From Loigolactobacillus coryniformis subsp. coryniformis KCTC 3167 = DSM 20001 (GTDB lineage: Bacteria; Bacillota; Bacilli; Lactobacillales; Lactobacillaceae): a stretch of DNA of 64,000 bases. Every line of letters begins with the position of its first letter. Within the stretch, counting starts at the first letter, position 1. The notes under the pieces are model-generated. The model did no database searches and had not been told where the DNA came from. It worked only from the letters and a program-made list of their open reading frames with translations. Below are positions 1 to 64,000 of this stretch, piece by piece. The stretch lies in assembly GCF_002706425.1 (NCBI RefSeq), contig NZ_CP017713.1, positions 2,480,001-2,544,000 of the forward strand, read 5' to 3'. The translations under genes and the position numbers were made by a program.

Positions 1-270
1 CGTTGCATTTTTTGAATATAGCTTAACATCCCTGGATTAAGCAACTTACAGATTAAACTTATTAGATGTTCCAGAGAATAGCTGATAGAACATGGAAAAT
101 CATTTGTTGCTACACCATGTTTTCATACAAATAGACTCATTGATCATTCAACATGTAAATATGATACTAAATAATTATTGTAGTTTGCAATTATTTCATG
201 AAGCTTTATACATAATAACGTTTATAGACGATCATATTCTCATCAATTATTTTTATTTGCATTTAAGCAA
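1..270. other. Stretch without a recognisable gene
   Basis: AT-rich sequence upstream of the alcohol dehydrogenase. A 68-codon frame at 92-298 has no ribosome-binding site and a low-complexity, His/Leu/Ile-rich translation, so I do not call it. Nothing else is recognisable here. Confidence 0.6.
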
Positions 271-299
271 TTGCAAAAGAAAAAAATATGTGAAATAAT
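271..299 (+). promoter_or_regulatory. Candidate sigma-A promoter of the alcohol dehydrogenase
   Basis: TTGCAA at 271-276 and AATAAT at 294-299 are separated by 17 bases, 43 bases before the start codon. The TTGC at 257-260 and GCAA at 267-270 just upstream form a short inverted repeat. Found by eye; the match to consensus is moderate. Confidence 0.35.
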
Positions 300-341
300 T
301 ACCAATGAAAGCGATTCACGAATATTAAGGAGTGATTTAGA

Positions 342-1463
342 TTGAAAATTAAAGCAGCAGTTGTTGATAAACAAGGCGCCGAATTTAAACTGAGAGACGA
401 TATTGAACTTGCCGAAATGCAAGACGACGATATCCAAGTCCACATGGTTGCCACTGGTGTCTGCCATTCTGACGAAGCTTTACGTAAAGGTGATGCCACG
501 ATTGCTTACCCAATTGTTTTAGGCCACGAAGGCTCTGGTATCGTGGAAAAAGTTGGTTCCCACGTTCAAAACTTCAAACCAGGCGATCACGTTGTCCTGT
601 CATTCTATGCTTGTGGCAACTGTGAAAACTGTCTCAAAGGGGTGCCAACACAGTGTTTACACTACGGCGCCAACAACCTTTCCGGCGTTCGTCCCGATGG
701 TACCGCCCACTTCACTGAAAATGGCGAAAAAGTAGCCGATATGTTTGACCAATCATCATTCACCACAACTACTGTTGTCCGTGAACGCAATGCCGTCAAA
801 GTTCCTGATGATTTAGACCTACGTAAATTAGGTCCTTTGGGCTGTGGCTACGTCACTGGTAGCGGCACCGTTTTGAATACTTTACAACCACGCCCTGGTG
901 ACACCATCGCCGTCTTCGGTACTGGCGCCGTTGGCCTAGCCGCCATGATGGCTGGTAAGATCTCTGGTTGTACCAAAGTCATCGCCGTTGATATCGTTGA
1001 TGATCGTTTAGCTTTGGCCAAAGAACTAGGCGCTACCGATACGATCAATAGTAAAACTGAAGATCCTGTCGCAGCTATCAAAGCCTTGACTAACGGCCAT
1101 GGCGTCAACTTCGCCGTTGACACTACTGGTGTGACTCAAGTGATGGAATCTTCGATCAAGGCTTTAGCACAAGGTGGCGTCTCCGCATGTATCGCCGTTA
1201 CCGCCCATCACATTGACGTTGACACTTGGAATGATCTTTGTGTTGATGACAAATCCGTCATCGGTGTTAACATGGGCGATTCAATTCCACAAATCGATAT
1301 TCCCCGCTTGATCGAATTTTACCGTCAAGGCATGTTTGATTTTGACAAGACCGAGAAGTTCTACAAGTTTGATCAAATCAACGAAGCAAACGCCGACTCG
1401 ATCAGTGGTAAGACGATCAAGCCTGTACTGGTGATTGATCCTGAATATCAACCAGGAAAATAG
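342..1463 (+). CDS. adh: Zinc-dependent alcohol dehydrogenase (MDR family)
   Basis: Cytosolic medium-chain dehydrogenase that interconverts an alcohol and an aldehyde with NAD. At 373 aa it has the normal family length. All zinc ligands are present: catalytic C41, H62, E63 (GHEGSG) and C168 (GPLGCGYVTG); structural C91, C94, C97 and C105. The Rossmann motif GTGAVG is at 193-198, and D217 at the end of the second strand favours NAD over NADP. The start is TTG with AAGGAG at 328-333, and no in-frame ATG with a site exists nearby. The GPLGCGYVTGSG stretch recalls aryl-alcohol dehydrogenases, so an aromatic substrate is possible, but the substrate is not proven. It stands alone between its own promoter and terminator. 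Confidence 0.93.
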   Translation: MKIKAAVVDKQGAEFKLRDDIELAEMQDDDIQVHMVATGVCHSDEALRKGDATIAYPIVLGHEGSGIVEKVGSHVQNFKPGDHVVLSFYACGNCENCLKGVPTQCLHYGANNLSGVRPDGTAHFTENGEKVADMFDQSSFTTTTVVRERNAVKVPDDLDLRKLGPLGCGYVTGSGTVLNTLQPRPGDTIAVFGTGAVGLAAMMAGKISGCTKVIAVDIVDDRLALAKELGATDTINSKTEDPVAAIKALTNGHGVNFAVDTTGVTQVMESSIKALAQGGVSACIAVTAHHIDVDTWNDLCVDDKSVIGVNMGDSIPQIDIPRLIEFYRQGMFDFDKTEKFYKFDQINEANADSISGKTIKPVLVIDPEYQPGK

Positions 1464-1479
1464 TTATTAAAGTTACAGC

Positions 1480-1529
1480 AAAATAGGGCCCTGAGTACAA
1501 GAAAATCTAACTCAGGAACCCTATTTTTT
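1480..1529 (+). terminator. Intrinsic terminator after the alcohol dehydrogenase
   Basis: Inverted repeat AAAATAGGG...CTGAGT / ACTCAG...CCCTATTTT followed by a run of T, 17 bases after the stop codon. Confidence 0.85.
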
Positions 1530-1724
1530 CAGCAATAATTGTTGTAACAACTCCCCATTCGGCTAATTGTAAGCATGTTTTCTGAAAATAAATGCCACTT
1601 ATTAAGCAAATCATTTAATATAGATGCTTCTTTATGGTAAACTATATTTCGTTAATCTTTTATGAAATAATCAATGAAAACCGTATAAGAACACATTTAA
1701 TATTAAAGAGAGGATCTTAATTCA

Positions 1725-2033
1725 ATGGATAACTATACATTAGGAAACAGTGTCAGCTTGAAGCTACTAAACGATAAGTGGGCAGGTATCATTATTGCTA
1801 ATTTAGACGAAACACCAAGTGACTTTATGAATTTACGTGAAAAAGTCCATGGCTTATCAACACTTAATCTGTTTAATGAAGTGAGCAAATTAAATCAGTT
1901 TAACCTCCTGGACTTAACCGAGGATCGGCGTATTGCTTTAACCAATAGCGGCAGTTCATTTAAAAATATCTTAAGTGAATTGAATCGTTGGGGTAATCAA
2001 CATGCTAATCTAAAATTAGTTGCAGAATACTAA
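1725..2033 (+). CDS. HxlR-like winged-helix regulator
   Basis: Small DNA-binding protein of 102 aa resembling the HxlR family, which are one-domain winged-helix dimers that often respond to aldehydes or redox stress. What shows this is the order of elements: an N-terminal LLNDKWAGIII helix (about residues 14-24) in the place of the family LxGKW motif, a helix-turn-helix around FMNLREKVHGLSTLNL (35-50), a wing with LTEDRRIALTNSG (58-70) and a closing helix with LNRWG. It is divergent, and the usual Pro-rich wing is missing. AAAGAGAGGA lies about 10 bases before the ATG. It follows the alcohol dehydrogenase in the same direction but after a terminator, so regulation of that gene is only a guess. 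Confidence 0.6.
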   Translation: MDNYTLGNSVSLKLLNDKWAGIIIANLDETPSDFMNLREKVHGLSTLNLFNEVSKLNQFNLLDLTEDRRIALTNSGSSFKNILSELNRWGNQHANLKLVAEY

Positions 2034-2055
2034 TTTTCAGATAGAAATGCGCACG

Positions 2056-2120
2056 TAACAGCAGGTATGTACAGTTACTTTTCCACAACCAGGAAAAAGT
2101 ACTAATCATCGTTGCTGTTA
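2056..2120. repeat. Long imperfect hairpin
   Basis: TAACAGCA at 2056-2063 pairs with TGCTGTTA at 2113-2120. Inside it ACTTTTCC (2077-2084) pairs with GGAAAAAGT (2092-2100). It lies just after the HxlR-like gene and has no T-run, so it may be a decayed terminator or a remnant of a small mobile repeat. Confidence 0.5.
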
Positions 2121-2180
2121 TGTAAGAATTGTCTTAATGAGGCGCAACCTTTTAACTATAATATCCAGAAGAGCAAGAAC

Positions 2181-2218
2181 GGAGCCGCAACAGCAAATTA
2201 TGTTGCGGCTCCGTTTCA
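2181..2218. terminator. Strong stem-loop between convergent genes
   Basis: A perfect 12-bp stem, GGAGCCGCAACA / TGTTGCGGCTCC, with an 8-base loop. It lies between the 3' ends of the HxlR-like gene and the first glucarate dehydratase. The following sequence is only moderately T-rich on either strand; a bidirectional terminator is the likeliest role. Confidence 0.65.
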
Positions 2219-2241
2219 ATTTATCTGGTCATACTTGCCTA

Positions 2242-3582
2242 TTACCGGACCAAAGTTGGACGATTAGGATCAAATTTCCAACCGGGAATTAAATATTGTA
2301 TTGCTAATGCATCGTCACGATCATGGTGCTTTAAGGTTGCATACAAGGCATGCGCAGCTTCCAATTTCTCTAAGTTAATATTTATTCCTAATCCAGGGCG
2401 TTTAGGAATTTTAATATAACCATCCCGAATTTGCAGCGCATCGTCACACAATTGTTGATCGTCTTGCCAAATAAAATGAGTATCAATTGCCGTAATATTC
2501 CCTGGAGCAGCGGCAGCGACTTGAGCGTATAAAGCAAGTGTGATATCAAAATGATTATTGGAATGTGACCCCCAAGTTAGTCCCCAATCATTCAAAACAC
2601 TAGCCATCCTCAAGCTACCGTTGATTCCCCAAAAATGGGGATCAGCGAGCACAATATCAACTGATTTCATCATTAAGGATGGATAAAATTGTTTCCAGTC
2701 TGTTGCAATCATATTTGTTGCAACCGGCATATTGGTTGCGTTCTTGTAAAAACTCATGATCTCGCGACCAGAAAAACCACTTTCGGGTCCACAAGGATCT
2801 TCTAAATAAGTTAACGCATGCCCATGCTTTTTGGTTAAATCAATTGCTTCTTGCAACGACCACGCGCCATTCGGATCAAGATTGATCCGTGCAGTCGGGA
2901 ATCTTTCATGCAACGCTTCAACTGCCTGCATTTCTTCTTCACCGCTAAGCACGCCACCCTTTAATTTAAAGCTTTTAAATCCATAACGCGCTTGGGCAGC
3001 TTCGGCCTGCTTGACAATACCATCAATTGTTAAAGTCTCTTTACGTCTAACTTTACCCCAGACATCATCATCGTCATCGTGAATATAAGGTAAATCTGTT
3101 TTGCGATAATCAGCAATATAAAATAAATAGCCCAGCATTTCTACGGCATTCCGTTGACGACCATCACCGATAATATCACATAACGGCAGATTAAGAAACT
3201 TACCGTATAGATCTAATAGCGCACATTCAATCGCTGCTTCAGCATGAACGACATATTTTAAATTAGCTAAGTTTAATTGCTGCAACCCTTGGCCGCTATC
3301 ATTTTTATCACGCCAGCCTTTTTGACGAATGTCATTCAAAATACGCCGATACTCAGAAATTTTCTGACCAATGATCAGCGGTCGATAACTCTCTAATGAC
3401 TTGGTGATTGAGTCACCACCATGAATCTCGCCAATTCCCATTTGACCAGAGTCATCCGTTAACACAACGATATTACGTGTGAAATACGGATAATGAGCAC
3501 CGCTTAAAGTTAACAGCATACTATCACGACCAGCGACGGGGTAAACCTTCATCTCTGTAATTTTTGGAATTATATTTGTCAA
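2242..3582 (-). CDS. Glucarate dehydratase paralogue, divergent copy
   Basis: Enolase-superfamily protein of 446 aa, the length of E. coli GudD, expected to dehydrate D-glucarate (or a related aldarate) to 5-keto-4-deoxy-glucarate. The catalytic frame is present: K206/K208 in FKLKGG, metal ligands D236 (LDPNG), E261 (LEDP) and N290 (ATNM), and H340 in GSHSNNHFD. It differs from the second copy at 7284-8618: the substrate-binding Thr of the GudD QTFD motif is Gln (Q102 in LQQLN), EVPGG is EIHGG, and the PHFW loop continues with GING. This is what one expects of a GudX-like paralogue with altered specificity. It is the last gene of the aldarate cluster and lies behind a terminator (3610-3648), with AGGAGG upstream of the ATG. 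Confidence 0.85.
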   Translation of the reverse strand: MTNIIPKITEMKVYPVAGRDSMLLTLSGAHYPYFTRNIVVLTDDSGQMGIGEIHGGDSITKSLESYRPLIIGQKISEYRRILNDIRQKGWRDKNDSGQGLQQLNLANLKYVVHAEAAIECALLDLYGKFLNLPLCDIIGDGRQRNAVEMLGYLFYIADYRKTDLPYIHDDDDDVWGKVRRKETLTIDGIVKQAEAAQARYGFKSFKLKGGVLSGEEEMQAVEALHERFPTARINLDPNGAWSLQEAIDLTKKHGHALTYLEDPCGPESGFSGREIMSFYKNATNMPVATNMIATDWKQFYPSLMMKSVDIVLADPHFWGINGSLRMASVLNDWGLTWGSHSNNHFDITLALYAQVAAAAPGNITAIDTHFIWQDDQQLCDDALQIRDGYIKIPKRPGLGININLEKLEAAHALYATLKHHDRDDALAIQYLIPGWKFDPNRPTLVR

Positions 3583-3605
3583 TTAAATTTCCTCCTTTAT
3601 CGTTT

Positions 3606-3648
3606 AATTAAAAGCGATGACAAAATTCAGTTTGTCATCGCTTTTTCA
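3606..3648 (-). terminator. Terminator between galactarate dehydratase and the last glucarate dehydratase
   Basis: AAAAGCGATGACAAA (3610-3624) pairs with TTTGTCATCGCTTTT (3631-3645). Read on the minus strand it ends in TTTTAATTAA. It would limit read-through into the distal paralogue. Confidence 0.75.
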
Positions 3649-3673
3649 TCCATATCAACACTAAAATTTAATT

Positions 3674-5182
3674 CTAGGTAATAGGTGCCGGGTTAAAAAT
3701 ACAAATATCATTAAATAGGCCCAGTTGTTCAGCCACTGGTTGAGCTCCACTAGCAACATCAATGATAAAGTTAAATAATTCAGTTCCAACTTCCTCGACG
3801 GTTTTATCGCCAGTCGCAATTGTTCCTGCGTTAATATCGATCAAATCTTGCCAAAATTCTTTCAGGTCAGTCCGTGAACAAACTTTAATTACTGGTGCCG
3901 CTTCTAGATTATAAGGTGTACCGCGGCCAGTCATAAAGACTTCCATTCCCATACCTGAAGCTAGCTGCATCGTACCGCAGACAAAGTCACTAGCTGGTGT
4001 TGCGTTAAAAACCAAACCGTGCTTAGTTGGGATTTCACCTGCACTAACAACTTGCGTAATTGGTGCTGCACCTGATTTAGCAATAGACCCCATTGATTTT
4101 TCAACGATCGTTGATAAGCCACCTGCTTTATTACCAGGAGTCGGATTAGCTGAACGATCAACGCCACCTTCGGCCAAATAGTTGTCGTACCAACTCATTT
4201 CTTTAGCTAATTTATCGCAATTAGGCTTGTCCGGAATACGTTGTGCAATAAACTCAACCCCATCACGAACTTCAGTAACTTCGGAAAACATAACAGTCGC
4301 ACCACCACTGACCAATAGATCAGAAGCGTAGCCGGCCGCTGGGTTAGCCGTTACACCGGAAAAGGCATCACTACCACCACATTGCATGCCTACTGATAAT
4401 TTTGATAATGGTAATTCCACTCGCTGACGTTGGTTAAGAATCTTTAACTTTTTTTCAGCCATAGCGTACAAGGATTTGAGAATATTTTGAAAACCATGTT
4501 CATTTTGCAATAAAATAAAATTATCATCAGTGATATCGGCCTCATCCATAACTCGATCAGGCGTTAGTTTTTCACAACCTAAACCAACTACCATTAATTG
4601 CCCACCGAAATTAGGATTTTTCATAATATTCCGTACAGCCCGAATTGGAATTTTTGCTTCAGGTGCGTCAATGGCAACGCCACAGCCGTAAGCATGACTA
4701 ATGACGACAATATCATCTACGTTGGGGTATTTCGGTAATAAGTCTTGCTTCATTTTTTTGACCGCAACCTTCAGGATACCAACCACACATTGGACAGTCG
4801 TCTGAATACCAAGGATGTTGCGCGTCCCAGCATAATCGCTACCATCGTTGTCGTAGCCCATGAAGGTTGTCCGCGGTGGTTCAGGTAAATCGGCATCAAT
4901 GTTAGTATTATAGGGCATATTGTGCAGCTCAGGTGACTTGGGCAAAACCAAACTGTCCTCGTTGATCCAGTCGCCAGCCTTAATATCTTCCTTTGCGTAA
5001 CCAAGTACAACACCATAACGGCGTACAACACCCGCCTTGGGGATATCGATCAAAGCAACCTTATGTGCTTGCGGAATATCCTCATTGACTTGAATCGTAT
5101 CAGTTGCATAATCACCTTTTTTTAAATCGTGAATCGCAATAGCAACGTTATCATTACTACGCATCATAACTGTATTTCTCAT
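3674..5182 (-). CDS. garD: Galactarate dehydratase
   Basis: Iron-dependent dehydratase of the GarD/UxaA family that converts meso-galactarate to 5-keto-4-deoxy-D-glucarate in the cytosol. Its 502 aa are slightly fewer than the E. coli enzyme has. An N-terminal SAF-like domain (about residues 8-85, with HDLKKGD and IPKAGVVRRYG) is followed by the GarD core beginning with GTRNILGIQTTVQC and continuing through HAYGCGVAIDAPEA, NPNFGG and GLGCEKL, all typical of GarD rather than altronate dehydratase. Later motifs QCGGSDAFSG and FVCGTMQLASG are also present. The start lies 11 bases after the glycerate kinase stop, so the two are co-transcribed. It broadens the cluster from glucarate to galactarate; both converge on the same intermediate. 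Confidence 0.92.
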   Translation of the reverse strand: MRNTVMMRSNDNVAIAIHDLKKGDYATDTIQVNEDIPQAHKVALIDIPKAGVVRRYGVVLGYAKEDIKAGDWINEDSLVLPKSPELHNMPYNTNIDADLPEPPRTTFMGYDNDGSDYAGTRNILGIQTTVQCVVGILKVAVKKMKQDLLPKYPNVDDIVVISHAYGCGVAIDAPEAKIPIRAVRNIMKNPNFGGQLMVVGLGCEKLTPDRVMDEADITDDNFILLQNEHGFQNILKSLYAMAEKKLKILNQRQRVELPLSKLSVGMQCGGSDAFSGVTANPAAGYASDLLVSGGATVMFSEVTEVRDGVEFIAQRIPDKPNCDKLAKEMSWYDNYLAEGGVDRSANPTPGNKAGGLSTIVEKSMGSIAKSGAAPITQVVSAGEIPTKHGLVFNATPASDFVCGTMQLASGMGMEVFMTGRGTPYNLEAAPVIKVCSRTDLKEFWQDLIDINAGTIATGDKTVEEVGTELFNFIIDVASGAQPVAEQLGLFNDICIFNPAPIT

Positions 5183-5193
5183 TTTTAGGCCTT

Positions 5194-6333
5194 CTAACTT
5201 TCTTGTCTAAAAGATCCAAATGCCTTAAAAGCGGTAAAGCCAGCATTTGCCACCAATGTTGCAATATCTTCTTTTGCCTGTTGAAACGTCATTGGACGAT
5301 TAGTTGACGATAAGACTAAATCAAAACCAGCTCGATAAATCTCTTTGAGATCAGGACCAACACTGCCGACAATTGCAATCACCGGTAAATGATGTTGTTT
5401 AGCTAAGCGTGCCACACCAACCGGTAACTTACCGTGCAATGATTGCCCATCAATTTGGCCTTCACCGGTTATCACTAGATCTACATTTTCCATACGTTGG
5501 CCTAATTGCAGGATATTGATAATCTCATTAATGCCCGGCTTGATTTCCGCCTGACAAAAAGCCATCAGACCAAAACCAGTACCGCCAGCTGCGCCAGCCC
5601 CAGGTTTAATTGCATAATCTGTGTGCAATGTGCGTTCAACTAACTGTGCCAAACACCGCAAATTATTATCCAATGTCTTAACCTGTTCCACCGTTGCCCC
5701 TTTTTGCGGCCCATAGATTGCACTCGCGCCGTTTTCACCAGTCAGTGGATTATTCACATCAGATAAGCCAATAATTTGAGTTGTCTTTAATCGTGGATCA
5801 ATGGTTGTCAAATCAATCGTTGTTAAATCACACAATGAATCAGCACCTTGTGCTAGCTCATTGCCTTTTTGATCATAAAAATGTGCACCCAATGCCTGCG
5901 CCATACCAACGCCACCATCATTTGTTGCACTACCACCGAGACCAACATAAATTGTGGCTACTTGTTGATCTAGTGCCGCCTTGATCAGTTGTCCAACGCC
6001 ATAAGTGGTCGTTTTACACGCATCAAGTTGATCTTGAATCAACGTAATTCCGGATGACTCGGCTACCTCGATCACTGCAGTTTTTGCGTCTAATAATCCC
6101 CATGTTGCCTGTACTGGTGTTCCTAAGGGTCCAGTCACCTCTGTTTTCAACAATCGTCCACCAGTGGCAGCTACCATACTGCAAACAGTACCTTCACCGC
6201 CATCAGCAATCGAAATTGCATCAACTTTTGCGGTTGAATCAGCACATAAAATTCCTGCTGTAATATATTTAGCAATTTCTATCGAGGTAGCACTTCCCTT
6301 AAAGGAATCAGACGCTATAAGTACTCTATTCAT
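5194..6333 (-). CDS. garK: Glycerate 2-kinase
   Basis: Type-1 glycerate kinase, 379 aa, which phosphorylates D-glycerate to 2-phosphoglycerate and is the last step of the aldarate pathway. The family marks are ASDSFKGS (residues 8-15), the glycine-rich IADGGEGTV, GLGGSATNDGGVGMAQALG, and GEGQIDGQSLHGKLPVGVA with PVIAIVGSVG near the C terminus. Length matches E. coli GarK. It lies between the DHDPS-family lyase and galactarate dehydratase with short spacers on both sides, so the operon delivers pathway carbon straight into lower glycolysis. Confidence 0.93.
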   Translation of the reverse strand: MNRVLIASDSFKGSATSIEIAKYITAGILCADSTAKVDAISIADGGEGTVCSMVAATGGRLLKTEVTGPLGTPVQATWGLLDAKTAVIEVAESSGITLIQDQLDACKTTTYGVGQLIKAALDQQVATIYVGLGGSATNDGGVGMAQALGAHFYDQKGNELAQGADSLCDLTTIDLTTIDPRLKTTQIIGLSDVNNPLTGENGASAIYGPQKGATVEQVKTLDNNLRCLAQLVERTLHTDYAIKPGAGAAGGTGFGLMAFCQAEIKPGINEIINILQLGQRMENVDLVITGEGQIDGQSLHGKLPVGVARLAKQHHLPVIAIVGSVGPDLKEIYRAGFDLVLSSTNRPMTFQQAKEDIATLVANAGFTAFKAFGSFRQES

Positions 6334-6357
6334 AGCAATCCCTCGATTATAATTAAT

Positions 6358-7245
6358 TTAGTTTAATTTATCCAATTCACGCTTAATATCTGCGTAAACT
6401 TTACCAGTGGAAGGTGTGCTTGGTAGAATCGGCTTGCCAACATTCAATCCCAGAATATTAGCCATATCCTTAGTTGCTACTGGGAAACTAGCTTCATTTT
6501 GAACCAAGCGTGCTGGATTCAACTTAAACTGGGCAGCACGTGAACCTTTGTAATCGCCTTGTTGAAATTTATCATAAATCGAGACAATCAATGGTGCTAA
6601 CGCATTAGCTGTTGAGCAAACGCTACCATAAGTGCCTAAGCACAAACCTAGGTAAATCAATGTATCCTTACCAGTGAAAGTTCTAAATTCAATATCTTCT
6701 GTTAGGCGAATAATTTCACTTAATAAGGTCAAGTTGCCGCTTGAATCTTTCATTCCAACAATATTCGGTACCTGATGCGCTAAATCACTAATTAACTTAG
6801 CGGAGAGACCATAACCAACCCGTGGATTGTTATAAACTAGAACCGGCGTATCCGGAATTGAATCAGCAATTGTCTTATAATGCTGGAATAATTCTTCATC
6901 AGTTGGTGCTAAAAACATTGGTTGTAAAATTGAAACAGCATCAGCCCCAAGTTCAACAGCTTTTTTGGCTAATTTAAGACCACGACGAGTCCGAATTGGC
7001 CCCATTCCAAAATAGACTGGCACTCTGTTTGCCGCCTGTTCTTTGATTACTTTGAAACCATGTGCTAATTCATCATCATCAAACATATAGAATTCTGAAT
7101 TACTACCAAAGGCGAGAATTCCTTGAACACCGCCTTCAATCACATGGTCAACGATCATCCGTAGTTTAGCGTCATCGATATTTTCTTGTTCATCAACTGG
7201 CGTTACGAGTGGAACGATGATTCCTTTGATTCTTGATGTATCCAT
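6358..7245 (-). CDS. DHDPS/NAL-family lyase, predicted 5-keto-4-deoxy-glucarate aldolase
   Basis: Class I (Schiff-base) TIM-barrel lyase of 295 aa. The catalytic Lys is K166 in GMKDSSGN and the Tyr is Y138 in VYNNP; the GxxxE loop is FGSNSE (46-51), and TP at 15-16 starts the barrel. The family includes dihydrodipicolinate synthase, N-acetylneuraminate lyase and 5-keto-4-deoxyglucarate dehydratase. Here it is embedded between a glucarate dehydratase and glycerate kinase, with a tartronate semialdehyde reductase upstream and no GarL (HpcH/HpaI) aldolase. Cleavage to pyruvate plus tartronate semialdehyde therefore fits better than the dehydratase route, which would need an oxoglutarate semialdehyde dehydrogenase that is not encoded. 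This is inferred from context; dihydrodipicolinate synthase is unlikely given these neighbours. Confidence 0.75.
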   Translation of the reverse strand: MDTSRIKGIIVPLVTPVDEQENIDDAKLRMIVDHVIEGGVQGILAFGSNSEFYMFDDDELAHGFKVIKEQAANRVPVYFGMGPIRTRRGLKLAKKAVELGADAVSILQPMFLAPTDEELFQHYKTIADSIPDTPVLVYNNPRVGYGLSAKLISDLAHQVPNIVGMKDSSGNLTLLSEIIRLTEDIEFRTFTGKDTLIYLGLCLGTYGSVCSTANALAPLIVSIYDKFQQGDYKGSRAAQFKLNPARLVQNEASFPVATKDMANILGLNVGKPILPSTPSTGKVYADIKRELDKLN

Positions 7246-7283
7246 TATTATTGCACACCTTTCTTACCTAGTTAACTATAGAT

Positions 7284-8618
7284 TTAACGTACTAACGCAG
7301 GTTTTTTCGGATCAAATGACCAACCCGGAACCAGATATTGCATAGTCTTAGCATCATCCCGTGCCCCTAAGTTATTATCAAGATACAACTGGTGGGCTGC
7401 TTTGACCGCAGCTAAATCTATCTCCACACCCAAGCCTTCGTTAGTCTTAGGTACAGTTAATTGTCCATCCTTGATTTGATAAGGATTCTTAGTCAAGCTC
7501 TGCCCGTCTTGCCAGATCCAATGCGTATCGATCGCATAAATATCGCCTGGTGCCGCCGCAGCCGTATTAGCCACGATAGCTAGAGAAATATCAAAATGAT
7601 TGTTTGAGTGGATCCCCCAATTCAAGCCAAAGTCATGGCATAATTGCGCCACACGAACGGAACCTTCCATTGTCCAAAAATGGGGATCGGCTAATGGAAT
7701 AGAAACACTATTTAACGCAACTGCATGTTGCATTTGGCGCCAATCGGTATCGACCATATTAGTTGCCGTTGGTAAATTGGTTGCCTTACGAAACTCAGCC
7801 AAAATCTCACGTCCAGAGAAACCATCCTCTGCACCACAAGGATCCTCGGCATAAGTTAAAATTCCCTTTAACTCTTTAGCGTACTCAATTGATTCCGCTA
7901 ACGACCAAGCACCATTGGGGTCAAGGTCTAACTTTGCATCAGGGAAAGCTTGGTGCAAGGCTTTAATTGCTGCGACTTCATCTTCGCCTGAAAAAACGCC
8001 ACCCTTAAGTTTGAACGTTTTAAACCCATAACGCTTATAGGCTGCCTGGGCTTGACGTACAATTCCTTCCGGTGTTAATGCTGGCTGCCGGCGGACTGTT
8101 CCCCAATCATCACTGTCATCATCATCATGAATATAAGGTAAATCAGTCTTTGTCCAATCACCAACATAAAATAGATAACCTAAAACATCGATTTTTTCTC
8201 GTTGTTGACCATCACCTAATAAGGCAGCTACAGGAACGTGTAAATATTTACCTAATAAATCTAGAAAAGCCGTTTCAATTGCAGTGACCGCATGGATCAT
8301 AATGCGTTGATCAAAAGTTTGTTGTCCACGACCACCAGCATCTAAGTAAGCAAATTGCTTTTGCATCGTTAATAAAATACTTTTGAATTGACTAATCGGT
8401 TGACCAATTACCAAGTCTTTGGCTTTCTCTAATAGCTCGGTTATTTTTTGACCACCCGGAACTTCACTAACCCCAATCTCATCTTTATCGGTGGTTAAAA
8501 TCACAATATTACGGGTGAAGAATGGGCCGTGAGCACCACTCAAATTAAGTAGCATACTATCGTAACCAGCGACTGGGTAAACATCCATTTTAACAATCTT
8601 AGGTACCATCTTGATCAT
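7284..8618 (-). CDS. gudD: Glucarate dehydratase, canonical copy
   Basis: Enolase-superfamily dehydratase of 444 aa converting D-glucarate (or L-idarate) to 5-keto-4-deoxy-D-glucarate. Catalytic K203/K205 (FKLKGG), metal ligands D233, E258 and N287, and H337 (IHSNNHFD) are present, as are the GudD substrate motifs RGQQTFD (T101) and EVPGG. It keeps all the features that the paralogue at 2242-3582 has changed, so this is the likely main enzyme. A terminator-like stem-loop separates it from the reductase upstream, and the lyase follows after 38 bases. An acidic loop (IHDDDD at about 163-168) is shared with the paralogue. Confidence 0.93.
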
Positions 8619-8636
8619 TCCTTCACTTTTATATTG

Positions 8637-8670
8637 AGAGAAAAAGGTGAAGTGCGTTTTACTTCACCTT
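8637..8670 (-). terminator. Terminator or attenuator between reductase and glucarate dehydratase
   Basis: AAGGTGAAGT (8644-8653) pairs with ACTTCACCTT (8661-8670). Read on the minus strand the stem is followed by TTTTTCTCTC. It would make the reductase more abundant than the downstream enzymes. Confidence 0.75.
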
Positions 8671-8683
8671 CACTCAAATTATG

Positions 8684-9574
8684 CTATTTCTTTTGAATGG
8701 TGATATCGTTGATCTTTTCGTAATATTTAGCAATTGCAGAATGATCGTCTGAGCCATTACCATCATTTTTAACCACTTGTAAGATTTCCATAACTTCAGA
8801 AGTTAATGGTAAGGAAACGTTTAAGGAATGTGATGTATCTAAAGCATTTTGCAGATCTTTAATATGCAAATCAACTCGGAAACCAGGTGCAAAATCACGA
8901 TTAACGATCTTCGGTACTTTAGCATCCATAACCGTGCTTCCAGCTAACCCAGTACGAATGGCACTGAAAACTAATTCAGGATCTAAGCCAGCTTTTTCAG
9001 CTAGAGAGAAACCTTCACTAACTGCCGCAATATTCAAAGCAACAATGACTTGATTGGCTAATTTAGTTGTATTACCTGCACCGACATCCCCAACATAAGT
9101 GACTGTGCCACCCATAATACCGAGAAGGTCTTTGAATTTGTCGAACGAAGCTTTCTTACCACCGACCATGATTGCAATTGAACCATCAATCGCCTTAGGT
9201 TCACCACCGGAAACAGGTGCATCTAGAAAATCGACATTTAATTTAGCTAACCGTTTTGCAAACCCTTGGCTAGCCAAAGGATTGATCGAACTCATATCAA
9301 TGACTGTGTTACCAGCCACTAAACCTTCAGCAATGCCGCCCTCATCAAATAATGCGGCTTCAACATTTGGTGAATTTGGTACCATTGTAAAGATAACATC
9401 GGCATTTTGTGCAGCTTCTTTACCACTTTTGGCCGCTTTAGCACCGACATTAACTAATTCATCGATCGAGGCTTGCTTGAAGTCATAAACGGTTACATCT
9501 TCGCCAGCTTTAACTAAGTTTTTTGCCATTGGTTTACCCATGATTCCTAAACCAACAAATCCAATTTTTGTCAT
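8684..9574 (-). CDS. garR: Tartronate semialdehyde reductase
   Basis: NAD(P)H-dependent beta-hydroxyacid dehydrogenase of 296 aa that reduces tartronate semialdehyde to D-glycerate. The N-terminal Rossmann motif is GFVGLGIMG (5-13); the substrate loop DAPVSGGE is at 118-125; the catalytic Lys is K171 in GNTTKLANQ. Length and motifs are those of GarR/GlxR. It is the first enzyme after the transporter, has AAGGAG before its ATG, and appears to have its own promoter region carrying the same 12-base motif as the transporter promoter. Other beta-hydroxyacid dehydrogenases look alike, but glycerate kinase and the dehydratases next door fix the role. Confidence 0.92.
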   Translation of the reverse strand: MTKIGFVGLGIMGKPMAKNLVKAGEDVTVYDFKQASIDELVNVGAKAAKSGKEAAQNADVIFTMVPNSPNVEAALFDEGGIAEGLVAGNTVIDMSSINPLASQGFAKRLAKLNVDFLDAPVSGGEPKAIDGSIAIMVGGKKASFDKFKDLLGIMGGTVTYVGDVGAGNTTKLANQVIVALNIAAVSEGFSLAEKAGLDPELVFSAIRTGLAGSTVMDAKVPKIVNRDFAPGFRVDLHIKDLQNALDTSHSLNVSLPLTSEVMEILQVVKNDGNGSDDHSAIAKYYEKINDITIQKK

Positions 9575-9641
9575 ATATATGATCTCCTTTGATATTAATC
9601 TTTAATTTACATATTTATACTAATTCTTTGTACATTGATTA

Positions 9642-9653
9642 ACAATGTTCATT
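9642..9653. promoter_or_regulatory. Candidate CdaR-type operator upstream of garR
   Basis: ACAATGTTCATT here is repeated exactly at 11134-11145 in front of the transporter. On the minus strand AATGAACATTGT contains the palindrome CAATGAACATTG and lies a short distance upstream of an AT-rich TATAAA that could be the garR -10. The link to the regulator is inference. Confidence 0.45.
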
Positions 9654-9665
9654 GGTATAACATTT

Positions 9666-9681
9666 TGGTAGCGCTTTTGTG
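9666..9681. promoter_or_regulatory. Weak catabolite-response-element candidate
   Basis: The sequence around GGTAGCGCTTTT shows the AGCGCT core of a CcpA site but has about three mismatches to the usual consensus. It lies between the transporter stop and garR, where a cre would make sense for an alternative carbon source. Confidence 0.25.
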
Positions 9682-9689
9682 CAGATGCA

Positions 9690-11030
9690 TTATCTGAATG
9701 TTCCCATCAATAAACCGATACCAATCCAGACAATGTTTAAAAGCCAAATTGGGATAAACGCAAACTTCATGTACTGTGGTAAATCAACTTCACCATTTGT
9801 CAAGTCAGTCCCAATATATAATTGCGGCTGGGCAATTGGTGTTAACATAGCACCCATGTTCATGAACAACGTTACGATAACGACATCCGCCGGAACACCA
9901 TACGCTCGCATCAGGCCGATAACGATTGGCATTAAGACGTAATACCATGTATCGTTTGTAAAAACAAACATTAGTGGTGTACCAACAAGTCCAATAATAA
10001 TGTAGATCCAAGGTCCCATTCCAGCAGGGATAATGCCTACTAAGAACTTGACCATTGATTGCATCATACCACTAAACTCCATGACCCCAACAACAACCCC
10101 AGATAACAGGATAGCCGGCATAACGGGGAACAATGAACTGGCATATTTTTTAAGTAATTTTACTTGTAGCTTCTGATCGTGAAAATTAATTTCTAAGGCA
10201 ATGACTAACCCTAAAGCAAATGTGTAATAAGAAGGTACATCAGGAAAAGCACAGAGACAAACAATCACAACCAAAGTTAAAGCAACATTGATCCAGAATT
10301 TTTTTGGTTGAACTAATTCAGCATCTTCTTCAAAAACATCATCGTCATCCCCGCCAGCCTTAGCAGCCGCAGCAGCATCAATGCCTAATTTCTTTAAACG
10401 TCTTGTTTCCTTGAGACCAAGAAAAACGGCAATACCAAAAATTACGACGGTCAAAACAATTTGTGGTGGGAACAATTTAGCAAATAAATAATTAGTGCCG
10501 TTATCAATCTTAGGAATTAAAGAAGCACTCCGTAACATTCTGGCACTCCACGGAACATCGAAGGTGTTAATGATACCTAACGAAGTTAAGAAAACTAAAA
10601 TAACAGGTTGCATTTTCATTTTCTTGTAAAACGGCAAAAGTAACGGTACTGTAATCAAATAAACAGAAGTAATACTAACATCAAGCCCAGTGATCATTGC
10701 AACAATAACCGTTAAAATCGCAAGCACAACAGGATTCATACGAACGCGACTCACAATACGCTTGACGATTCCACTAAATAATCCAGTGTCCGCCATCAAC
10801 ATGAAATAAGGCAACGAGAATAACATGATCAAGGCGACTGACGTAGTCATTGCTAGCCCCTTAGTCAGGTAGGTACCAATTTGTTTAACCGATGATCCAA
10901 TAATAATAGCTGCTACTAGAGGAATTACCGTAAAAGAAAAAATTGTGCTAACTTTTTTCTTCATTAATAAGACCGTTATTAAAATCATCATTATAAAGCC
11001 AACGATTGCTTTATAATCCATGAAACTCAC
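9690..11030 (-). CDS. CitMHS-type permease, predicted aldarate transporter
   Basis: Integral membrane protein of 446 aa with about 11-12 hydrophobic segments, resembling the CitMHS branch of the ion-transporter superfamily (citrate and other di/tricarboxylates, proton or cation coupled). Marks include VAMITGLDVSITSVYL, a proline-rich SLPYF segment and a cytoplasmic charged loop with GGDDDDVFEED near residues 226-236. It is the first gene of the aldarate cluster and faces the CdaR-type regulator. No MFS GudP/GarP transporter is present. I infer uptake of glucarate/galactarate; citrate itself is less likely, since no citrate lyase genes are near. Specificity is not provable from sequence. Confidence 0.75.
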   Translation of the reverse strand: MSFMDYKAIVGFIMMILITVLLMKKKVSTIFSFTVIPLVAAIIIGSSVKQIGTYLTKGLAMTTSVALIMLFSLPYFMLMADTGLFSGIVKRIVSRVRMNPVVLAILTVIVAMITGLDVSITSVYLITVPLLLPFYKKMKMQPVILVFLTSLGIINTFDVPWSARMLRSASLIPKIDNGTNYLFAKLFPPQIVLTVVIFGIAVFLGLKETRRLKKLGIDAAAAAKAGGDDDDVFEEDAELVQPKKFWINVALTLVVIVCLCAFPDVPSYYTFALGLVIALEINFHDQKLQVKLLKKYASSLFPVMPAILLSGVVVGVMEFSGMMQSMVKFLVGIIPAGMGPWIYIIIGLVGTPLMFVFTNDTWYYVLMPIVIGLMRAYGVPADVVIVTLFMNMGAMLTPIAQPQLYIGTDLTNGEVDLPQYMKFAFIPIWLLNIVWIGIGLLMGTFR

Positions 11031-11065
11031 CCACTTTCAATATCTGTTAACTGTTTTTTGTGACA

Positions 11066-11204
11066 TGATGAACATTAAATATCACGTTTAACCTGACTCG
11101 TCTTAATAAGAATACCAATTAGTGTATCCGCATACAATGTTCATTTGAACAACTTTTTGTAATTTTTTTGTTTAAATATTTAAATTTTGCTGCTAAAATG
11201 AACA
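11066..11204. promoter_or_regulatory. Divergent control region with repeated TGAACA motifs
   Basis: TGAACA or its complement occurs at 11069-11074, 11138-11143, 11146-11151 and 11199-11204. The middle pair forms a perfect 6-2-6 palindrome TGTTCA TT TGAACA. On the minus strand the palindrome runs into TTGTAT, 17 bases before TATTCT, a plausible transporter promoter, which is where an activator would sit. Assigned to the CdaR-type protein by position only. Confidence 0.5.
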
Positions 11205-11338
11205 CATAAGTTCGTTTATATTGTGCATAACTAATCAATCATTATTAAACAAATTAAATTTAATTCTATTGTTTTAAATTGCTGGATAAGCATTCTTTCA
11301 ATAAACTAATTAATTTTTTCAGCAGGAGATGGCAAAAT

Positions 11339-12394
11339 ATGAAATTAGAATCAGAACTTGCTCAGTCAATTGTCAATAAAATGATGAGCAAAATACCCTA
11401 TAATATTAATATGATGGACGAAAATGGTTACATTATTGCTAGCGGTAGTTCCGAACGCTTAAATACATTACATGTTGGTGCACTTGACGCAATTCGGCAA
11501 AAAAAAACATTGATCATGGAGCGCTCTCACGGGGAAAATGGTCAACCAGGTGTCAATATGCCTGTGCATTTTAACAAAAACATTATTGGCGTTATCGGTA
11601 TCACTGGTGAACCAAAAGAAGTAGTTCCCCTAGCTTCACTACTCAGTACAGCCACTGAATTATTACTTAATCAAAGCTACGCTAATCAACAAAAATTAAT
11701 TAGTGAGACTTATTTTAATCGTTTTTTATATCAATGGGTGCAAGTTAAAAATGCCTTAGAAAAAAATCAATCATTATTGATTGACGCACAAAAACTAAAA
11801 ATTGATATTTTTCGTAATCGCTATGCAATCGTAATCAAAGGTCGCCATCTATCTAATTTTCCTGTTGATACTTCTGATTTTAAGCTTCTGATTGCTTCCA
11901 ATAATTTGATCATTCTGACTGAATACGTTGGTAATATTGAAAAATACAAGCATAGTTGTCAAAAACATAAATTAGACATTGGCGTTGGTCAAAACACGAC
12001 CAGAATTGGCATATCGGTTGCCGAAGCACAAAAAGTTATTGAACTTAGGCATATCCTACACAACAGCGAATTCAAGTATTATAAACAGGTTCGTTTGATT
12101 GATAAATTATTATCCAGTAATCTGCCACTTGATCCATTGATTAAACGCTTTGCCAGCATTAATCAAACCACAGCTGGCCAAGAGTTATTACAAACATTAA
12201 ATGCATTTATCGAAAACAATGGCAATATATCAGAAACTTCAGCTTTTTTACACATTCACCGTAATACGCTGAATTATCGGCTTAAAAAGATCAAAGATGA
12301 CTTACAACTAGATCCGCATAATTATCACGATTTATTTCATCTGTATATTGGATCACTCTATTTTGCCAAGTTTGTATATGAACAAGGGAAATGA
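11339..12394 (+). CDS. cdaR: CdaR-family carbohydrate diacid regulator
   Basis: Transcriptional regulator of 351 aa. The N-terminal half (about residues 3-135, starting LESELAQSIVNKMM and including NMMDENGYIIASG and ITGEP) matches the sugar-diacid recognition domain. The C-terminal part carries the PucR-type helix-turn-helix with NGNISETSAFLHIHRNTLNYRLKKI. In E. coli CdaR senses glucarate, galactarate or glycerate and activates the gud/gar genes. It is transcribed away from the aldarate operon, the standard layout. I take the ATG at 11339, which has AGGAGA at 11324-11329; a longer frame from a TTG at 11279 has no ribosome-binding site. Confidence 0.92.
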   Translation: MKLESELAQSIVNKMMSKIPYNINMMDENGYIIASGSSERLNTLHVGALDAIRQKKTLIMERSHGENGQPGVNMPVHFNKNIIGVIGITGEPKEVVPLASLLSTATELLLNQSYANQQKLISETYFNRFLYQWVQVKNALEKNQSLLIDAQKLKIDIFRNRYAIVIKGRHLSNFPVDTSDFKLLIASNNLIILTEYVGNIEKYKHSCQKHKLDIGVGQNTTRIGISVAEAQKVIELRHILHNSEFKYYKQVRLIDKLLSSNLPLDPLIKRFASINQTTAGQELLQTLNAFIENNGNISETSAFLHIHRNTLNYRLKKIKDDLQLDPHNYHDLFHLYIGSLYFAKFVYEQGK

Positions 12395-12448
12395 TTTATT
12401 TAATGGGTGTAAGCACCTAATAATTAACCGTTTTTAAACGCAAATCGA

Positions 12449-12490
12449 CCCTATCCCACCATTTTCTTGGGCTAGGGCAATTTTATTTCT
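12449..12490 (+). terminator. Terminator after the CdaR-type regulator
   Basis: CCCTATCCCA (12449-12458) pairs with TGGGCTAGGG (12468-12477) and is followed by TTTTATTT. Confidence 0.75.
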
Positions 12491-12498
12491 TGTATTAC

Positions 12499-13477
12499 GC
12501 GTGGTGCTAGTTTGTAACATTTAGAAATTTAACAAAAAAGTCCAACCCAGTTAGACTCATAAGTGACAAAACTTAAAAGGAGTAATAACTGTGTTGAACC
12601 ACCTCAAGTTTAAGCAAAATCGTCACGAATTACAAGTTAGTTTCCATTACTTTTACCAGTTATGTTCATTGCTTTATCAGCGTTATTGTCCGCGTAGCGT
12701 CATTGAGCGGCGCAACGTTGAACATACTAAAATTACTGATATTAAACTTTTAGCTTTACTGTGCTTACAAGTCACACTGGGAATTCAATCGCAACGCCGC
12801 TTCTATTATCTGATGGCAGCGTTTATGCCGCGGCAAATGGTGGTATCACGTTCACGTTTCAACCGCCGCGCGCAACAATTACTGGCAGTAGTCAATGCCA
12901 TTCGCTCAGGTATCACTAAGGATTATGCTCATTCGGGCGACCTAGCGATTATCGACAGTTTACCCAACCCACTATGTGCCAAAGTTCGTAATTTCAGAGT
13001 TAGAATTTTTGCTGGGAAGGCCAACATTGGCTATAATGCCACCAAGAAAATGCCATTTTATGGGTTTAAAACCCACATGGTCGTCACGGCTAATGGCTAT
13101 ATTCTGAATTATGTGATCACGGCAGCCTCAGTTCATGATGCTAAGGTAGCGCCTGAGCTAATTAGCGGTTGTCCTTGTCCCAATATTTTGGCCGATGTTG
13201 GTTATGTTGGGAAAAAACTCAAGACCAGTTTTAGGGCCCTAGGCTATAACTTATGGACGCCTTATCGTTCTAATATGAAAGGTGCTAAACAGCATAATAA
13301 GCGTCAACTCAAGGCGTTACGGCGGACAATAGAGTCACGCTTTTCAATTTTAGCCCAGCAATTTGGGATTGAAACCAATCTCACCCGTAGTCTATTTGGT
13401 TTTCAATTAAAGATTGAATTGACGATATTGGTATACAATTTAGGCTTTTTTGATTTTATGACGAACTAGCACCACGC
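12499..13477 (+). mobile_element. IS982-family element, intact copy
   Basis: About 979 bp bounded by inverted repeats GCGTGGTGCTAGTTTGT (left) and its near-complement ACGAACTAGCACCACGC (right). It holds one transposase gene. A second, frameshifted copy in the same orientation lies at 38067-39044. Flanking target duplications are not clear. Confidence 0.88.
12591..13469 (+). CDS. IS982-family transposase
   Basis: DDE transposase of 292 aa that cuts and joins the IS ends. The acidic triad is visible in IIDSLPNP (first Asp), ILADVGYVGKK (second Asp) and RRTIESRFS (Glu); the GYNATKKMPFYGFKTHMV stretch is characteristic of IS982. GTG start with AAAGGAG 8 bases upstream. Full length, no frameshift, so probably active. 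Confidence 0.92.
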   Translation: MLNHLKFKQNRHELQVSFHYFYQLCSLLYQRYCPRSVIERRNVEHTKITDIKLLALLCLQVTLGIQSQRRFYYLMAAFMPRQMVVSRSRFNRRAQQLLAVVNAIRSGITKDYAHSGDLAIIDSLPNPLCAKVRNFRVRIFAGKANIGYNATKKMPFYGFKTHMVVTANGYILNYVITAASVHDAKVAPELISGCPCPNILADVGYVGKKLKTSFRALGYNLWTPYRSNMKGAKQHNKRQLKALRRTIESRFSILAQQFGIETNLTRSLFGFQLKIELTILVYNLGFFDFMTN

Positions 13478-13526
13478 ATTATAAATATATATAGAAATTT
13501 TGTAATTCCGTTTTATTTATAGAAGA

Positions 13527-14354
13527 TTAGCTAAGGTATATCTTTCGCAAACTTGCAATATTCTTATCAGACACTTTCAAGTACTCGCGCAGATAATAAT
13601 TAATTCCTCCCCATTGAGAATTGATATAATTGATAGCGCTTTGTAAATAAGCTACATGCACGGTAAGTCGATCTCGAACATTCTTAATAACATTTTCATT
13701 TGCCTGAGCTTCATAAAATTTATTAATTCGGCTGTTCACTCGTTTTAAAATGAATTGATTAGTCAATAAATAATCATTAATAATTGTTTTATGAGATACA
13801 CCCAAGGCTGATAATATTAAATAAGTAGCAAAACCTGTTCTATCTTTTCCAGCACTACAGTGGAAAAGTAATGCTTGGTTGTCTAGATCATTCGCCAATA
13901 ATAATTTAAAAAACTGCTGATAAGCTCGTTGAGCAGAAGAAGATATCACTAATTTTTTATAAACACTTAGCATTCGACTGTATCCAACATTATCTGGCTT
14001 GTTTTTAAAATACATAATGACTTTACTTACTGAATCCTCATAAGCATCCTTAACAATATTAGTATCGTTTGATTCCGGCATTTCATCAAAAACCGGAATT
14101 CTATAAGTTATCGCATCATTAGGAATTATATCTGGCTTAGTACTTATTTCACTGTTAGTCCGGAAATCAAGAATATATCGTACACCGTATTCCTGTAGAA
14201 AGTTGAGTTCGTCTTCAGCTAATTTATCTAGTGCCCCTGCACGGATTAACTTGTGTTTTTTTACTTTCTTACCATCCATAGTAAAATAACCGCCTAATTC
14301 CCTAAAATTATAGCCGTTACGAATTTGTAAACTTTGATTTTCCTTTTCAAACAT
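13527..14354 (-). CDS. Tyrosine-phosphatase-type protein (Y_phosphatase3 family)
   Basis: Protein of 275 aa with the cysteine phosphatase P-loop FHCSAGKDRTG in its middle, an N-terminal NFRELGGY segment and RAGALDKLAEDE, as in the bacterial tyrosine/serine phosphatases of the LipA/PtpB type. The Cys and Arg of CX5R are both present. I use the ATG at 14354, with AAGGGGGG upstream; a frame ten codons longer would begin inside the preceding terminator. It is the distal gene of the PTS/Ula-like cluster, behind a terminator, so it is expressed by read-through or alone. Substrates in this family range from phosphotyrosine to phosphoinositides. A role on sugar phosphates would be speculation. Confidence 0.85.
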   Translation of the reverse strand: MFEKENQSLQIRNGYNFRELGGYFTMDGKKVKKHKLIRAGALDKLAEDELNFLQEYGVRYILDFRTNSEISTKPDIIPNDAITYRIPVFDEMPESNDTNIVKDAYEDSVSKVIMYFKNKPDNVGYSRMLSVYKKLVISSSAQRAYQQFFKLLLANDLDNQALLFHCSAGKDRTGFATYLILSALGVSHKTIINDYLLTNQFILKRVNSRINKFYEAQANENVIKNVRDRLTVHVAYLQSAINYINSQWGGINYYLREYLKVSDKNIASLRKIYLS

Positions 14355-14372
14355 AACTAAAATTCCCCCCTT

Positions 14373-14408
14373 AAAAAAAGCCACTCTTAGTTGATAAAAG
14401 AGTGACTT
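14373..14408 (-). terminator. Terminator between ulaF-like gene and phosphatase
   Basis: On the minus strand AAGTCACTCTT pairs with AAGAGTGGCTT followed by TTTTT. The ribosome-binding site of the phosphatase begins immediately after the T-run. Confidence 0.8.
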
Positions 14409-14426
14409 AATATTTATATACGTTTG

Positions 14427-15152
14427 TTACTTTTTAGCAAACTGTATACGTCGTTGTTTATTTTGCCCATAATAAGCATTTTTCCCATGTTTACGATTAT
14501 AGTGTTTATCTAGTAAATACTGCGGAACCTCAATATTTGCATGAGTGAGTGTTAATGCATGATAATCCATCTCTGCTACAACTTCTAATACTTTAGCATT
14601 GTAGACTGCCTTATCTGGTGTAGATCCCCATGTGAAGGGACCGTGTTGTGATACCAAAACACCCGGAACGGCCTCAGGATCAATATTATGATCCTGAAAT
14701 GTTTTTACAATAACTTTTCCAGTATCTTCTTCATAAGCATCTTGAATTTCCGTTTCTGTTAAGGGTTCTGACACAGGAATATCACCGTAAAAGGTATCTG
14801 CGGCTGTTGTATTAAGCGCCGGTATGTCCATGTTGGCCGAGGCAAACGCAACTGCCCAGGGTGAATGTGTATGCACAATCCCACCAATCTTAGGAAACTT
14901 ATTATAAAGTACTGTATGGGTAGGGGTATCACTTGAGGGATTCATTTTTCCTTCAACAACCTCTCCTTTTAAATTGACAACAACCATATCTTCAGGCTCT
15001 AGATTCTCATAAGCGACACCGGATGGTTTGATTACAAACAATCCCTGCCTACGATCAATACCACTAACATTTCCCCATGTAAATGTAACTAAATTCAGTT
15101 TGGGCAACTGCATATTAGCCTCATAAACTTGTTTTTTTAATGACTCAAGCAT
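14427..15152 (-). CDS. ulaF: L-ribulose-5-phosphate 4-epimerase
   Basis: Class II aldolase-fold zinc epimerase of 241 aa converting L-ribulose 5-phosphate to D-xylulose 5-phosphate. Zinc-ligand motif HTHSPWAVAFA and a later QHGPFTWG are present, with TWGNVSG and KPSG near the N terminus for phosphate binding, and TPTHTVLY. AraD, UlaF and SgbE cannot be told apart by motifs, but UlaE and UlaD next to it point to the ascorbate-type role. It overlaps the end of the ulaE-like gene by 8 bases, with AGGAGG in front, so the two are translationally coupled. The product enters the phosphoketolase or transketolase pathway. Confidence 0.9.
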   Translation of the reverse strand: MLESLKKQVYEANMQLPKLNLVTFTWGNVSGIDRRQGLFVIKPSGVAYENLEPEDMVVVNLKGEVVEGKMNPSSDTPTHTVLYNKFPKIGGIVHTHSPWAVAFASANMDIPALNTTAADTFYGDIPVSEPLTETEIQDAYEEDTGKVIVKTFQDHNIDPEAVPGVLVSQHGPFTWGSTPDKAVYNAKVLEVVAEMDYHALTLTHANIEVPQYLLDKHYNRKHGKNAYYGQNKQRRIQFAKK

Positions 15153-16017
15153 GAATTTCCTCCTGTTCTATTCCAATATCTGCAAAAATACCATCGAAAA
15201 ATGCCTTGGCCTTTTTAACGGCTGTAATTGGATCATTGGTCTTCTCCGTCCACATTTCAATAGTGAAAGCTCCATTATAATTCAATCGTTTTAACGTTCG
15301 TAAACATCCAACAAAATCAACAGTTCCTTCTCCAAAAGGAACATCCCGGAATTGCCCTTTGCTAATTTTTGTTACCGGCTTCGTATCCTTTAAATGCACC
15401 GAAACAATACTATCAACGCCACGTTCTAATTCTTGACCAACATCATTTTCTGGCCAGGCCGTTAGATTGCCAAGATCCGGATAAGTCTGTAGCCACGGGC
15501 TATGAATTTGTGTTTTAATATAATTTACTTTACTTAAGGAATTCAGAAAGGAGTCATCCATTGTCTCTATATCAAGCATAACCTCTTTACTAGCAGCATA
15601 TGCTACACCTTTCATTAGGTTTTCAATAAAATATTCGCGTGATTCAATAGATTTTGCCTCATAGTAAACATCATATCCTGCCAATTGAATATTACGAATG
15701 CCAATATTACTGGCCAAATCAATAGCCTGATAAAGCATTGTTAATGACCTTTTACGTATAGTGGGGTCAGTTGAGCCTAATGGATAACGCCTATGACCAC
15801 TCAACATCAAAGTATGAACTCGAACACCCGTTTGCCAAATAGCATCACGTAGATCTGCTTGTTGTTTTTTAGTCCAATTAAGTCGTGCCAAACGCTCATC
15901 ACTTTCATCTATCGAAAATTCTAAGAAGTTAAAACCTAATTTTTTAACTAATTGTAAACAATCAACCCATGATTTTGTTTTTGGTAATGCTTTTTCATAA
16001 ATACCAAGTGAATTCAT
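15145..16017 (-). CDS. ulaE: L-xylulose-5-phosphate 3-epimerase
   Basis: TIM-barrel (AP endonuclease family 2 fold) epimerase of 290 aa converting L-xylulose 5-phosphate to L-ribulose 5-phosphate. UlaE hallmarks are LGIYEKALP at the N terminus, SGHRRYPLGS, IQLAGYDVYYE, DLGNLTAWP, VHLKDTKP and VPFGEGTVDF. Length is typical. It lies 54 bases after the ulaD-like gene and overlaps ulaF. Together the three enzymes take 3-keto-L-gulonate 6-phosphate to D-xylulose 5-phosphate. Confidence 0.93.
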   Translation of the reverse strand: MNSLGIYEKALPKTKSWVDCLQLVKKLGFNFLEFSIDESDERLARLNWTKKQQADLRDAIWQTGVRVHTLMLSGHRRYPLGSTDPTIRKRSLTMLYQAIDLASNIGIRNIQLAGYDVYYEAKSIESREYFIENLMKGVAYAASKEVMLDIETMDDSFLNSLSKVNYIKTQIHSPWLQTYPDLGNLTAWPENDVGQELERGVDSIVSVHLKDTKPVTKISKGQFRDVPFGEGTVDFVGCLRTLKRLNYNGAFTIEMWTEKTNDPITAVKKAKAFFDGIFADIGIEQEEIHA

Positions 16018-16071
16018 TCTGGCTACCTTCTATTCTCTAAATCTCTTCAATCACAAACAGATTACCTCTCA

Positions 16072-16710
16072 TTAATTCCAATACTTCTTGATCTCGTCTT
16101 TCAACTTTTTTGCCGCAATATAAGGATCATCGGCCCCAGTAATTGCACGTCCAGCAATAAAAGTAAATACAGGAACACCTTTAAATAACTTGATTGTGTC
16201 CACGTTTAAGCCGCCAGTAACGGAAACCTTAAAACCTAGATCAATTAGCTGTTTAACAACTTTAAGATCTTTAGGCCCCCATACTTCGCCAGCAAGTAAA
16301 GCATCACGGCTTTGATGATATACGGCCTGATCAATACCAGCCTTACGCCACGCTTTCGCCTGTTCCCAAGTCCAATCACCATAAAGTTCAACTTGTAAAT
16401 CAGACAATTCTTTTTTAGCGGATTTCATGGTTGGAATCGTTGCAGCACAAATCACTGTCATCCAATCTGCGCCAGCCTCACGACTATTTCTAGCAACTGT
16501 CCCACCCGCATCTGCACATTTAGTATCTGATACAACAATTTTATCAGGAAACATTTTACGCAAACACTTAATTGCAACATTACCTACTTGTAATTGTAAA
16601 ATGGTACCCGCCTCAACAACATCTACAGCCGGCCCTGCCTGCTTCACAATTCCCAGTGCATCTTCTAAAGTATTTTGATCTAAAGCAATTTGTAAATTTG
16701 GTACATTCAT
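16072..16710 (-). CDS. ulaD: 3-keto-L-gulonate-6-phosphate decarboxylase
   Basis: Orotidine-monophosphate-decarboxylase-fold enzyme of 212 aa. It decarboxylates 3-keto-L-gulonate 6-phosphate to L-xylulose 5-phosphate. Active-site residues fit: E33 in VEAGT, D62, K64 and D67 in SDTKCADAG, and H132 and R135 in YHQSRDA. The last motif with GDWTWEQAKAWR distinguishes this enzyme from hexulose-6-phosphate synthase. It follows the PTS IIC gene by 56 bases. Its presence fixes the operon's metabolic entry point into the lower ascorbate pathway. Confidence 0.93.
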   Translation of the reverse strand: MNVPNLQIALDQNTLEDALGIVKQAGPAVDVVEAGTILQLQVGNVAIKCLRKMFPDKIVVSDTKCADAGGTVARNSREAGADWMTVICAATIPTMKSAKKELSDLQVELYGDWTWEQAKAWRKAGIDQAVYHQSRDALLAGEVWGPKDLKVVKQLIDLGFKVSVTGGLNVDTIKLFKGVPVFTFIAGRAITGADDPYIAAKKLKDEIKKYWN

Positions 16711-16766
16711 ATAAATGATCTCCAGTCTTTTAATTTATAGAATCCGGCAACTATAAGTGTACAATA

Positions 16767-17846
16767 CTAACCAAAATCAATATTAATATCTAAATCATGA
16801 ACTTTTTCCTGCTTTTGGTCTTCTTTAATTTTTGGTTTAATAATTGATAAAATAATCCCAGTAATACTTGCACCAATTAATAGTGCTGCCAAATAAAGTA
16901 ATGGGTTGCTAGCAACTGGTATTGTAAAAATACCCCCTGATAATAGTGGAACTGTGACTCCCCAAGTCAGAATAAGTCCATGAGCAGTTCCCGATCCAAG
17001 TACAACCGCAGGAACTACTCTGACTGGGTCCTCGAAAGCAAATGGTAGTGCCCCTTCAGTCACCTGACACATTGACATAATAATAGCAGCCTTAGCATTT
17101 TCACGATCTGCTTTTGTGTATTTTTTAGGCGAGAACAATAGTACAGAAAGTGCAATACCTAATGGAGGAGCCATTGCAGCAACATTTTTACCTGCTGCTG
17201 GTCCCCACACACCAGAAGTCGCAAAAGCGGTTACAATTGCAAACGCAACTTTATTAACAGGACCACCCATATCAAAACCAGTCATACTACCGAGCATAAA
17301 ACCAAGTAAAAACTTTGATCCATGATTCATTCCAAGAAAGAAAGTAACCGCAACCTTCGTCAGGGCCGCTAGTGGTGGACCGATAACATACATTACTATT
17401 AAAGTTTCTAATATACCCCCGACTAATGGAATAATAACCAACGGAATCATCGTCTTTATAGTTTTAGGAACATTTAGATTATTAAAAAATACAACAACTA
17501 TACCTGCTAAAAGACCACAAAGAATACCACCAATAAAACTAGCATTAACAACTGTTGATAAATATCCACCTAATAATCCAGGTGCAATTGCAGACTTTCC
17601 TGCAATTGAATAACCAATACCAGCCGCCAATACTGCAATCATCATCGCTGAACCAGCACTACCTGCTTGTAATAAATAGTATCCGACCGTTCCTTTGACA
17701 TCAGTATTTCCAATAATACGCCCGATAGCAGTACAAAATCCCATCATGATAATTACAGGAATCATAAACGACAGGCCGCTTAGAAAGTGACGTTTTAAAG
17801 CTTGACCGGTGAAGATTTCCTTATATTGTTTTAACATCGGATTCAC
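16767..17846 (-). CDS. PTS fructose-family transporter subunit IIC
   Basis: Membrane component of 359 aa of a fructose-superfamily PTS, forming the sugar channel. Marks are RHFLSGLSFMIPVI near the N terminus, GFMLGSMTGFDMGGPVNKVAF in the middle and TEGALPFAFEDP, the conserved substrate/phosphoryl region, followed by VLGSGTAHG. About 9-10 hydrophobic segments. IIA, IIB and IIC are separate genes here. It is not related to the UlaA (ascorbate) permease, although the enzymes downstream are the Ula set, so the substrate must be a different compound that reaches the same intermediate. Confidence 0.9.
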   Translation of the reverse strand: MNPMLKQYKEIFTGQALKRHFLSGLSFMIPVIIMMGFCTAIGRIIGNTDVKGTVGYYLLQAGSAGSAMMIAVLAAGIGYSIAGKSAIAPGLLGGYLSTVVNASFIGGILCGLLAGIVVVFFNNLNVPKTIKTMIPLVIIPLVGGILETLIVMYVIGPPLAALTKVAVTFFLGMNHGSKFLLGFMLGSMTGFDMGGPVNKVAFAIVTAFATSGVWGPAAGKNVAAMAPPLGIALSVLLFSPKKYTKADRENAKAAIIMSMCQVTEGALPFAFEDPVRVVPAVVLGSGTAHGLILTWGVTVPLLSGGIFTIPVASNPLLYLAALLIGASITGIILSIIKPKIKEDQKQEKVHDLDINIDFG

Positions 17847-17873
17847 TCCTACTTTTGATAAATCAAGATAATA

Positions 17874-18191
17874 TTATTTAGCGGCTGCTAATTTTTTTTC
17901 AATAGTTTTCAACAAACTTTCAGGCGTTTGAATTGCGGTATTAGTTGGAACTTTAACTACAGGTTTACCCTCAAAACGTTCCATTCCTGTAACTGCAACA
18001 TCAGCTGCCACAATAACAACATCCGCATTCTTAATATCCTCATCTGTCAATTTATTTTCAATACCTGCACTTCCTTGAGTTTCTACGTGTCCCACAATTC
18101 CTAAATTTTTGGCAGTACTTAATAATTTTTCCCGTGCCATATAGGTGTGTGCAATACCAACTGTGCATGCTGTAATTCCAATAAAATTCAT
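17874..18191 (-). CDS. PTS fructose-family subunit IIB
   Basis: Cytosolic phosphocarrier of 105 aa. The phospho-Cys is C9 in GITACTVGIAHTYMA, the signature of fructose-type IIB. The start is the ATG at 18191, with AGGAGG 8 bases upstream; it begins one base after the IIA stop, so translation is coupled. It receives phosphate from the IIA gene product upstream and passes it to the sugar in IIC. Confidence 0.9.
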   Translation of the reverse strand: MNFIGITACTVGIAHTYMAREKLLSTAKNLGIVGHVETQGSAGIENKLTDEDIKNADVVIVAADVAVTGMERFEGKPVVKVPTNTAIQTPESLLKTIEKKLAAAK

Positions 18192-18192
18192 G

Positions 18193-18663
18193 TTACATAC
18201 CTCCTGCATTTTGTAGAATCTTTTTAAAAGAGACTATATCATTTTCACAAAGTAATTTATCCTGAACTTCTTTATGAGTTAACGCCGCTGAAAGTCGTGA
18301 TAAAATTTTAAGATGTTCAATATTTCTATCTATAGTAGGAACAACTAAAAGGAAAATCAACTTAATAGGCTGATTATCTAAACTTTCCCACACTAATCCA
18401 TCATTAGTCTTTAAAACCGCAATTGCGGCCCGATTTACTACGTCAGACTCTCCATGTGGAATTGCAATACCATTTTCCATTCCTGTTGGTCCAATTGCTT
18501 CACGTTCTTGGACTGCTTGATAGAACAGAATCTTGTCACTTACTACATTATTTTTTTCAAGTTCTTTGCAGAGCTCCTTTAGCGCCTCTTCTTTGGTTCT
18601 AGCCTGTGAATGAAGATTAATATTATTTTGAATTAAGTCGCTCACTTTATCACCAACTTTCAA
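18193..18663 (-). CDS. PTS fructose-family subunit IIA
   Basis: Cytosolic IIA component of 156 aa with the phospho-His in GIAIPHGES (about residue 70) and the surrounding EREAIGPTGMENG. It takes phosphate from HPr. The start is a TTG that overlaps the stop of the preceding membrane-protein gene (TTGA), with no clear ribosome-binding site, so it probably depends on coupling. A PRD regulator with its own EIIA-like domain begins the operon. Confidence 0.9.
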   Translation of the reverse strand: MKVGDKVSDLIQNNINLHSQARTKEEALKELCKELEKNNVVSDKILFYQAVQEREAIGPTGMENGIAIPHGESDVVNRAAIAVLKTNDGLVWESLDNQPIKLIFLLVVPTIDRNIEHLKILSRLSAALTHKEVQDKLLCENDIVSFKKILQNAGGM

Positions 18664-19022
18664 TTATTTGTTATATGCTGTTCCATGTTGACCGCACGCT
18701 TAGAACCGTCATATCTAACTAGGATGGTCAATGGGTGTGTAAGTGAATAACGATTACCTGAAATCTTCTTCACTTGTTTTTTTCTATTAATCATAAGTAA
18801 AATATCATGATTTACATATAAATACGTAAAATACAATATAAAGTAACCAATCAAGACAATTACACCCATAATTAATTGATTACTTATACATAAAACTAGA
18901 CCACCAATAATCAGTAAAATTCGTAAATAACTAATTAACGGATTCCATATATAAGCAGTACATCTCTGGTATTGCTCACGTCTATACCAATAAAAGATTT
19001 TATGCTTTCGGTTTATAGCCAC
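18660..19022 (-). CDS. Small membrane protein of unknown function
   Basis: Unrecognised protein of 120 aa. Residues about 28-70 contain two closely spaced hydrophobic segments (LRILLIIGGLVL and IMGVIVLIGYFILYFTYLYV), followed by a basic, soluble tail (NRKKQVKK). I start it at the GTG at 19022, which has AAGGA in front and overlaps the last 23 bases of the dehydrogenase gene; its stop overlaps the IIA start. A longer frame to 19160 lies wholly inside the dehydrogenase and is unlikely. Tight overlaps on both sides suggest a real operon member, perhaps an accessory to the PTS or to an upstream step. Confidence 0.6.
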   Translation of the reverse strand: MAINRKHKIFYWYRREQYQRCTAYIWNPLISYLRILLIIGGLVLCISNQLIMGVIVLIGYFILYFTYLYVNHDILLMINRKKQVKKISGNRYSLTHPLTILVRYDGSKRAVNMEQHITNN

Positions 19023-19890
19023 CCACTTCCTTTCTAAGAGAGTTAATGATACGCGCACTGAAAGTATCACTAGTCTGTGTTCTTTGCCGCATAACCAAAG
19101 ATATTCCAATCGTTGGCACTGGAATATTGTACTCAATTGCAGCTTTAACTGCATCAGCACAAGCAGAACTGGAATGGATAATCGTGTCTACGTCATCCAA
19201 ACTTGCATTTTTAGTCAAAGCATCATACATAAGGTCCATCAACCATCCCCGTATAACCGCTGATTTACTCCAGTTATGTGCAACATCTTTGAGATCATAA
19301 TCAAATGGACTTGAATGCAATAGGTCAAAGCCTTCTCCTAAAACTTGCATTTCAGAATGTAGAATTGCATTATGAATAATCTTTAAATAATGCCCGCTTC
19401 CAGATTTGCCAGTATATAATAGCCCATTTGATGCAGCAATGTCCTCCAGCAGTGGTTCAATAGCCTTATAGGCTGTATAGTCACCGCCGACCATGAAACT
19501 AGCACCATGCCTAGCACCATAAGTACCGCCTGAAGTCCCAACATCCATAAAGAGTACATCTTTTCCCTTGAATTCTTTTGCTTGTTTAACTGAATCCGTA
19601 TATTTTGAATTTCCACCATCAATAACAATATCTCGTGGAGAGAGTAAAGATTTTAATTGTTCTAAAACTGAATTAGTAATCTTACCAGCAGGTAACATTA
19701 CCCAAATAATTTTACGCGCATGTTCAGATTTTAAATCATCTAAATTAACTAATGTTTTGATTCCATCCTTTTTTGCACGTGATAATATTTCCTGATTTGT
19801 ATCAAACCCCACTACTTCATGCTTATGATCCTTCATATTTAACGCTAAATTGTATCCCATTTTTCCAAGACCAACTAAGTAAATTTTCAT
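19000..19890 (-). CDS. 6-phosphogluconate-dehydrogenase-like enzyme with altered active site
   Basis: Short-type 6PGDH homologue of 296 aa. NAD-binding GLGKMG is at 7-12, with D30 ending strand 2 (favouring NAD), GGNS at 92-95 and GTSGGTYGA at 118-126. The catalytic Lys-His-Asn are K170, H173 and N174. In normal 6PGDH the next motif is HNGIEYG; here it reads HNAILHS. The general acid Glu (sheep E190) is therefore L177, and the phosphate-binding Tyr (Y191) is H178. Loss of the acid argues that it oxidises a sugar-acid phosphate at C3 without completing decarboxylation. That fits a separate decarboxylase (UlaD) in the operon. Substrate is inferred, for example L-gulonate or L-galactonate 6-phosphate. 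Confidence 0.8.
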   Translation of the reverse strand: MKIYLVGLGKMGYNLALNMKDHKHEVVGFDTNQEILSRAKKDGIKTLVNLDDLKSEHARKIIWVMLPAGKITNSVLEQLKSLLSPRDIVIDGGNSKYTDSVKQAKEFKGKDVLFMDVGTSGGTYGARHGASFMVGGDYTAYKAIEPLLEDIAASNGLLYTGKSGSGHYLKIIHNAILHSEMQVLGEGFDLLHSSPFDYDLKDVAHNWSKSAVIRGWLMDLMYDALTKNASLDDVDTIIHSSSACADAVKAAIEYNIPVPTIGISLVMRQRTQTSDTFSARIINSLRKEVGGYKPKA

Positions 19891-19959
19891 AAACTTTATT
19901 CCATCCTTTCATATTTTGCTTATATAAATTAATATTTGATATCTCTACTGAGACTCAAG

Positions 19960-21900
19960 CTATTCAAAAAACTTGGTCATAATTCGAATAATTTCATTTG
20001 AATTATTTGAATCAATAATTTTGTTCATTATTGAAACTGAAGAAATTAATTGATTAAATTCGTGATAGACTGTATCCAACGATATTTTTTTAACATCAAG
20101 CTTACTAAAACCCATAAAGAAAACTAGCCTAACAGTTCCTTCACCCCAAGATATCCCCGTCGGATTAATCAACATTGTGATTCCAGAATGCTGAATAAAT
20201 TGACTTTCCGCATGAGGAATGGCGGTAAAATGATTTTGTAAGAGCGTTGATGCTATTTTCTCCCGATCAAGTGCAGATTTAATAACCCCTTTTGTTGCAT
20301 AGTTGCTTTCAATAAGTAGATTTCCGATTTGTTGAATTGCATCCTTTTCATTTCTTACTTGATTGCTAATCAGTATGAAATCCCTGTTAATAAAGTTCAG
20401 CAACCGACTGTGCGTTAGTTTCTTTTGAAGACGAATTTGCTCAATTTCTCTACTGAGTAGTAACCTTTCTTTTTCATCAAAAAATGGACGCATTATAATA
20501 ACTCGCTTAGTGTCTAATTCCAGTGGAATCGTACTGATAATTAAGTCTTCATCAGGAGTTTGCTCGAAAATATCGGCAACTGATAACACTCTTGTGATAT
20601 TTACGTCACCAGCAAAATAACTATTAATTCTCTGCGTTAATAATCTTGCTGTACCAATACCAGTGCTACAAACGATTACAATAGAAACCTCCAACCCCTT
20701 TGCTTGCTGCTCACGTTGTCTCTCTAGATAAGCTTGAAAGTGAAGAGCTAAGTAAGCGATCTCATTTTTATCTATAGAAACTTGAAAACTTATCTTTATT
20801 CTCTGTGCTAACTCAAAAGCCAGTTCAAAAGCTTGCGGATAAAGCTTAATAATCTCAGAAGTATACGGATTTGTTGCTTGTAACCCAACCTGAAAACGAT
20901 GAAGGGCCGGTTCTAAATGAACGATTAAATCACTAATAAGCCGTGCATCGTAATTAGTTATATTCTGCTTTAAAAAACTATTTAAATCAGATAGTTCGTT
21001 GCTTGCTGATGTTGCACCATGAAAATTTTCAGGCTTAACAACCCCTTGCTTTGCAGCAACAATGTGAATATTTAAATATTCACACTCAGTCTGAGGAATG
21101 CGTATTTTGAATTCCTTTTCCAACATTCTAGTAAGAATTAAAGTTTCATGATAAATATTTCGCCTATTACTATCACCAATTTTTAAAAACTCATTATTTT
21201 TAATACGAATAGTTGAAATACAAATATGAATTAGCAATGACTGATACTGATACTCAGTAAATGTAATTTGAGTCTCAGCCTGTAATCGATTCAAAATCTT
21301 CTGAACCTGTTTCAACGTGTTCATATCAATAAAATCATTAAATCCAGAAGGAAGCGTTACAATACGAGAATCTGCCTTAACTGATTCCATCCAATAATGC
21401 GAAATGATTTTACTAGCAGCATCCCGCTTTTTTCGTTCGTTCCCCCTGATTGCAACACCATTTCTACCGTTTTGCATGATTAAATCAATTTTATTTAAAC
21501 TAGCTTTTATATTTTTAATATCACGATCCATAGTGCTTCGACTAACATAAAATTGCATACATAAGTTATCTAAAGTTATCTCTTTTTCATTCATCAAAAG
21601 AGATAACATGATGAGATTTCTCCGTCCTTCCGTATCAAGGCTCAGATACTGTGTATCACCTGACAATAATGTATTAAGCGCGGAAAGATCTCCTTCAAAA
21701 TAAATACCAACATTACGTTTACGGATTAATTTAACACGTCCTTTTGGAAGAAGTTCAGATACTGTATCTAAATCAGCAACAATACGTTTTCTAGATACAT
21801 TTAAGAAGGACATTAACTCTGGATAATGAACAAGTCCATGGACATAAATATAAGCTATTGTGCGCTGAACATCCTTACTAAACTTATCCTTCTTGGGCAT
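19960..21900 (-). CDS. PRD-containing transcriptional activator (MtlR/LicR type)
   Basis: Regulator of 646 aa. Two N-terminal winged-helix domains (about 10-60 and 90-140, with YVSRSTMDRDIKNI) are followed by two PRD domains carrying His sites (LIHICIS near 225; NIHIV and VHLEPALHR further on), an EIIB-like domain with a Cys in IVCSTGIGTARLL (about 413), and a C-terminal EIIA-like domain with FTAIPHAES. Such proteins are tuned by phosphorylation from HPr and the cognate IIA/IIB and activate the downstream PTS operon. It is the first gene of the cluster and lies 69 bases before the dehydrogenase. An IS30 element sits only 83 bases upstream of its start and may have displaced its promoter. Confidence 0.9.
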   Translation of the reverse strand: MPKKDKFSKDVQRTIAYIYVHGLVHYPELMSFLNVSRKRIVADLDTVSELLPKGRVKLIRKRNVGIYFEGDLSALNTLLSGDTQYLSLDTEGRRNLIMLSLLMNEKEITLDNLCMQFYVSRSTMDRDIKNIKASLNKIDLIMQNGRNGVAIRGNERKKRDAASKIISHYWMESVKADSRIVTLPSGFNDFIDMNTLKQVQKILNRLQAETQITFTEYQYQSLLIHICISTIRIKNNEFLKIGDSNRRNIYHETLILTRMLEKEFKIRIPQTECEYLNIHIVAAKQGVVKPENFHGATSASNELSDLNSFLKQNITNYDARLISDLIVHLEPALHRFQVGLQATNPYTSEIIKLYPQAFELAFELAQRIKISFQVSIDKNEIAYLALHFQAYLERQREQQAKGLEVSIVIVCSTGIGTARLLTQRINSYFAGDVNITRVLSVADIFEQTPDEDLIISTIPLELDTKRVIIMRPFFDEKERLLLSREIEQIRLQKKLTHSRLLNFINRDFILISNQVRNEKDAIQQIGNLLIESNYATKGVIKSALDREKIASTLLQNHFTAIPHAESQFIQHSGITMLINPTGISWGEGTVRLVFFMGFSKLDVKKISLDTVYHEFNQLISSVSIMNKIIDSNNSNEIIRIMTKFFE

Positions 21901-21983
21901 TGTAATCGTCCTCCCTTGACCACATTCTTAGTATAAAATATTTCAGTATCAATAAATACACCATTAAGGGGACTTATATAAAT

Positions 21984-23220
21984 CCCAAATTGCAAGAACA
22001 AATTAGCCACACGATAAATCCTATTAAATCAGTATTTTCATTAATATTCATATTTTATGGACTTAACTTAACCGGCGGAAGCAGCGGAGAAAAGCTCTTT
22101 GGGTGTTTGATAGCCAGTTTGCTGGCGCGGTAAATTGTTTAGCTTTGACTCAACTGCTTGGATATCATGAGGACCCAAAATATCCATGGATAGACCCTTG
22201 GGTACGTCGCGGCGGATCATTCGATTATGCGCTTCGTTAGTCCCACGCTCAGAGGAACGATATGGATGGGCATAATAAAGGTCAGCGACACCGGTAAGTA
22301 CAGCGCCAACTTCCGAGAACTCAGCGCCATTATCGGCAGTAACTGACTTCATGATTGATCCGTATTCTTGACAGATCTTGGCCAGCTCATAGTTGACTGA
22401 ATCGGCATCACGACCATCGATCAAACGTAGAATTTGGCAGCGGGATTGACGCTCGATCAGCGTTAAGATCACACTCTCTTGACCGTTGCGCTTGCCCACC
22501 ACGGTGTCCAATTCGAAATGGCCGAACTCTTGGCGCTGGTCGATACTTTTAGGCCGTTCATCAATACTCCGTCCGGCCAGACGCTTGTGCTTGATCGAGT
22601 GATGATGTTTAGCACGGTGGCGCGTTTTTTCGAGTAGATCAAGATTACGGACTTCAAGTAACTGGGCATCAATATAGTGGTATAGCGTCTTGGTCGAGAC
22701 CATCTCCTCAGGTTGATATAAGCCTTCAAGTTTGGCCCGTCCTACTGCTGCATCAGGCGACCAACCATCTTGACGCAAATGAGTCGTAAAATAGTCGATA
22801 AAATCAGCGACACCGACGAGTTTCAAAGGTCGATGACAGTGGGCTCGATTAGCTTCGTACTTAGCTTGTGCTGTTTCTGGTGAGTATACAGCGTAATATT
22901 GGCGTTGACCATTCACTTTTTTTACTTGGTCGATCTCGCCGCGGCACAATTCATTATTAATTGTTTGATGACAAACATTAAGCGCTCTGGCAATTGCACG
23001 ATTGGAATAGCCTTGGCTGTGCAGCGTAGCAATTCTGCCTCGTTCAAACGAAGTTAGGTGCTGACCTTTTTTTCTGACTGTGGTATTCTGTTCTTGCATC
23101 AAGACAATAACCTCTTTCATTGTTTGTGTAGGAACATCAATGATAACAGAGATTTGTCTTGGTGTTTTTTATTTTATCAATTAGCTAAAAGTATTTGGCT
23201 AACTTGATTATAAAACGCGC
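21984..23220 (-). mobile_element. IS30-family element, copy 1
   Basis: About 1.24 kb. The ends carry related inverted repeats (CAAATTAGCCA near the 21984 end, CAAGTTAGCCA near the 23220 end). It is flanked by a perfect 14-base direct repeat, GGACTTATATAAAT, at 21970-21983 and 23221-23234. The transposase end and about 85 bases beyond it match the copy at 62.3-63.5 kb. Confidence 0.8.
22068..23099 (-). CDS. IS30-family transposase
   Basis: DDE transposase of 343 aa from the preferred ATG at 23099 (350 aa from an upstream ATG at 23120 that has no ribosome-binding site). It has an N-terminal helix-turn-helix with SNRAIARALNVCHQTINNEL, then the catalytic domain with FELDTVVGK (first Asp), TADNGAEF (second Asp) and SSERGTNEAHNRMIRR (Glu). 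The frame is intact. Near-identical to the copy at 62408-63436. Confidence 0.92.
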   Translation of the reverse strand: MQEQNTTVRKKGQHLTSFERGRIATLHSQGYSNRAIARALNVCHQTINNELCRGEIDQVKKVNGQRQYYAVYSPETAQAKYEANRAHCHRPLKLVGVADFIDYFTTHLRQDGWSPDAAVGRAKLEGLYQPEEMVSTKTLYHYIDAQLLEVRNLDLLEKTRHRAKHHHSIKHKRLAGRSIDERPKSIDQRQEFGHFELDTVVGKRNGQESVILTLIERQSRCQILRLIDGRDADSVNYELAKICQEYGSIMKSVTADNGAEFSEVGAVLTGVADLYYAHPYRSSERGTNEAHNRMIRRDVPKGLSMDILGPHDIQAVESKLNNLPRQQTGYQTPKELFSAASAG

Positions 23221-23234
23221 GGACTTATATAAAT

Positions 23235-23583
23235 ACCATAAATCCAATCATAATTAGTTTTTTGAACCTTATTAGCATTACGCATGAATTATAATATATT
23301 ACTTATTTGTAAACGGCGGTTATTTTTACACCGCCCTTGACACTTATTCACTAAAAACCATTTTATTAATACAATTAAAGGGTCCATTCAATATAAACCC
23401 AAATTTACATAATATTAGCCTGAATTATTCACCATAAGTTCTCCAAGTACAGTGTCACCCCGGTATCATGGGCGGTACTGTGTTTTTTATTTTTCACCTT
23501 TTTAGTGCAGAAAAAGAACCTCCGATTTGGTATAGTTGATTCACCACAAGTCAGCTATCCACCCAAAGAAAGAGGTCCTTCTC
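23235..23583. other. Intergenic stretch between IS30 and the IS1380 remnant
   Basis: No gene. It holds a hairpin GGCGGT...ACCGCC at 23313-23335 directly followed by TTGACA, possibly a promoter -35. A second stem-loop (ACAGTG...CACTGT-like, with CCC/GGG) at about 23450-23480, followed by TTTTTTATTTTT, probably belongs to the IS1380 left end. The first part may be the original upstream region of the PRD regulator, now separated by IS30. Confidence 0.45.
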
Positions 23584-24211
23584 ATGGCAACTTTACCGGA
23601 AAAACGAGTTAATTTCAATCCTAAATTACATATTTCGCACACTGGTGGTGAACTTTCCACTGATGCTGGGCTAGTGTTGGTCAAAGAATTAATGGCGCAA
23701 CTCAATTTCACGACCTTAGCGTATCAATTAGTCCATTTTGATGACCAGCGCCATTACGCTCGTTACAGCAACGTTAGTCTACTAGAGCAGGTCGTGCTGC
23801 AGTTGATCGCCGGTTACCCGGCCGATCTAGCTGCCACCAGTTTGCGCAATGACCCCACATTTAAATTACTATTGGCACAACCGCAATTGGCCTCACAACC
23901 GCCGTTATCCCGTTTTTGGCAACGCTGTGACGAGCAGACCATCACCTCATTACAAACGTTGAATCAAGCATTGCTTGACCAAGCGTGGACTGGCGCCAAG
24001 CAACAACAGCTGATCCTCGATATTGACTCGACTCACGCCGATACTCATGGTCATCAGGAAAAAACGGCCTTTAATGCGCATTACGGTACCACGGGTTACC
24101 ATCCGCTGGTCGCTTTTGACGGGCAAACGGGCCACTGTTTAAAGGCTCAATTGCGCCCAGGTAATGTTTATACCAGTACGGATATTGCCCCCTTTATCAC
24201 ACCACTACTAC
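23584..24211 (+). pseudogene. IS1380-family transposase, 5' fragment
   Basis: N-terminal part (about 209 codons) of a transposase that normally has over 400 residues. Motifs HTGGELSTDAGLVLVKEL and LDIDSTHADTHG (first catalytic Asp) identify the IS1380 family. The start is the ATG at 23584, with AGAGG upstream. It stops where IS66 begins at 24212, and the missing 3' part is not found on the other side of IS66, so an adjacent deletion has taken place. Confidence 0.85.
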
Positions 24212-24312
24212 GTAAGCACCCAATAAACGACCGTAATCAAAAGCAGCGCTACTGATCCGAAACTTTTTGGTTCGAATCAGTAGCGCTGTTTAGTTTTAAA
24301 TTAGCCAATGGG

Positions 24313-25782
24313 CTACGCTTGTTGATCACGCCAAACCTTTTTGTCCGGCACTTGTCGCCATGGCAAACAAGCTACCAGTTCTTCCTCAGTTGGAAAAACT
24401 GGTAGTTGCCCTAATTGATCAAGCAGGTATTCGAGATACTGCCGGGGATCCAAACCATTAGCTTTCGCGGTTTCAATCAAGGTCATCCAAATCGCGTTAG
24501 CCTGTGCCCCTGCAGGACTGGTGGCGAAAAGCCAATTCTTGCGCCCAATCACGAAAGACTTCACATTTCGTTCAGTGGCGTTATTGCTTAGATCAATTTC
24601 ACCGTAATCGAGCACACGATCAAGTGCAGACCGTTGGTTTTGGGCATAGGTCAAAGCACGACCTAAACGTGATTTCGAGGTAGCCACCGCTTGATCACAC
24701 CACTGCCAAAATTGCTTGATCACTGGCTTTAATTGTTCCTGGCGCAGTTCTTTGCGCTTGGTCGGCGTTAGATCACGCCAGCCCCGTTCTAGGTGAAACA
24801 TTTGATCAAGCAATTTTAAGGGTGCCGTTATCGTCGGTTGTCCCTTGATCTTGCAGGCATCATCGAAGAATTTTCGCCGCACATGCGCCCAACAACCGAC
24901 CCGCGTCACCGTCGCGCCCAGTAGATTGTAACCAGAATAACCGTCATATTGTAGGACACCCGTAAAATCACCATAAAGTTGTTGGGCAGTTTTGCCGGCA
25001 CGATTGTCGCTATAGGTATAATAGACAACTTGATGCGCAGCTAAGCGAATACTACGAGCCACCCAGATATAAGACTTACTTTGTGCAGTTTTACCCACTT
25101 CACGCAAGACTTGAAATGGCGTCTCATCACCTTGCAGGTAAGGTTGCGTTAATAATTGTTCGTGCAGTAACGTATACAGCGGTTGAACAATCGTCGCTGC
25201 TTTGATCACCCAATTCGTCATGGTCGTTTCACTTAAAATCAAACCAGCCCGCCGCCAGGCTTTCATTTGACGATAAAGCGGTGTCCCTAAGGCATATTTT
25301 TGGTACAACAACTCAGCGACTAACGATGAGGTCGCTAAACTATGGGGGATCAGCGCCTGCGGCGCAATCCCCTGATATAAATGTGATACACCATCATCGG
25401 TTTCACAAACGGCACATTTATACGTTTGTTCAAAGATCTGTTCGCAATAGAGGCGACCAGGAATTTGATGCACGACTTCACGCACAAAGTGCTTGCCCAT
25501 TGGTATCAGTTGATGACCATGATCGCAATTCAAATTTTCCCGGCGAATCACGGTAGTCTCAATTGGTAGATTGGGATCAACTGATTCGCAACGCCTACGC
25601 TTTGGCTTACGGACAACGGTCGTTACTGTCGTTTCGCTTTGGTTCCCAGTTTGCTCTGGGTCGGTAAAAACCCCACTGTCATCTGCCAACAGGGATAACT
25701 GGTTAGGATCAGTTATTTTTTCCGAACGCTTGCCAAAAAGTTGACGCTGAAAAAAAGCGAGTTCTTCCGTCAAAGTTTGCAC
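24313..25782 (-). pseudogene. IS66 TnpC transposase, 3' part
   Basis: C-terminal 489 codons of the IS66 transposase: QRQLFGKRSEKI, a zinc-finger-like CDHGH...C region, then the DDE domain with YLQGDETPFQVL (Asp), LQYDGYSGYN (Asp) and DLSNNATERNVKSFVIGRKNW (Glu). The N-terminal residues are separated from it by the IS3 element and lie at 27462-27558, so the gene is broken. Confidence 0.88.
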
Positions 25783-25831
25783 TAGGCCCTGTCAAGTTGA
25801 CAAATGAAATAATATAAAGTTGAATCTGTTT

Positions 25832-26725
25832 CTAAGCGGCTTCACTCCAGTATTCATCTGGGGTGAGGCCGTTTCTTTGTGCTGAGCGATTGTGGTGATT
25901 GAAATATTCGATTCCTTCCTCAACCAGTCTCACAAGCTCTTCGCAAGTCTTTGCTAGTGGATGGCGAGCCATCCACCGTAACTTGAATTCGTTCCACCAG
26001 CGCTCCATTGGTGCATTGTCGTATGGTGTTCCTGGTCGAGACATGCTACGTGTGACGTTGTAACGACCAAGAAAGTTGTTGAAGGCACCAGAGGTGTAGG
26101 CTGATCCTCGATCAGTGTGAACCAATGGGTGGACGTCACCAGAAGCCTCAAAGGCTCGTTGGAAAACCTCGATTTCTGCTGCTGATGTTTCAGTAGCGCT
26201 CAAATTGTAGGACAACAAACGTCGGCCGTAGAGATCAAGGACGCCACTCAAGCGCACCTTATACTTATTATTTACGCCGTAAGTCAGTTCCGTCGAATCG
26301 GATAACCAGACCTGATTAGGACTGTCGACGTCGAAGTTCTGATTGAGCACATTGTCTTGAATGTGCTGTTCGTTCTCCTTATGTCGACTGTGCTTCTTGA
26401 CCCGAATTTGACATGTCAAGCCAAGCTCCCGCATCACACGACGTACCATCTTGAAAGTAACGGGGAAGTCAATTAGTTCATCATGTTGAAGATTCACTAA
26501 AAGATTCCCAGCACCGATACCTTGATGATGAAAATCAAACCAGTATTGTGTCCGTTCCTTGAGCTGACGATTACGGGTTTCCCAAGCAGTTTCTTCTCGA
26601 TTTAACCCTTTGTAGTAAGCCTGCCGGCTTACACCGACAACGGCCAACAGCGTAGATACTGCACCGCGCTTGCCTTGACTGACCTCATTAATTGCGAAGT
26701 AAGACAGTCGATGTTGTTTACTCAC
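25832..26725 (-). CDS. IS3-family transposase OrfB
   Basis: Integrase-core protein of 297 aa with VWLSDSTELTYG (first Asp), HTDRGSAYTS (second Asp) and NAPMERWWNEFK (Glu), the IS3 DDE triad. Its own GTG start overlaps the orfA stop, but it is expected mainly as an OrfAB fusion made by -1 frameshifting at the A7 run at 26749-26755. The frame is intact. Confidence 0.92.
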   Translation of the reverse strand: MSKQHRLSYFAINEVSQGKRGAVSTLLAVVGVSRQAYYKGLNREETAWETRNRQLKERTQYWFDFHHQGIGAGNLLVNLQHDELIDFPVTFKMVRRVMRELGLTCQIRVKKHSRHKENEQHIQDNVLNQNFDVDSPNQVWLSDSTELTYGVNNKYKVRLSGVLDLYGRRLLSYNLSATETSAAEIEVFQRAFEASGDVHPLVHTDRGSAYTSGAFNNFLGRYNVTRSMSRPGTPYDNAPMERWWNEFKLRWMARHPLAKTCEELVRLVEEGIEYFNHHNRSAQRNGLTPDEYWSEAA

Positions 26726-27396
26726 CCCCTGCGCTGGAGTTCCAGCAATTTTTTTGCGAATGCCTCCACAAGCTCTTTGTCTGCGAGCTGTGCTTTGAGC
26801 TGCCTGATTTCAAGATTGGCTTTATCGAGTTCAGTCAGTTCAGCTTGTTCTTTGTGATGGCCACGGTTGTCCACGAGTGCCTCATAGCCGCCGTGTTCGG
26901 CCTTGATCACCCATGAACGTGCTTGTTGATAAGAGACTTGGAAGTGTTCAGCGGCCTCTGTGTATGAATGCTTCAGCTTGGTGACATACTCGACAATTTC
27001 AATGCGTTCTTCCAAGGTTGTTTTACGACTCATAGTGGGAACCTGCTTTCTGGACGGCGACGCCGTCAAAGGTTTATCCCCATTATACTTGTTCACCCAG
27101 TCTACGACTTGCTGCGATCCACGAAGTCCAAACTTATTTGCAAGTTCATCAAAGGTGCCTTCACCTATAAGATATGCATGGACTACTTTAAGTTTGAGTT
27201 CTTTCGAATAGTGTTTGTTTTTCTTAGCCTCCTTTAGACCATTAATTCCATCACGGGAGTATCGATCTCGCCAACGTTCTAGCGTCTTGTGATCAATGCC
27301 ATGACGATTGGCCACCGGCCGTAGTCCAGTTTTTGATTGGGTAAGTTCCTTTAAGATTGCTAATTTTTCGAGTACCGTATGTTTAGATCTGGGCAT
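26722..27396 (-). CDS. IS3-family transposase OrfA
   Basis: DNA-binding subunit of 224 aa with two helix-turn-helix units (LRPVANRHGIDHKTLERWRDR near 25-46 and YTEAAEHFQVSYQQARSWV near 145-163) and a C-terminal leucine-rich coiled coil (LEIRQLKAQLADKELVEAF) for multimerisation with OrfB. It overlaps orfB in the -1 frame. Confidence 0.9.
   Translation of the reverse strand: MPRSKHTVLEKLAILKELTQSKTGLRPVANRHGIDHKTLERWRDRYSRDGINGLKEAKKNKHYSKELKLKVVHAYLIGEGTFDELANKFGLRGSQQVVDWVNKYNGDKPLTASPSRKQVPTMSRKTTLEERIEIVEYVTKLKHSYTEAAEHFQVSYQQARSWVIKAEHGGYEALVDNRGHHKEQAELTELDKANLEIRQLKAQLADKELVEAFAKKLLELQRRG
26733..26755 (-). promoter_or_regulatory. Programmed -1 ribosomal frameshift signal
   Basis: On the minus strand a run of seven A (26755-26749) precedes a hairpin GCTGGA AC TCCAGC. 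The orfB frame is -1 relative to orfA and is open across this point, which is the standard IS3 arrangement for making the OrfAB transposase. Confidence 0.75.
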
Positions 27397-27461
27397 ACAA
27401 AAATCCCTCCATAGTTGTTAGATGAATTATTGTATTTCATCTGACAACCATAAAGGGATTA

Positions 27462-27558
27462 TCGCAGTTTGAACGGTTGTCGTCAAGGTCTTTATTTCTT
27501 TGAGTAACTCACGATTCTGCGCTTGGGCTTGCTTGAGTTGTTCGACGGTCGTTGCCAT
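27462..27558 (-). pseudogene. IS66 TnpC transposase, 5' part
   Basis: Begins at the ATG at 27558 (GAAGG upstream) with MATTVEQLKQAQAQN and a coiled-coil-like continuation RELLKEIKTL, then runs into the IS3 element. Together with 24313-25782 it makes one broken tnpC. Confidence 0.8.
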
Positions 27559-27605
27559 GGAATCGCCTTCATTCACTAGGATTGTCCTGAGTGTACCATG
27601 ATTAG

Positions 27606-27965
27606 TCAGCTAGGCCTAGCTTTTTTTGGTGGGTTGGTCTGATGCACGGTTGCTTCAAGCCCCCAGCCAGATAATAAACGGTGTAATTGTTTGGCGTGTA
27701 GTCGTTTCACCTCATTTTGATTGGTTGGCCACTGCAGGCGGCCATTTTCGATTCGTTTATAAAGTAAGAGAAAGCCATCACCGGCCCAATATAGGGCCTT
27801 AAAACGATCTTTACGGGTACCGCAAAAAAGAAATAACGCCCGGCTGTAGGGGTCAAGTTCATATTGATCAGTGATCGTAGCGGCTAAACCATCGATTCCA
27901 CGCCGCAAGTCAGTTTTGCCACAAATCAAATAAATACCCTTGAGTTGGCGTAAATCAATGAGCAT
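27606..27965 (-). CDS. tnpB: IS66 accessory protein TnpB
   Basis: Protein of 119 aa of the IS66 Orf2 family, needed for IS66 transposition though its biochemical role is unclear. The characteristic motifs are YLICGKTDLRRGIDGLA and LFLFCGTRKDRFKALYW with WAGDGFLLLYKRIE. It overlaps the end of tnpA by 11 bases. Intact. Confidence 0.92.
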   Translation of the reverse strand: MLIDLRQLKGIYLICGKTDLRRGIDGLAATITDQYELDPYSRALFLFCGTRKDRFKALYWAGDGFLLLYKRIENGRLQWPTNQNEVKRLHAKQLHRLLSGWGLEATVHQTNPPKKARPS

Positions 27966-28143
27966 CAGTGAACACCGCCTTGACTAAGGCGTCTAAAATA
28001 TACCCATTGATATGATTGTAAACAATAATTGTTTCGTGTTCATTACGTTTGATTTGAAAGGCCTTTGACATTGGATTTGGCTGTCGCTGGCCGTCATCCA
28101 GCTTAACTTGAACGATTTCTGGTTTATTGAGCATAGAAAACAC
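27955..28143 (-). CDS. tnpA: IS66 accessory protein TnpA, short form
   Basis: Small protein of 62 aa in the tnpA position of IS66, immediately before tnpB. It is shorter than the helix-turn-helix tnpA of Gram-negative IS66 elements, with a motif NEHETIIVYNHINGYILDALVKAV. The assignment rests mostly on position. Confidence 0.65.
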   Translation of the reverse strand: MFSMLNKPEIVQVKLDDGQRQPNPMSKAFQIKRNEHETIIVYNHINGYILDALVKAVFTDAH

Positions 28144-28275
28144 CTCACCATTTCTTATGATGAGGCTATCATACCGCGGCTGATACGCTATTTATAGTCG
28201 GTCTGTTATTGGGTGCTTACGATGTTACGCATTATATATGTGATGATTCAAACTGGCGCAACTTACCGGGAATAT

Positions 28276-28308
28276 CAAAAAAGTCAACGTACTGAAGATA
28301 CGTTGACT
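28276..28308 (-). terminator. Probable terminator of the transketolase operon
   Basis: AGTCAACGTA (28282-28291) pairs with TACGTTGACT (28299-28308). On the minus strand the stem ends in TTTTTTGATATT. Confidence 0.7.
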
Positions 28309-28417
28309 CCCACTGCATAAATTACTAGCGCTAGTATACACACAGTATAACAGTTTTTTTTGGCATTTGCGCACCAAGGGGATTAGTGTGCGCTAAATCA
28401 AGTTAGGTTTCATATAA

Positions 28418-28478
28418 AATACTCCTTCCTCAGTAGACAAGCTTTAATTATTTGCTTGTCTACCTTGGTAGGAGTATA
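28418..28478. repeat. Long inverted repeat after transketolase
   Basis: ATACTCCT and GTAGACAAGC on the left pair with GCTTGTCTAC and AGGAGTAT on the right around an AT-rich loop. It may form a stable RNA or DNA hairpin; no T-run follows, so it is not a simple terminator. Confidence 0.6.
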
Positions 28479-28583
28479 CGCGTTTCAAGACATTCCCTAA
28501 TATTGATGTCGACTTTACTACGTCCATTTCTGCAATATAGTCGACACTGGCATTGTCAGTATGCTTTGTACCGATACAAAAGA

Positions 28584-30566
28584 TTATTTGGAAAATGCAT
28601 CAAGATACATTTTGGTTGCGCGCTTTGCAGTAAAGTCAATCAGCTTCAAAATATCAGTGGCTGGTGCAGACTCGCCAAACTTGTCATAACCCATGCGTAC
28701 ACCCGAACGTCCAACATATTGTTGCCAACCCATCGTTGCACCAAGTTCAATCGACATGCGAGTTGTGACCGCATCTGGCAACACTGCTTGTTGATATTCT
28801 GCGGATTGTACTTCAAATAATTCCCATGACGGCATGGACACAACACGCACATTGATTCCTTGCTGTGCTAAACGGTTTTGAGTTTCGATCGCAACTTGAA
28901 CTTCTGACCCGCTAGCAATGAGTAATCCATCCAAAGTACCATCAGCTTCTTTTGAAACGACGTAGGCACCACGTTCAGCTTTGTGCATATCGGTTCCAAC
29001 AAGTTCTGGGACGGACTGGCGATTCAAAATGATTGCAATCGGTGTCTTCGTTGATTTAATGGCAACGTCCCAAGCAGCTTTAACTTCAGTTTCATCGGCA
29101 GCACGGAAGGTTATGATATTTGGCATCGCGCGCAAGGACATCAAGTGTTCAACCGGTTGGTGAGTTGGCCCATCTTGACCAACATACAGACTATCATGTG
29201 TGAAGACGAAAATTGTCGGGGTTTCCATGATTGCCGCATGGCGAATGGCACTACGCATATAATCAGAGAAAACTAAGAAGGTTCCAGTGTAGCCTCGTAA
29301 TCCAACATGCAAGGTGACCCCATTAGCAATGGTCGCCATAGCGAATTCTCGAATGCCAAAGTAAATATTGGGGCCAGCATAGCGATGCTTAGACATAAAC
29401 CACTGTCCCTGAATCGTCGTCTTGTTAGAGGTGCCGAGATCCCCACTACCGCCGACTAAAACAGGATATTTAGGATAAATCGCATTGAGCACTTTCCCAG
29501 AAGCCGCACGAGTTGCCATATCACCAGCAATCTTTACCTGTTCAATATCCGGAAGTGGCAAAGTGCCTTCAATCAATTGATCTAATAAAGTCGCTTTTTC
29601 TGGATAAGCCCTTGCATATTGTTTCATCAATGACTTCCAGTTATCCTCGGTTAATTGGGCATTTTGAATCCAGTCAGCAAAGCCGTCTTTAGCTGCTTGC
29701 GGCACATAAAACAGTTCTTGATCGTCAAAGCCGTAAACATGCTTCATATGAGTTGCTTCTTCATCAGAAACGGGATCACTGTGAATTGCACTAGTTCCTT
29801 GCAAAGTTGAACCAAAACCAATATTTGTATTTACCTTGATCAAGGTTGGCTTGTCAGAGCTACGTTGAGCAGCTTCAATTGCTAAACGAATTTCATCAAC
29901 ATTATTACCGTCTTTAACTTCTAATATATTCCAGTTCATTGCCTTAAATTTCAGCAATTCATCTTCAGTATTTGAAGCGGTAAGCAATGCATCTGAAGTA
30001 ACATGATTGGCATCCCACAATACGATTAACTTATGCAGTCCCAAGTTACCCGCAATCGAGGCAGTTTCCTGACAAATACCTTCTTCAAAATCGCCATCGC
30101 CTGAGATTACATAAGTATAGTGATCGACAACTGGGTAATCCGGTTCATTAAACCGATCTGCCAAGTGTGCTTCGGCGATTGCTAAACCAACACCCATCGC
30201 AAAGCCTTGGCCCAATGGCCCTGTAGCCACATCAACTCCAACTGTTTTATGCAATTCAGGATGACCAGGGGTGAGACTATGCAACTGACGAAATTGCTTG
30301 ATATCATCAATACCCAGCGTAAATCCTGAAAGATGCATCAATGAATATAACAGCATTGATCCATGTCCCGCACTAAGTACGAACCGATCGCGATTAAACC
30401 ACTTAGTGTCTTTGGGATTGACTTTTAAGTAATAACGCCAGAGTGCATAGCCCATTGGCGCTGTCCCTAATGGCATTCCCAAATGTCCATGATGCGCGGT
30501 TTGAACGGCATCCACAGTCAAGCTTCTGATGGTATCAATTGTTAATTGATCGATTTTTTTACTCAT
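28584..30566 (-). CDS. tkt: Transketolase
   Basis: Thiamine-diphosphate enzyme of 660 aa, full length, that transfers two-carbon units between sugar phosphates. Visible marks are SAGHGSMLLYSLMHLSG near residues 65-81, the ThDP motif GDGDFEEG...DAN, IGFGSTLQGTSAIHSDP, and the C-terminal FAMATIANGVTLH and THDSLYVGQDGPTHQPVEHL. It was the fourth gene of the PTS operon upstream (IIC stop originally about 33 bases before it), now separated by an IS4-type element. The insertion cut its ribosome-binding site but restored GGAGGAT. It suggests that the PTS substrate becomes a pentulose phosphate. Confidence 0.94.
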   Translation of the reverse strand: MSKKIDQLTIDTIRSLTVDAVQTAHHGHLGMPLGTAPMGYALWRYYLKVNPKDTKWFNRDRFVLSAGHGSMLLYSLMHLSGFTLGIDDIKQFRQLHSLTPGHPELHKTVGVDVATGPLGQGFAMGVGLAIAEAHLADRFNEPDYPVVDHYTYVISGDGDFEEGICQETASIAGNLGLHKLIVLWDANHVTSDALLTASNTEDELLKFKAMNWNILEVKDGNNVDEIRLAIEAAQRSSDKPTLIKVNTNIGFGSTLQGTSAIHSDPVSDEEATHMKHVYGFDDQELFYVPQAAKDGFADWIQNAQLTEDNWKSLMKQYARAYPEKATLLDQLIEGTLPLPDIEQVKIAGDMATRAASGKVLNAIYPKYPVLVGGSGDLGTSNKTTIQGQWFMSKHRYAGPNIYFGIREFAMATIANGVTLHVGLRGYTGTFLVFSDYMRSAIRHAAIMETPTIFVFTHDSLYVGQDGPTHQPVEHLMSLRAMPNIITFRAADETEVKAAWDVAIKSTKTPIAIILNRQSVPELVGTDMHKAERGAYVVSKEADGTLDGLLIASGSEVQVAIETQNRLAQQGINVRVVSMPSWELFEVQSAEYQQAVLPDAVTTRMSIELGATMGWQQYVGRSGVRMGYDKFGESAPATDILKLIDFTAKRATKMYLDAFSK

Positions 30567-30576
30567 GATAATCCTC

Positions 30577-32060
30577 CAGCACTTTACAGCTTTTTAAAAA
30601 AATTTGGATATAAAAAGGCACGAATGCCTATTCTTTGCTAAAATGAGTTCGACAAAAAACCATTTAGAAAGAAGGATTCGTGTTGAACTCATTTTATCAA
30701 AAATCATCACTTTTAACCACCCTCCACGCCTATTTTTCTGATTTAAAAGCGGCTGGCTTGTCTAAGCCAATGGGCCTTAACTATTTTTGGTTGTGTCTAG
30801 CGTTGTTAGTGATCGGTGACCGCCACTCGATCCGCCACTTATTTGAACAATTTCTGGGCCGGGTGACGAAGCATTCTTTGAACACGTTTTATCGGGCTTT
30901 GGCAGTGATCGGTAACCACTTGCCACAGTTAGAAGTGCGCAACTTGACGTATTTACTGACCTTGATTCCCACTACTTGTCAGGACTTGCCCTTATTATTG
31001 GTTCTGGATGACACGGTCCAACCCAAGTTCGGCCACAAATTTACCGGCGTCAAATATCTATTCGATCACGCCGCACATACGGGTAAGCGGCTCGTCAATG
31101 CCCATGATTTCGTTACTTTAGGTCTGATGATCCCAACACAGCGGGACCAAGATGACCAGCCAGTTTATACGTTCTTGCCGTTAGCCACGCACCTTTATCA
31201 GGCGGAACAGGCGACCAAATACCAGCAAGCGGCGCAAATGATCAAGACGACTTTGAAATCGATCGCCAGCGACCAACAAGTGTTCCTACTGTGTGACAGT
31301 TGGTATCCCAAAGCTGAGATCAACCAACTGGTCATGACGCAACCTAATCTAGCTATGATCGCCAATGTGCGTAAAGATACCGCCATGTTTGGCTTACCCA
31401 AACGCACCGGTAAGCGCGGTCGGCCGCGGAAATATGGTGACCAGATCCATTTGGGAAATATTGCATTAAATCTTTGTTCGGCCGGAGATCAGATCGGTAT
31501 AGTGCGGTGTCTGACACGCTTGATGCCCCAGCCAGTTTACATGATCCGCGTACAACGCAAGACGACTTGTCGTCTGTTCATGGCGACGTGCGCGCCCGAA
31601 GAATTAGCGGCGATCACAACCGAAACCCTAGCCGTTGATCCGACCCAGCTCACCTATCGGACGCCGGAGACCAGCGCCCCTGCGCCAGCGCTACGAGCGT
31701 TGGCCTACTATCAAAAACGTTGGGCGATCGAGACCTATTTTTATGAAATGAAAACATTCTGGCACTTCGGTGATTACGCCGTGCGTTCAGTAGCCAAGAT
31801 TGAAGCCGATCATCATTTATTGAATACGGCGTATACCTTGATGATCGTATTGCCATTGACCCAACCTAGTTTAGCTTTTTTGGTAACCAAAAGTTTGCGT
31901 GAACGCAAACTCTGGTTAAGTCGGCAAATTCAAGCGGCGCTGTTTTTGGCTAGTTTAGCGCGGCAAGTGCAAAGGCGGTTAAAAACAACACCGGCCAAAG
32001 TGGTGATTCAGTGGTTGGCTTCTTGTTGGTCGGGGGTCAGTGAAAAGCTGTAAAGTGCTG
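30577..32060 (+). mobile_element. IS4-type element inserted between PTS IIC and transketolase
   Basis: 1484 bp with perfect 18-base terminal inverted repeats CAGCACTTTACAGCTTTT and an 8-base target duplication TAATCCTC at 30569-30576 and 32061-32068. The element lies opposite to the operon. The clean duplication indicates a recent insertion. Confidence 0.92.
30680..32053 (+). CDS. IS4-superfamily transposase
   Basis: DDE transposase of 457 aa. The acidic residues are in LLVLDDTVQPKFG (Asp), FLLCDSWYPKAEI (Asp) and the YREK motif YQKRWAIETYFYEMK. The reading frame is complete from a GTG with GAAGGA just upstream, and the stop overlaps the right inverted repeat. IS4 or the related IS701 family is likely; a database comparison would decide. 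Confidence 0.88.
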   Translation: MLNSFYQKSSLLTTLHAYFSDLKAAGLSKPMGLNYFWLCLALLVIGDRHSIRHLFEQFLGRVTKHSLNTFYRALAVIGNHLPQLEVRNLTYLLTLIPTTCQDLPLLLVLDDTVQPKFGHKFTGVKYLFDHAAHTGKRLVNAHDFVTLGLMIPTQRDQDDQPVYTFLPLATHLYQAEQATKYQQAAQMIKTTLKSIASDQQVFLLCDSWYPKAEINQLVMTQPNLAMIANVRKDTAMFGLPKRTGKRGRPRKYGDQIHLGNIALNLCSAGDQIGIVRCLTRLMPQPVYMIRVQRKTTCRLFMATCAPEELAAITTETLAVDPTQLTYRTPETSAPAPALRALAYYQKRWAIETYFYEMKTFWHFGDYAVRSVAKIEADHHLLNTAYTLMIVLPLTQPSLAFLVTKSLRERKLWLSRQIQAALFLASLARQVQRRLKTTPAKVVIQWLASCWSGVSEKL

Positions 32061-32084
32061 TAATCCTCCTCAAACAAACTTAAT

Positions 32085-33368
32085 TTAGAAAATGGATTGA
32101 ACGAACTGTCCAATATACTTGATCACCAATGCCACAACGTTAAAGTCGATTTCTGGGAAAGCAGTACCCTTCAACCCAACACTAGCCAGTACAGGGTAAA
32201 CAATCGACGGACCAACGGCGATTAAGATTCCAATAACGAAAGAGCCAATCACACAACCTTTCCAACCACCGGTCGCATTGCCGAACACCCCAGCAGTCGC
32301 ACCAATAAAGAAGTATGGTACCGCGACTGGAATAATAACGGGCATGTGTAATGCCGCAAAAACAAACATCATCAACAAACCCGCGACATATGCTGAAATG
32401 AACCCAATTACAGTTGCAGTTGGTGCATATGGGAATACGACTGGAACATCCAACGCAGGTTTTGCATTTGGGATTAGCTTTTCAGAAATACCGACAAATG
32501 CGTTTACAATTTCACCCAGAAGTAAACGCACACCTGTGATAATGACATACAACGCGGCAGAGAATTGTAACCCTTGCAACAATGGATATACCAACCAACT
32601 CACGCCACCAGATAGTTTTTCAACCTGGGCAGGCCCAGCCGCAAACGCTGCAATGTAGTAGAAGATAACCATTGTGATTGAAACACCAATCACATAGTCT
32701 TTGAAAATGCTAAGCCAGCCTGGCAATTTCAATTTTTCGGTACTATCGTCGGGATCGCCGACCTTACCACCAAGCCAACTTGATAATGCATAACCTATTG
32801 AAACGTAGTGACCTAGCGCAATATCATCACCGCCAGTAATTTTACGCATACCTGGTTGCGCAATAGCAGGCATCGCAGCGGACATAAAGCCAACAATGAC
32901 ACCACCTAGTCCAATAATCCAAGTATTGCTCAGACCAACTGATTTCAGCATGATTGTACATAAAGCGGCCAAATATAAATTATGTTGACCAGTTAAGAAA
33001 ATATATTTCATTGGGGTAAAGCGAGCAAACAATAAGTTGAAAACAAATCCGAGACTCATGACCAGCGCAACCACAGTTCCAAAACGCTGTTGAGCCAAAG
33101 CAGTAACGGCTTCGGCTAATGGCAACACTCCTTGTAAGTGTAATCCTTTGGCAAATAACTCTTGAAAGCTGTTCAACGCAGTGGTTGCGGCAGCACTACC
33201 AACACCAAAAACCAAAAATCCAACAATCGTCTTAATAGTGCCGTTAATAACTTTTGTGGGGGTTTCTTTTTGAACAACTAAGCCAATGAATGAGATCAAG
33301 CCGACCATGATGGCGGCGGAGCTTAATAAATCAACAACTAAATCAAGAATGCCGTTCATTCTTATCAC
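32085..33368 (-). CDS. PTS IIC component, UlaA/SgaT family
   Basis: Membrane permease of 427 aa with about 10-11 hydrophobic segments, of the ascorbate/galactitol-type PTS superfamily (UlaA/SgaT). Marks are DLLSSAAIMVGLISFIGLVVQ at the N terminus, TIVGFLVFGVGSAA, and YVAGLLMMFVFAALHMPVIIPVAVPYFFIGATAGVFGNATGG-type sequence towards the C terminus. It goes with the IIB gene 86 bases upstream and the EIIA domain of the regulator. With transketolase as the only other enzyme, ascorbate is not certain; a pentose or pentitol is possible. Confidence 0.88.
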   Translation of the reverse strand: MIRMNGILDLVVDLLSSAAIMVGLISFIGLVVQKETPTKVINGTIKTIVGFLVFGVGSAAATTALNSFQELFAKGLHLQGVLPLAEAVTALAQQRFGTVVALVMSLGFVFNLLFARFTPMKYIFLTGQHNLYLAALCTIMLKSVGLSNTWIIGLGGVIVGFMSAAMPAIAQPGMRKITGGDDIALGHYVSIGYALSSWLGGKVGDPDDSTEKLKLPGWLSIFKDYVIGVSITMVIFYYIAAFAAGPAQVEKLSGGVSWLVYPLLQGLQFSAALYVIITGVRLLLGEIVNAFVGISEKLIPNAKPALDVPVVFPYAPTATVIGFISAYVAGLLMMFVFAALHMPVIIPVAVPYFFIGATAGVFGNATGGWKGCVIGSFVIGILIAVGPSIVYPVLASVGLKGTAFPEIDFNVVALVIKYIGQFVQSIF

Positions 33369-33454
33369 CTCATCAAATTGCTATGTTCGGCGGAACTATC
33401 CAAGATGGTGTTCAAGCATTCACTAACCATCCCGATGTTTACACCGCACCTGCG

Positions 33455-33748
33455 TTAATTACTGTCTTGCTTGCTTAAAAACGATTGGAGTTTCTCTTTA
33501 ATCTCTTTCTTGTCTGTCAAGTCACGGATCCCAATGATATCACGCACATCATCTTTAACATCCGGAACCAAGTCCTCCATCGTGATTAACAGATCTGGGT
33601 CCAGTCCCTTAGCCGCATCGATCACATCATGGGAAACGTCGAATGGCAGTTTGTTTTCCCGAACGACTTGGCCAACTTTGATCTTCAACATCATCGAGGA
33701 ACCCATCCCCGTGCGACAAGCAACTAATGCAGAATAAATTTTGCTCAT
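33455..33748 (-). CDS. PTS IIB component (SgaB/UlaB or GatB type)
   Basis: Cytosolic phosphocarrier of 97 aa. The phospho-Cys is C11 in LVACRTGMGSSMMLK, the signature of the IIB proteins that partner UlaA-like permeases. It begins two bases after the stop of the regulator, so it is co-transcribed and probably coupled. It takes phosphate from the EIIA domain at the C terminus of that regulator or from an unlinked IIA. Confidence 0.9.
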   Translation of the reverse strand: MSKIYSALVACRTGMGSSMMLKIKVGQVVRENKLPFDVSHDVIDAAKGLDPDLLITMEDLVPDVKDDVRDIIGIRDLTDKKEIKEKLQSFLSKQDSN

Positions 33749-33749
33749 A

Positions 33750-35702
33750 TTAATAGATCCTTTCTTCGTAATCCTTAATCAAGGCATACACGTCTTCAGG
33801 CCGTTTGGCTTTTGACAAACTATCGAGAAATGCCTGATCCCCAACAAAATCTACCAGCTCTGAAAGTGCCTTTAAATGCGACTTGTTATCGATTGCACAT
33901 AAGGCAAAGACAAAGCGAACCGGATCATTGTCCTTATTACCAAAATTAACCGGATCAGCCAAGGTGGCAATTGCAACACCAATTTTTTTTACGCCCAACT
34001 CTGGACGGGCATGAGGCAACGCAATTCCTTTGCTGATTACAATATACGGTCCAGATTCTTCGGCAGTGGTAATCATGCCTTCAACATAACTAGATGTCGC
34101 AACACCTTCGTTAATAAACGGCGTTGCACTTTTACGAACAGCATCACGCCAATCTGTAACTTGAAGTCCAACTTGAATCAACTGGGGATTGGTGATATCG
34201 CTTAGCATCTTTTCACTTCCTCTCATCCGGGAAATCACAGAACGGATTCGTTCCTTATCCAGTCTTGTCAACATAGCACTGACAATGACTACGGGTATTG
34301 TTTTGACTTTATTTAGAAGCACCGTTGAAATCACCAAGTTAGCATGAATACTTTCAACAGTTTTATCGGTTACATCCTTACTAGCACCCGTCCCGATGAC
34401 GACTACCTCAGGAAAAGCCATCCCAACTTTTGTCTCAATTAACTTTGATGTTGCTAATCCTGTCGTACATACCACCAGCGCTTGAAGATTCTGCCTGCTT
34501 TGCTCAAAGTACTTAGCAAAGTACAACGAGATAAACCCATTCTCATCAATCGAAATCTCTGGTAAGTCAAATTCTGTAGCTACTCTTGAGGACACCTTGC
34601 TAACAGCCTTTAAAATCCCGGGATACTCTTGTTGAATATCTTCAAGCAACACATTACGGATGCCAATATGATGTTCAAGCCGATTGATCATCGGTCGAAT
34701 ATGCTTGGCAAGGTCCCCAAGTAAAATACCAGCATCAGTTTGAAGGTCCAGCAGTGCACCAACCTCTTGAATATAGAAACTGGTAACATCACGGACTTTT
34801 TTATCTTGCGAGACAACCATCGAAACCTGATCATGTAGGGACAAACGCGATGAAAGTAAGTACTGTAAAAGATTATAAATTTCACTTTCGGGTATCGCTG
34901 TATTCAAGAAACCTTCAACGTTGACGATCACATCTTGTGCAACTTGATATAACGTTTGATTATCCACAATCACTTGAAGTGCTTCAGGTCCTAGATGAAC
35001 ACTACGGCGCGGTTCTGTTCCGCCGCTTTGATATCGTGTGACGAGAATATACAAATGCGATAAGATGTTGATGTTGTATGGATAAGAAATGTTTGTTTCT
35101 AACTCTCGCTCAATCAATTGGAGTTGTGTTCGGCAAAGGTCCATACTATAAGTATTGATTTCGCCATGTTTATCAAGGGATAAGTCAATATCAATAATGT
35201 TGCGATCAAAAAATATATCCTGTAATGCCCGTCTCACATCATGTTCAGTCCCAACAACATTCAAACGATGTGCCTTATTCTGAAGCTTGATATCATATGC
35301 ACGAAGAACATCACGAATGGCTTTGATATCTTGATTAATCACTGACTCACTGACGTAATAGTCGCCGAATAGGTCCTGGTTTTTTAACGCTCTCGGTGAT
35401 GCCTTGAGTAATTGCTCGAGGCTGTTTCGTTGACGTTCAACTGCCGAAATCTGAGTCTCTGAAATTCTGATTTGACCACCAATCACCTCACTTAAATAAT
35501 TTGAATAATTTAGCTTATATCCCTGACCTTTTACGCCAGCAATAAGCTTTCCCGAGGACGTTCCCGCATTGATTTTATGAATCAAGCGGCCAATCGTTTT
35601 TGTCGATATTAGTAGTTGACTGGCAATTTCCGTGCTGGTCAGATAATGATCCGTCCCTCTTAGCAAGTTAATAACATCAGTTGCACGCTTGCTGAGTTTC
35701 AT
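33750..35702 (-). CDS. PRD-type regulator with C-terminal EIIA domain
   Basis: Regulator of 650 aa: winged-helix domain (LTSTEIASQLLISTKTIGRLIHKI near 24-47), a second one around 110-135, two PRDs (HLYILVTRYQ; DLAKHIRPMINRLEHH), an EIIB-like domain with Cys in LVVCTTGLATSKLIETKVG, and an EIIA domain with GIALPHARPELGV. It activates the downstream IIB-IIC-transketolase genes depending on PTS phosphorylation and may also serve as the system's IIA. I use the ATG at 35702, with GGGAGG 8 bases upstream; a frame eight codons longer has none. A good cre lies about 40 bases upstream. Confidence 0.9.
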   Translation of the reverse strand: MKLSKRATDVINLLRGTDHYLTSTEIASQLLISTKTIGRLIHKINAGTSSGKLIAGVKGQGYKLNYSNYLSEVIGGQIRISETQISAVERQRNSLEQLLKASPRALKNQDLFGDYYVSESVINQDIKAIRDVLRAYDIKLQNKAHRLNVVGTEHDVRRALQDIFFDRNIIDIDLSLDKHGEINTYSMDLCRTQLQLIERELETNISYPYNINILSHLYILVTRYQSGGTEPRRSVHLGPEALQVIVDNQTLYQVAQDVIVNVEGFLNTAIPESEIYNLLQYLLSSRLSLHDQVSMVVSQDKKVRDVTSFYIQEVGALLDLQTDAGILLGDLAKHIRPMINRLEHHIGIRNVLLEDIQQEYPGILKAVSKVSSRVATEFDLPEISIDENGFISLYFAKYFEQSRQNLQALVVCTTGLATSKLIETKVGMAFPEVVVIGTGASKDVTDKTVESIHANLVISTVLLNKVKTIPVVIVSAMLTRLDKERIRSVISRMRGSEKMLSDITNPQLIQVGLQVTDWRDAVRKSATPFINEGVATSSYVEGMITTAEESGPYIVISKGIALPHARPELGVKKIGVAIATLADPVNFGNKDNDPVRFVFALCAIDNKSHLKALSELVDFVGDQAFLDSLSKAKRPEDVYALIKDYEERIY

Positions 35703-35739
35703 TGATTTTTCCTCCCTCAATAACAATATAACTGATAAT

Positions 35740-35757
35740 TAAGTAAACGCTTTCTAT
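35740..35757. promoter_or_regulatory. Candidate catabolite response element (CcpA site)
   Basis: AAGTAAACGCTTTCTA matches the usual WTGNAARCGNWWWCAW pattern with two mismatches. It lies just upstream of the PRD regulator that heads the PTS/transketolase operon, a normal place for glucose repression. Confidence 0.5.
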
Positions 35758-35890
35758 AAAAATGTCTGTTGCTTCGGACAAACCTCTTTAAAACATGAAG
35801 TATGTAATGTCTCTTGCTATGAAACTTTGGTCTTTTTGGTTGGCAACAGACAAAAAGCTGATGATTGCATAATGGATGTAGTATAGAAGT

Positions 35891-37127
35891 TGAGACAACC
35901 TTTACGAGCGTGTAAAATTACTCAGAAAAAAAAGGTCGTCAAAAATTATGACTAAACGTTACCCCGAAGAATTCAAACAAAATATTATTGAACTTTACCA
36001 AGCAAAAGTTAAAACTGCCCCAGAGTTGGCGCAAGAGTATGGTGTGGGTCGCTCCACTATTTTAAAATGAATCGCCACTACAAAAAGTCCTGCAACTACC
36101 GCTAGAACCAGCGAGGAAAGTCGACTTCAGGATAAACGTATCAAGCAATTGGAGGAGGAAAACTTAATCTTAAAAAAAGCGCTGGGGCTGTTGGCAAGAA
36201 ACTGATCTATGCTTTGATCAAACGTGAAAGTCAGAAAAAAATCATACGATTTCATTGATGTGTATCGTATTGAAAGTCAATCGCCCCTCGTACTATCGTT
36301 GGTTACATCGTTGTCCTACCGCAAGAGAAACAGAAAATAATGATTTGAAGCAGCGAATTAAACAGATCTGGTTAAAAAGCGAACACCGCTACGGTGCAAT
36401 AAAAATCACCAGGAGCTAAATAAAGAACTGGTATTGTTAGGCCGACAGTGCAGCGTTAAACGCGTACAACGATTGATGAAAAAATAGCTATTTGCTCAAA
36501 TATTCGTAAAAAATGGCAACCAACATCAACTAAACGGGAGGCTAATGTAGTACGCCCCAACCTGTTAGAACAGGATTTTTCGACCACATCAATCAAAAGT
36601 GGTGTGCCGATATCACCTATATTGAAACTATCGAAAATGGGTGGTGCTATCTATCCACCATTTTAGATATGCATTCAAAAATGATTATTGGCTTCTCCTT
36701 TGGCAAAACAATGGATACAAGTTTAGTTACCAGAACCCTAGCCGAAGCCGTCGCAAATCACCAACCAGCAACAGGCCTAATTTTGCATACTGATCAAGGC
36801 GCTCAGTACACCAGCAGTGTTTTTCAGGCCCAGCTAAACAAATTAGACATCAGCCATTCGTACAGCCGAAAAGGCTGTCCTTACGACAACGCAGAAATTG
36901 AATCTTTTCACGCCACATAAAAAAAGAATTAGTTTATCAATGTCCGGTCTATCAAACTTTTAAACGCGCAAAGCATAGTTTATTTGATTATGTTTTTAGG
37001 TTTTATAATCGCCAAAGGATCCATTCATCAATAAATTACCTCACGCCATTTGAAATGGAGAGTCAAGCTTTATAGTCAGCAGCATAAAAAATTGACTAAC
37101 TTAAGAAGTCTCATAAAATGTGTCTCA
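35891..37127 (+). mobile_element. Degenerate IS3-family element
   Basis: 1237 bp between inverted ends TGAGACAACCTTTACGAG and CTCATAAAATGTGTCTCA. It carries a decayed orfA/orfB pair and has landed in, or next to, an IS110 remnant. Confidence 0.78.
35948..37075 (+). pseudogene. IS3-family transposase genes, inactivated
   Basis: An orfA begins at 35948 (MTKRYPEEFKQNIIELYQ, then GVGRSTIL) and stops early at a TGA near 36068. The orfB sequence follows with several frameshifts; the best stretch, 36669-36920, shows the DDE pieces LHTDQGAQYTSS and GCPYDNAEIESFHA. No functional transposase can be made. Confidence 0.85.
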
Positions 37128-37667
37128 CTTATTGACTTCGGTCCAACCAGAGCCGGAGAAGATATCGGAGACGTAAGTGGTCAGCTTTATATTGGAACGC
37201 TGAAGAATGTTGTGAACCTGATTCTTTAGTCGCGTCATCTGCTGATTAATGCGCTTACGAAGGCGAGTAGATTCACGTAATTCCTGAATCTTACGTGGTG
37301 GTACATAGCTGGCACTAACGAGACCATACCGTGCGAGTTCTGATAACCACTCCGAGTCTTTCTGATCGGTTTTCTTTCCGGGTATATTCTTGATAATTCT
37401 GGGATTACACAGCACCATCTTAAATCCGTAAGGTTCGAGGATTTGCCAGATTGGTCGCCAATATTGACCGGTACTTTCCATGAGTACCAATTCTACATCT
37501 TGATTCTATAGCCACTCAGCACATTCTCTAAGCCGATAGGTGACTGTCTCAAAACGGGTATGAACTTTCTTCGGCTTAGCCGATTTTGCCGAACCGATTA
37601 ACACGGTTACCGTGATCTGTTTTTGATGAACATCGATCCCAGCAACGCTTTCTGCGACAACTTCCAT
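37128..37667 (-). pseudogene. IS110-family transposase, truncated
   Basis: N-terminal part of an IS110-type (DEDD RuvC-like) transposase: it starts at 37667 with AGGAGG upstream and has AGIDVHQKQITV (first Asp). An in-frame TAG stands at codon 54 (37506-37508). After it VLMESTGQYWRPIW, KTDQKDSEWLSELARYG and a coiled-coil region (RLRKRINQQMTRLKNQVHNILQ) continue up to the end of the IS3 element. The C-terminal Ser-containing domain is missing. Inactive. Confidence 0.85.
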
Positions 37668-38066
37668 CAGGTAGTACCTCCTAATATTGATAGGCGGCAG
37701 CTTCAGCTACCGAGGGGTTGAAATTTTATATACGTGCTCAAGGCAACAATTGAATAATCTCAGAGCTGAAGACCATCGGTTTTTTATACGGGGTCTGAAG
37801 AACCGCCAATAAAGCCACGATGAACAAATAAAGCCGCCTTCGCCTCGATTATATCAGGTATGAAGGCGGTTTCACATCGTGAATACGAGGGCAAAGCGTA
37901 GCGGCGCCCCCTGAGAGTTTTTTATAAGTGGAAATTGCTGGAATACAGTTTTTAACATCGTTGTGTAGGCACACTTACCACTACGTTTATAAACTAGGTC
38001 AGCGATACTTTTTCTAGCAATGGGTGTATTTATTGTCTGATCTGATAAGGAACTTTTTAGCAGTAC
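37668..38066. other. Noncoding left end of the IS110 remnant and flank
   Basis: No gene. It contains a stem AAGCCGCCTTC / GAAGGCGGTTT around 37829-37873 and further GC-rich palindromic pieces. In IS110-type elements the noncoding end next to the transposase start encodes the guide (bridge) RNA; whether this is such a region is a guess from position. Confidence 0.35.
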
Positions 38067-39044
38067 GCGTGGTGCTAGTTCGTAACATCTAAAAACTTAA
38101 CAAAAAAGTCCAACCCAGTTAGACTCATAAGTGACAAAACTTAAAAGGAGTAATAACTGTGTTGAACCACCTCAAGTTTAAGCAAAATCGTCACGAATTA
38201 CAAGTTAGTTTTCATTACTTTTACCAGTTATGTTCATTGCTTTATCAACGTTATTGTCCACGTAGCATCATTGAGCGGCACAGCGTGGAACATACCAAAG
38301 TGACTGATATTCAGCTTTTAGCCTTACTGTGCCTACAAGTCACGCTGAGAATTCAATCGCAACGCCGTTTCTATTATTTAATGGCGGCGTTTATGCCGCG
38401 GCAAATGGTGGTATCCCGTTCACGTTTCAACCGCCGCGCGCAGCAATTATTGCCAGTGGTGAATGCCATTCGCTTAGGTATCACTAAGAATTATGCCCAT
38501 TCAGGCGATCTAGCGATCATCGATAGTTTACCCAACCCACTACGCCAAAGTTCGTAATTTTAGGGCTAGAATTTTTGCTGGTAAGGCTAATATTGGCTAC
38601 AATGCCACCAAGAAAATGCCATTCTACGGATTTAAAATCCACCTAGTCGTCACGGCTAAATGGTTATATTCTGAATTATGTGATCACGGCAGCCTCAGTT
38701 CATGATGCTAAGGTAGCGCCTGAGCTAATTAGCGGTTGTCCTTGTCCCAATATTTTGGCCGCTGTTAGTTATGTTGGGAAAAAACGCAAAGCTAAGTTTA
38801 AAGCTCTTGGTTATAACTTGTGGACGCCTTATCGTGCTAACATGAAAGGTGCTAGGCAGCATAATAAGCGTCAGCTCAAGGCGTTACGGCGGACAATAGA
38901 GTCACGCTTTTCAATTTTAGCCCAGCAATTTGGCATTGAAACTAATCTCACCCGTAGTCTGTTTGGTTTTCAATTAAAGATTGAATTGACGATATTGGTA
39001 TATAATTTAGGCTTTTTTGATTTTATGACGAACTAGCACCACGC
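38067..39044 (+). mobile_element. IS982-family element, inactive copy
   Basis: 978 bp with the same terminal repeats as the element at 12499-13477 and the same orientation. Two small indels inactivate the transposase. Confidence 0.88.
38159..39036 (+). pseudogene. IS982-family transposase, frameshifted
   Basis: Closely similar to the intact gene at 12591-13469. Relative to that copy two bases are missing near 38544 (CTACGCC against CTATGTGCC) and one A is inserted near 38669 (GGCTAAATGG against GGCTAATGG), so the second half is out of frame. The C-terminal Glu motif RRTIESRFS is still present in the displaced frame. Confidence 0.9.
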
Positions 39045-39182
39045 GTATATTCTGAAGTATTCTTCTATAATCATGGAAATTCTATTTCCCTATCCACTCT
39101 TTTTCCAATCGCACACGCCTAATTATCTACAATTACCCCGAATCTCTGCTATACTTATCCCAACACTAAGGGAGGTAATAAT

Positions 39183-39671
39183 TTGACGTCAATTTATGAT
39201 TTTTCACTTACAAGCATGGAAGGCGAAAACTTTACGCTTGATCGTTATCGTGGTAAAGTGCTTTTGATCGTGAACACCGCTAGTAAATGTGGCTTGGCAC
39301 CACAATTAAAAGGCTTGGAAGAATTACACAAAAAGTATCAGGATAAGGGCTTAGTTGTGATTGGCCTACCGTCAAATCAATTTCGTCAAGAATTGGCCTC
39401 CGACGAAGAAGCCAGTGAATATTGTCAGGTCCACTACGGGGTCACCTTTTTGATGACAAAGCGTGTGGCCGTCAATGGTGACGCTACTGAACCGCTATTT
39501 AGTTATCTTAAAGAAGAATCTGGTCATGGCCGGATCAAGTGGAACTATACTAAGTTTTTAGTTGGTCGTGATGGTCAATTGATCCATCGTTATGCACCAA
39601 CCACGACACCGGAATCTTTCGAGGACGCAGTTGTAAAAGCATTAGACACTCAAGCCGTTCCCGAAGCATAA
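39183..39671 (+). CDS. Glutathione peroxidase family thiol peroxidase
   Basis: Cytosolic thiol-dependent peroxidase of 162 aa reducing hydrogen peroxide or organic hydroperoxides, probably with thioredoxin. The catalytic set is C36 (NTASKCG, Cys in the place of selenocysteine), Q66 (LPSNQF), and W120/N121 (KWNYTKFLV). C81 in EYCQVHYGVTF is the usual second Cys. TTG start with AGGGAGG upstream. It lies directly after the dead IS982 copy and is convergent with a thioredoxin-like gene across a shared terminator. Confidence 0.92.
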   Translation: MTSIYDFSLTSMEGENFTLDRYRGKVLLIVNTASKCGLAPQLKGLEELHKKYQDKGLVVIGLPSNQFRQELASDEEASEYCQVHYGVTFLMTKRVAVNGDATEPLFSYLKEESGHGRIKWNYTKFLVGRDGQLIHRYAPTTTPESFEDAVVKALDTQAVPEA

Positions 39672-39716
39672 AAAAATCGTCGTCAGTTTTTAATTAAAAG
39701 CTGACGATGATTTTTA
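39670..39716. terminator. Bidirectional terminator between convergent genes
   Basis: AAAAAATCGTCGTCAG pairs with CTGACGATGATTTTT around an AT loop, with A and T runs on both sides. Confidence 0.85.
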
Positions 39717-40037
39717 TTACGCTAATCCGTGGATCCACGTCTCGACTTCGGTTTGCGTTTTGAGATCGCCATTAACGAAGCGACCGACTTCTTGGCCATC
39801 GTGGTAGCCGAGAAAACTAGGTAAACCGCGAACGTTCAAGACTATACATAAATCGGTATTCTCATCACGATCGATTTTTAGAAATTGATAATCATCAAAG
39901 TTCTTTTCGATAGCTGGCATATGCGGCTTAATTGCTTGGCATTCAGGGCACCAGTCAGCGCCAAAATAAAGTATGAATCGGCCTGATTGAATTTTGTTTT
40001 GCAACTCGTTTAAGGTCATTTTAGGTAATCTTTCCAA
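39717..40037 (-). CDS. Thioredoxin-like protein
   Basis: Small thioredoxin-fold protein of 106 aa with the active site DWCPEC (C30, C33) instead of the classic WCGPC, and the cis-Pro in VRGLPSFLGYHDG. WCPEC proteins of this size are common in lactic acid bacteria. A start at TTG (40037) is chosen, with GGAGGAG upstream. It lies 15 bases after the end of the peptide-binding-protein gene and may be the last gene of that T-box-controlled unit; it could also serve the peroxidase next to it. Confidence 0.85.
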   Translation of the reverse strand: MERLPKMTLNELQNKIQSGRFILYFGADWCPECQAIKPHMPAIEKNFDDYQFLKIDRDENTDLCIVLNVRGLPSFLGYHDGQEVGRFVNGDLKTQTEVETWIHGLA

Positions 40038-40052
40038 AATTTCACTCCTCCA

Positions 40053-41681
40053 TCACTTCAAATATGCACGGGTATAATCGTGTTCACCGGCCTGATGATA
40101 TAATACACCATGTAATTTAGGGTTGACCAAGTGACTTTCACGAACATAATAAAGCGGAATAATTGCGCTAGTCTGTTGAATTCTTGCTTCTGCTTGACGT
40201 AAAGTCTGCCAATAAACTTGCTGATTATTAGCAGCGGCACTATTGGCTTTATCCATTAATTGGTCAAATTGGGTATCTGAATAATGACCGCTATTTAATG
40301 AATTATTGGTCGCCAACACCCCTAAATAATTGATTGGGTCAGAAAAATCGGCTAACCAATACCATTGACTTAAAGCAAATTTGTTATCCGCTTTTAAAGA
40401 ATGCAACGCTTCGTCAGGAACATTCTTAATTGATACCTTAACGTTTGGCAGCTTTTGTTCGATTTGTTGCTGCAGATATTGACTAACATTTTTGGTCACA
40501 TCTTGATCGTCACCAATAATACTTAATTGCACGGTTTGATTACTTTGATTTGATTCGGCTAAGCCAGCTTGCCAAAGTTGCTTGGCCTTTTTTGTATTTG
40601 TGCCTAGCGTTGTGCTGGTTTCCCGACTAAAATCCTTACCGGTAGTTGGATCAGTTGCTGTCCCTGGACTAACAAAGCTAGTAGCTGGTTGCGAACCGTC
40701 TGCTAGCACATTTTTAGTCAAAGTTTTACGATCGATCACTAGTGAAATGGCTTGGCGTAATTTTTGATTAGCTAACGGTGCGCCATTTTTCTGATTAACT
40801 TGTAAATAATAGGTCCACGCTTTAGCAACGTGTTTAAGATCTGCATTATTTTGTAATTCCTTAGCAGTGACACCAGTAATCGTGGCATCGTCCAGTTTAT
40901 TGGAAGCAAACAAGTTATGCGCAGTATTAGAATCCTTAACGGTCAGATAGTTGATCTGCTTTAAGTGAATTGTTTTTTTATCCCAATAATAGTTGTTGCG
41001 CACTAGACGATAAGAATCATTAGTCCCGTTCCAATGACTGACCTTAAAGGCACCATTAGAAACAGTTGTCTTGGCACTACTACCATATTTTTTAACGCCG
41101 ACTTGTTTAACAAAACTTTCATTTTGCGGTAAAAATACCGGTACAGTCACCAATTTATTAAAATATGGCATTGGATGATCCAAAGTAATTTGCAACGTTC
41201 GTTTGTTCAAGGCTTTGATTCCTAGGGTTTGATATGATTTTTTGCCAGCATTAATGGCATCGGCGTTCTTTATACCGCTGAAAATATACGTATAAACTGG
41301 GTTATTAGCTGGATTCATGGCCCGTTTCCACGCGTACTCAAAGTCACTGGCAGTTACTGGATCTCCATTACTCCATTTAGCATTGCGCCGGATTTTAAAT
41401 AGATATTGTGTCCCATTGGCAGTTGGCTTAACTATTTTGGTCGCCATGGCTGGAATGGGTTGATCATTTTTGTTTAAACGATAAAGGCCTTCGGTGGTAT
41501 TGGTTAAGGTATTAAATTCCGGCAAGGTTGCCTGATTAGTACTATCCAACGAAGTCAATTCGGTGGTCTGCATCAATGTGATTTTTTGCTTTTGTGCAGT
41601 TTGTTTTTGCTGACCACAACCGGCCAATAAACCGCCTAATAAAATGGTCAAGCCACTTAAAATAATAATCGAACGTTTCAT
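40053..41681 (-). CDS. Oligopeptide-binding lipoprotein (OppA type)
   Basis: Extracellular solute-binding protein (SBP family 5) of 542 aa. The signal peptide ends in a lipobox, LLAGC with C22, so it is anchored to the membrane. I take the ATG at 41681, with AAGGAG upstream; a 39-codon extension has no signal function. Family motifs are KWSNGDPVTASDFEYAWKRAM and the later WYWLADFSDPINYL. It binds peptides for an ABC importer whose permease and ATPases are not in this window. It follows the gamma-glutamyl hydrolase by 32 bases. Confidence 0.9.
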   Translation of the reverse strand: MKRSIIILSGLTILLGGLLAGCGQQKQTAQKQKITLMQTTELTSLDSTNQATLPEFNTLTNTTEGLYRLNKNDQPIPAMATKIVKPTANGTQYLFKIRRNAKWSNGDPVTASDFEYAWKRAMNPANNPVYTYIFSGIKNADAINAGKKSYQTLGIKALNKRTLQITLDHPMPYFNKLVTVPVFLPQNESFVKQVGVKKYGSSAKTTVSNGAFKVSHWNGTNDSYRLVRNNYYWDKKTIHLKQINYLTVKDSNTAHNLFASNKLDDATITGVTAKELQNNADLKHVAKAWTYYLQVNQKNGAPLANQKLRQAISLVIDRKTLTKNVLADGSQPATSFVSPGTATDPTTGKDFSRETSTTLGTNTKKAKQLWQAGLAESNQSNQTVQLSIIGDDQDVTKNVSQYLQQQIEQKLPNVKVSIKNVPDEALHSLKADNKFALSQWYWLADFSDPINYLGVLATNNSLNSGHYSDTQFDQLMDKANSAAANNQQVYWQTLRQAEARIQQTSAIIPLYYVRESHLVNPKLHGVLYHQAGEHDYTRAYLK

Positions 41682-41713
41682 TTTGTCGCTCCTTGAATTA
41701 ATAACCTGAAATT

Positions 41714-42442
41714 TTAAACTCGTTCCGCCTTCTTCACCAAATCTTGAAAGACGATCAACTGCCGTGCATCGTATTCTAGCAACATTTCTGGGTGCCATTG
41801 TACGCCGGTAAACTGATGATTGGCGGCCGAACTTTGTACTGCTTCAATCACCTGATCAGAGCTACGCGCGATCACTTCCAATTCTGGTGCCACCTGCTTG
41901 ATTGCTTGTTTATGCAAAGAATTGACTAAGGCTGAGTCGCCAAAAGTTTGCGCCAGAACCGTGTCCGGCGTTAAAGCAATATGGTGCGTCGGCTGCGTAT
42001 CTGCTGTTGGTATTTGCATATGTTTTAAACTCGGCTTTTCTCGATAAGCTAAATCCTGATATAATGTTCCACCTAAGGCAACATTAAGCACTTGTAGGCC
42101 ACGACACACGCCTAGTAATGGCTTATGTGTCTGTGCAACTGCCTTGACCAACGCAATTTCAAACAGATCACGTTGTAAAAAGGTAGTGCCTAACTTAGGT
42201 AATGGTTCCTCACCATATAAAAACGATGAAACGCCTTGACCACCAGTCAGTAAAAAACCGTCATATAAGGAAACATAACGTGAAATAGCACTACGATCGA
42301 CCAGCGGTAAAATCACTGGTACACCTCCAGCTGCATTGATCGCTGTCAAGAAAAATTGTGGAACATAGCTCGCCGGATGGTGATGAAATACTTCTTCGGC
42401 ATATTCATATTGATTAGCTACAATTGCAATTAATGGTTTCAA
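41714..42442 (-). CDS. Gamma-glutamyl hydrolase (peptidase C26, PuuD-like)
   Basis: Class I glutamine-amidotransferase-fold hydrolase of 242 aa. The catalytic triad is C113 in LGVCRGLQVLN, with H217 and E219 in QWHPEM. Such enzymes cleave gamma-glutamyl bonds, for instance in gamma-glutamyl-GABA or gamma-glutamyl peptides. It is sandwiched between two peptide-binding proteins behind a T-box leader, which suggests that an imported gamma-glutamyl peptide is its substrate rather than a polyamine intermediate; no other puu gene is present. No signal peptide, so cytosolic. Confidence 0.88.
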   Translation of the reverse strand: MKPLIAIVANQYEYAEEVFHHHPASYVPQFFLTAINAAGGVPVILPLVDRSAISRYVSLYDGFLLTGGQGVSSFLYGEEPLPKLGTTFLQRDLFEIALVKAVAQTHKPLLGVCRGLQVLNVALGGTLYQDLAYREKPSLKHMQIPTADTQPTHHIALTPDTVLAQTFGDSALVNSLHKQAIKQVAPELEVIARSSDQVIEAVQSSAANHQFTGVQWHPEMLLEYDARQLIVFQDLVKKAERV

Positions 42443-42473
42443 AATGTTTCACCTCTACTCCACGATAGCCGTT

Positions 42474-44084
42474 CTACTTGACAGTCACGTATTTATAGTT
42501 AACGATCGAACCGAATGGTGATAGCTGCAAGCCTTTGACATCTGAGCGTTGTAAATAACTAACACCAGCTTGATAAACTGGCGCCAAGGCAGCATCTTGC
42601 TTGATCAATTGCGTTTCAGCAGCTTGCATTTTCTGCCACCGAGCAGTTGGTTTAGTCGCTAAGTCATCTGTGATCGCAGTTAATTTTTGATCATAGCTGG
42701 TACTCGTATATTTTGAAAAGTTCAAATCACTATTTGATTGATATAGGGCTAAGAAATCAATCGGATCTGCATAATCTGGTGCCCAAGTACCAAAGGCTAG
42801 ATCATATTTGCCATCTTTTTCCGCTTGAATTCGTTGTGCTACTGGAATTGATTTGATTGTGATCGTCACACCAGGTAAATTCTTTTCCACTTGGCCCTGC
42901 AAAAATTCACCAACATTTTTGGCCTGTGGTGTATCGGCAACTAATAATTCTAGTGTGACTTTCTTTTTATTTAATTCTTTTTGAGCTAATTTCCAGTTAA
43001 CCTGAGCTTTTTTAGGTGAATACGCTAATAATTGTCCCGTGGATTGCCGGTAATCTTTGCCAGTCGGTGAGTCTGCAAAATTAGTTGGGATCAGACCATT
43101 TAATGGCACCGAGCCGTCTTTTAAAACGTTTTTAGTCAATGATTTTTTATTAAAGGCCTGTGCTAAAGCTAAACGTAAATGCCGATTTTTAGTCAGTGTA
43201 CGTTTATTATTGATACTGACATAACTAATCGTTGGCGTGGTTTCTTGGTGCAACACTTTTTTACCGGTATAACGTTGTAAATTATTATCACCTAATACGG
43301 CATAATCGATCTGCTTGCTATCAAATAAATTAGCCGCAGTAGCTGATTCTTTAACCACTTGTACCGTGGCTTTATCCAATTTCACGTCTTTGGCATCCCA
43401 GTATTGTGGATTACGAACATATTTCCATTTATCATTAGTGCCCGTCCAACCCTTGACGATAAATGGACCATTAGCCAAAACGTGTTTGGCAGAAGTACCA
43501 TACTTACTTCCCTGCGCTTCAGCATATTTCCGATTGATTGGTACAAAGGAAGCTCCCGTCAAATACTGTTTCAAAAACGGAATTGGTTGTGTCAATGTCA
43601 CTTGTAATTTATGTGAACTCAAGGCTTTAACACCTAAATCACTAATTGGCTTCTTCCCTGAACGCACCTCGGCGCCATTTTTAATAATATCAATTTGATA
43701 AGCGTTACTAGAAGCTGTTTTCGGATCAGCCAGACGCTGCCAAGCATAAACAAAATCATCAGCAGTCACGGCCGTACCGTTAGACCATTTCGCATCACGT
43801 AATGTGAATGTGTAAACCGTTTTAGTTTTATCAACGGTAGGTGCTCCTTCTGCTATCCCTGCAGTAACTTTGTTGTTTTGATCATAAGTATAAAGCCCTT
43901 CTGCATAGGCTTTTATTGCCTCGGTACTAACCGCTAATGAATATTTGGTACTATCCAAACTTTCAATCGTTGCGTTGCTTGTACTATGGAACACCTGACT
44001 TTTTGCCGATACTGAACTAATTGGTGCGGCAGCAGTCAACAAAATAGTCAATGCGCCAATAATGAATCCCCGCCGATAATGCAT
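42474..44084 (-). CDS. Oligopeptide-binding protein with a non-lipoprotein signal peptide
   Basis: SBP family 5 protein of 536 aa. The start at 44084 has GGGGGGA in front; a longer frame runs back into the T-box terminator and is not real. The signal peptide (basic HYRR, hydrophobic core, then SVSAKS) looks like a signal peptidase I type and has no lipobox Cys, unlike the paralogue at 40053. The rest has the family motifs KWSNGTAVTADDFVYAWQRLA and FGTWAPDYADPIDFL. Without lipid it would be released or held by other means. It is the first gene behind the T-box, so peptide capture is induced when a certain aminoacyl-tRNA runs short. Confidence 0.88.
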   Translation of the reverse strand: MHYRRGFIIGALTILLTAAAPISSVSAKSQVFHSTSNATIESLDSTKYSLAVSTEAIKAYAEGLYTYDQNNKVTAGIAEGAPTVDKTKTVYTFTLRDAKWSNGTAVTADDFVYAWQRLADPKTASSNAYQIDIIKNGAEVRSGKKPISDLGVKALSSHKLQVTLTQPIPFLKQYLTGASFVPINRKYAEAQGSKYGTSAKHVLANGPFIVKGWTGTNDKWKYVRNPQYWDAKDVKLDKATVQVVKESATAANLFDSKQIDYAVLGDNNLQRYTGKKVLHQETTPTISYVSINNKRTLTKNRHLRLALAQAFNKKSLTKNVLKDGSVPLNGLIPTNFADSPTGKDYRQSTGQLLAYSPKKAQVNWKLAQKELNKKKVTLELLVADTPQAKNVGEFLQGQVEKNLPGVTITIKSIPVAQRIQAEKDGKYDLAFGTWAPDYADPIDFLALYQSNSDLNFSKYTSTSYDQKLTAITDDLATKPTARWQKMQAAETQLIKQDAALAPVYQAGVSYLQRSDVKGLQLSPFGSIVNYKYVTVK

Positions 44085-44165
44085 ATAAAATCCCCCCAAA
44101 AAATAATAGTCTATTAGCCATTTGCATGACGTTCTGCACTTAAAAATTATGTATACGCGAAAAAT

Positions 44166-44476
44166 TTGTCCATAAAAAAAGTAAATACTCATTCCAAACG
44201 TATACGCGTCAGGACGAGTATTTACCCGTGTTACCACCATCATTTACCGCTACTTCACAGTAACGACCTCAATCAGTTCACCGCCAACAACTCAATGTCA
44301 GCCAGTAAACCGTGCCACGCCAACAGGTGGCTACCGATCTATTTTTAGCTCAATAGGTTTACTCCAAGTTCATCTTCAGCAGTCAATTCTAGTACCCTTT
44401 CACCAACCGGTACTCGCTTAATAGATCATCATGCTTACTCTTCTCTTCATCGTAATATTATTCATTTTTAATAATT
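44166..44476 (-). ncRNA. T-box riboswitch leader
   Basis: Tandem elements on the minus strand fit a T-box. Stem I has AGAGAAGAGTA, a distal loop CCGGTTGGTGAAAGGG and a specifier side GCTGAAGATGAACTT. The T-box sequence GGTGGTAACACGG is at about 44226-44240. The terminator GTAAATACTC / GAGTATTTAC with seven T lies at 44174-44225. It ends 90 bases before the peptide-binding-protein start. The specifier codon is uncertain: aligning on the upper helix gives ATG (Met), and GAT is the other reading. Uncharged tRNA would stabilise the antiterminator and switch the operon on. Confidence 0.88.
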
Positions 44477-44482
44477 GTGCCA

Positions 44483-44511
44483 ACTTTAAGCCTTTTGCTA
44501 AAAATTGTCAA
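44483..44511 (-). promoter_or_regulatory. Promoter of the T-box leader
   Basis: On the minus strand TTGACA (44511-44506), 17 bases, then TAAAGT (44488-44483). Transcription would start a few bases before the first T-box element. Confidence 0.7.
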
Positions 44512-44610
44512 GCCCAGATTGAATAATACAGTTTTATGCTGCACCGCATTAATTAAGCCAAATCCGTACGTGATCATGACAAATAAATTTTATTTATTTT
44601 AATTACCAAA

Positions 44611-44653
44611 CGTAAAACATCCCGTACTGATTTTTCACAGTGCGGGATGTTTC
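44611..44653 (-). terminator. Terminator after the C69 dipeptidase
   Basis: AAACATCCCGtACTG pairs with CAGTGCGGGATGTTT; on the minus strand followed by TTTTACG. The stretch 44654-44741 between it and the dipeptidase stop holds nothing else. Confidence 0.75.
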
Positions 44654-44741
44654 ATTTGCTCATTCAATTTCTTTTATCCGACTAAGCTACAATAAATCCA
44701 GTTACTCTGTTTTTAATCAGTGCATTCGACTAACTAATATA

Positions 44742-46169
44742 TCACAAATTAGGATCCATCTTAAATGTCAGCTTCGACAACTCCGCCCCTTGTATCGTTA
44801 ACTCGGCCAATAACTTCTTCGTCGCTTGATTATAATGGGTTGCGATCTCATGGTTCTGCTTGGTCAAGTAGTTTGTTAAGTCAGCGCCAGCTAGATTTTG
44901 AGCTTGTTGATCGACTTCACGAATTTTGGTTCGCGCCCATTGTGATAACTCTTTTTGATAATCCAAATCAGCTTGGATGAATTCAGCATAATGTGCTTCA
45001 ACTACCATTGCCAAGGCTTCATATAGCCAGTAAGCACTATCTAATGACATCGTCGCTGGTAATTCCCGATAAGAAGCATCAGTATCAGTTGCGTTGGTAA
45101 AGAATGGGACGTGCGGGCAAAAGCTAGGTACACCAAAGCCGATCCACTGCACGCCAGCGGCACCATTAGCCCGGCTGTTCCGCATTTGGAGAATGTGCGA
45201 ATTAGCAGTTCGTGAAAGTGAGATTGCGCGATAAGTTTTTTTGTCGTGTTCACTACCATGGCCTAAAGGATCATACTTGGTCTCGTTGTAGTGTGACTTC
45301 AAAATATACTGAATATCTTCCACTGAAATTTTACGACTAGCTTTGCGGATAAACGGTAACTCTGGTGATTCAGGATCTTGTTCAATTTCTGGATTCAGAT
45401 AACGCTGCGCAAACCAAACCCGCGGTGTGTTGTAGTGATGATCCTTTTCCGTATCAGTACCGAAAATATGACGAAAATTCCACCGGTCAGCATCTGGATT
45501 TAATTGATTGTTAGCGACAAACTCTTGAATGCCATCAGCCCACATATAATTATCCGGGTCATTAAAATCAATCTCTTCGATCGCAATTTGGTTGGCCGCT
45601 ACGGCGTAGCAATCATCTGGTATCCGTACTGCGACCCATTGATGTCCGGTAACGATCTCCATATACCAAACTTCATCGGCATCGTTAAACTGGACGCCGT
45701 TGCCTTCAGCGGAACCGTACTTTTTAACTAGTTCACCCAGATAGCGCACCCCGTCGCGAGCCGAATCGATAAATGGTAAAACTAGAGTCGTCATTGAATC
45801 TTCGGCTAAGCCACTTTTGATAAAAGGATCGTAAGCCAGTACACGTTCATTGGCGTAGACACTTTCAGTCGCACTTTCGCCTACATTCTTTTCATTGAAG
45901 CCATCCTCTTCGTTTGGACCATCACTTTCATCCCCATTTGGCGTTGAGGTGTAGCGATATCCTTTTTCGGGTAATGGTACGGTTAAGCCGTTATACGGTG
46001 ACGTGTAGACTTCTTTGCGCCCAGTTACGGCTGGTTGCACGAGGAAACGTTTCGGATGGATTGCCACCAAGCGATCTTCGTTACGGGAAATATAAGTTGC
46101 ACCATCCAATGAAGCTTTTTTACCAACCAAGATCGAGGTACAGGCTGATAATTCAATTCGATCTGTCAT
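44742..46169 (-). CDS. pepD: Dipeptidase, peptidase family C69
   Basis: N-terminal nucleophile (Ntn) dipeptidase of 475 aa, like the PepD enzymes of lactobacilli that split a broad range of dipeptides. The nucleophile is C10 in SACTSILVG, exposed after removal of the first residues. Other family marks are YISRNEDRL, ERVLAYDPF, the VWYMEIVTGHQWVAVRIPDD region and SRTANSHILQMR. Monocistronic, with its own terminator. The 5' region has a possible -10 TATAAT at 46353-46348 about 180 bases upstream, with a poor -35. Confidence 0.92.
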   Translation of the reverse strand: MTDRIELSACTSILVGKKASLDGATYISRNEDRLVAIHPKRFLVQPAVTGRKEVYTSPYNGLTVPLPEKGYRYTSTPNGDESDGPNEEDGFNEKNVGESATESVYANERVLAYDPFIKSGLAEDSMTTLVLPFIDSARDGVRYLGELVKKYGSAEGNGVQFNDADEVWYMEIVTGHQWVAVRIPDDCYAVAANQIAIEEIDFNDPDNYMWADGIQEFVANNQLNPDADRWNFRHIFGTDTEKDHHYNTPRVWFAQRYLNPEIEQDPESPELPFIRKASRKISVEDIQYILKSHYNETKYDPLGHGSEHDKKTYRAISLSRTANSHILQMRNSRANGAAGVQWIGFGVPSFCPHVPFFTNATDTDASYRELPATMSLDSAYWLYEALAMVVEAHYAEFIQADLDYQKELSQWARTKIREVDQQAQNLAGADLTNYLTKQNHEIATHYNQATKKLLAELTIQGAELSKLTFKMDPNL

Positions 46170-46425
46170 TTAAATATCCTCATTTCTATTTCACAATTAA
46201 GGTTTGCTAATGATTACTGCTGTTATAGACGTGCGACCAGGACTTGCTTGCATTTTGGTACTAGTCCAAGCGACAGCGGCAAGCGCTATATCCGAATCCT
46301 TACCCGAATGAACAACAATCACCGCAAAAGCTCTCATCTTCACTAACATTATACCGCGACTATTTTGAAAATAATAATCGATCGTGGCCGTAAATAAATC
46401 TCCTTTTTTAAGTTGTGCATATGAT

Positions 46426-46454
46426 TTAACACACAAAAAACACCGCGTTATAAT
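46426..46454 (+). promoter_or_regulatory. Promoter of hsp20
   Basis: TTAACA at 46426-46431, 17 bases, TATAAT at 46449-46454, 55 bases before the ATG. No clear CtsR or CIRCE operator is visible around it. Confidence 0.7.
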
Positions 46455-46508
46455 AAAAGTGGACGTAGGAAAGCGTACTAATTCAATTATGAAAGGGAGT
46501 CTTCTTTT

Positions 46509-46934
46509 ATGGCTAATGAAATCACGAATGAAACAAATGACCGTCGTTTGGATCCATTTGATCGTTTGGCACGGCAAGTTTTTGGCAATTACCCATCAAC
46601 TTTTAGTGACAAAGTCTTACGGACTGATATCAAAGAGCGTGAGCATGATTATGTGGTTGCCATTGATGTTCCCGGTATTGAAAAAAAAGACATCCATTTG
46701 AATTATGACAATGATACTTTGAGTATTAGCGTTCGTAAAGATAGTTTTGGCGATCACGAAGACAAAGATGGTAACCTACTGATGTCAGAGCGCCACTATG
46801 GCCGCATGAACAGAAGTTATCGGCTACCAAACGTTGATTCCAGCGGTATCACTGCTAAAAACGATAACGGGATTTTAACTATTACCTTACCAAAACGGGC
46901 AGACAGTGCAGCTAGCCATATTGAAATTGAATAG
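46509..46934 (+). CDS. hsp20: Small heat-shock protein (Hsp20/alpha-crystallin)
   Basis: ATP-independent chaperone of 141 aa that holds unfolding proteins as oligomers. The alpha-crystallin domain runs from about residue 40 (TDIKEREHDYVVAIDVPG) to GILTITLPKR near 122-131, and the C-terminal IEI motif needed for oligomer assembly closes the protein. AAAGGGAG precedes the ATG. It stands alone between its promoter and a strong terminator. Confidence 0.94.
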   Translation: MANEITNETNDRRLDPFDRLARQVFGNYPSTFSDKVLRTDIKEREHDYVVAIDVPGIEKKDIHLNYDNDTLSISVRKDSFGDHEDKDGNLLMSERHYGRMNRSYRLPNVDSSGITAKNDNGILTITLPKRADSAASHIEIE

Positions 46935-46945
46935 CCAAATACAGG

Positions 46946-46984
46946 AAGGGCCGTTAACGTAAAAATTGCGTTAACGGCCTTTTA
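46946..46984 (+). terminator. Terminator after hsp20
   Basis: AAGGGCCGTTAACG pairs with CGTTAACGGCCTTTT, nearly perfect. Confidence 0.88.
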
Positions 46985-46993
46985 ATAATCATT

Positions 46994-47031
46994 AAAAAAA
47001 GCTACCAACCGTAACGATCACGGTCAGTAGC
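46994..47031 (-). terminator. Terminator after the Spx paralogue
   Basis: On the minus strand GCTAC...CCGT pairs with ACGG...GTAGC and is followed by seven T. Confidence 0.8.
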
Positions 47032-47039
47032 CTCCACGT

Positions 47040-47441
47040 TTAGATAGCTAAACGTGCACGAACTTTTTCCATTTCTAATTGACGTGTCTTGCGTGGTAAG
47101 AAACGCCGAATTTCTTCTTCATTGTAACCAATCTGTAGTCGTTTATCATCAAACATGATCGGCCGCTTGAGTAAGTCTGGGTGTTGCGCAATTAATTTGA
47201 TTAATTCACTAGTTGAGATGGTGTCCAAATTGATATGCAATTTGCCGAAAATCTTTGCCCGTGTAGAAACAATATCCTCGGTACCATTCTCAGTCAGACG
47301 CAACAGGCGTTTAACTTCATCCTGACTTAGTGGTTGTGCCATGATGTTACGTTCCATAAATGGAATCTCATGGTCACGGAACCAAGCGCGGGCCTTACGG
47401 CTGGATGCATTACTTGATGACGTATAAAGTTGTACGGTCAT
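47040..47441 (-). CDS. Spx/ArsC-family regulator lacking the CXXC switch
   Basis: Spx-type protein of 133 aa that would bind the alpha subunit C-terminal domain of RNA polymerase. The family body is well kept: RKARAWFRDHEIPFMERNI, LLRLTENGTEDI (including the Gly needed for polymerase contact), KRPIMFDDKRLQIGYNEEEIRRFLPRK. The N-terminal redox centre CXXC of Bacillus Spx (TSPSCTSCRKA) reads TSSSNASSRKA, so both Cys are gone (N11 and S14 in their places). It cannot form the activating disulfide. It may be constitutively active or an antagonist of the redox-sensing Spx. Confidence 0.92.
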   Translation of the reverse strand: MTVQLYTSSSNASSRKARAWFRDHEIPFMERNIMAQPLSQDEVKRLLRLTENGTEDIVSTRAKIFGKLHINLDTISTSELIKLIAQHPDLLKRPIMFDDKRLQIGYNEEEIRRFLPRKTRQLEMEKVRARLAI

Positions 47442-47577
47442 TTAAAAACGCCCCTTTGTCAAAAATTTTGTACGACGATACAAATAACTTTATAACTTAT
47501 TATTTGTAAGTAAAGTATACCAATTATTATCACTTATTACAATAGGTTTCGCAAAATTTTTTAAACTTTTATTCTAC

Positions 47578-48768
47578 GCCGGATTTACAATGTAAGTGCA
47601 ACACCAAAATAACTAGACCAAAAAGGCCATGAAGCCTTAAACTTATAAGTGACAAAACCAATAAGTTAGGACGGACTTCATGACCCAATCTAAAGATACC
47701 ATCAAAAAATCTTATAAGCAACTATCAAGTGAGGAGCGTGGCCAAATCCAGAGTCTTTATGAAGATCATTATTCGATCAGGGCGATTGCTAAAAGATTAG
47801 CCCGCGATCCCAGCACGATCAGCCGTGAAATCAAGCGCGGCACCGTGACGCAAATGTCCAGTTATGGCGTTTATACCCAGCGTTATTTTGCCGATAGCGG
47901 TCAAATTCAATACGAACAACGCCGTTTAAATTGCCATCGCAAAAGTCTACTCGAACATAATCCGGAATTCTTTAACCAATTGACCACTGCGCTTAAAGCT
48001 AAGTTCCGGGTGCACAGTGTAGATAGCTTTGTCGGTGCTTATAAACGTCACCATCCAGCTGAATATTGCCCCGCAACACCCACTGTTTATCGTTACATTG
48101 ATCGTGGGTTACTAGCTGTCGCCAATATCGATTTACCACAACAGGTCAAACGTCACCAAAAGCACCGTACGGGTCGTGTACGCCAAAATAAAAAGATCTT
48201 GGGGACTTCAATTGAACAGCGACCAGTAGCGGCTAATGATCGTTCTGAATTTGGTCATTGGGAAGGTGATTTAGTCAAAGGCAAGCGAACCAGCGATCAA
48301 CCGGCACTGCTCACCCTAACTGAACGAATGACGCGCTACGAAGTCGTGATCAGAATCCCCAACTATCAGGCTGAAACCTGTAAGGCTGCAGTTCAACAGT
48401 TTGTGAATAAACTTGATGCTGAGGTGGTTAAGTCACTCACTTTTGATAATGGTGCAGAATTTTCTGCGCTGAGTGAGGTCACTGGGACCAACCTATATTT
48501 TGCTCATCCTTATACGCCGTCAGAACGGGGCAGTAACGAACAGCTTAATGGGCTACTAAGAGAATTTATCCCTAAAGGTCAATCAATTACCCATTTCAGT
48601 GATGATCATATTAAGCAAGCGACCGCGGCACTTAACCAACGGCCACGTAAACTATTTGGTTATAAATCAGCCAATGAATTCATGGCTGAGCAGCTACTCG
48701 CATGACCACCACCTAGACCACTTATAAGTGAAGTTTAGCAAGTGTTGCACTTGATTTGACAATTCGGG
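47578..48768 (+). mobile_element. IS30-family element, second type
   Basis: 1191 bp. Inverted repeats of about 27 bases end in AAGTGCAACA. It is flanked by a perfect 13-base direct repeat ACTTTTATTCTAC at 47565-47577 and 48769-48781. The transposase is clearly different from the other IS30 copies in the window. Confidence 0.85.
47680..48705 (+). CDS. IS30-family transposase
   Basis: DDE transposase of 341 aa with a helix-turn-helix (YSIRAIAKRLARDPSTISREI near 31-51) and the catalytic residues in FGHWEGDLVKG (Asp), LTFDNGAEFS (Asp) and SERGSNEQLNGLLREFIPKG (Glu). Intact frame; no clear ribosome-binding site just before the ATG (GGACGGACTTC). Confidence 0.92.
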   Translation: MTQSKDTIKKSYKQLSSEERGQIQSLYEDHYSIRAIAKRLARDPSTISREIKRGTVTQMSSYGVYTQRYFADSGQIQYEQRRLNCHRKSLLEHNPEFFNQLTTALKAKFRVHSVDSFVGAYKRHHPAEYCPATPTVYRYIDRGLLAVANIDLPQQVKRHQKHRTGRVRQNKKILGTSIEQRPVAANDRSEFGHWEGDLVKGKRTSDQPALLTLTERMTRYEVVIRIPNYQAETCKAAVQQFVNKLDAEVVKSLTFDNGAEFSALSEVTGTNLYFAHPYTPSERGSNEQLNGLLREFIPKGQSITHFSDDHIKQATAALNQRPRKLFGYKSANEFMAEQLLA

Positions 48769-49007
48769 ACTTTTATTCTACCACACCTGGTAAAAAACAC
48801 GGTTTAATATGATCAGTCTAGTTAGTTTAACAGTAATAGCTTAACTCTAACTTAAATAATAAATTGATACCGCAATCGATGAATTCCCGTTATGTACGAA
48901 TTAAAATCAATGTACACACTCGGTTTGACATTAATTTTTGATCGGCGTATCTTAAGCTTATCGGCTTACTTTTCGTAAGCTAATTTAATTTGTATGGAGG
49001 CCGTTTT

Positions 49008-50099
49008 ATGAGTTCTTTTGATCAAGCTTTAACTTTACCTTCTGGGGTCACGCTAAAAAATCGGTTAATGATGTCACCGATGACGACGCGCCAGAGTTTC
49101 TTTAATGGAACGATTACGCAAAATGAGATCAACTATTATGCTGAACGTGCTGCCGGCTTAGGTGCTGTAATCACCGGTGCGGCTAACATTGAAGCTGGCG
49201 GCAAGGGTTGGCCTGGTGAGTTAAGTATTGCTGACGATAAAAAATTGCCTGAATTAGCGCAATTGGCTAGCGCGATTCAAGCCAAAGGTGCTAAAGCTAT
49301 CATACAAATTTTTCATGGTGGCCGGATGACGAACGCAGCGACTTTATCTGGTGTTCAACCAGTTTCGGCAAGTGCAATTGCTGCAGAACGGCCAGATGCA
49401 GAAACACCACGGGCAATGACAACAGCTGAGATTCACGCGACGATCACTGTTTTCGGTGAGGCCACGCGGCGGGCGATTCAAGCGGGTTTCAATGGCGTTG
49501 AATTACACGGTGCGAATACTTATTTGATTCAACAGTTCTTCTCTCCACATTCTAACCGTCGGACTGACAAATATGGTGGTGATCGTGAACAGCGCTATAC
49601 ATTTATCGCCGAACTTTTAGATTCTGTTTTTAATGCAGTCAAGAAGTATGCAACCAAACCATTTATTGTTGGTTATCGTTTCTCACCTGAAGAATTCGAA
49701 ACGCCAGGGATTCGTTTTGCTGACATATTGTGGCTATTGACGAAATTACGGGAAACTAAATTAGATTACCTACATTTGTCATTGAATAGCTACGACCGCG
49801 TAGCGCGTGGTAACGATTATCAAGACAAATCGCTATTAGCTTACGTTCATGAAGCAATTCAAGGTAAAATCCCATTAGTTGGCGTCGGTGGTGTCCGCAC
49901 CCGCGCTGATGTTGCTAGTGTGTTAAATGACGCTGAATTAGTCGCTGTGGGGCAACAATTATTGTTTGATCCAACGTGGCCATTGAAGTTAGCTTCAAAT
50001 AACGACGACGCCATGTTCAGTGGAAATTTTGCTGACGCAATGGCTTACACCCCATTTGAAACACCACTTTATGAATTTTTAGCTGAACGTTATCATTAA
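49008..50099 (+). CDS. NADH:flavin oxidoreductase (old yellow enzyme family)
   Basis: FMN-dependent TIM-barrel reductase of 363 aa for activated alkenes or related compounds. Marks are LKNRLMMSPMTT at the N terminus, IIQIFHGGRM, the substrate-binding VELHGANTYLIQQFFSPHSNRR (His and Asn) and VGVGGVRT for the FMN phosphate. The start is the ATG at 49008, with TGGAGG at 48995-49000; an upstream TTG at 48990 lacks a site. Single gene; the physiological substrate is not known. Confidence 0.9.
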   Translation: MSSFDQALTLPSGVTLKNRLMMSPMTTRQSFFNGTITQNEINYYAERAAGLGAVITGAANIEAGGKGWPGELSIADDKKLPELAQLASAIQAKGAKAIIQIFHGGRMTNAATLSGVQPVSASAIAAERPDAETPRAMTTAEIHATITVFGEATRRAIQAGFNGVELHGANTYLIQQFFSPHSNRRTDKYGGDREQRYTFIAELLDSVFNAVKKYATKPFIVGYRFSPEEFETPGIRFADILWLLTKLRETKLDYLHLSLNSYDRVARGNDYQDKSLLAYVHEAIQGKIPLVGVGGVRTRADVASVLNDAELVAVGQQLLFDPTWPLKLASNNDDAMFSGNFADAMAYTPFETPLYEFLAERYH

Positions 50100-50117
50100 A
50101 CAACCAATGTTTAAATT

Positions 50118-50163
50118 AAAAAGCAGCCATTAGCGTGATCAAACGTTAATGGCTGCTTTTCCA
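50118..50163. terminator. Terminator after the flavin oxidoreductase
   Basis: AAAAGCAGCCATTAgCG pairs with CGtTAATGGCTGCTTTT. It probably also serves the convergent gene. Confidence 0.85.
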
Positions 50164-50238
50164 GTTATATTAAAAGAATCAAGACCATTAAATTGATCTT
50201 GATTCTAAAGCAGTGGCAAAATAAACCACCGTGCCGAT

Positions 50239-51852
50239 TTATTCCTCAATCAAAATTGCCTTAATCCCATTTCCCGCCAAAATCCGTGCCGCATTATACG
50301 GGTTGAGGCCTTTGCGGAAGGTGATATAAACTGGTCGATCAGTCGGAATTTCATCTAGCCGATCACGCAATTGGCTTAACGGAATATTTTTAGTGGCGCT
50401 GATCGTGCCGACCGACGGCTTGTCAGCCTCACGAATATCTAAGAAAAATGCTGTCGCCAATTCAGTAGCCGATATTGCTGCAGCTTTGATGGTCAGAGCT
50501 TTACGTTCCAATTGATTGATCGCCACATAACCCGCTGTATTGATGGGATCGCGGGTCGTTGAATATGGCGGTGAGTACGGTAACTCGAGATCCGGCAGAT
50601 CGTACACTGATAATTTACCGGTGATCGCCGTTGATAGCTCGCCGATCCGCTGAGCGACGCCGCGTTCACCGACGGCTTGTGCGCCTAAAATTTTGCCTGT
50701 TTTAGCTGCAAATATCAACTTTAAATTCAGTCGTTTAGCACCTGGATAAAAGTGAGCATGATCAAACGGCGTGATCAAAATCGTTTTATAATCCGTGATA
50801 CCAGCCGCTTTAAGCATATGCTCGGTGTAACCGACAAAACTAGCCGTCAGATCAAAGATTTTAGCGATCCCAGTCCCAATAAAGCCACGATAAGTCCAAT
50901 CTGCCCCATTGATGATATCGGCAAGCAAATGGCCTTGGCGATTGGCTGCACTGGATAACATGCTTGGTGTTGACAGTCCGGTAATATAACTAGTTGTTTC
51001 GATCACATCACCGATTGCGTAAATATCGGGGAGATTGGTTGCTAAGCGTTCATCCACCACGATATGCTGATCCGCCGCCAGGTCAATACCAGCAGCGGCT
51101 GCTAGTTCACTATTAGGCTGCACCCCGGTGGCAAAGATCAGCATGTCGGTTGCCAACTTTGTCCCGTCCGCTAAATGCAGTGTTTTACCACCAGCACTTA
51201 TTTCAGCAATCGTTTGCTGCAAAATTAATTTGATTCCCTTTTGTGTAAGCTGTGTTGCGATCAATTCAGCTAATTCAGGATCATAGGGAAAGGCTACCTG
51301 CGGCAGTTGATCGATCACCGTGACCGTTATCCCCCGCTGGCACAGGTTTTCCGCAATTTCCAAGCCTGCTGGACCAGCACCGACAACGGTAGCCGTTTGT
51401 GGCTGTTGCTGTTCAATAAATGACTTGATTGTGAGCGCATCAGTCACATTGCGCAAAACGCAACCATTAGCCACCGTTTCGATGCCTTTGATCGGCGGTA
51501 AACTTGCCCGACTGCCGATTGCAAGTACCAATACATCATAACTTTCCTGAAAAGTTACGCCGGTCGTCAAATTTTTGACCGTAACGGTTTTGCTAGCGGG
51601 AGTAATTTTAGTGACTTCATGTCGTACCAATACATCAATGTTGTTTTTTTGCTTCAAGATCTCCGGCGTTCGCTCGATCAACGAATCCATATCCGTGATC
51701 ACATCGCCTAAATAATAGGGTAATGCACAGCTCGCATAAGAAATATAGTCGCCACGTTCGATCAAAAGAATTTCAGTCTGTTCATTCAGCCGGCGCAAGC
51801 GGGTCGCAAATGAAGGCCCACCTGCTACGCCACCGATCACAATTACTTTCAT
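50239..51852 (-). CDS. CoA-disulfide reductase-type FAD/NAD oxidoreductase with degenerate rhodanese domain
   Basis: Protein of 537 aa. Residues 1-440 form a pyridine-nucleotide-disulfide oxidoreductase: FAD motif GGVAGGPSFATRLRR, redox Cys C42 in YASCALPYYLG, the second Rossmann motif VVGAGPAGLEIAENL, and the FAD-binding IYAIGDVIE. A rhodanese-like domain follows (about 455-537). In related fusions this domain has a catalytic Cys in YCxxGxRxY; here the line reads ITFRKGLNPY, with F512 in its place, so sulfur transfer is unlikely. The reductase half may reduce CoA disulfide, persulfides or oxygen. Confidence 0.85.
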   Translation of the reverse strand: MKVIVIGGVAGGPSFATRLRRLNEQTEILLIERGDYISYASCALPYYLGDVITDMDSLIERTPEILKQKNNIDVLVRHEVTKITPASKTVTVKNLTTGVTFQESYDVLVLAIGSRASLPPIKGIETVANGCVLRNVTDALTIKSFIEQQQPQTATVVGAGPAGLEIAENLCQRGITVTVIDQLPQVAFPYDPELAELIATQLTQKGIKLILQQTIAEISAGGKTLHLADGTKLATDMLIFATGVQPNSELAAAAGIDLAADQHIVVDERLATNLPDIYAIGDVIETTSYITGLSTPSMLSSAANRQGHLLADIINGADWTYRGFIGTGIAKIFDLTASFVGYTEHMLKAAGITDYKTILITPFDHAHFYPGAKRLNLKLIFAAKTGKILGAQAVGERGVAQRIGELSTAITGKLSVYDLPDLELPYSPPYSTTRDPINTAGYVAINQLERKALTIKAAAISATELATAFFLDIREADKPSVGTISATKNIPLSQLRDRLDEIPTDRPVYITFRKGLNPYNAARILAGNGIKAILIEE

Positions 51853-51939
51853 CCAATTACCCCCTTAAAGGACTTTTTACGTAGCCCCAGTTTAGCATGA
51901 ATCAAGCAGCTTTGGAAAGCGGTAACATTTATTAGTAAT

Positions 51940-52140
51940 TCATACTTCGCCGTTATCACGAAAATGATTGGCGAGCAAATTGATCCCCGTCACAATCGCA
52001 GCAACGACTAATCCGCTACCTAGCGCAATCAACCAATACCGTCTCCCTAGTACGAAAATAAAAAACAGCGCTGCAAATACGAAGATCAGTAAACCAATTA
52101 CCAGTAATTTACTTGGTTTGACCTTAGCCTTATCTGCCAT
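51940..52140 (-). CDS. Small two-pass membrane protein of unknown function
   Basis: Unrecognised protein of about 66 aa from the ATG at 52140 (MADKAKVKPSK); a longer frame from 52182 is possible. Two hydrophobic segments, LLVIGLLIFVFAALFFIFVL and LIALGSGLVVAAIVTGINLL, flank GRRYW. It overlaps the 3' end of the preceding small membrane gene by 43 bases and has no clear ribosome-binding site, so coupling is likely. The two may form a pair. Confidence 0.6.
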   Translation of the reverse strand: MADKAKVKPSKLLVIGLLIFVFAALFFIFVLGRRYWLIALGSGLVVAAIVTGINLLANHFRDNGEV

Positions 52141-52358
52141 CGGCGCACTGACTGGACTGACAAAATAAGCGTTGTCCAACAACCAACCACCAACGCCAAA
52201 AACAGCATATTATTGTAGGCAAACACACGCAAAAACGGTGTGCCTTTGAAAAGTTGCACCATTAATACAAGTAAGATAAAGCTATTTTCCACCAGAAAAG
52301 CAACCCGGAGATTTTTTAAACTACGCACGATCAGCCGTTCATCAGTTATTTTTTTCAT
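52098..52358 (-). CDS. Small two-pass membrane protein of unknown function
   Basis: Protein of 86 aa starting at 52358, with AAGGAG 9 bases upstream. It has a charged N terminus (MKKITDERLIVRSLKNLR) and two hydrophobic segments around VENSFILLVLMVQLF and NNMLFLALVVGCWTTLILSV. This arrangement resembles small membrane proteins that in Firmicutes often follow an XRE-type regulator; here such a gene is absent, and the upstream side is an IS3 fragment, so it may have been lost. Function unknown. Confidence 0.65.
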   Translation of the reverse strand: MKKITDERLIVRSLKNLRVAFLVENSFILLVLMVQLFKGTPFLRVFAYNNMLFLALVVGCWTTLILSVQSVRRWQIRLRSNQVNYW

Positions 52359-52382
52359 CCCGTTCATCTCCTTGATTTTGCG

Positions 52383-52735
52383 GTTAAACCGCTAAAAGAG
52401 GCGCTGGCACGAATACCTACGCTCGGTTACCGAACGACGATTCACACAGATCAAGGTTTCAATATCAGAACCGAGTATGGCAAAAGGTGCTAAAGAAACA
52501 CAGAGTGGATCAAAGTATGTCTCGTAAGGCAACTTACCTTGATAGTGCAGCCATGGAATCATTCTTCCATATCATGAAAGCTGAAGTTATGGACGAAGAT
52601 TTTGATACTAAAGAATCTTTGATTCAAGCAATGACAGAGTGGATTAATTTTTACAATCATCGTCGCATTAAGATAAAATTAAACGGCCAGTCTCCAGTAA
52701 AATACCGAAAACTAGCCGTTCAACAAGCAGTTTAA
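52383..52735 (+). pseudogene. IS3-family OrfB transposase, 3' fragment
   Basis: C-terminal part of an IS3-type OrfB. HTDQGFQYQN is readable only if one missing T is restored near 52463. After that VWQKVLKKHRVDQSMSRKATYLDSAAMESFFH (with the Glu) and EWINFYNHRRIKIKLNGQSPVKY are in frame. No 5' part and no ends were found. Confidence 0.85.
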
Positions 52736-52804
52736 AAAATGTCCAACTTTAAGGGTTCACTTCATGGTCACACCTACTTAGTTGGAACTAATCAAATTAA
52801 GCCA

Positions 52805-54112
52805 CTATTCCATATTCAAGATCCACATGAACCCTAAGAAAACAAAAAACAGCACGTACATCAGCGGATGCACTTCTTTACCGTGCTTAGCAGCGATCAT
52901 TGTGATCGGATACGTGATGAAGCCAAGCGCAATCCCGTCAGAGATGCTATAAGTCAACGGCATGCCGATCACGATCAAAAACGACGGAATGGCAATTTCC
53001 ATTTTATCCCAGGAAATGTACTTCAACGATTGCGCCATCAGCACACCTACAATAATCAAAGCTGGAGCGGTAACTTGGTTAGTGACGACCGCCAACAATG
53101 GCGAGAAGAACATGCCTAAAATGAAGAATACACCGGTAACGACTGCCGTCAAACCTGAGCGACCGCCAACGGCGATCCCAGCTGAAGATTCGACATAAGC
53201 GCCAACTGGGGAAGTCCCAAAGATTGAACCAGCTAACATAGCAGTTGAATCAGACATCAAAGCCTTGCCGACCCGCGGCATTTTGTTATCCTTCATAAAG
53301 CCAGCTTGTTGGGCTAACCCAACTAACGTGCCCGCAGTATCAAAGAAAGTCACCAACAGGAAGGTTAGGACAACGACCCATAACTGAATAGTATTGATAT
53401 CACCAATATGCATGACACCAACACCAAAAGTTGGTGCCAAGCTAGGTGCACTGGCGATCCAGTGACTAGGCATTGGAATCAAACCAGTGAGCAAGCCTAA
53501 GATCACTGATAAAACCATCCCAATAAAGATACCGCCGGGTACCTTTTTGACCATTAAGATCGCAGTTACTAGCAAGCCAAAAACGGTCAACCAAGTGGTG
53601 CCGGTAAATGAGCCTAAGCCAATCAGCGTCGATTTGTTAGCGACGATCAAGCCGCCGTTGGTTAGGCCCAGAAACGCGATAAATAGGCCGATCCCACTAG
53701 AAATCGCATATTTCAAATCACTAGGAATCGCATCAATGATCAACTCACGCAGTTTGAAGATCGTGATCACCATGAAAATCAACGAAGCCACGAACACACC
53801 GGCTAAAGCCGTTTGCCACGGTACTTTCATTCCAATAACCACTGAATAAGCGAAAAAGGCATTGATCCCTAACGCTGGTGCCGTGGCAATTGGGTATTTA
53901 GCTAATATGCCCATCAGCAAGCAGCCTAGTGCACTGGCTAAAGCCGTCGCCGTAAATACTGCCCCTTTATTCATCCCTGAAGCGCCAAGCACGCTAGGAT
54001 TAACAAATAATATATAGGCCATTGAAATGAATGTGGTAAAACCGGCTAAAATTTCCCGCCGGACTGTTGTATTTAACTCATCTAACTGAAAATACTTTTT
54101 AATCGCTGTCAC
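52805..54112 (-). CDS. NCS2 purine permease (AzgA/PbuG group)
   Basis: Membrane transporter of 435 aa with about 12-14 segments, taking up guanine, hypoxanthine or adenine with protons. The AzgA-branch marks are REILAGFTTFISMAYILFVNP at the N terminus, APALGINAFFAYSVV, FFDTAGTLVGLAQQAG and GTSPVGAYVESSAGIAVGGRSG. The upstream region to 54350 shows no purine riboswitch. Monocistronic. Confidence 0.92.
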   Translation of the reverse strand: MTAIKKYFQLDELNTTVRREILAGFTTFISMAYILFVNPSVLGASGMNKGAVFTATALASALGCLLMGILAKYPIATAPALGINAFFAYSVVIGMKVPWQTALAGVFVASLIFMVITIFKLRELIIDAIPSDLKYAISSGIGLFIAFLGLTNGGLIVANKSTLIGLGSFTGTTWLTVFGLLVTAILMVKKVPGGIFIGMVLSVILGLLTGLIPMPSHWIASAPSLAPTFGVGVMHIGDINTIQLWVVVLTFLLVTFFDTAGTLVGLAQQAGFMKDNKMPRVGKALMSDSTAMLAGSIFGTSPVGAYVESSAGIAVGGRSGLTAVVTGVFFILGMFFSPLLAVVTNQVTAPALIIVGVLMAQSLKYISWDKMEIAIPSFLIVIGMPLTYSISDGIALGFITYPITMIAAKHGKEVHPLMYVLFFVFLGFMWILNME

Positions 54113-54383
54113 TAAGCCATCCCATCTCTCTTATTATAATCACAACAAGCTAAATCATATAATAGCATTTTCTGAAAGTAAATAGCTAGCTGCCTGAAAA
54201 ATGATTTTCTCCGCATCATTACCAGTATGAACCGCTAAATTTGCAAGACTTAAAATCAATTAAGGCAACTGCACAACCAATATTAGGCCAACTAACGAAT
54301 CAGACATTCTTACATCAAAATATAAAGCGCTTTCTAAAAACTGCAGTATAATGAGTTTAGTTTTAAGGGAAGAAGGATGGCAA

Positions 54384-55580
54384 ATGGCCAAAATTTTATG
54401 TGTTTTATATCCAGATCCAGTTGATGGCTACCCAACCGAGTATGCACGCGATTCAGTACCTAAAATCACGCACTATCCCGATGGCAGCACCGTTCCTACT
54501 CCAAGTGCAATCGACTTTACACCAGGACAGCTATTAGGTAGTGTTTCTGGCGAACTGGGATTACGCAAATTTCTTGAAGCGCAAGGTCATGAATTGATCG
54601 TAACTTCGGATAAGGAAGGTCCCGATTCTGTTTTCGAACGTGAACTACCTGATGCCGATGTTGTGATTTCCCAACCGTTCTGGCCAGCTTATCTAACTGC
54701 CGAACGAATCGCTAAAGCTAAGAAATTAAAGTTAGCGATCACTGCCGGCATTGGTTCTGATCATGTAGATCTTAACGCTGCTAACGAACACAATATTACG
54801 GTTGCTGAAGTCACCTATAGCAATAGCATCAGTGTAGCTGAACACGACGTAATGCAGGTTCTAGCGTTAGTCCGCAACTTTGTACCTGCTCATGATGTAA
54901 TTCGTTCTGGCGGCTGGAACATCGCTGATATTGTTGAACATGCTTATGACCTAGAAGGAATGACCGTTGGTGTCGTTGGTGCTGGTCGAATTGGCCAAGC
55001 AGTGCTTAAGCGGCTCAAACCGTTTGATGTTAAACTGTTCTACACTAAGCGCCATCAATTATCTGCTGAACTAGAACAAGAATTAGGTGCAACTTACATT
55101 AAAGATGTGCACGAATTAGCTCAAAAGATGGACGTCGTGGTCCTATGTCCACCATTGCATAGTGAAACCTATCATATGTTCGACACTGATATGATCAGCT
55201 CAATGAAGCGTGGCGCTTATATTGTCAATGATAGTCGCGGTGAATTAGTCGATCGTGACGCAATTGTCGCAGCATTGAAATCTGGTCAATTAGCTGGTTA
55301 TGCGGGCGATGTCTGGTACCCACAACCGGCGCCAGCAGATCATCCTTGGCGCACAATGCCATATGAGGCAATGACACCCCATATGTCAGGCACCACACTT
55401 TCAGCTCAGGCGCGTTATGCCGCTGGAACACGTGAAATTCTGGAAGACTTTCTAGCGAATAAACCCATTCGCCCAGAATATTTGATTGCGGAAGGCGGTC
55501 ATTTGGCTGGCACCGGTGCAAAGGCCTATACAGTCAAAAAAGGCCAAGACACTCCCGGTAGCGGCCATCGGGAAGCTTGA
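54384..55580 (+). CDS. fdh: NAD-dependent formate dehydrogenase
   Basis: D-2-hydroxyacid-dehydrogenase-fold enzyme of 398 aa oxidising formate to CO2 with NAD. FDH-specific features are the N-terminal YPDPVDGYP, ITAGIGSDHVDL, EVTYSNSISVAEHDVMQ, RSGGWNIAD, the Rossmann VGVVGAGRIGQAV, YIVNDSRGELVDRDA (catalytic Arg) and PAPADHPWRTMP with the catalytic His, then MTPHMSGTTLSAQARYA. I use the ATG at 54384, with AAGGA at 54373-54377; an upstream ATG at 54351 lacks a site. A partial cre-like core, AAAGCGCTTTC, lies at 54324-54334. It would supply NADH or remove formate made by pyruvate formate-lyase. Confidence 0.93.
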   Translation: MAKILCVLYPDPVDGYPTEYARDSVPKITHYPDGSTVPTPSAIDFTPGQLLGSVSGELGLRKFLEAQGHELIVTSDKEGPDSVFERELPDADVVISQPFWPAYLTAERIAKAKKLKLAITAGIGSDHVDLNAANEHNITVAEVTYSNSISVAEHDVMQVLALVRNFVPAHDVIRSGGWNIADIVEHAYDLEGMTVGVVGAGRIGQAVLKRLKPFDVKLFYTKRHQLSAELEQELGATYIKDVHELAQKMDVVVLCPPLHSETYHMFDTDMISSMKRGAYIVNDSRGELVDRDAIVAALKSGQLAGYAGDVWYPQPAPADHPWRTMPYEAMTPHMSGTTLSAQARYAAGTREILEDFLANKPIRPEYLIAEGGHLAGTGAKAYTVKKGQDTPGSGHREA

Positions 55581-55598
55581 CCTAAAAAAATACAACTA

Positions 55599-55655
55599 AA
55601 AAATACCCTATAATCGTTAGACCAACCAGCCTAATGATCGTAGAGTATTTTTTAT
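55599..55655. terminator. Bidirectional terminator between convergent genes
   Basis: AAATACCCTA...ATCGTTAG pairs imperfectly with CTAATGATCGTAGAGTATTTTTT, with A and T runs on the two sides. Confidence 0.8.
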
Positions 55656-55664
55656 ACCGACTAA

Positions 55665-56531
55665 CTACAATTTACCACCAAAAACTGGGAAACTGCTGGC
55701 AGCGCCGTAGTCTAATGGCTTAACTTGATGTAAAACTGCCATATCAGCTTCAGTGATCGTAAAGTTCAGCTCAGCATTAGCCTGCATATGTGCCGGATTC
55801 GTTGTCTTCGGCAAAACAACCGTTCCTAATTGCCAAGCATAGCGAATCGAAAGCTGCGCCATACTGACCTGATATTTGGCCGCCATCTGCTTGATCGTCT
55901 CATTTTGCAAAGCTAACCCATGGGCGATTGGTGAAAAAGCTTCAACGATGATGCCATTATCACGAGAATAATCGATCAATGTTTGCGGTGTCGCACCGAT
56001 GTGAACCAAAATCTGATTGACCATTGGTTTAGTGGTACCATTGACAATCAAATTATCGAGGTCAGGCTTTTGAAAACTAGAAACGCCGATTGCCCGTAAT
56101 TTACCAGCCTGCATAGCCGCTTCCAACGCACGCCAAGTTTCTAAATTACCGGTAAAATGGCGCTCGTCTGATTGGTTAACTTCTGCCCAAGGTTGCGGAT
56201 TGTGAATGATCATCATATCTAAATAATCCAAGCCCATTTTGCTTAAAGTCACATCGATCGACTTTTTGGCCGTGGCATAATCTTTAATTTCAGCGGCAAT
56301 CTTCGAATTAACGAAAATTTGTTCACGTTTAATACCAGATGTCCGGATACCTTCACCAACACCACGTTCATTACCATAAGCTTGTGCGGTATCAATATGT
56401 CGATAACCGATTTCAAGCGCCTGGCGAACTGCAGTACCAACTTGATCATCCGCAATTTCCCAAGTTCCAAGCGCCAAGCGCGGTATTTTTACCCCGTTAC
56501 TTAACTCGTAGGTTTCAGCAAATAGATTCAT
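55665..56531 (-). CDS. Aldo/keto reductase
   Basis: NADPH-dependent (beta/alpha)8 reductase of 288 aa. The tetrad is visible: Asp and Tyr in HIDTAQAYGNE, Lys in VNSKIA, His in MIIHNPQPW. It reduces aldehydes or ketones, or acts on 2,5-diketo-gluconate-like substrates; which is not determinable. The start is the ATG at 56531 with GGGGA upstream; an extension to 56600 overlaps the SDR gene and is not needed. It is co-transcribed with the SDR gene 31 bases upstream. Confidence 0.9.
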   Translation of the reverse strand: MNLFAETYELSNGVKIPRLALGTWEIADDQVGTAVRQALEIGYRHIDTAQAYGNERGVGEGIRTSGIKREQIFVNSKIAAEIKDYATAKKSIDVTLSKMGLDYLDMMIIHNPQPWAEVNQSDERHFTGNLETWRALEAAMQAGKLRAIGVSSFQKPDLDNLIVNGTTKPMVNQILVHIGATPQTLIDYSRDNGIIVEAFSPIAHGLALQNETIKQMAAKYQVSMAQLSIRYAWQLGTVVLPKTTNPAHMQANAELNFTITEADMAVLHQVKPLDYGAASSFPVFGGKL

Positions 56532-56562
56532 TACTTTTTCCCCATTTCTCAATTCGGTTGCT

Positions 56563-57312
56563 TTAAACCTCTTGACCAGTTGGCCGAATAACCATTTCAT
56601 TGACTGCCATATTAGCTGGTGTATTGATCACAAACGCGACTGCCCGGGCAATCTCATCAGCCTCTAAGACCAGCATATTCGCACCAGGCTGTTGCATTGC
56701 CGCTTCTAAACCAGTGCGTACTTCAGCATTATTGATTGAATTGAACAACTCTGTTTTGACAGAACCCGGAGCAATAACCGTCGTTTTAATATTATTTTGC
56801 CGCTCCTCTTGCCGCAATCCTTCCATGATCGCCCGCACAGCGTATTTGGTGCCAGAATAAGCCGCATAACCAGGTAAAACTTCATAGCCTAATACAGAGG
56901 ATGTGGTGATAATGTGCCCACTTTTTTGTTTGCGCATTATTGGTAATACCGCATTAATGCCGTTTAAAACGCCATTAACATTGATATCTAGCATCTGTTG
57001 CCATTCTTGCTGGGCACCTTGATTCAGATTGTTGACCGGCATGATGCCAGCGTTATTGAAAAGAACATCGATACGCCCATATTCTGCCAATGTACCAGTG
57101 ATTACTGCTTGAACGTCCGCTGCCTTAGTTACATCAGCTGTAAATACTTTGATCGTAGCCGTCGGATTTTGTGCTTGAATTGCCGTCAAACGATCTAAAC
57201 GACGAGCAGCTAGGCTAAGTTTGGCGCCTTGACTAGCTAATAAATTGGCAGTGGCTGCACCAATGCCACTAGAAGCACCCATGATCACAACCACTTTACC
57301 TTTCATACTCAT
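56563..57312 (-). CDS. Short-chain dehydrogenase/reductase
   Basis: Classical SDR of 249 aa using NAD(P)H. TGxxxGxG appears as GASSGIGAA near residue 13, with AARRLDR (basic residues after strand 2, favouring NADP), NNAGI for the active-site Asn region, Ser in TTSSVLGYE and YSGTK with the catalytic Tyr/Lys. It begins one base after the stop of the broken acetyltransferase, so the three genes were one transcript. Substrate unknown. Confidence 0.9.
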   Translation of the reverse strand: MSMKGKVVVIMGASSGIGAATANLLASQGAKLSLAARRLDRLTAIQAQNPTATIKVFTADVTKAADVQAVITGTLAEYGRIDVLFNNAGIMPVNNLNQGAQQEWQQMLDINVNGVLNGINAVLPIMRKQKSGHIITTSSVLGYEVLPGYAAYSGTKYAVRAIMEGLRQEERQNNIKTTVIAPGSVKTELFNSINNAEVRTGLEAAMQQPGANMLVLEADEIARAVAFVINTPANMAVNEMVIRPTGQEV

Positions 57313-57313
57313 A

Positions 57314-57856
57314 TTAATCTTGCTCCTTATCTTTAATTATTTTAATCATTCTAGCCGGCACACCTGCAACAACCCTATTAGCCGCAACATTACGTGTAAC
57401 GACAGCACCGGCAGCAACGATCGCATTGACACCGATCGTCACTCCTGGCGTCACCGTGACGTTGGCACCTAACCAAGCATTGTCGTGAATATAAACTGGT
57501 TGTAACTCTAGATTACGCCGCTCGGCTGGTTCTATACGATGATTGACCGATGCAATTGTGACGTTAGGGCCAATCAGCACGTGATCACCAATATAAATAC
57601 CACCGAGATCGGTAAACATTGAACCACTATTGATAAACACTTGTTTACCAATGTGTAAGTTGCGTCCAAAATCAGTCCAAAATGGCAAACGAATCTCCGT
57701 TGTGGGATCGATCCGTTCATTGGTGATTTGACTGACTAAAGCGTTAATTTCACTTTGACTATGTGCCCCAGTATTTAATGCTTGTACTAGCTGTTGATTT
57801 CGTGCATTAACAGCTTCAACTTAATCATAAGCAGCTGTGCCCAGATCCATTTTCAT
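57314..57856 (-). pseudogene. Hexapeptide-repeat O-acetyltransferase with an early stop
   Basis: Left-handed beta-helix acetyltransferase resembling the maltose/galactoside O-acetyltransferases. From the ATG at 57856 (AGAGGTGATGATGAA in front) the frame reads MKMDLGTAAYD and then hits TAA at codon 12 (57823-57821), after which the sequence continues in frame for 169 codons: VEAVNARNQQL, ERIDPTTEIRLPFWTDFG, IGPNVTIASVNHRI, DNAWLGANVTVTPGVTIG, VVAGVPARMIK. One base change would explain the stop. A shortened protein from an internal TTG at 57688 would lack the N-terminal region. Confidence 0.8.
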
Positions 57857-57879
57857 TTCATCATCACCTCTATAAAAAT

Positions 57880-59480
57880 GGTACTGTCAAACGTACCTCG
57901 TTTTTGTTATTAATTTCCGAATATTAAAAAACACCCGAACGTCTTTTTCTGGTATTCTTGGTGTGCGAACAACAAGAAAATCCAGAAAGAAGGATTCGAG
58001 TGCATACACCATTAATAGCCTATTTAGTTCTAATAATCAAGCTCCAAAGACAAATTATTTTGATCCTTTTAGCTCAGTTGGCTGAGATCTTTGATCATTC
58101 ACGGCTGCCAAGCGCTGATAAACCGGTATTCAAGCGTTTTAACCAATTTCAGGTCGATGAGAAAGTCCCACTACTTCAAGCTGATATCGGTTCTGAAGCC
58201 CTCGACTACCAGCAGTTGATCGCTGAGTCGCTTGAAAAGAACGGTAAGCCGATACTGCCAGTCAGGCGGCGTAAACCAATCAGCTTTGCGGCGCAAGACT
58301 GTCCGCGGTGCTCGGCACCACAGGACTATCTTTACGCCAATAACGGTGCTGGCGGTCAGCTACGGTGCAAGGTCTGTCAGTTCAAGTTTCAAGATGGTCA
58401 CGCCGAGAAGAATAAGACGGTCGCTTTACGTTGTCCTTATTGCCAGAATCGCCTGAGTATTCACAACCGTCGGACCAAGTTCGACGTCTGGTGTTGTTAC
58501 AACGATAAGTGCGCTTTTCGCCTTGGTGCGATCGCCGCAATGTCACCGGCTGAAGTCGCTGACTTCAACGTCCATCCAACTGCCCACAAGGTGCGCTACA
58601 CTTGGCGAACCTACAACTTTGAACTTAAAGGCATTGCGCCAGAATCGCCGATCCAAGCACCGGTAGACCTCGATCGGATTCAAGCCAGCCCTGAAGTGCT
58701 GGGCTTGGTGCTGACCTATCACATCAACTATGGTCTGTCAGCGCGGCGAACCGCGGCGATCATGTACGATATCCATGGCGTTAAAATCTCACACCAGACA
58801 ATCCATAACTACGAAATGGCGGTAGCCGCTGTTGTCCGGCCTTTCTGGGCGAATTATCCTTACGCACTGTCCGATCAGATTGTTGGTGACGAGACTTACG
58901 TGCGCGTGAAAGACAAGTGGCACTATATCTTCTACTTCTACGACGCCAAGTGTAAGCTCATTCTCGCCGACTACGTGACCCCTAATCGCACAACCGAATC
59001 AGCGGTCATTGCGATCAACCAAGTCCTCCAAAAGATGCCTCAGATCCCTGAGAAGCTTAACTTCGTCGTTGACGCGAATCCGATCTACCAAGTTGCCCAG
59101 ATCTATTTTGCACAACAGGGCATCAAGTTTGGCATTCACCAGGTTGTTGGTCTTGAAAACAAAGATGAGATCAGTCGTGAGTACCGCTTCTTAAAGCAAA
59201 CCATTGAGCGCTTGAATCGTTCCTACAAAGAAAATTATCGTTCCAGTACCGGCTTTGGCTCTGCCACAGGTTCAGCGAGTTACACGGCACTTTATTCAGC
59301 GGCCTATAACTTCTTGCGGCCTCATGAAGCACTGCATTACCGCATTCCTGTTGAGTTACCACAACTCAAACCGTTTGAACGAATGCCGGACAAATGGCTG
59401 GCGCTAATTGAACTAGCGCAGTCTCAATTACCAACAGCAGCCTAGATATTCTGAAAAATCAGACTAACTAAGGCTTAATT
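57880..59480 (+). mobile_element. Insertion sequence with a zinc-ribbon DDE transposase (ends approximate)
   Basis: The transposase gene at 58000-59445 occupies most of it. The ends are set by eye from the surrounding noncoding sequence; I found no convincing inverted repeats. It separates the LysR regulator from the SDR/aldo-keto reductase genes. Confidence 0.55.
58000..59445 (+). CDS. DDE transposase with N-terminal zinc ribbons
   Basis: Protein of 481 aa from the GTG at 58000, with AGAAGGA upstream. Two Cys4-like ribbons come first (CPRC...CKVC and CPYC...CCYNDKC, in the first 180 residues). A helix-turn-helix region (YGLSARRTAAIMYDIHGVKISHQTIHNYE) follows, then the integrase core with IVGDETYVRVKDKWHY (Asp), FVVDANPIYQ (Asp) and a Glu in the QTIERLNRSYKENYR region. 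It is like the IS6/IS240 group in the core, but longer; the exact IS family would need a search. Confidence 0.82.
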   Translation: MHTPLIAYLVLIIKLQRQIILILLAQLAEIFDHSRLPSADKPVFKRFNQFQVDEKVPLLQADIGSEALDYQQLIAESLEKNGKPILPVRRRKPISFAAQDCPRCSAPQDYLYANNGAGGQLRCKVCQFKFQDGHAEKNKTVALRCPYCQNRLSIHNRRTKFDVWCCYNDKCAFRLGAIAAMSPAEVADFNVHPTAHKVRYTWRTYNFELKGIAPESPIQAPVDLDRIQASPEVLGLVLTYHINYGLSARRTAAIMYDIHGVKISHQTIHNYEMAVAAVVRPFWANYPYALSDQIVGDETYVRVKDKWHYIFYFYDAKCKLILADYVTPNRTTESAVIAINQVLQKMPQIPEKLNFVVDANPIYQVAQIYFAQQGIKFGIHQVVGLENKDEISREYRFLKQTIERLNRSYKENYRSSTGFGSATGSASYTALYSAAYNFLRPHEALHYRIPVELPQLKPFERMPDKWLALIELAQSQLPTAA

Positions 59481-59769
59481 TGTGTACCCTAGAACACATA
59501 AAATAGGCAAGATCCAGTGAGAAGCAACACCTGAATTAAGTTCGATTCATCCGTGAACGGTGATTCCATATATTAATCGTCATCCCCCTTGAACATCCGG
59601 TTTTGAACTTGGGTTTCATGGAACTTTAGACGTTACCATAAAAATTAGTAATTAAGTCGCACTTAACAATTGACTCTAGTATAAAGACTCACTATTATAA
59701 TGTTAAATACTTATTAAACACCATTATCGATAACTTTTAATTATAGTTAAATATTATTGGAGGTTTGCT
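59446..59769. other. Stretch without a recognisable gene
   Basis: AT-rich region between the insertion sequence and the LysR gene. It should hold the LysR promoter and any operator shared with the former divergent neighbours, but I see no clear element. Confidence 0.5.
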
Positions 59770-60645
59770 ATGGATATTCGCGTTTTACATTATTTTGTTG
59801 CTGTTGCACAAGAACAGAATTTTTCTCGGGCAGCACAAATAGTCCACGTCTCACAACCCGCATTATCACGCCAAATTACCGATCTAGAAACTGAATTGGG
59901 CGTACATTTATTCAACCGACGCCACCGCCAAGTTAGTCTAACTCAGGAAGGGCACTACTTGCTTGAACGCGCACAAGAGATTATCGGTCTAGTCGATAAA
60001 ACAACTTATAACTTACAAAAACAAGCGGTAGTCAGTGGGACATTAGATATTGGTGCTGGCGAAAGTATTGCCATCAAAACGGTCATGCAAACCACTCAAC
60101 AGATCATTCATCAATACCCTGAAATTCATGTTAATTTGCATAGTGGTGATGCTGATACGATTCAAAACAAATTAGATAGTGGCATTTTAGAATTTGGCGT
60201 CATCATGGGCCGCCGTCAACTAGATAATTACAATACACTACGTTTACCCGTTGATAATCGATGGGGCGTGATCATGCGCGCCGATGAACAGTTAGCGCTT
60301 AAGGAAACGATTCAACCTAGTGATTTAATTGGTCGCCCCTTACTCAGTTCTAAACAAGCGATCCAACGCGGTATTTTTCAAGAATGGGCAGCAGGTCTGT
60401 TTGATCAACTTAATTTCATCGGTACTTATAACCTGATTTTCAATGCCAGTTTGTTAGTTAAAACTGGTGCTTGCATTGCCTTAACTTATGAAAATATAGT
60501 CAATGTTTCTCCTGATAGCGGCTTAGTTTTCCGACCATTAACACCACAATTAATTGACCCTAATATTCTAATTTGGTCTAAAAATCGGCAATTGCCTAAT
60601 GTCAGCCAGCTATTTTTAACTACCTTACAGCAAGCAATAAAATAA
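59770..60645 (+). CDS. LysR-family transcriptional regulator
   Basis: Regulator of 291 aa. The winged helix occupies residues 1-60 (LHYFVAVAQEQNFSRAAQIVHVSQPALSRQI), followed by a linker helix and the periplasmic-binding-like effector domain (LDIGAGESIAIKT onward). GGAGG precedes the ATG. In this position a LysR protein would usually control the divergent genes, here the acetyltransferase/SDR/aldo-keto reductase unit, but an insertion sequence now lies between. Effector unknown. Confidence 0.9.
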   Translation: MDIRVLHYFVAVAQEQNFSRAAQIVHVSQPALSRQITDLETELGVHLFNRRHRQVSLTQEGHYLLERAQEIIGLVDKTTYNLQKQAVVSGTLDIGAGESIAIKTVMQTTQQIIHQYPEIHVNLHSGDADTIQNKLDSGILEFGVIMGRRQLDNYNTLRLPVDNRWGVIMRADEQLALKETIQPSDLIGRPLLSSKQAIQRGIFQEWAAGLFDQLNFIGTYNLIFNASLLVKTGACIALTYENIVNVSPDSGLVFRPLTPQLIDPNILIWSKNRQLPNVSQLFLTTLQQAIK

Positions 60646-60726
60646 GCGCTGCACCTATTTTTAGCAATGTCATTAAGTTAGTGACTTGACAATTATTAGT
60701 CCCTGAGGAAATCGCTCGGCTAATTT

Positions 60727-60778
60727 TAAAACCACCTGATTAGTCATTTCATGATTGCTAATTGGGTGGTTTTTATAA
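60727..60778 (+). terminator. Terminator after the LysR gene
   Basis: AAAACCACCTGATTAG pairs with CTAATTGGGTGGTTTTT, followed by T-rich sequence. Confidence 0.85.
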
Positions 60779-60799
60779 TTTAAAGCTAATTTAAAGCGC

Positions 60800-62260
60800 A
60801 CTAAAATAAGGGCGACGCAAGATTAGGTTGTCAGTTTACGCGACTCGATAAATAAAACTAACCGCACGCTTAGGTTTTAGTCGCCGCTTATTTTTACGCC
60901 CGGGGCGAATCGGGACTAAGTAGGTGCCAAGCTGAATCAATAACGCTTGAAACTTTGCCTGCTGGTTATTGCGGTAATAATACCGCACGATCCTAGTGGC
61001 CAGTTTAAAATTAATGGTGTCCCAATGATGGTGATCGGTCTGCGCGACGTAAGCTTGATTAACGGCTGCACTAACCACATTGTACATGATTAAGTTGGCG
61101 TAAAGTTCCATTTCAATAAACTGGTCTTTTTTGGAATGAAATTGAATGGCGCCAAGATCATATTTTAGCTTAGAAAAAGCGGTTTCGATGCCCCAGCGCA
61201 AATGATATAACCGTTTCATTCGTGGTAATGGAAACTGCTTTGCCGGAAGATTAGTGATCAAGACTTCCCACGCTGGCTTACCGTCAGCTGTTGTCCCAAT
61301 TTGAAATTTACAAGCCCGGAATTTAACGGTACAAAAGACGCCAAAATCCCACCGCCGATCTTTGGTATTTTTGGAACGAAATGGTTGGTACTGGTGCCAA
61401 TAATGTTGAATACAATGAATGTTTTCACTACTTTTATGCGTAACGTAATAATGATTAGAAGTGGTCACGCGGCACGCGATTGCTTGATCACACTCACCAT
61501 CTGGCAAATTTTGAATTTCTTTGATACTGCCGCCTAACTTGGCTCGAATAAGATAATGCAACCCCTGGTGCCGGTTTAGATTTTCAATTAGATTAAAGCT
61601 TGGGTAGCCACGGTCCATCATCACGATCGAATCGTCTGGTAGGTGATCAAGCATGGCTAAAACACTGCCGCGTTCGTCCATTGCCGTTTTGGGTTGGCTA
61701 ATACAGTCTTGATAGCTTTTATTTAACAAGTCGTATAAAGTATTAACATGCATTTGACAATAAGGCTTATTTTTTGAAAAATCACAAACGTACTTTGAAG
61801 TAGGATTCCAAGGCAGATCAAAGTCCGAGCCATCGATCGCTAATACATGGTAATGGTGATCCAACAGTTGCGCGTTAGCTATTTGCTGGCTGAATTGATG
61901 AAAAATATGTTTGAAGCAGTCGGGTTTTAGCTTACCTTTTTGTTGTTCAAAGGCAGAAGCTGAAACTTGTTCATCAATACCAGGAAAAGCATTGAATAAC
62001 TCAATGTTAAGGCTGTTACCCTGCATATTAAGCATCGTTTTAATCATCGTACCAGCAGTTAATTTCCGTTTACGCGTAAAATCCTGTGGTGAATGAGTGT
62101 AATCATGAATATGGCTAACTGTTTCATTGATAATTTGGTCCAGAACGCTTAAACTATTAGTTGGGTTTAACATTAGTGACACACTCCTTATCGGTATTGG
62201 ATTGTTACAATTAGACCTGTGGAGGAGAAGGTTTAGTGCCTTCCCCTTTTAGTTTACCAA
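60800..62260 (-). mobile_element. IS4-family element (ends approximate)
   Basis: Defined by its transposase gene and about 40-80 bases on either side. Terminal repeats were not located with confidence. A bidirectional-looking stem-loop lies just outside at 62275-62323. Confidence 0.65.
60836..62173 (-). CDS. IS4-family transposase
   Basis: DDE transposase of 445 aa with AIDGSDFDLPWN (Asp), IVMMDRGYPSFN (Asp) and the YREK signature YHLRWGIETAFSKLKYDLG. I take the ATG at 62173, which is 10 bases after AAGGAG; a GTG at 62182 is only one or two bases from it. The C terminus is very basic (RKNKRRLKPKR). The frame is intact. It is not closely similar to the other IS4-type transposase at 30680. Confidence 0.92.
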   Translation of the reverse strand: MLNPTNSLSVLDQIINETVSHIHDYTHSPQDFTRKRKLTAGTMIKTMLNMQGNSLNIELFNAFPGIDEQVSASAFEQQKGKLKPDCFKHIFHQFSQQIANAQLLDHHYHVLAIDGSDFDLPWNPTSKYVCDFSKNKPYCQMHVNTLYDLLNKSYQDCISQPKTAMDERGSVLAMLDHLPDDSIVMMDRGYPSFNLIENLNRHQGLHYLIRAKLGGSIKEIQNLPDGECDQAIACRVTTSNHYYVTHKSSENIHCIQHYWHQYQPFRSKNTKDRRWDFGVFCTVKFRACKFQIGTTADGKPAWEVLITNLPAKQFPLPRMKRLYHLRWGIETAFSKLKYDLGAIQFHSKKDQFIEMELYANLIMYNVVSAAVNQAYVAQTDHHHWDTINFKLATRIVRYYYRNNQQAKFQALLIQLGTYLVPIRPGRKNKRRLKPKRAVSFIYRVA

Positions 62261-62274
62261 GTTTAAAGTAAAAA

Positions 62275-62323
62275 ATAAGGCTTCAGCTACATAAATGATG
62301 TAGCTGAAGCCCTATTCTTTTTT
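62275..62323. terminator. Stem-loop with flanking A and T runs
   Basis: GGCTTCAGCTACAT (62279-62292) pairs perfectly with ATGTAGCTGAAGCC (62298-62311); T-run at 62314-62323 and A-run before. Bidirectional terminator between the IS4 and IS30 elements; the gene it once served is gone. Confidence 0.7.
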
Positions 62324-62349
62324 GTCAATAGCTTAACTTAATGACATTG

Positions 62350-63523
62350 GACAAATCTCTGTTATCATTGATGTTCCAACACAAAAATGAAAGAGGTTAT
62401 TGTCTTGATGCAAGAACAGAATACCACAGTCCGAGAAAAAGGTCACCACCTAACTTCATTTGAGCGCGGCAGAATCGCCACGCTACACAGCCAAGGATAC
62501 TCTAACCGCGCAATTGCTAGAGTTATCGGCGTTTGTCATCAAACAATCAGTAATGAACTACGCCGTGGTGAGATCGACCAAGTTAAAAAAGTGAACGGTC
62601 AACGGCAATATCACCGCGAGTACTCGCCAGAAGCGGCACAGGCCAAATACGAAGCTAACCGAATGTCCTGTCATCGACCTTTGAAACTCGCTGGTGTCGC
62701 TGACTTTATCCACTACTTTACGGCCCATTTGCACCAAGACGGTTGGTCGCCTGATGCCGCGGTGGGCCGTGCTAAACTTGAAGGCTTATATCAACCTGAG
62801 GAGATGGTTTCGACCAAGACGTTATACCACTATATCGATGCGCAACTACTTGAAGTCCGTAATCTTGATCTGCTCGAAAAAAACCGGCGCCGCACCAAAC
62901 ACCACCATTCACCCAAGCATAAGCGTCTGGCCGGACGAAGTATCGAAGAGCGACCTAAAAGTATTGATCAGCGCCAAGAGTTCGGTCACTTTGAGTTGGA
63001 TACCGTAGTCGGTAAACGTAACGGCCAAGAAAGTGTCATTCTAACGCTGATCGAGCGCCAATCTCGCTGTCAGATCCTGCGTTTGATTGATGGCCGTGAC
63101 GCCGATTCAGTCAACTACGAACTGGCTAAGATCTGCCAAGAATATGGACACATCATGAAGTCCGTTACCGCTGACAACGGGGCAGAATTCGCAGCGGCGG
63201 GGACGGTGCTTGACGGGGTTGCCGACCTTTATTATGCCCACCCTTACCGCTCTTCAGAACGAGGCACAAATGAGGCGCATAATCGAATGATCCGTCGTGA
63301 TGTGCCTAAGGGCCTGTCCATGGATACTTTAGGCCCTAGTGATATCCAAGCAGTGGAAGCCAAGCTAAACAACTTACCACGCCGGCAGTCAGGTTACCAA
63401 ACCCCAAAAGAGCTTTTCTCCGCTGCCGCTGGCTAAAGATTGAATCTTTAAAATATGAATATCAATGAAAATACTGTCTTACCGGGATTTATTGCGTGGC
63501 TAATTTGTTCTTGCAATTTGGGG
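62350..63523 (+). mobile_element. IS30-family element, copy 2 (left end uncertain)
   Basis: From about GACAAATCTCTG near 62355 to TTGCAATTTGGG at 63523 it matches the copy at 21984-23220 in opposite orientation. The outer left part seen in copy 1 is missing or replaced, and no flanking direct repeat was found. Confidence 0.7.
62408..63436 (+). CDS. IS30-family transposase
   Basis: DDE transposase of 342 aa from the ATG at 62408 (349 aa from the ATG at 62387). Helix-turn-helix SNRAIARVIGVCHQTISNEL, then FELDTVVGK, TADNGAEFAA and SSERGTNEAHNRMIRRDVPKG with the acidic triad. Intact and nearly identical to the gene at 22068-23099; differences are scattered substitutions. Confidence 0.92.
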   Translation: MQEQNTTVREKGHHLTSFERGRIATLHSQGYSNRAIARVIGVCHQTISNELRRGEIDQVKKVNGQRQYHREYSPEAAQAKYEANRMSCHRPLKLAGVADFIHYFTAHLHQDGWSPDAAVGRAKLEGLYQPEEMVSTKTLYHYIDAQLLEVRNLDLLEKNRRRTKHHHSPKHKRLAGRSIEERPKSIDQRQEFGHFELDTVVGKRNGQESVILTLIERQSRCQILRLIDGRDADSVNYELAKICQEYGHIMKSVTADNGAEFAAAGTVLDGVADLYYAHPYRSSERGTNEAHNRMIRRDVPKGLSMDTLGPSDIQAVEAKLNNLPRRQSGYQTPKELFSAAAG

Positions 63524-63807
63524 AAATTTAGTTACATGCTTTACAATTCAACTTTATGATTGCCAAAACAAATAGCACCAGTAAAATTAGCTTTCGCTAT
63601 TTTACTGGTGCTATATTAATGAAATAGAATTAACTTGTTGCCACTTGTTTTTAAAAAACTTTTTATTACGAACCATACTTATCAATTGGAGTAAATAAAC
63701 GCACAGCAAAGCTAAGTCAGGTGCTTTGTGACACTGATTTAGCCATAATCTTTACTTTTACCAAGCTATTTAAATCGCAACAAAGTTAGATATTTTATCT
63801 ACCTAAA
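63524..63807. other. Intergenic stretch with one stem-loop
   Basis: No gene. A near-perfect stem-loop at 63572-63614 (ATAGCACCAGTAAAAT...ATTTTACTGGTGCTAT) is probably the terminator of the leftward methyltransferase gene, 190 bases beyond its stop. A weaker hairpin lies at 63711-63744. Confidence 0.6.
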
Positions 63808-64000
63808 TTAGTCCAATGTTAATACCGTCACTGATTCAATGTGCTGCGTTAATGGGAACATATCAACTGGCTGCGTTTTTTCAGCATGATAACCAAATTC
63901 TTGCAATAAGGCGATATCGCGGCCAAGCGTTGCTGGATTGCAGCTAACGTAGACGATCCGCTTGGGTTTCATCACGCCAACGGCTTCAACAAAGGTACTA
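63808..64000 (-). CDS. 23S rRNA (uracil-C5) methyltransferase, 3' end only
   Basis: C-terminal 63 codons of a TrmA/RumA-family enzyme, cut by the window edge. It shows [20 protein letters not shown], where the Cys is the catalytic nucleophile, and ends [17 protein letters not shown], the usual family terminus. In lactobacilli this is the RlmD/RlmCD type, methylating 23S rRNA uridines. A conserved housekeeping gene, it marks the end of the IS-rich stretch. Confidence 0.9.

Follow-up and report, generated by a model that had tools for sequence, protein, structure and literature searches.

The L-ascorbate utilisation operon ula, reportedly described by Yew and Gerlt in 2002 (a work cited in PMC3928093), contains a UlaD, UlaE and UlaF trunk that leads from 3-keto-L-gulonate 6-phosphate to D-xylulose 5-phosphate. 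The E. coli yiaK-S (sgb) genes, a route for 2,3-diketo-L-gulonate, enter the same trunk through 3-keto-L-gulonate 6-phosphate by means of the reductase YiaK and a kinase. The mammalian glucuronate-xylulose pathway uses L-gulonate 3-dehydrogenase (EC 1.1.1.45), an enzyme of another family, and proceeds from L-gulonate through 3-keto-L-gulonate to L-xylulose on unphosphorylated compounds. In the tetronate pathways, a beta-hydroxyacid dehydrogenase of the same superfamily as the one considered here is followed by a separate decarboxylase; however, these pathways handle four-carbon acids, place a kinase after the oxidation, and employ a class II aldolase-type decarboxylase. Tetronate (threonate and erythronate) pathways are treated in PMC12540250.

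The window analyzed here, a stretch of 64,000 nucleotides of Loigolactobacillus coryniformis subsp. coryniformis KCTC 3167, carries all three trunk genes of the canonical ula operon, whereas a fructose-type PTS and a homologue of 6-phosphogluconate dehydrogenase (6PGDH) replace the UlaA/UlaB permease and the UlaG lactonase, and the regulator is of the PRD type. The first-pass annotation had named eight genes, and their adjacency and common direction were confirmed on the minus strand (14427-21900), with intergenic distances of -23 to +69 nt; a ninth gene at 18660-19022 had been overlooked. The genes are as follows.

19960..21900, minus strand: PRD-type regulator with PTS domains (HTH, PRD, EIIA; Pfam PRD, Mga, HTH_11, PTS_EIIA_2)
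19000..19890, minus strand: short 6PGDH homologue (TIGR00872, PF03446, PF00393)
18660..19022, minus strand: small membrane protein, ~120 aa (position conserved in 9/9 loci; no family above cut-off)
18193..18663, minus strand: PTS fructose-family IIA (TIGR00848, 129.1 bits, cut-off 103.5)
17874..18209, minus strand: PTS fructose-family IIB (TIGR00829, 105.3 bits, cut-off 76.85)
16767..17846, minus strand: PTS fructose-family IIC permease (TIGR01427, 229 bits, cut-off 157.55)
16072..16710, minus strand: UlaD, 3-keto-L-gulonate-6-phosphate decarboxylase (NF009832, 317.5 bits, cut-off 250)
15145..16017, minus strand: UlaE-type L-xylulose-5-phosphate (L-ribulose-5-phosphate) 3-epimerase (NF009689, 419.6 bits, also above that model's cut-off; TIGR00542, 354.9 bits, cut-off 272.15)
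14427..15152, minus strand: UlaF/AraD-type L-ribulose-5-phosphate 4-epimerase (NF006047, 388.2 bits, cut-off 257)

Judging from sequence comparison, the operon probably serves catabolism as a side entrance into the ascorbate trunk, by way of C3 oxidation of an imported 6-phospho-L-hexonate. The fructose-family PTS would import an L-hexonate, or the corresponding 1,4-lactone, and phosphorylate O6, and the PRD protein would sense substrate uptake. A PTS and a C3 dehydrogenase would thus stand in place of the YiaK reductase and kinase, and the steps would use 6-phosphates, unlike those of the mammalian pathway. With NAD, the 6PGDH homologue is predicted from sequence and evolution to oxidize C3 of the 6-phospho-L-hexonate and, lacking the general acid with which 6PGDH finishes oxidative decarboxylation, to release 3-keto-L-gulonate 6-phosphate onward to UlaD. 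The later steps would be those established for the protein families: UlaD would form L-xylulose 5-phosphate, and UlaE and UlaF would convert it to D-xylulose 5-phosphate, usable by phosphoketolase. Phosphoketolase was found in six of the seven genomes searched.

The dehydrogenase matched TIGR00872, the model of the short, NAD-dependent, decarboxylating 6-phosphogluconate dehydrogenase (Gnd), at 317 bits against a cut-off of 297.2. It shares with this enzyme the family, the domains PF03446 and PF00393, and Lys183, His186, Asn187 and Ser128-Gly-Gly; its K170, H173 and N174, the counterparts of the general base Lys183 and of His186 and Asn187, were invariant in the alignments. However, it lacks Glu190, Tyr191 and the G-x-G-x-W-T motif. 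Leu occupied the Glu190 position in all nine dehydrogenase orthologues and Glu in all 28 ordinary Gnds examined, while the Tyr191 position held His in the former and Tyr in the latter; the Leu-His pair was therefore present in 9/9 orthologues versus 0/28 Gnds, the 28 being those read from many more profile matches. The G-x-G-x-W-T motif was absent from the nine orthologues and present in 27/27 short Gnds; in the one long Gnd it was not found within the aligned part. In the genome of the window, four PF03446 paralogues had V, V, I and V at the Glu190 position, and one of these was assigned to the tartronate semialdehyde reductase family. Lys260 was dropped as a candidate for a lost phosphate contact because, by the numbering of the long enzyme, this residue already differs in short Gnds. 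The nine dehydrogenases formed a single clade (support 100/100), and deposited plasmid copies carry the name decarboxylating gnd. In PMC8900737, Lys183 of 6PGDH is given as the base, Glu190 as the general acid and Tyr191 as lying close to the 6-phosphate; Glu190 is said there to act after CO2 loss, so that its absence alone is no proof that CO2 stays on. The protein is predicted to be an L-hexonate-6-phosphate 3-dehydrogenase without a completed decarboxylation of its own, and an acidic residue that follows the second strand suggests that it prefers NAD. The structure model was too poor in the C-terminal half (pLDDT <50 across residues 155-296, seven sequences) for an analysis of the pocket.

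The three PTS proteins each exceeded the cut-off of an NCBIfam fructose-family model; IIC had no Pfam match. IIA retains IPHGES with the phosphorylatable histidine, and IIB retains the cysteine in ACTVGIAHT. Fructose-type PTSs frequently phosphorylate O1, which counts against the proposed phosphorylation of O6. No phosphofructokinase-type gene was found among the operon genes scanned. The small-protein gene begins with GTG inside the dehydrogenase gene (23-nt overlap) and lies between the dehydrogenase and IIA genes in all nine loci compared, the window included. In its structure model (mean pLDDT 74.8), a hairpin is combined with two long helices; it had no family model above cut-off and no match to the PDB at E≤0.001. 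A search of 281 Lactobacillales returned its own genome and one marginal match (E 9.4e-4, two stops). Speculatively, this membrane protein may be a partner of the dehydrogenase and the PTS, perhaps holding the dehydrogenase at the permease. The PRD protein is probably a substrate-controlled activator of the operon. Promoter and terminator scans gave matches no more than at chance level, and the single match to the cre-site pattern in the window, away from the operon, was also at chance level.

The UlaD gene is the only UlaD match in the genome. Its catalytic motifs were preserved in alignment to the solved KGPDC structures 1kv8 and 3exr, and comprise Asp11, Glu33, Asp62-Lys64-Asp67, Glu112, His136, Arg139 and Thr169. 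UlaD scored below the stricter model NF009831 (232.5 versus 294), as did UlaF with TIGR00760 araD (337.4 versus 389.1).

A search for the same gene order, suggested by the first-pass annotation, showed that the dehydrogenase, small-protein, IIA, IIB and IIC genes recur in eight other loci from several genera, and the grouping is therefore not a matter of chance. The PRD gene accompanies them in seven of the eight, that is, in 8/9 loci with the window included; in L. pingfangensis it is broken across two frames. The exception, on a 6.6-kb and possibly mis-binned Alkalibaculum MAG contig, has a divergent DeoR-type gene in that place. Its operon continues after IIC with genes for a 355-aa protein and UlaG (583 bits, cut-off 306), and the available genome of this MAG had no UlaD match. 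Among 301 Lactobacillaceae genomes, 27 of the 31 UlaD places had UlaA (22) or UlaG (5) within 1.5 kb, and the other four, including the window, were the dehydrogenase operons. UlaD was above threshold in 4/5 genomes with the dehydrogenase versus 26/296 others (p = 3.8e-4, uncorrected for kinship). On the UlaD tree, pairing with the dehydrogenase required at least three changes, and a single change sufficed in 0% of 200 bootstrap trees; these changes may include losses beside gains. The UlaD partners are relatives of the UlaDs found in ascorbate operons, and in one case identical to them. On a plasmid of Lacticaseibacillus paracasei, UlaD, UlaE and UlaF were 99.1, 96.1 and 96.2% identical in nucleotides to those of a canonical ula operon, the module stands where that operon has its import half, and the DeoR gene of that operon is missing. 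In L. timonensis, the module comes after UlaE-UlaF. UlaG-UlaA-UlaB lie there on a small contig that terminates inside UlaD; a reading of UlaD loss was dropped because the gene is interrupted by an N and by the end of the contig. L. laiwuensis carries the module but no UlaD-E-F of its own. For L. salivarius, one of nine plasmid records of equal score was taken and eight were left out. At strict thresholds, 395 Lactobacillales yielded only the own genome and one already known orthologue, 398 genomes of the phylum yielded, besides the own genome, a single ordinary Gnd (49%), and 291 genomes of the class to which the Alkalibaculum MAG belongs yielded that MAG alone. The module is rare in the sampled genomes, and the samples do not show where else it occurs. 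The earlier proposal that a modified 6PGDH supplies the UlaD substrate is thus supported by the loss of Glu190 in nine orthologues, the repeated pairing with UlaD, and the joining of the module to UlaD-E-F on a plasmid. The Alkalibaculum contig with UlaG and no UlaD match, the L. laiwuensis module without the trunk genes and the broken regulator gene of L. pingfangensis count against the side-entrance reading, as do the family score of the dehydrogenase and the gnd name of deposited copies.

Two other readings of the enzymes were weighed. The dehydrogenase might still decarboxylate, turning 6-phospho-L-hexonate into L-xylulose 5-phosphate, with UlaD left over or serving another source. Its match to the decarboxylating Gnd model, stronger than the curated cut-off requires, and the late action ascribed to Glu190 agree with this, as does the general chemistry of 3-keto acids, which can lose CO2 unaided by a general acid; but with Glu190 gone from every orthologue and an intact UlaD acquired as partner repeatedly, we regard it as distinctly unlikely. 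The absence of UlaA and UlaG noted in the first-pass annotation bears on the other reading, in which the dehydrogenase and UlaD would share an operon while acting on unrelated substrates, such as a fructose-like PTS sugar and ascorbate taken up through a nearby permease. The absence of UlaA beside UlaD was upheld, but is less sure for the genome, whose one EIIC-GAT permease lies in the same window, 10 kb from the operon (32085-33368), within a ula2-like cluster (28584-35726). It passed NF006919, 'PTS ascorbate transporter subunit IIC' (479.5 over 380), although it scored higher with the generic PTS IIC model NF009553 (559.7) and had 27% identity to UlaA from the ula operon of a relative. UlaD-E-F could thus serve another source, and, according to PMC4324149, ula2 of S. 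pneumoniae responds to ascorbate. On the other hand, UlaG had no match in the genome with the NF008688 profile, which was above cut-off in one of 14 control genomes and gave some match in six, including E. coli, so that the usual means of opening ascorbate 6-phosphate would be lacking. Together with the repeated pairing of dehydrogenase and UlaD, this makes unrelated substrates highly unlikely.

If the operon is a side entrance to the ascorbate trunk, L-gulonate would rank first among candidate substrates, L-galactonate next and then L-idonate, an order that is unproven. L-Gulonate is preferred because its C3 and C4 configuration is that of 6-phosphogluconate and it would yield the UlaD substrate correctly configured at C2; KGPDC is promiscuous, which weakens this stereochemical deduction. 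L-Gulonate and L-galactonate, the earlier candidates, are reasonable, and L-idonate and the 1,4-lactones should be added. L-Gulono- and L-galactono-1,4-lactone are vitamin C precursors, and UlaG, where present, might open the phosphorylated lactone, with opening elsewhere occurring before uptake or enzyme-free. The UlaG gene ending the Alkalibaculum operon is consistent with this, but it comes from a single small MAG contig and may serve ascorbate there, and the genome of the window is without UlaG; lactone import therefore appears rather unlikely. As the C5 epimer of 6-phosphogluconate, 6-phospho-L-idonate differs from the ancestral substrate at C5 alone, the phosphate-end residue Tyr191 is altered, and its C2 difference from 3-keto-L-gulonate would vanish since C2 becomes CH2OH upon decarboxylation. 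L-Idonate is also present in grape and fungal metabolism, according to PMC6827314 and PMC4870679. However, the UlaD partners are related to enzymes of ascorbate operons that meet the L-gulonate configuration at C2, and L-idonate (or L-talonate) as the substrate is unlikely.

A wider view, possible but doubtful, is that bacteria use the operon, a counterpart on phosphorylated compounds of the mammalian L-gulonate-xylulose pathway, to salvage precursors of vitamin C such as L-gulonate, L-galactonate or the lactones of these acids. It would do so through a 6PGDH lineage that gave up decarboxylation, turned into an L-hexonate-6-phosphate 3-dehydrogenase and was tethered to the PTS permease by the small protein, spreading as a module, partly on plasmids, and able to take the place of the import genes in ascorbate operons. 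The plasmid copies provide material for genetic tests. If the side-entrance reading is true, the decarboxylating gnd label on those deposited copies would be an annotation error to correct, and the dehydrogenase and UlaD would represent a natural split of a bifunctional enzyme, oxidation and decarboxylation, into two through the loss of one catalytic acid. Lactic acid bacteria would thereby gain a fermentation route for sugar acids of the L series that belong to the vitamin C metabolism of plants and animals.

The eight genes named in the first-pass annotation (PRD regulator, short 6-phosphogluconate dehydrogenase (6PGDH) homologue, fructose-family IIA, IIB and IIC, UlaD, UlaE and UlaF) were all found by gene and family scans, contiguous and every one on the minus strand, in a genome assembled as a single contig of 2.95 Mb. 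This content was extended by a ninth gene, unnoticed in that annotation, between the dehydrogenase and IIA genes:

19022-18660, minus strand, small protein gene: 120-codon open frame with a GTG start inside the dehydrogenase gene, which it overlaps by 23 nt

A genome search for the same gene order recovered the module (dehydrogenase, small protein, IIA, IIB and IIC) in eight other loci, seven of which also carried the PRD regulator gene. Kin of the small protein occupied the equivalent place in these eight, with 30-50% identity across about 100 residues, and the 23-nt overlap via GTG recurred in two, the Lacticaseibacillus paracasei plasmid and an Alkalibaculum MAG. In locus L048 its start was uncertain, the usual start codon being absent near the N terminus. 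Nothing in Pfam or NCBIfam matched the small protein above cut-off, and its predicted structure (mean pLDDT 74.8) had an N-terminal-side hairpin with two long helices after it.

The dehydrogenase scored past the cut-off of the short NAD-type decarboxylating Gnd (ordinary 6PGDH) model, and its catalytic centre was altered, reading K-I-I-H-N-A-I-L-H against K-M-V-H-N-G-I-E-Y in 6PGDH. Lys183, His186, Asn187 and Ser128-Gly-Gly were retained, while Glu190 was replaced by Leu and Tyr191 by His in 9/9 orthologues (the window and L046-L053). Positions 190-191 were Glu-Tyr in 28/28 Gnds compared, including row L015, which reads HNGVEY and was missed by the motif pattern. The G-x-G-x-W-T motif of 27 short Gnds was lost from the dehydrogenase. 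The nine dehydrogenases formed a single clade on a long stem (100/100 support). Because the Glu190 position was V, V, I and V in the four other PF03446 dehydrogenases of the window genome, the replacement is, by this comparison, an apparent shift towards plain dehydrogenases. One of these paralogues was assigned as tartronate semialdehyde reductase; L006, a different one, also lacked Ser-Gly-Gly. In 6PGDH, Glu190 works after CO2 loss, according to PMC8900737, and its loss alone is therefore no proof of keto acid release.

UlaD retained the catalytic motifs of KGPDC, the UlaD-type decarboxylase, on alignment with solved structures. Among 301 Lactobacillaceae genomes, UlaD was found in 30, at 31 places, and the dehydrogenase in five. 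The ascorbate permease UlaA (22) or the lactonase UlaG (5) lay within 1.5 kb at 27 of the 31 places, and the other four were the window and three loci carrying the IIC and IIB of the module. A genome-wide search of the window genome gave no UlaG match. UlaD was above threshold in four of the five dehydrogenase genomes, the fifth holding only UlaD pieces, at a contig end and next to an N. With four genomes counted, the co-occurrence gave a Fisher p of 3.8e-4, a guide only, the genomes being related.

UlaDs from six dehydrogenase operons did not form one group. The tree required at least three partnership changes (gains or losses), and a single change was shown by 0/200 bootstrap UlaD trees; separate recruitments would be its simplest reading. 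The clearest case was the L. paracasei plasmid (L046), whose UlaD, UlaE and UlaF blocks showed 99.1, 96.1 and 96.2% DNA identity to an ordinary ascorbate operon, that of genome G231, in the order UlaG, UlaA, UlaB, UlaD, DeoR-type regulator, UlaE, UlaF. On the plasmid the module stood upstream of UlaD, and UlaG, UlaA, UlaB and the DeoR-type gene of G231 were all absent from the 18.9-kb stretch read. In L. timonensis, UlaE-UlaF preceded the module, and the end of another small contig fell inside UlaD, with UlaB, UlaA and UlaG beyond; we infer that the two contigs belong together. L. laiwuensis carried the module alone, with an ordinary ula operon including UlaG on a separate contig. On the L. 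salivarius megaplasmid, UlaE-UlaF lay upstream of the module and UlaD downstream, and the genes after UlaD suggest that the pentulose may meet a different fate there. In the Alkalibaculum MAG, the module was followed by a 355-aa protein and UlaG on a 6.6-kb contig, which may be mis-binned, and the MAG genome contained no UlaD match.

L047:12795-16278, L. salivarius megaplasmid, after UlaD: HAD hydrolase, fructose-6-phosphate aldolase, transketolase
L052:4306-5370, Alkalibaculum MAG, between IIC and UlaG: 355-aa protein, no family above cut-off, weak FG-GAP

The PRD regulator gene of Lactiplantibacillus pingfangensis (L049:7995-9916) was split across two overlapping frames, by sequencing error or decay.

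The repeated joining of the module to one trunk (UlaD, UlaE, UlaF) would be best explained by the dehydrogenase producing the UlaD substrate. The pathway first proposed, in which an aldonate such as L-gulonate or L-galactonate, imported by the PTS, is oxidised by the 6PGDH homologue, was supported in silico by the catalytic changes in 9/9 orthologues, the intact UlaD motifs and the repeated pairing. On this evidence the dehydrogenase probably feeds UlaD; our confidence in any single substrate is lower. UlaE is needed only for L-xylulose 5-phosphate, and therefore C4 and C5 of the hexonate would be configured as in L-gulonate, L-galactonate, L-idonate and L-talonate, which have this configuration in common. 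C2 is no longer a stereocentre once the acid is decarboxylated. With 6-phosphogluconate as reference, L-gulonate agrees at C3 and C4, L-idonate agrees at C2 as well as at C3 and C4, and in L-galactonate C3 is inverted. Since its C3 and C4 match and the UlaDs of ascorbate operons normally meet its configuration at C2, we rank L-gulonate first on structural grounds, followed by L-galactonate and L-idonate. The 1,4-lactones also stay in play, given UlaG on the Alkalibaculum contig. The lactone and L-idonate alternatives are variants inside the best explanation, and their odds overlap.

D-xylulose 5-phosphate from the trunk could pass to phosphoketolase, which was found in 6/7 genomes searched, the MAG being the one without. 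Surplus NADH could be spent on making ethanol: both loci scanned for it (L042, L044) had a gene of the bifunctional aldehyde/alcohol dehydrogenase type near the module.

The operon had a G+C content of 0.36, against 0.41 in the window, and was flanked by transposase genes at 12591-13469 and 22068-23120, the second called by its HTH_38 domain only. Transposase-type genes at 12591-13469, 22068-26725 and 30680-32053 comprised DDE_Tnp_1, HTH_38, DDE_Tnp_1_4, IS66, rve integrase and IS701 types; such surroundings are in keeping with a putative mobile sugar-acid island. A Y_phosphatase3 family gene (13527-14384) followed UlaF by 42 nt on the same strand; in L041-L044, tblastn gave no match to it in the neighbourhood of the module. 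Two further gene clusters were present:

2242-12394, sugar diacid (glucarate/galactarate) operon: two glucarate dehydratase-type genes, galactarate dehydratase-type gene, DapA-like aldolase, tartronate semialdehyde reductase, glycerate kinase, CitMHS-type transporter, divergent regulator with a sugar diacid recognition domain
28584-35726, ula2-like cluster: PRD-EIIA regulator, ascorbate/galactitol-family EIIC, transketolase
about 33455-33748, IIB-like frame of the ula2-like cluster, by eye

The dehydratases of the diacid operon scored below curated equivalog cut-offs. The ula2-like permease passed an ascorbate-PTS model, and an IS701 transposase gene on the opposite strand parted the transketolase from the rest; the cluster is comparable with S. 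pneumoniae ula2 as described in PMC4324149.

In full-text literature, with subscription journals mostly uncovered, ulaD and phosphogluconate dehydrogenase were co-mentioned only in a ferroptosis review, and no listed title or opening of an abstract described this gene set, several listings being confined to the 12-20 top-ranked papers out of as many as 579. The L. rhamnosus ulaE region has a DeoR-family gene upstream, and the term 'phosphogluconate dehydrogenase' is absent from the main text of that paper (PMC3928093). The comparisons support the operon as a new entry, through a 6PGDH homologue, to the known ascorbate trunk, and the dehydrogenase should not be annotated as a decarboxylating 6PGDH.
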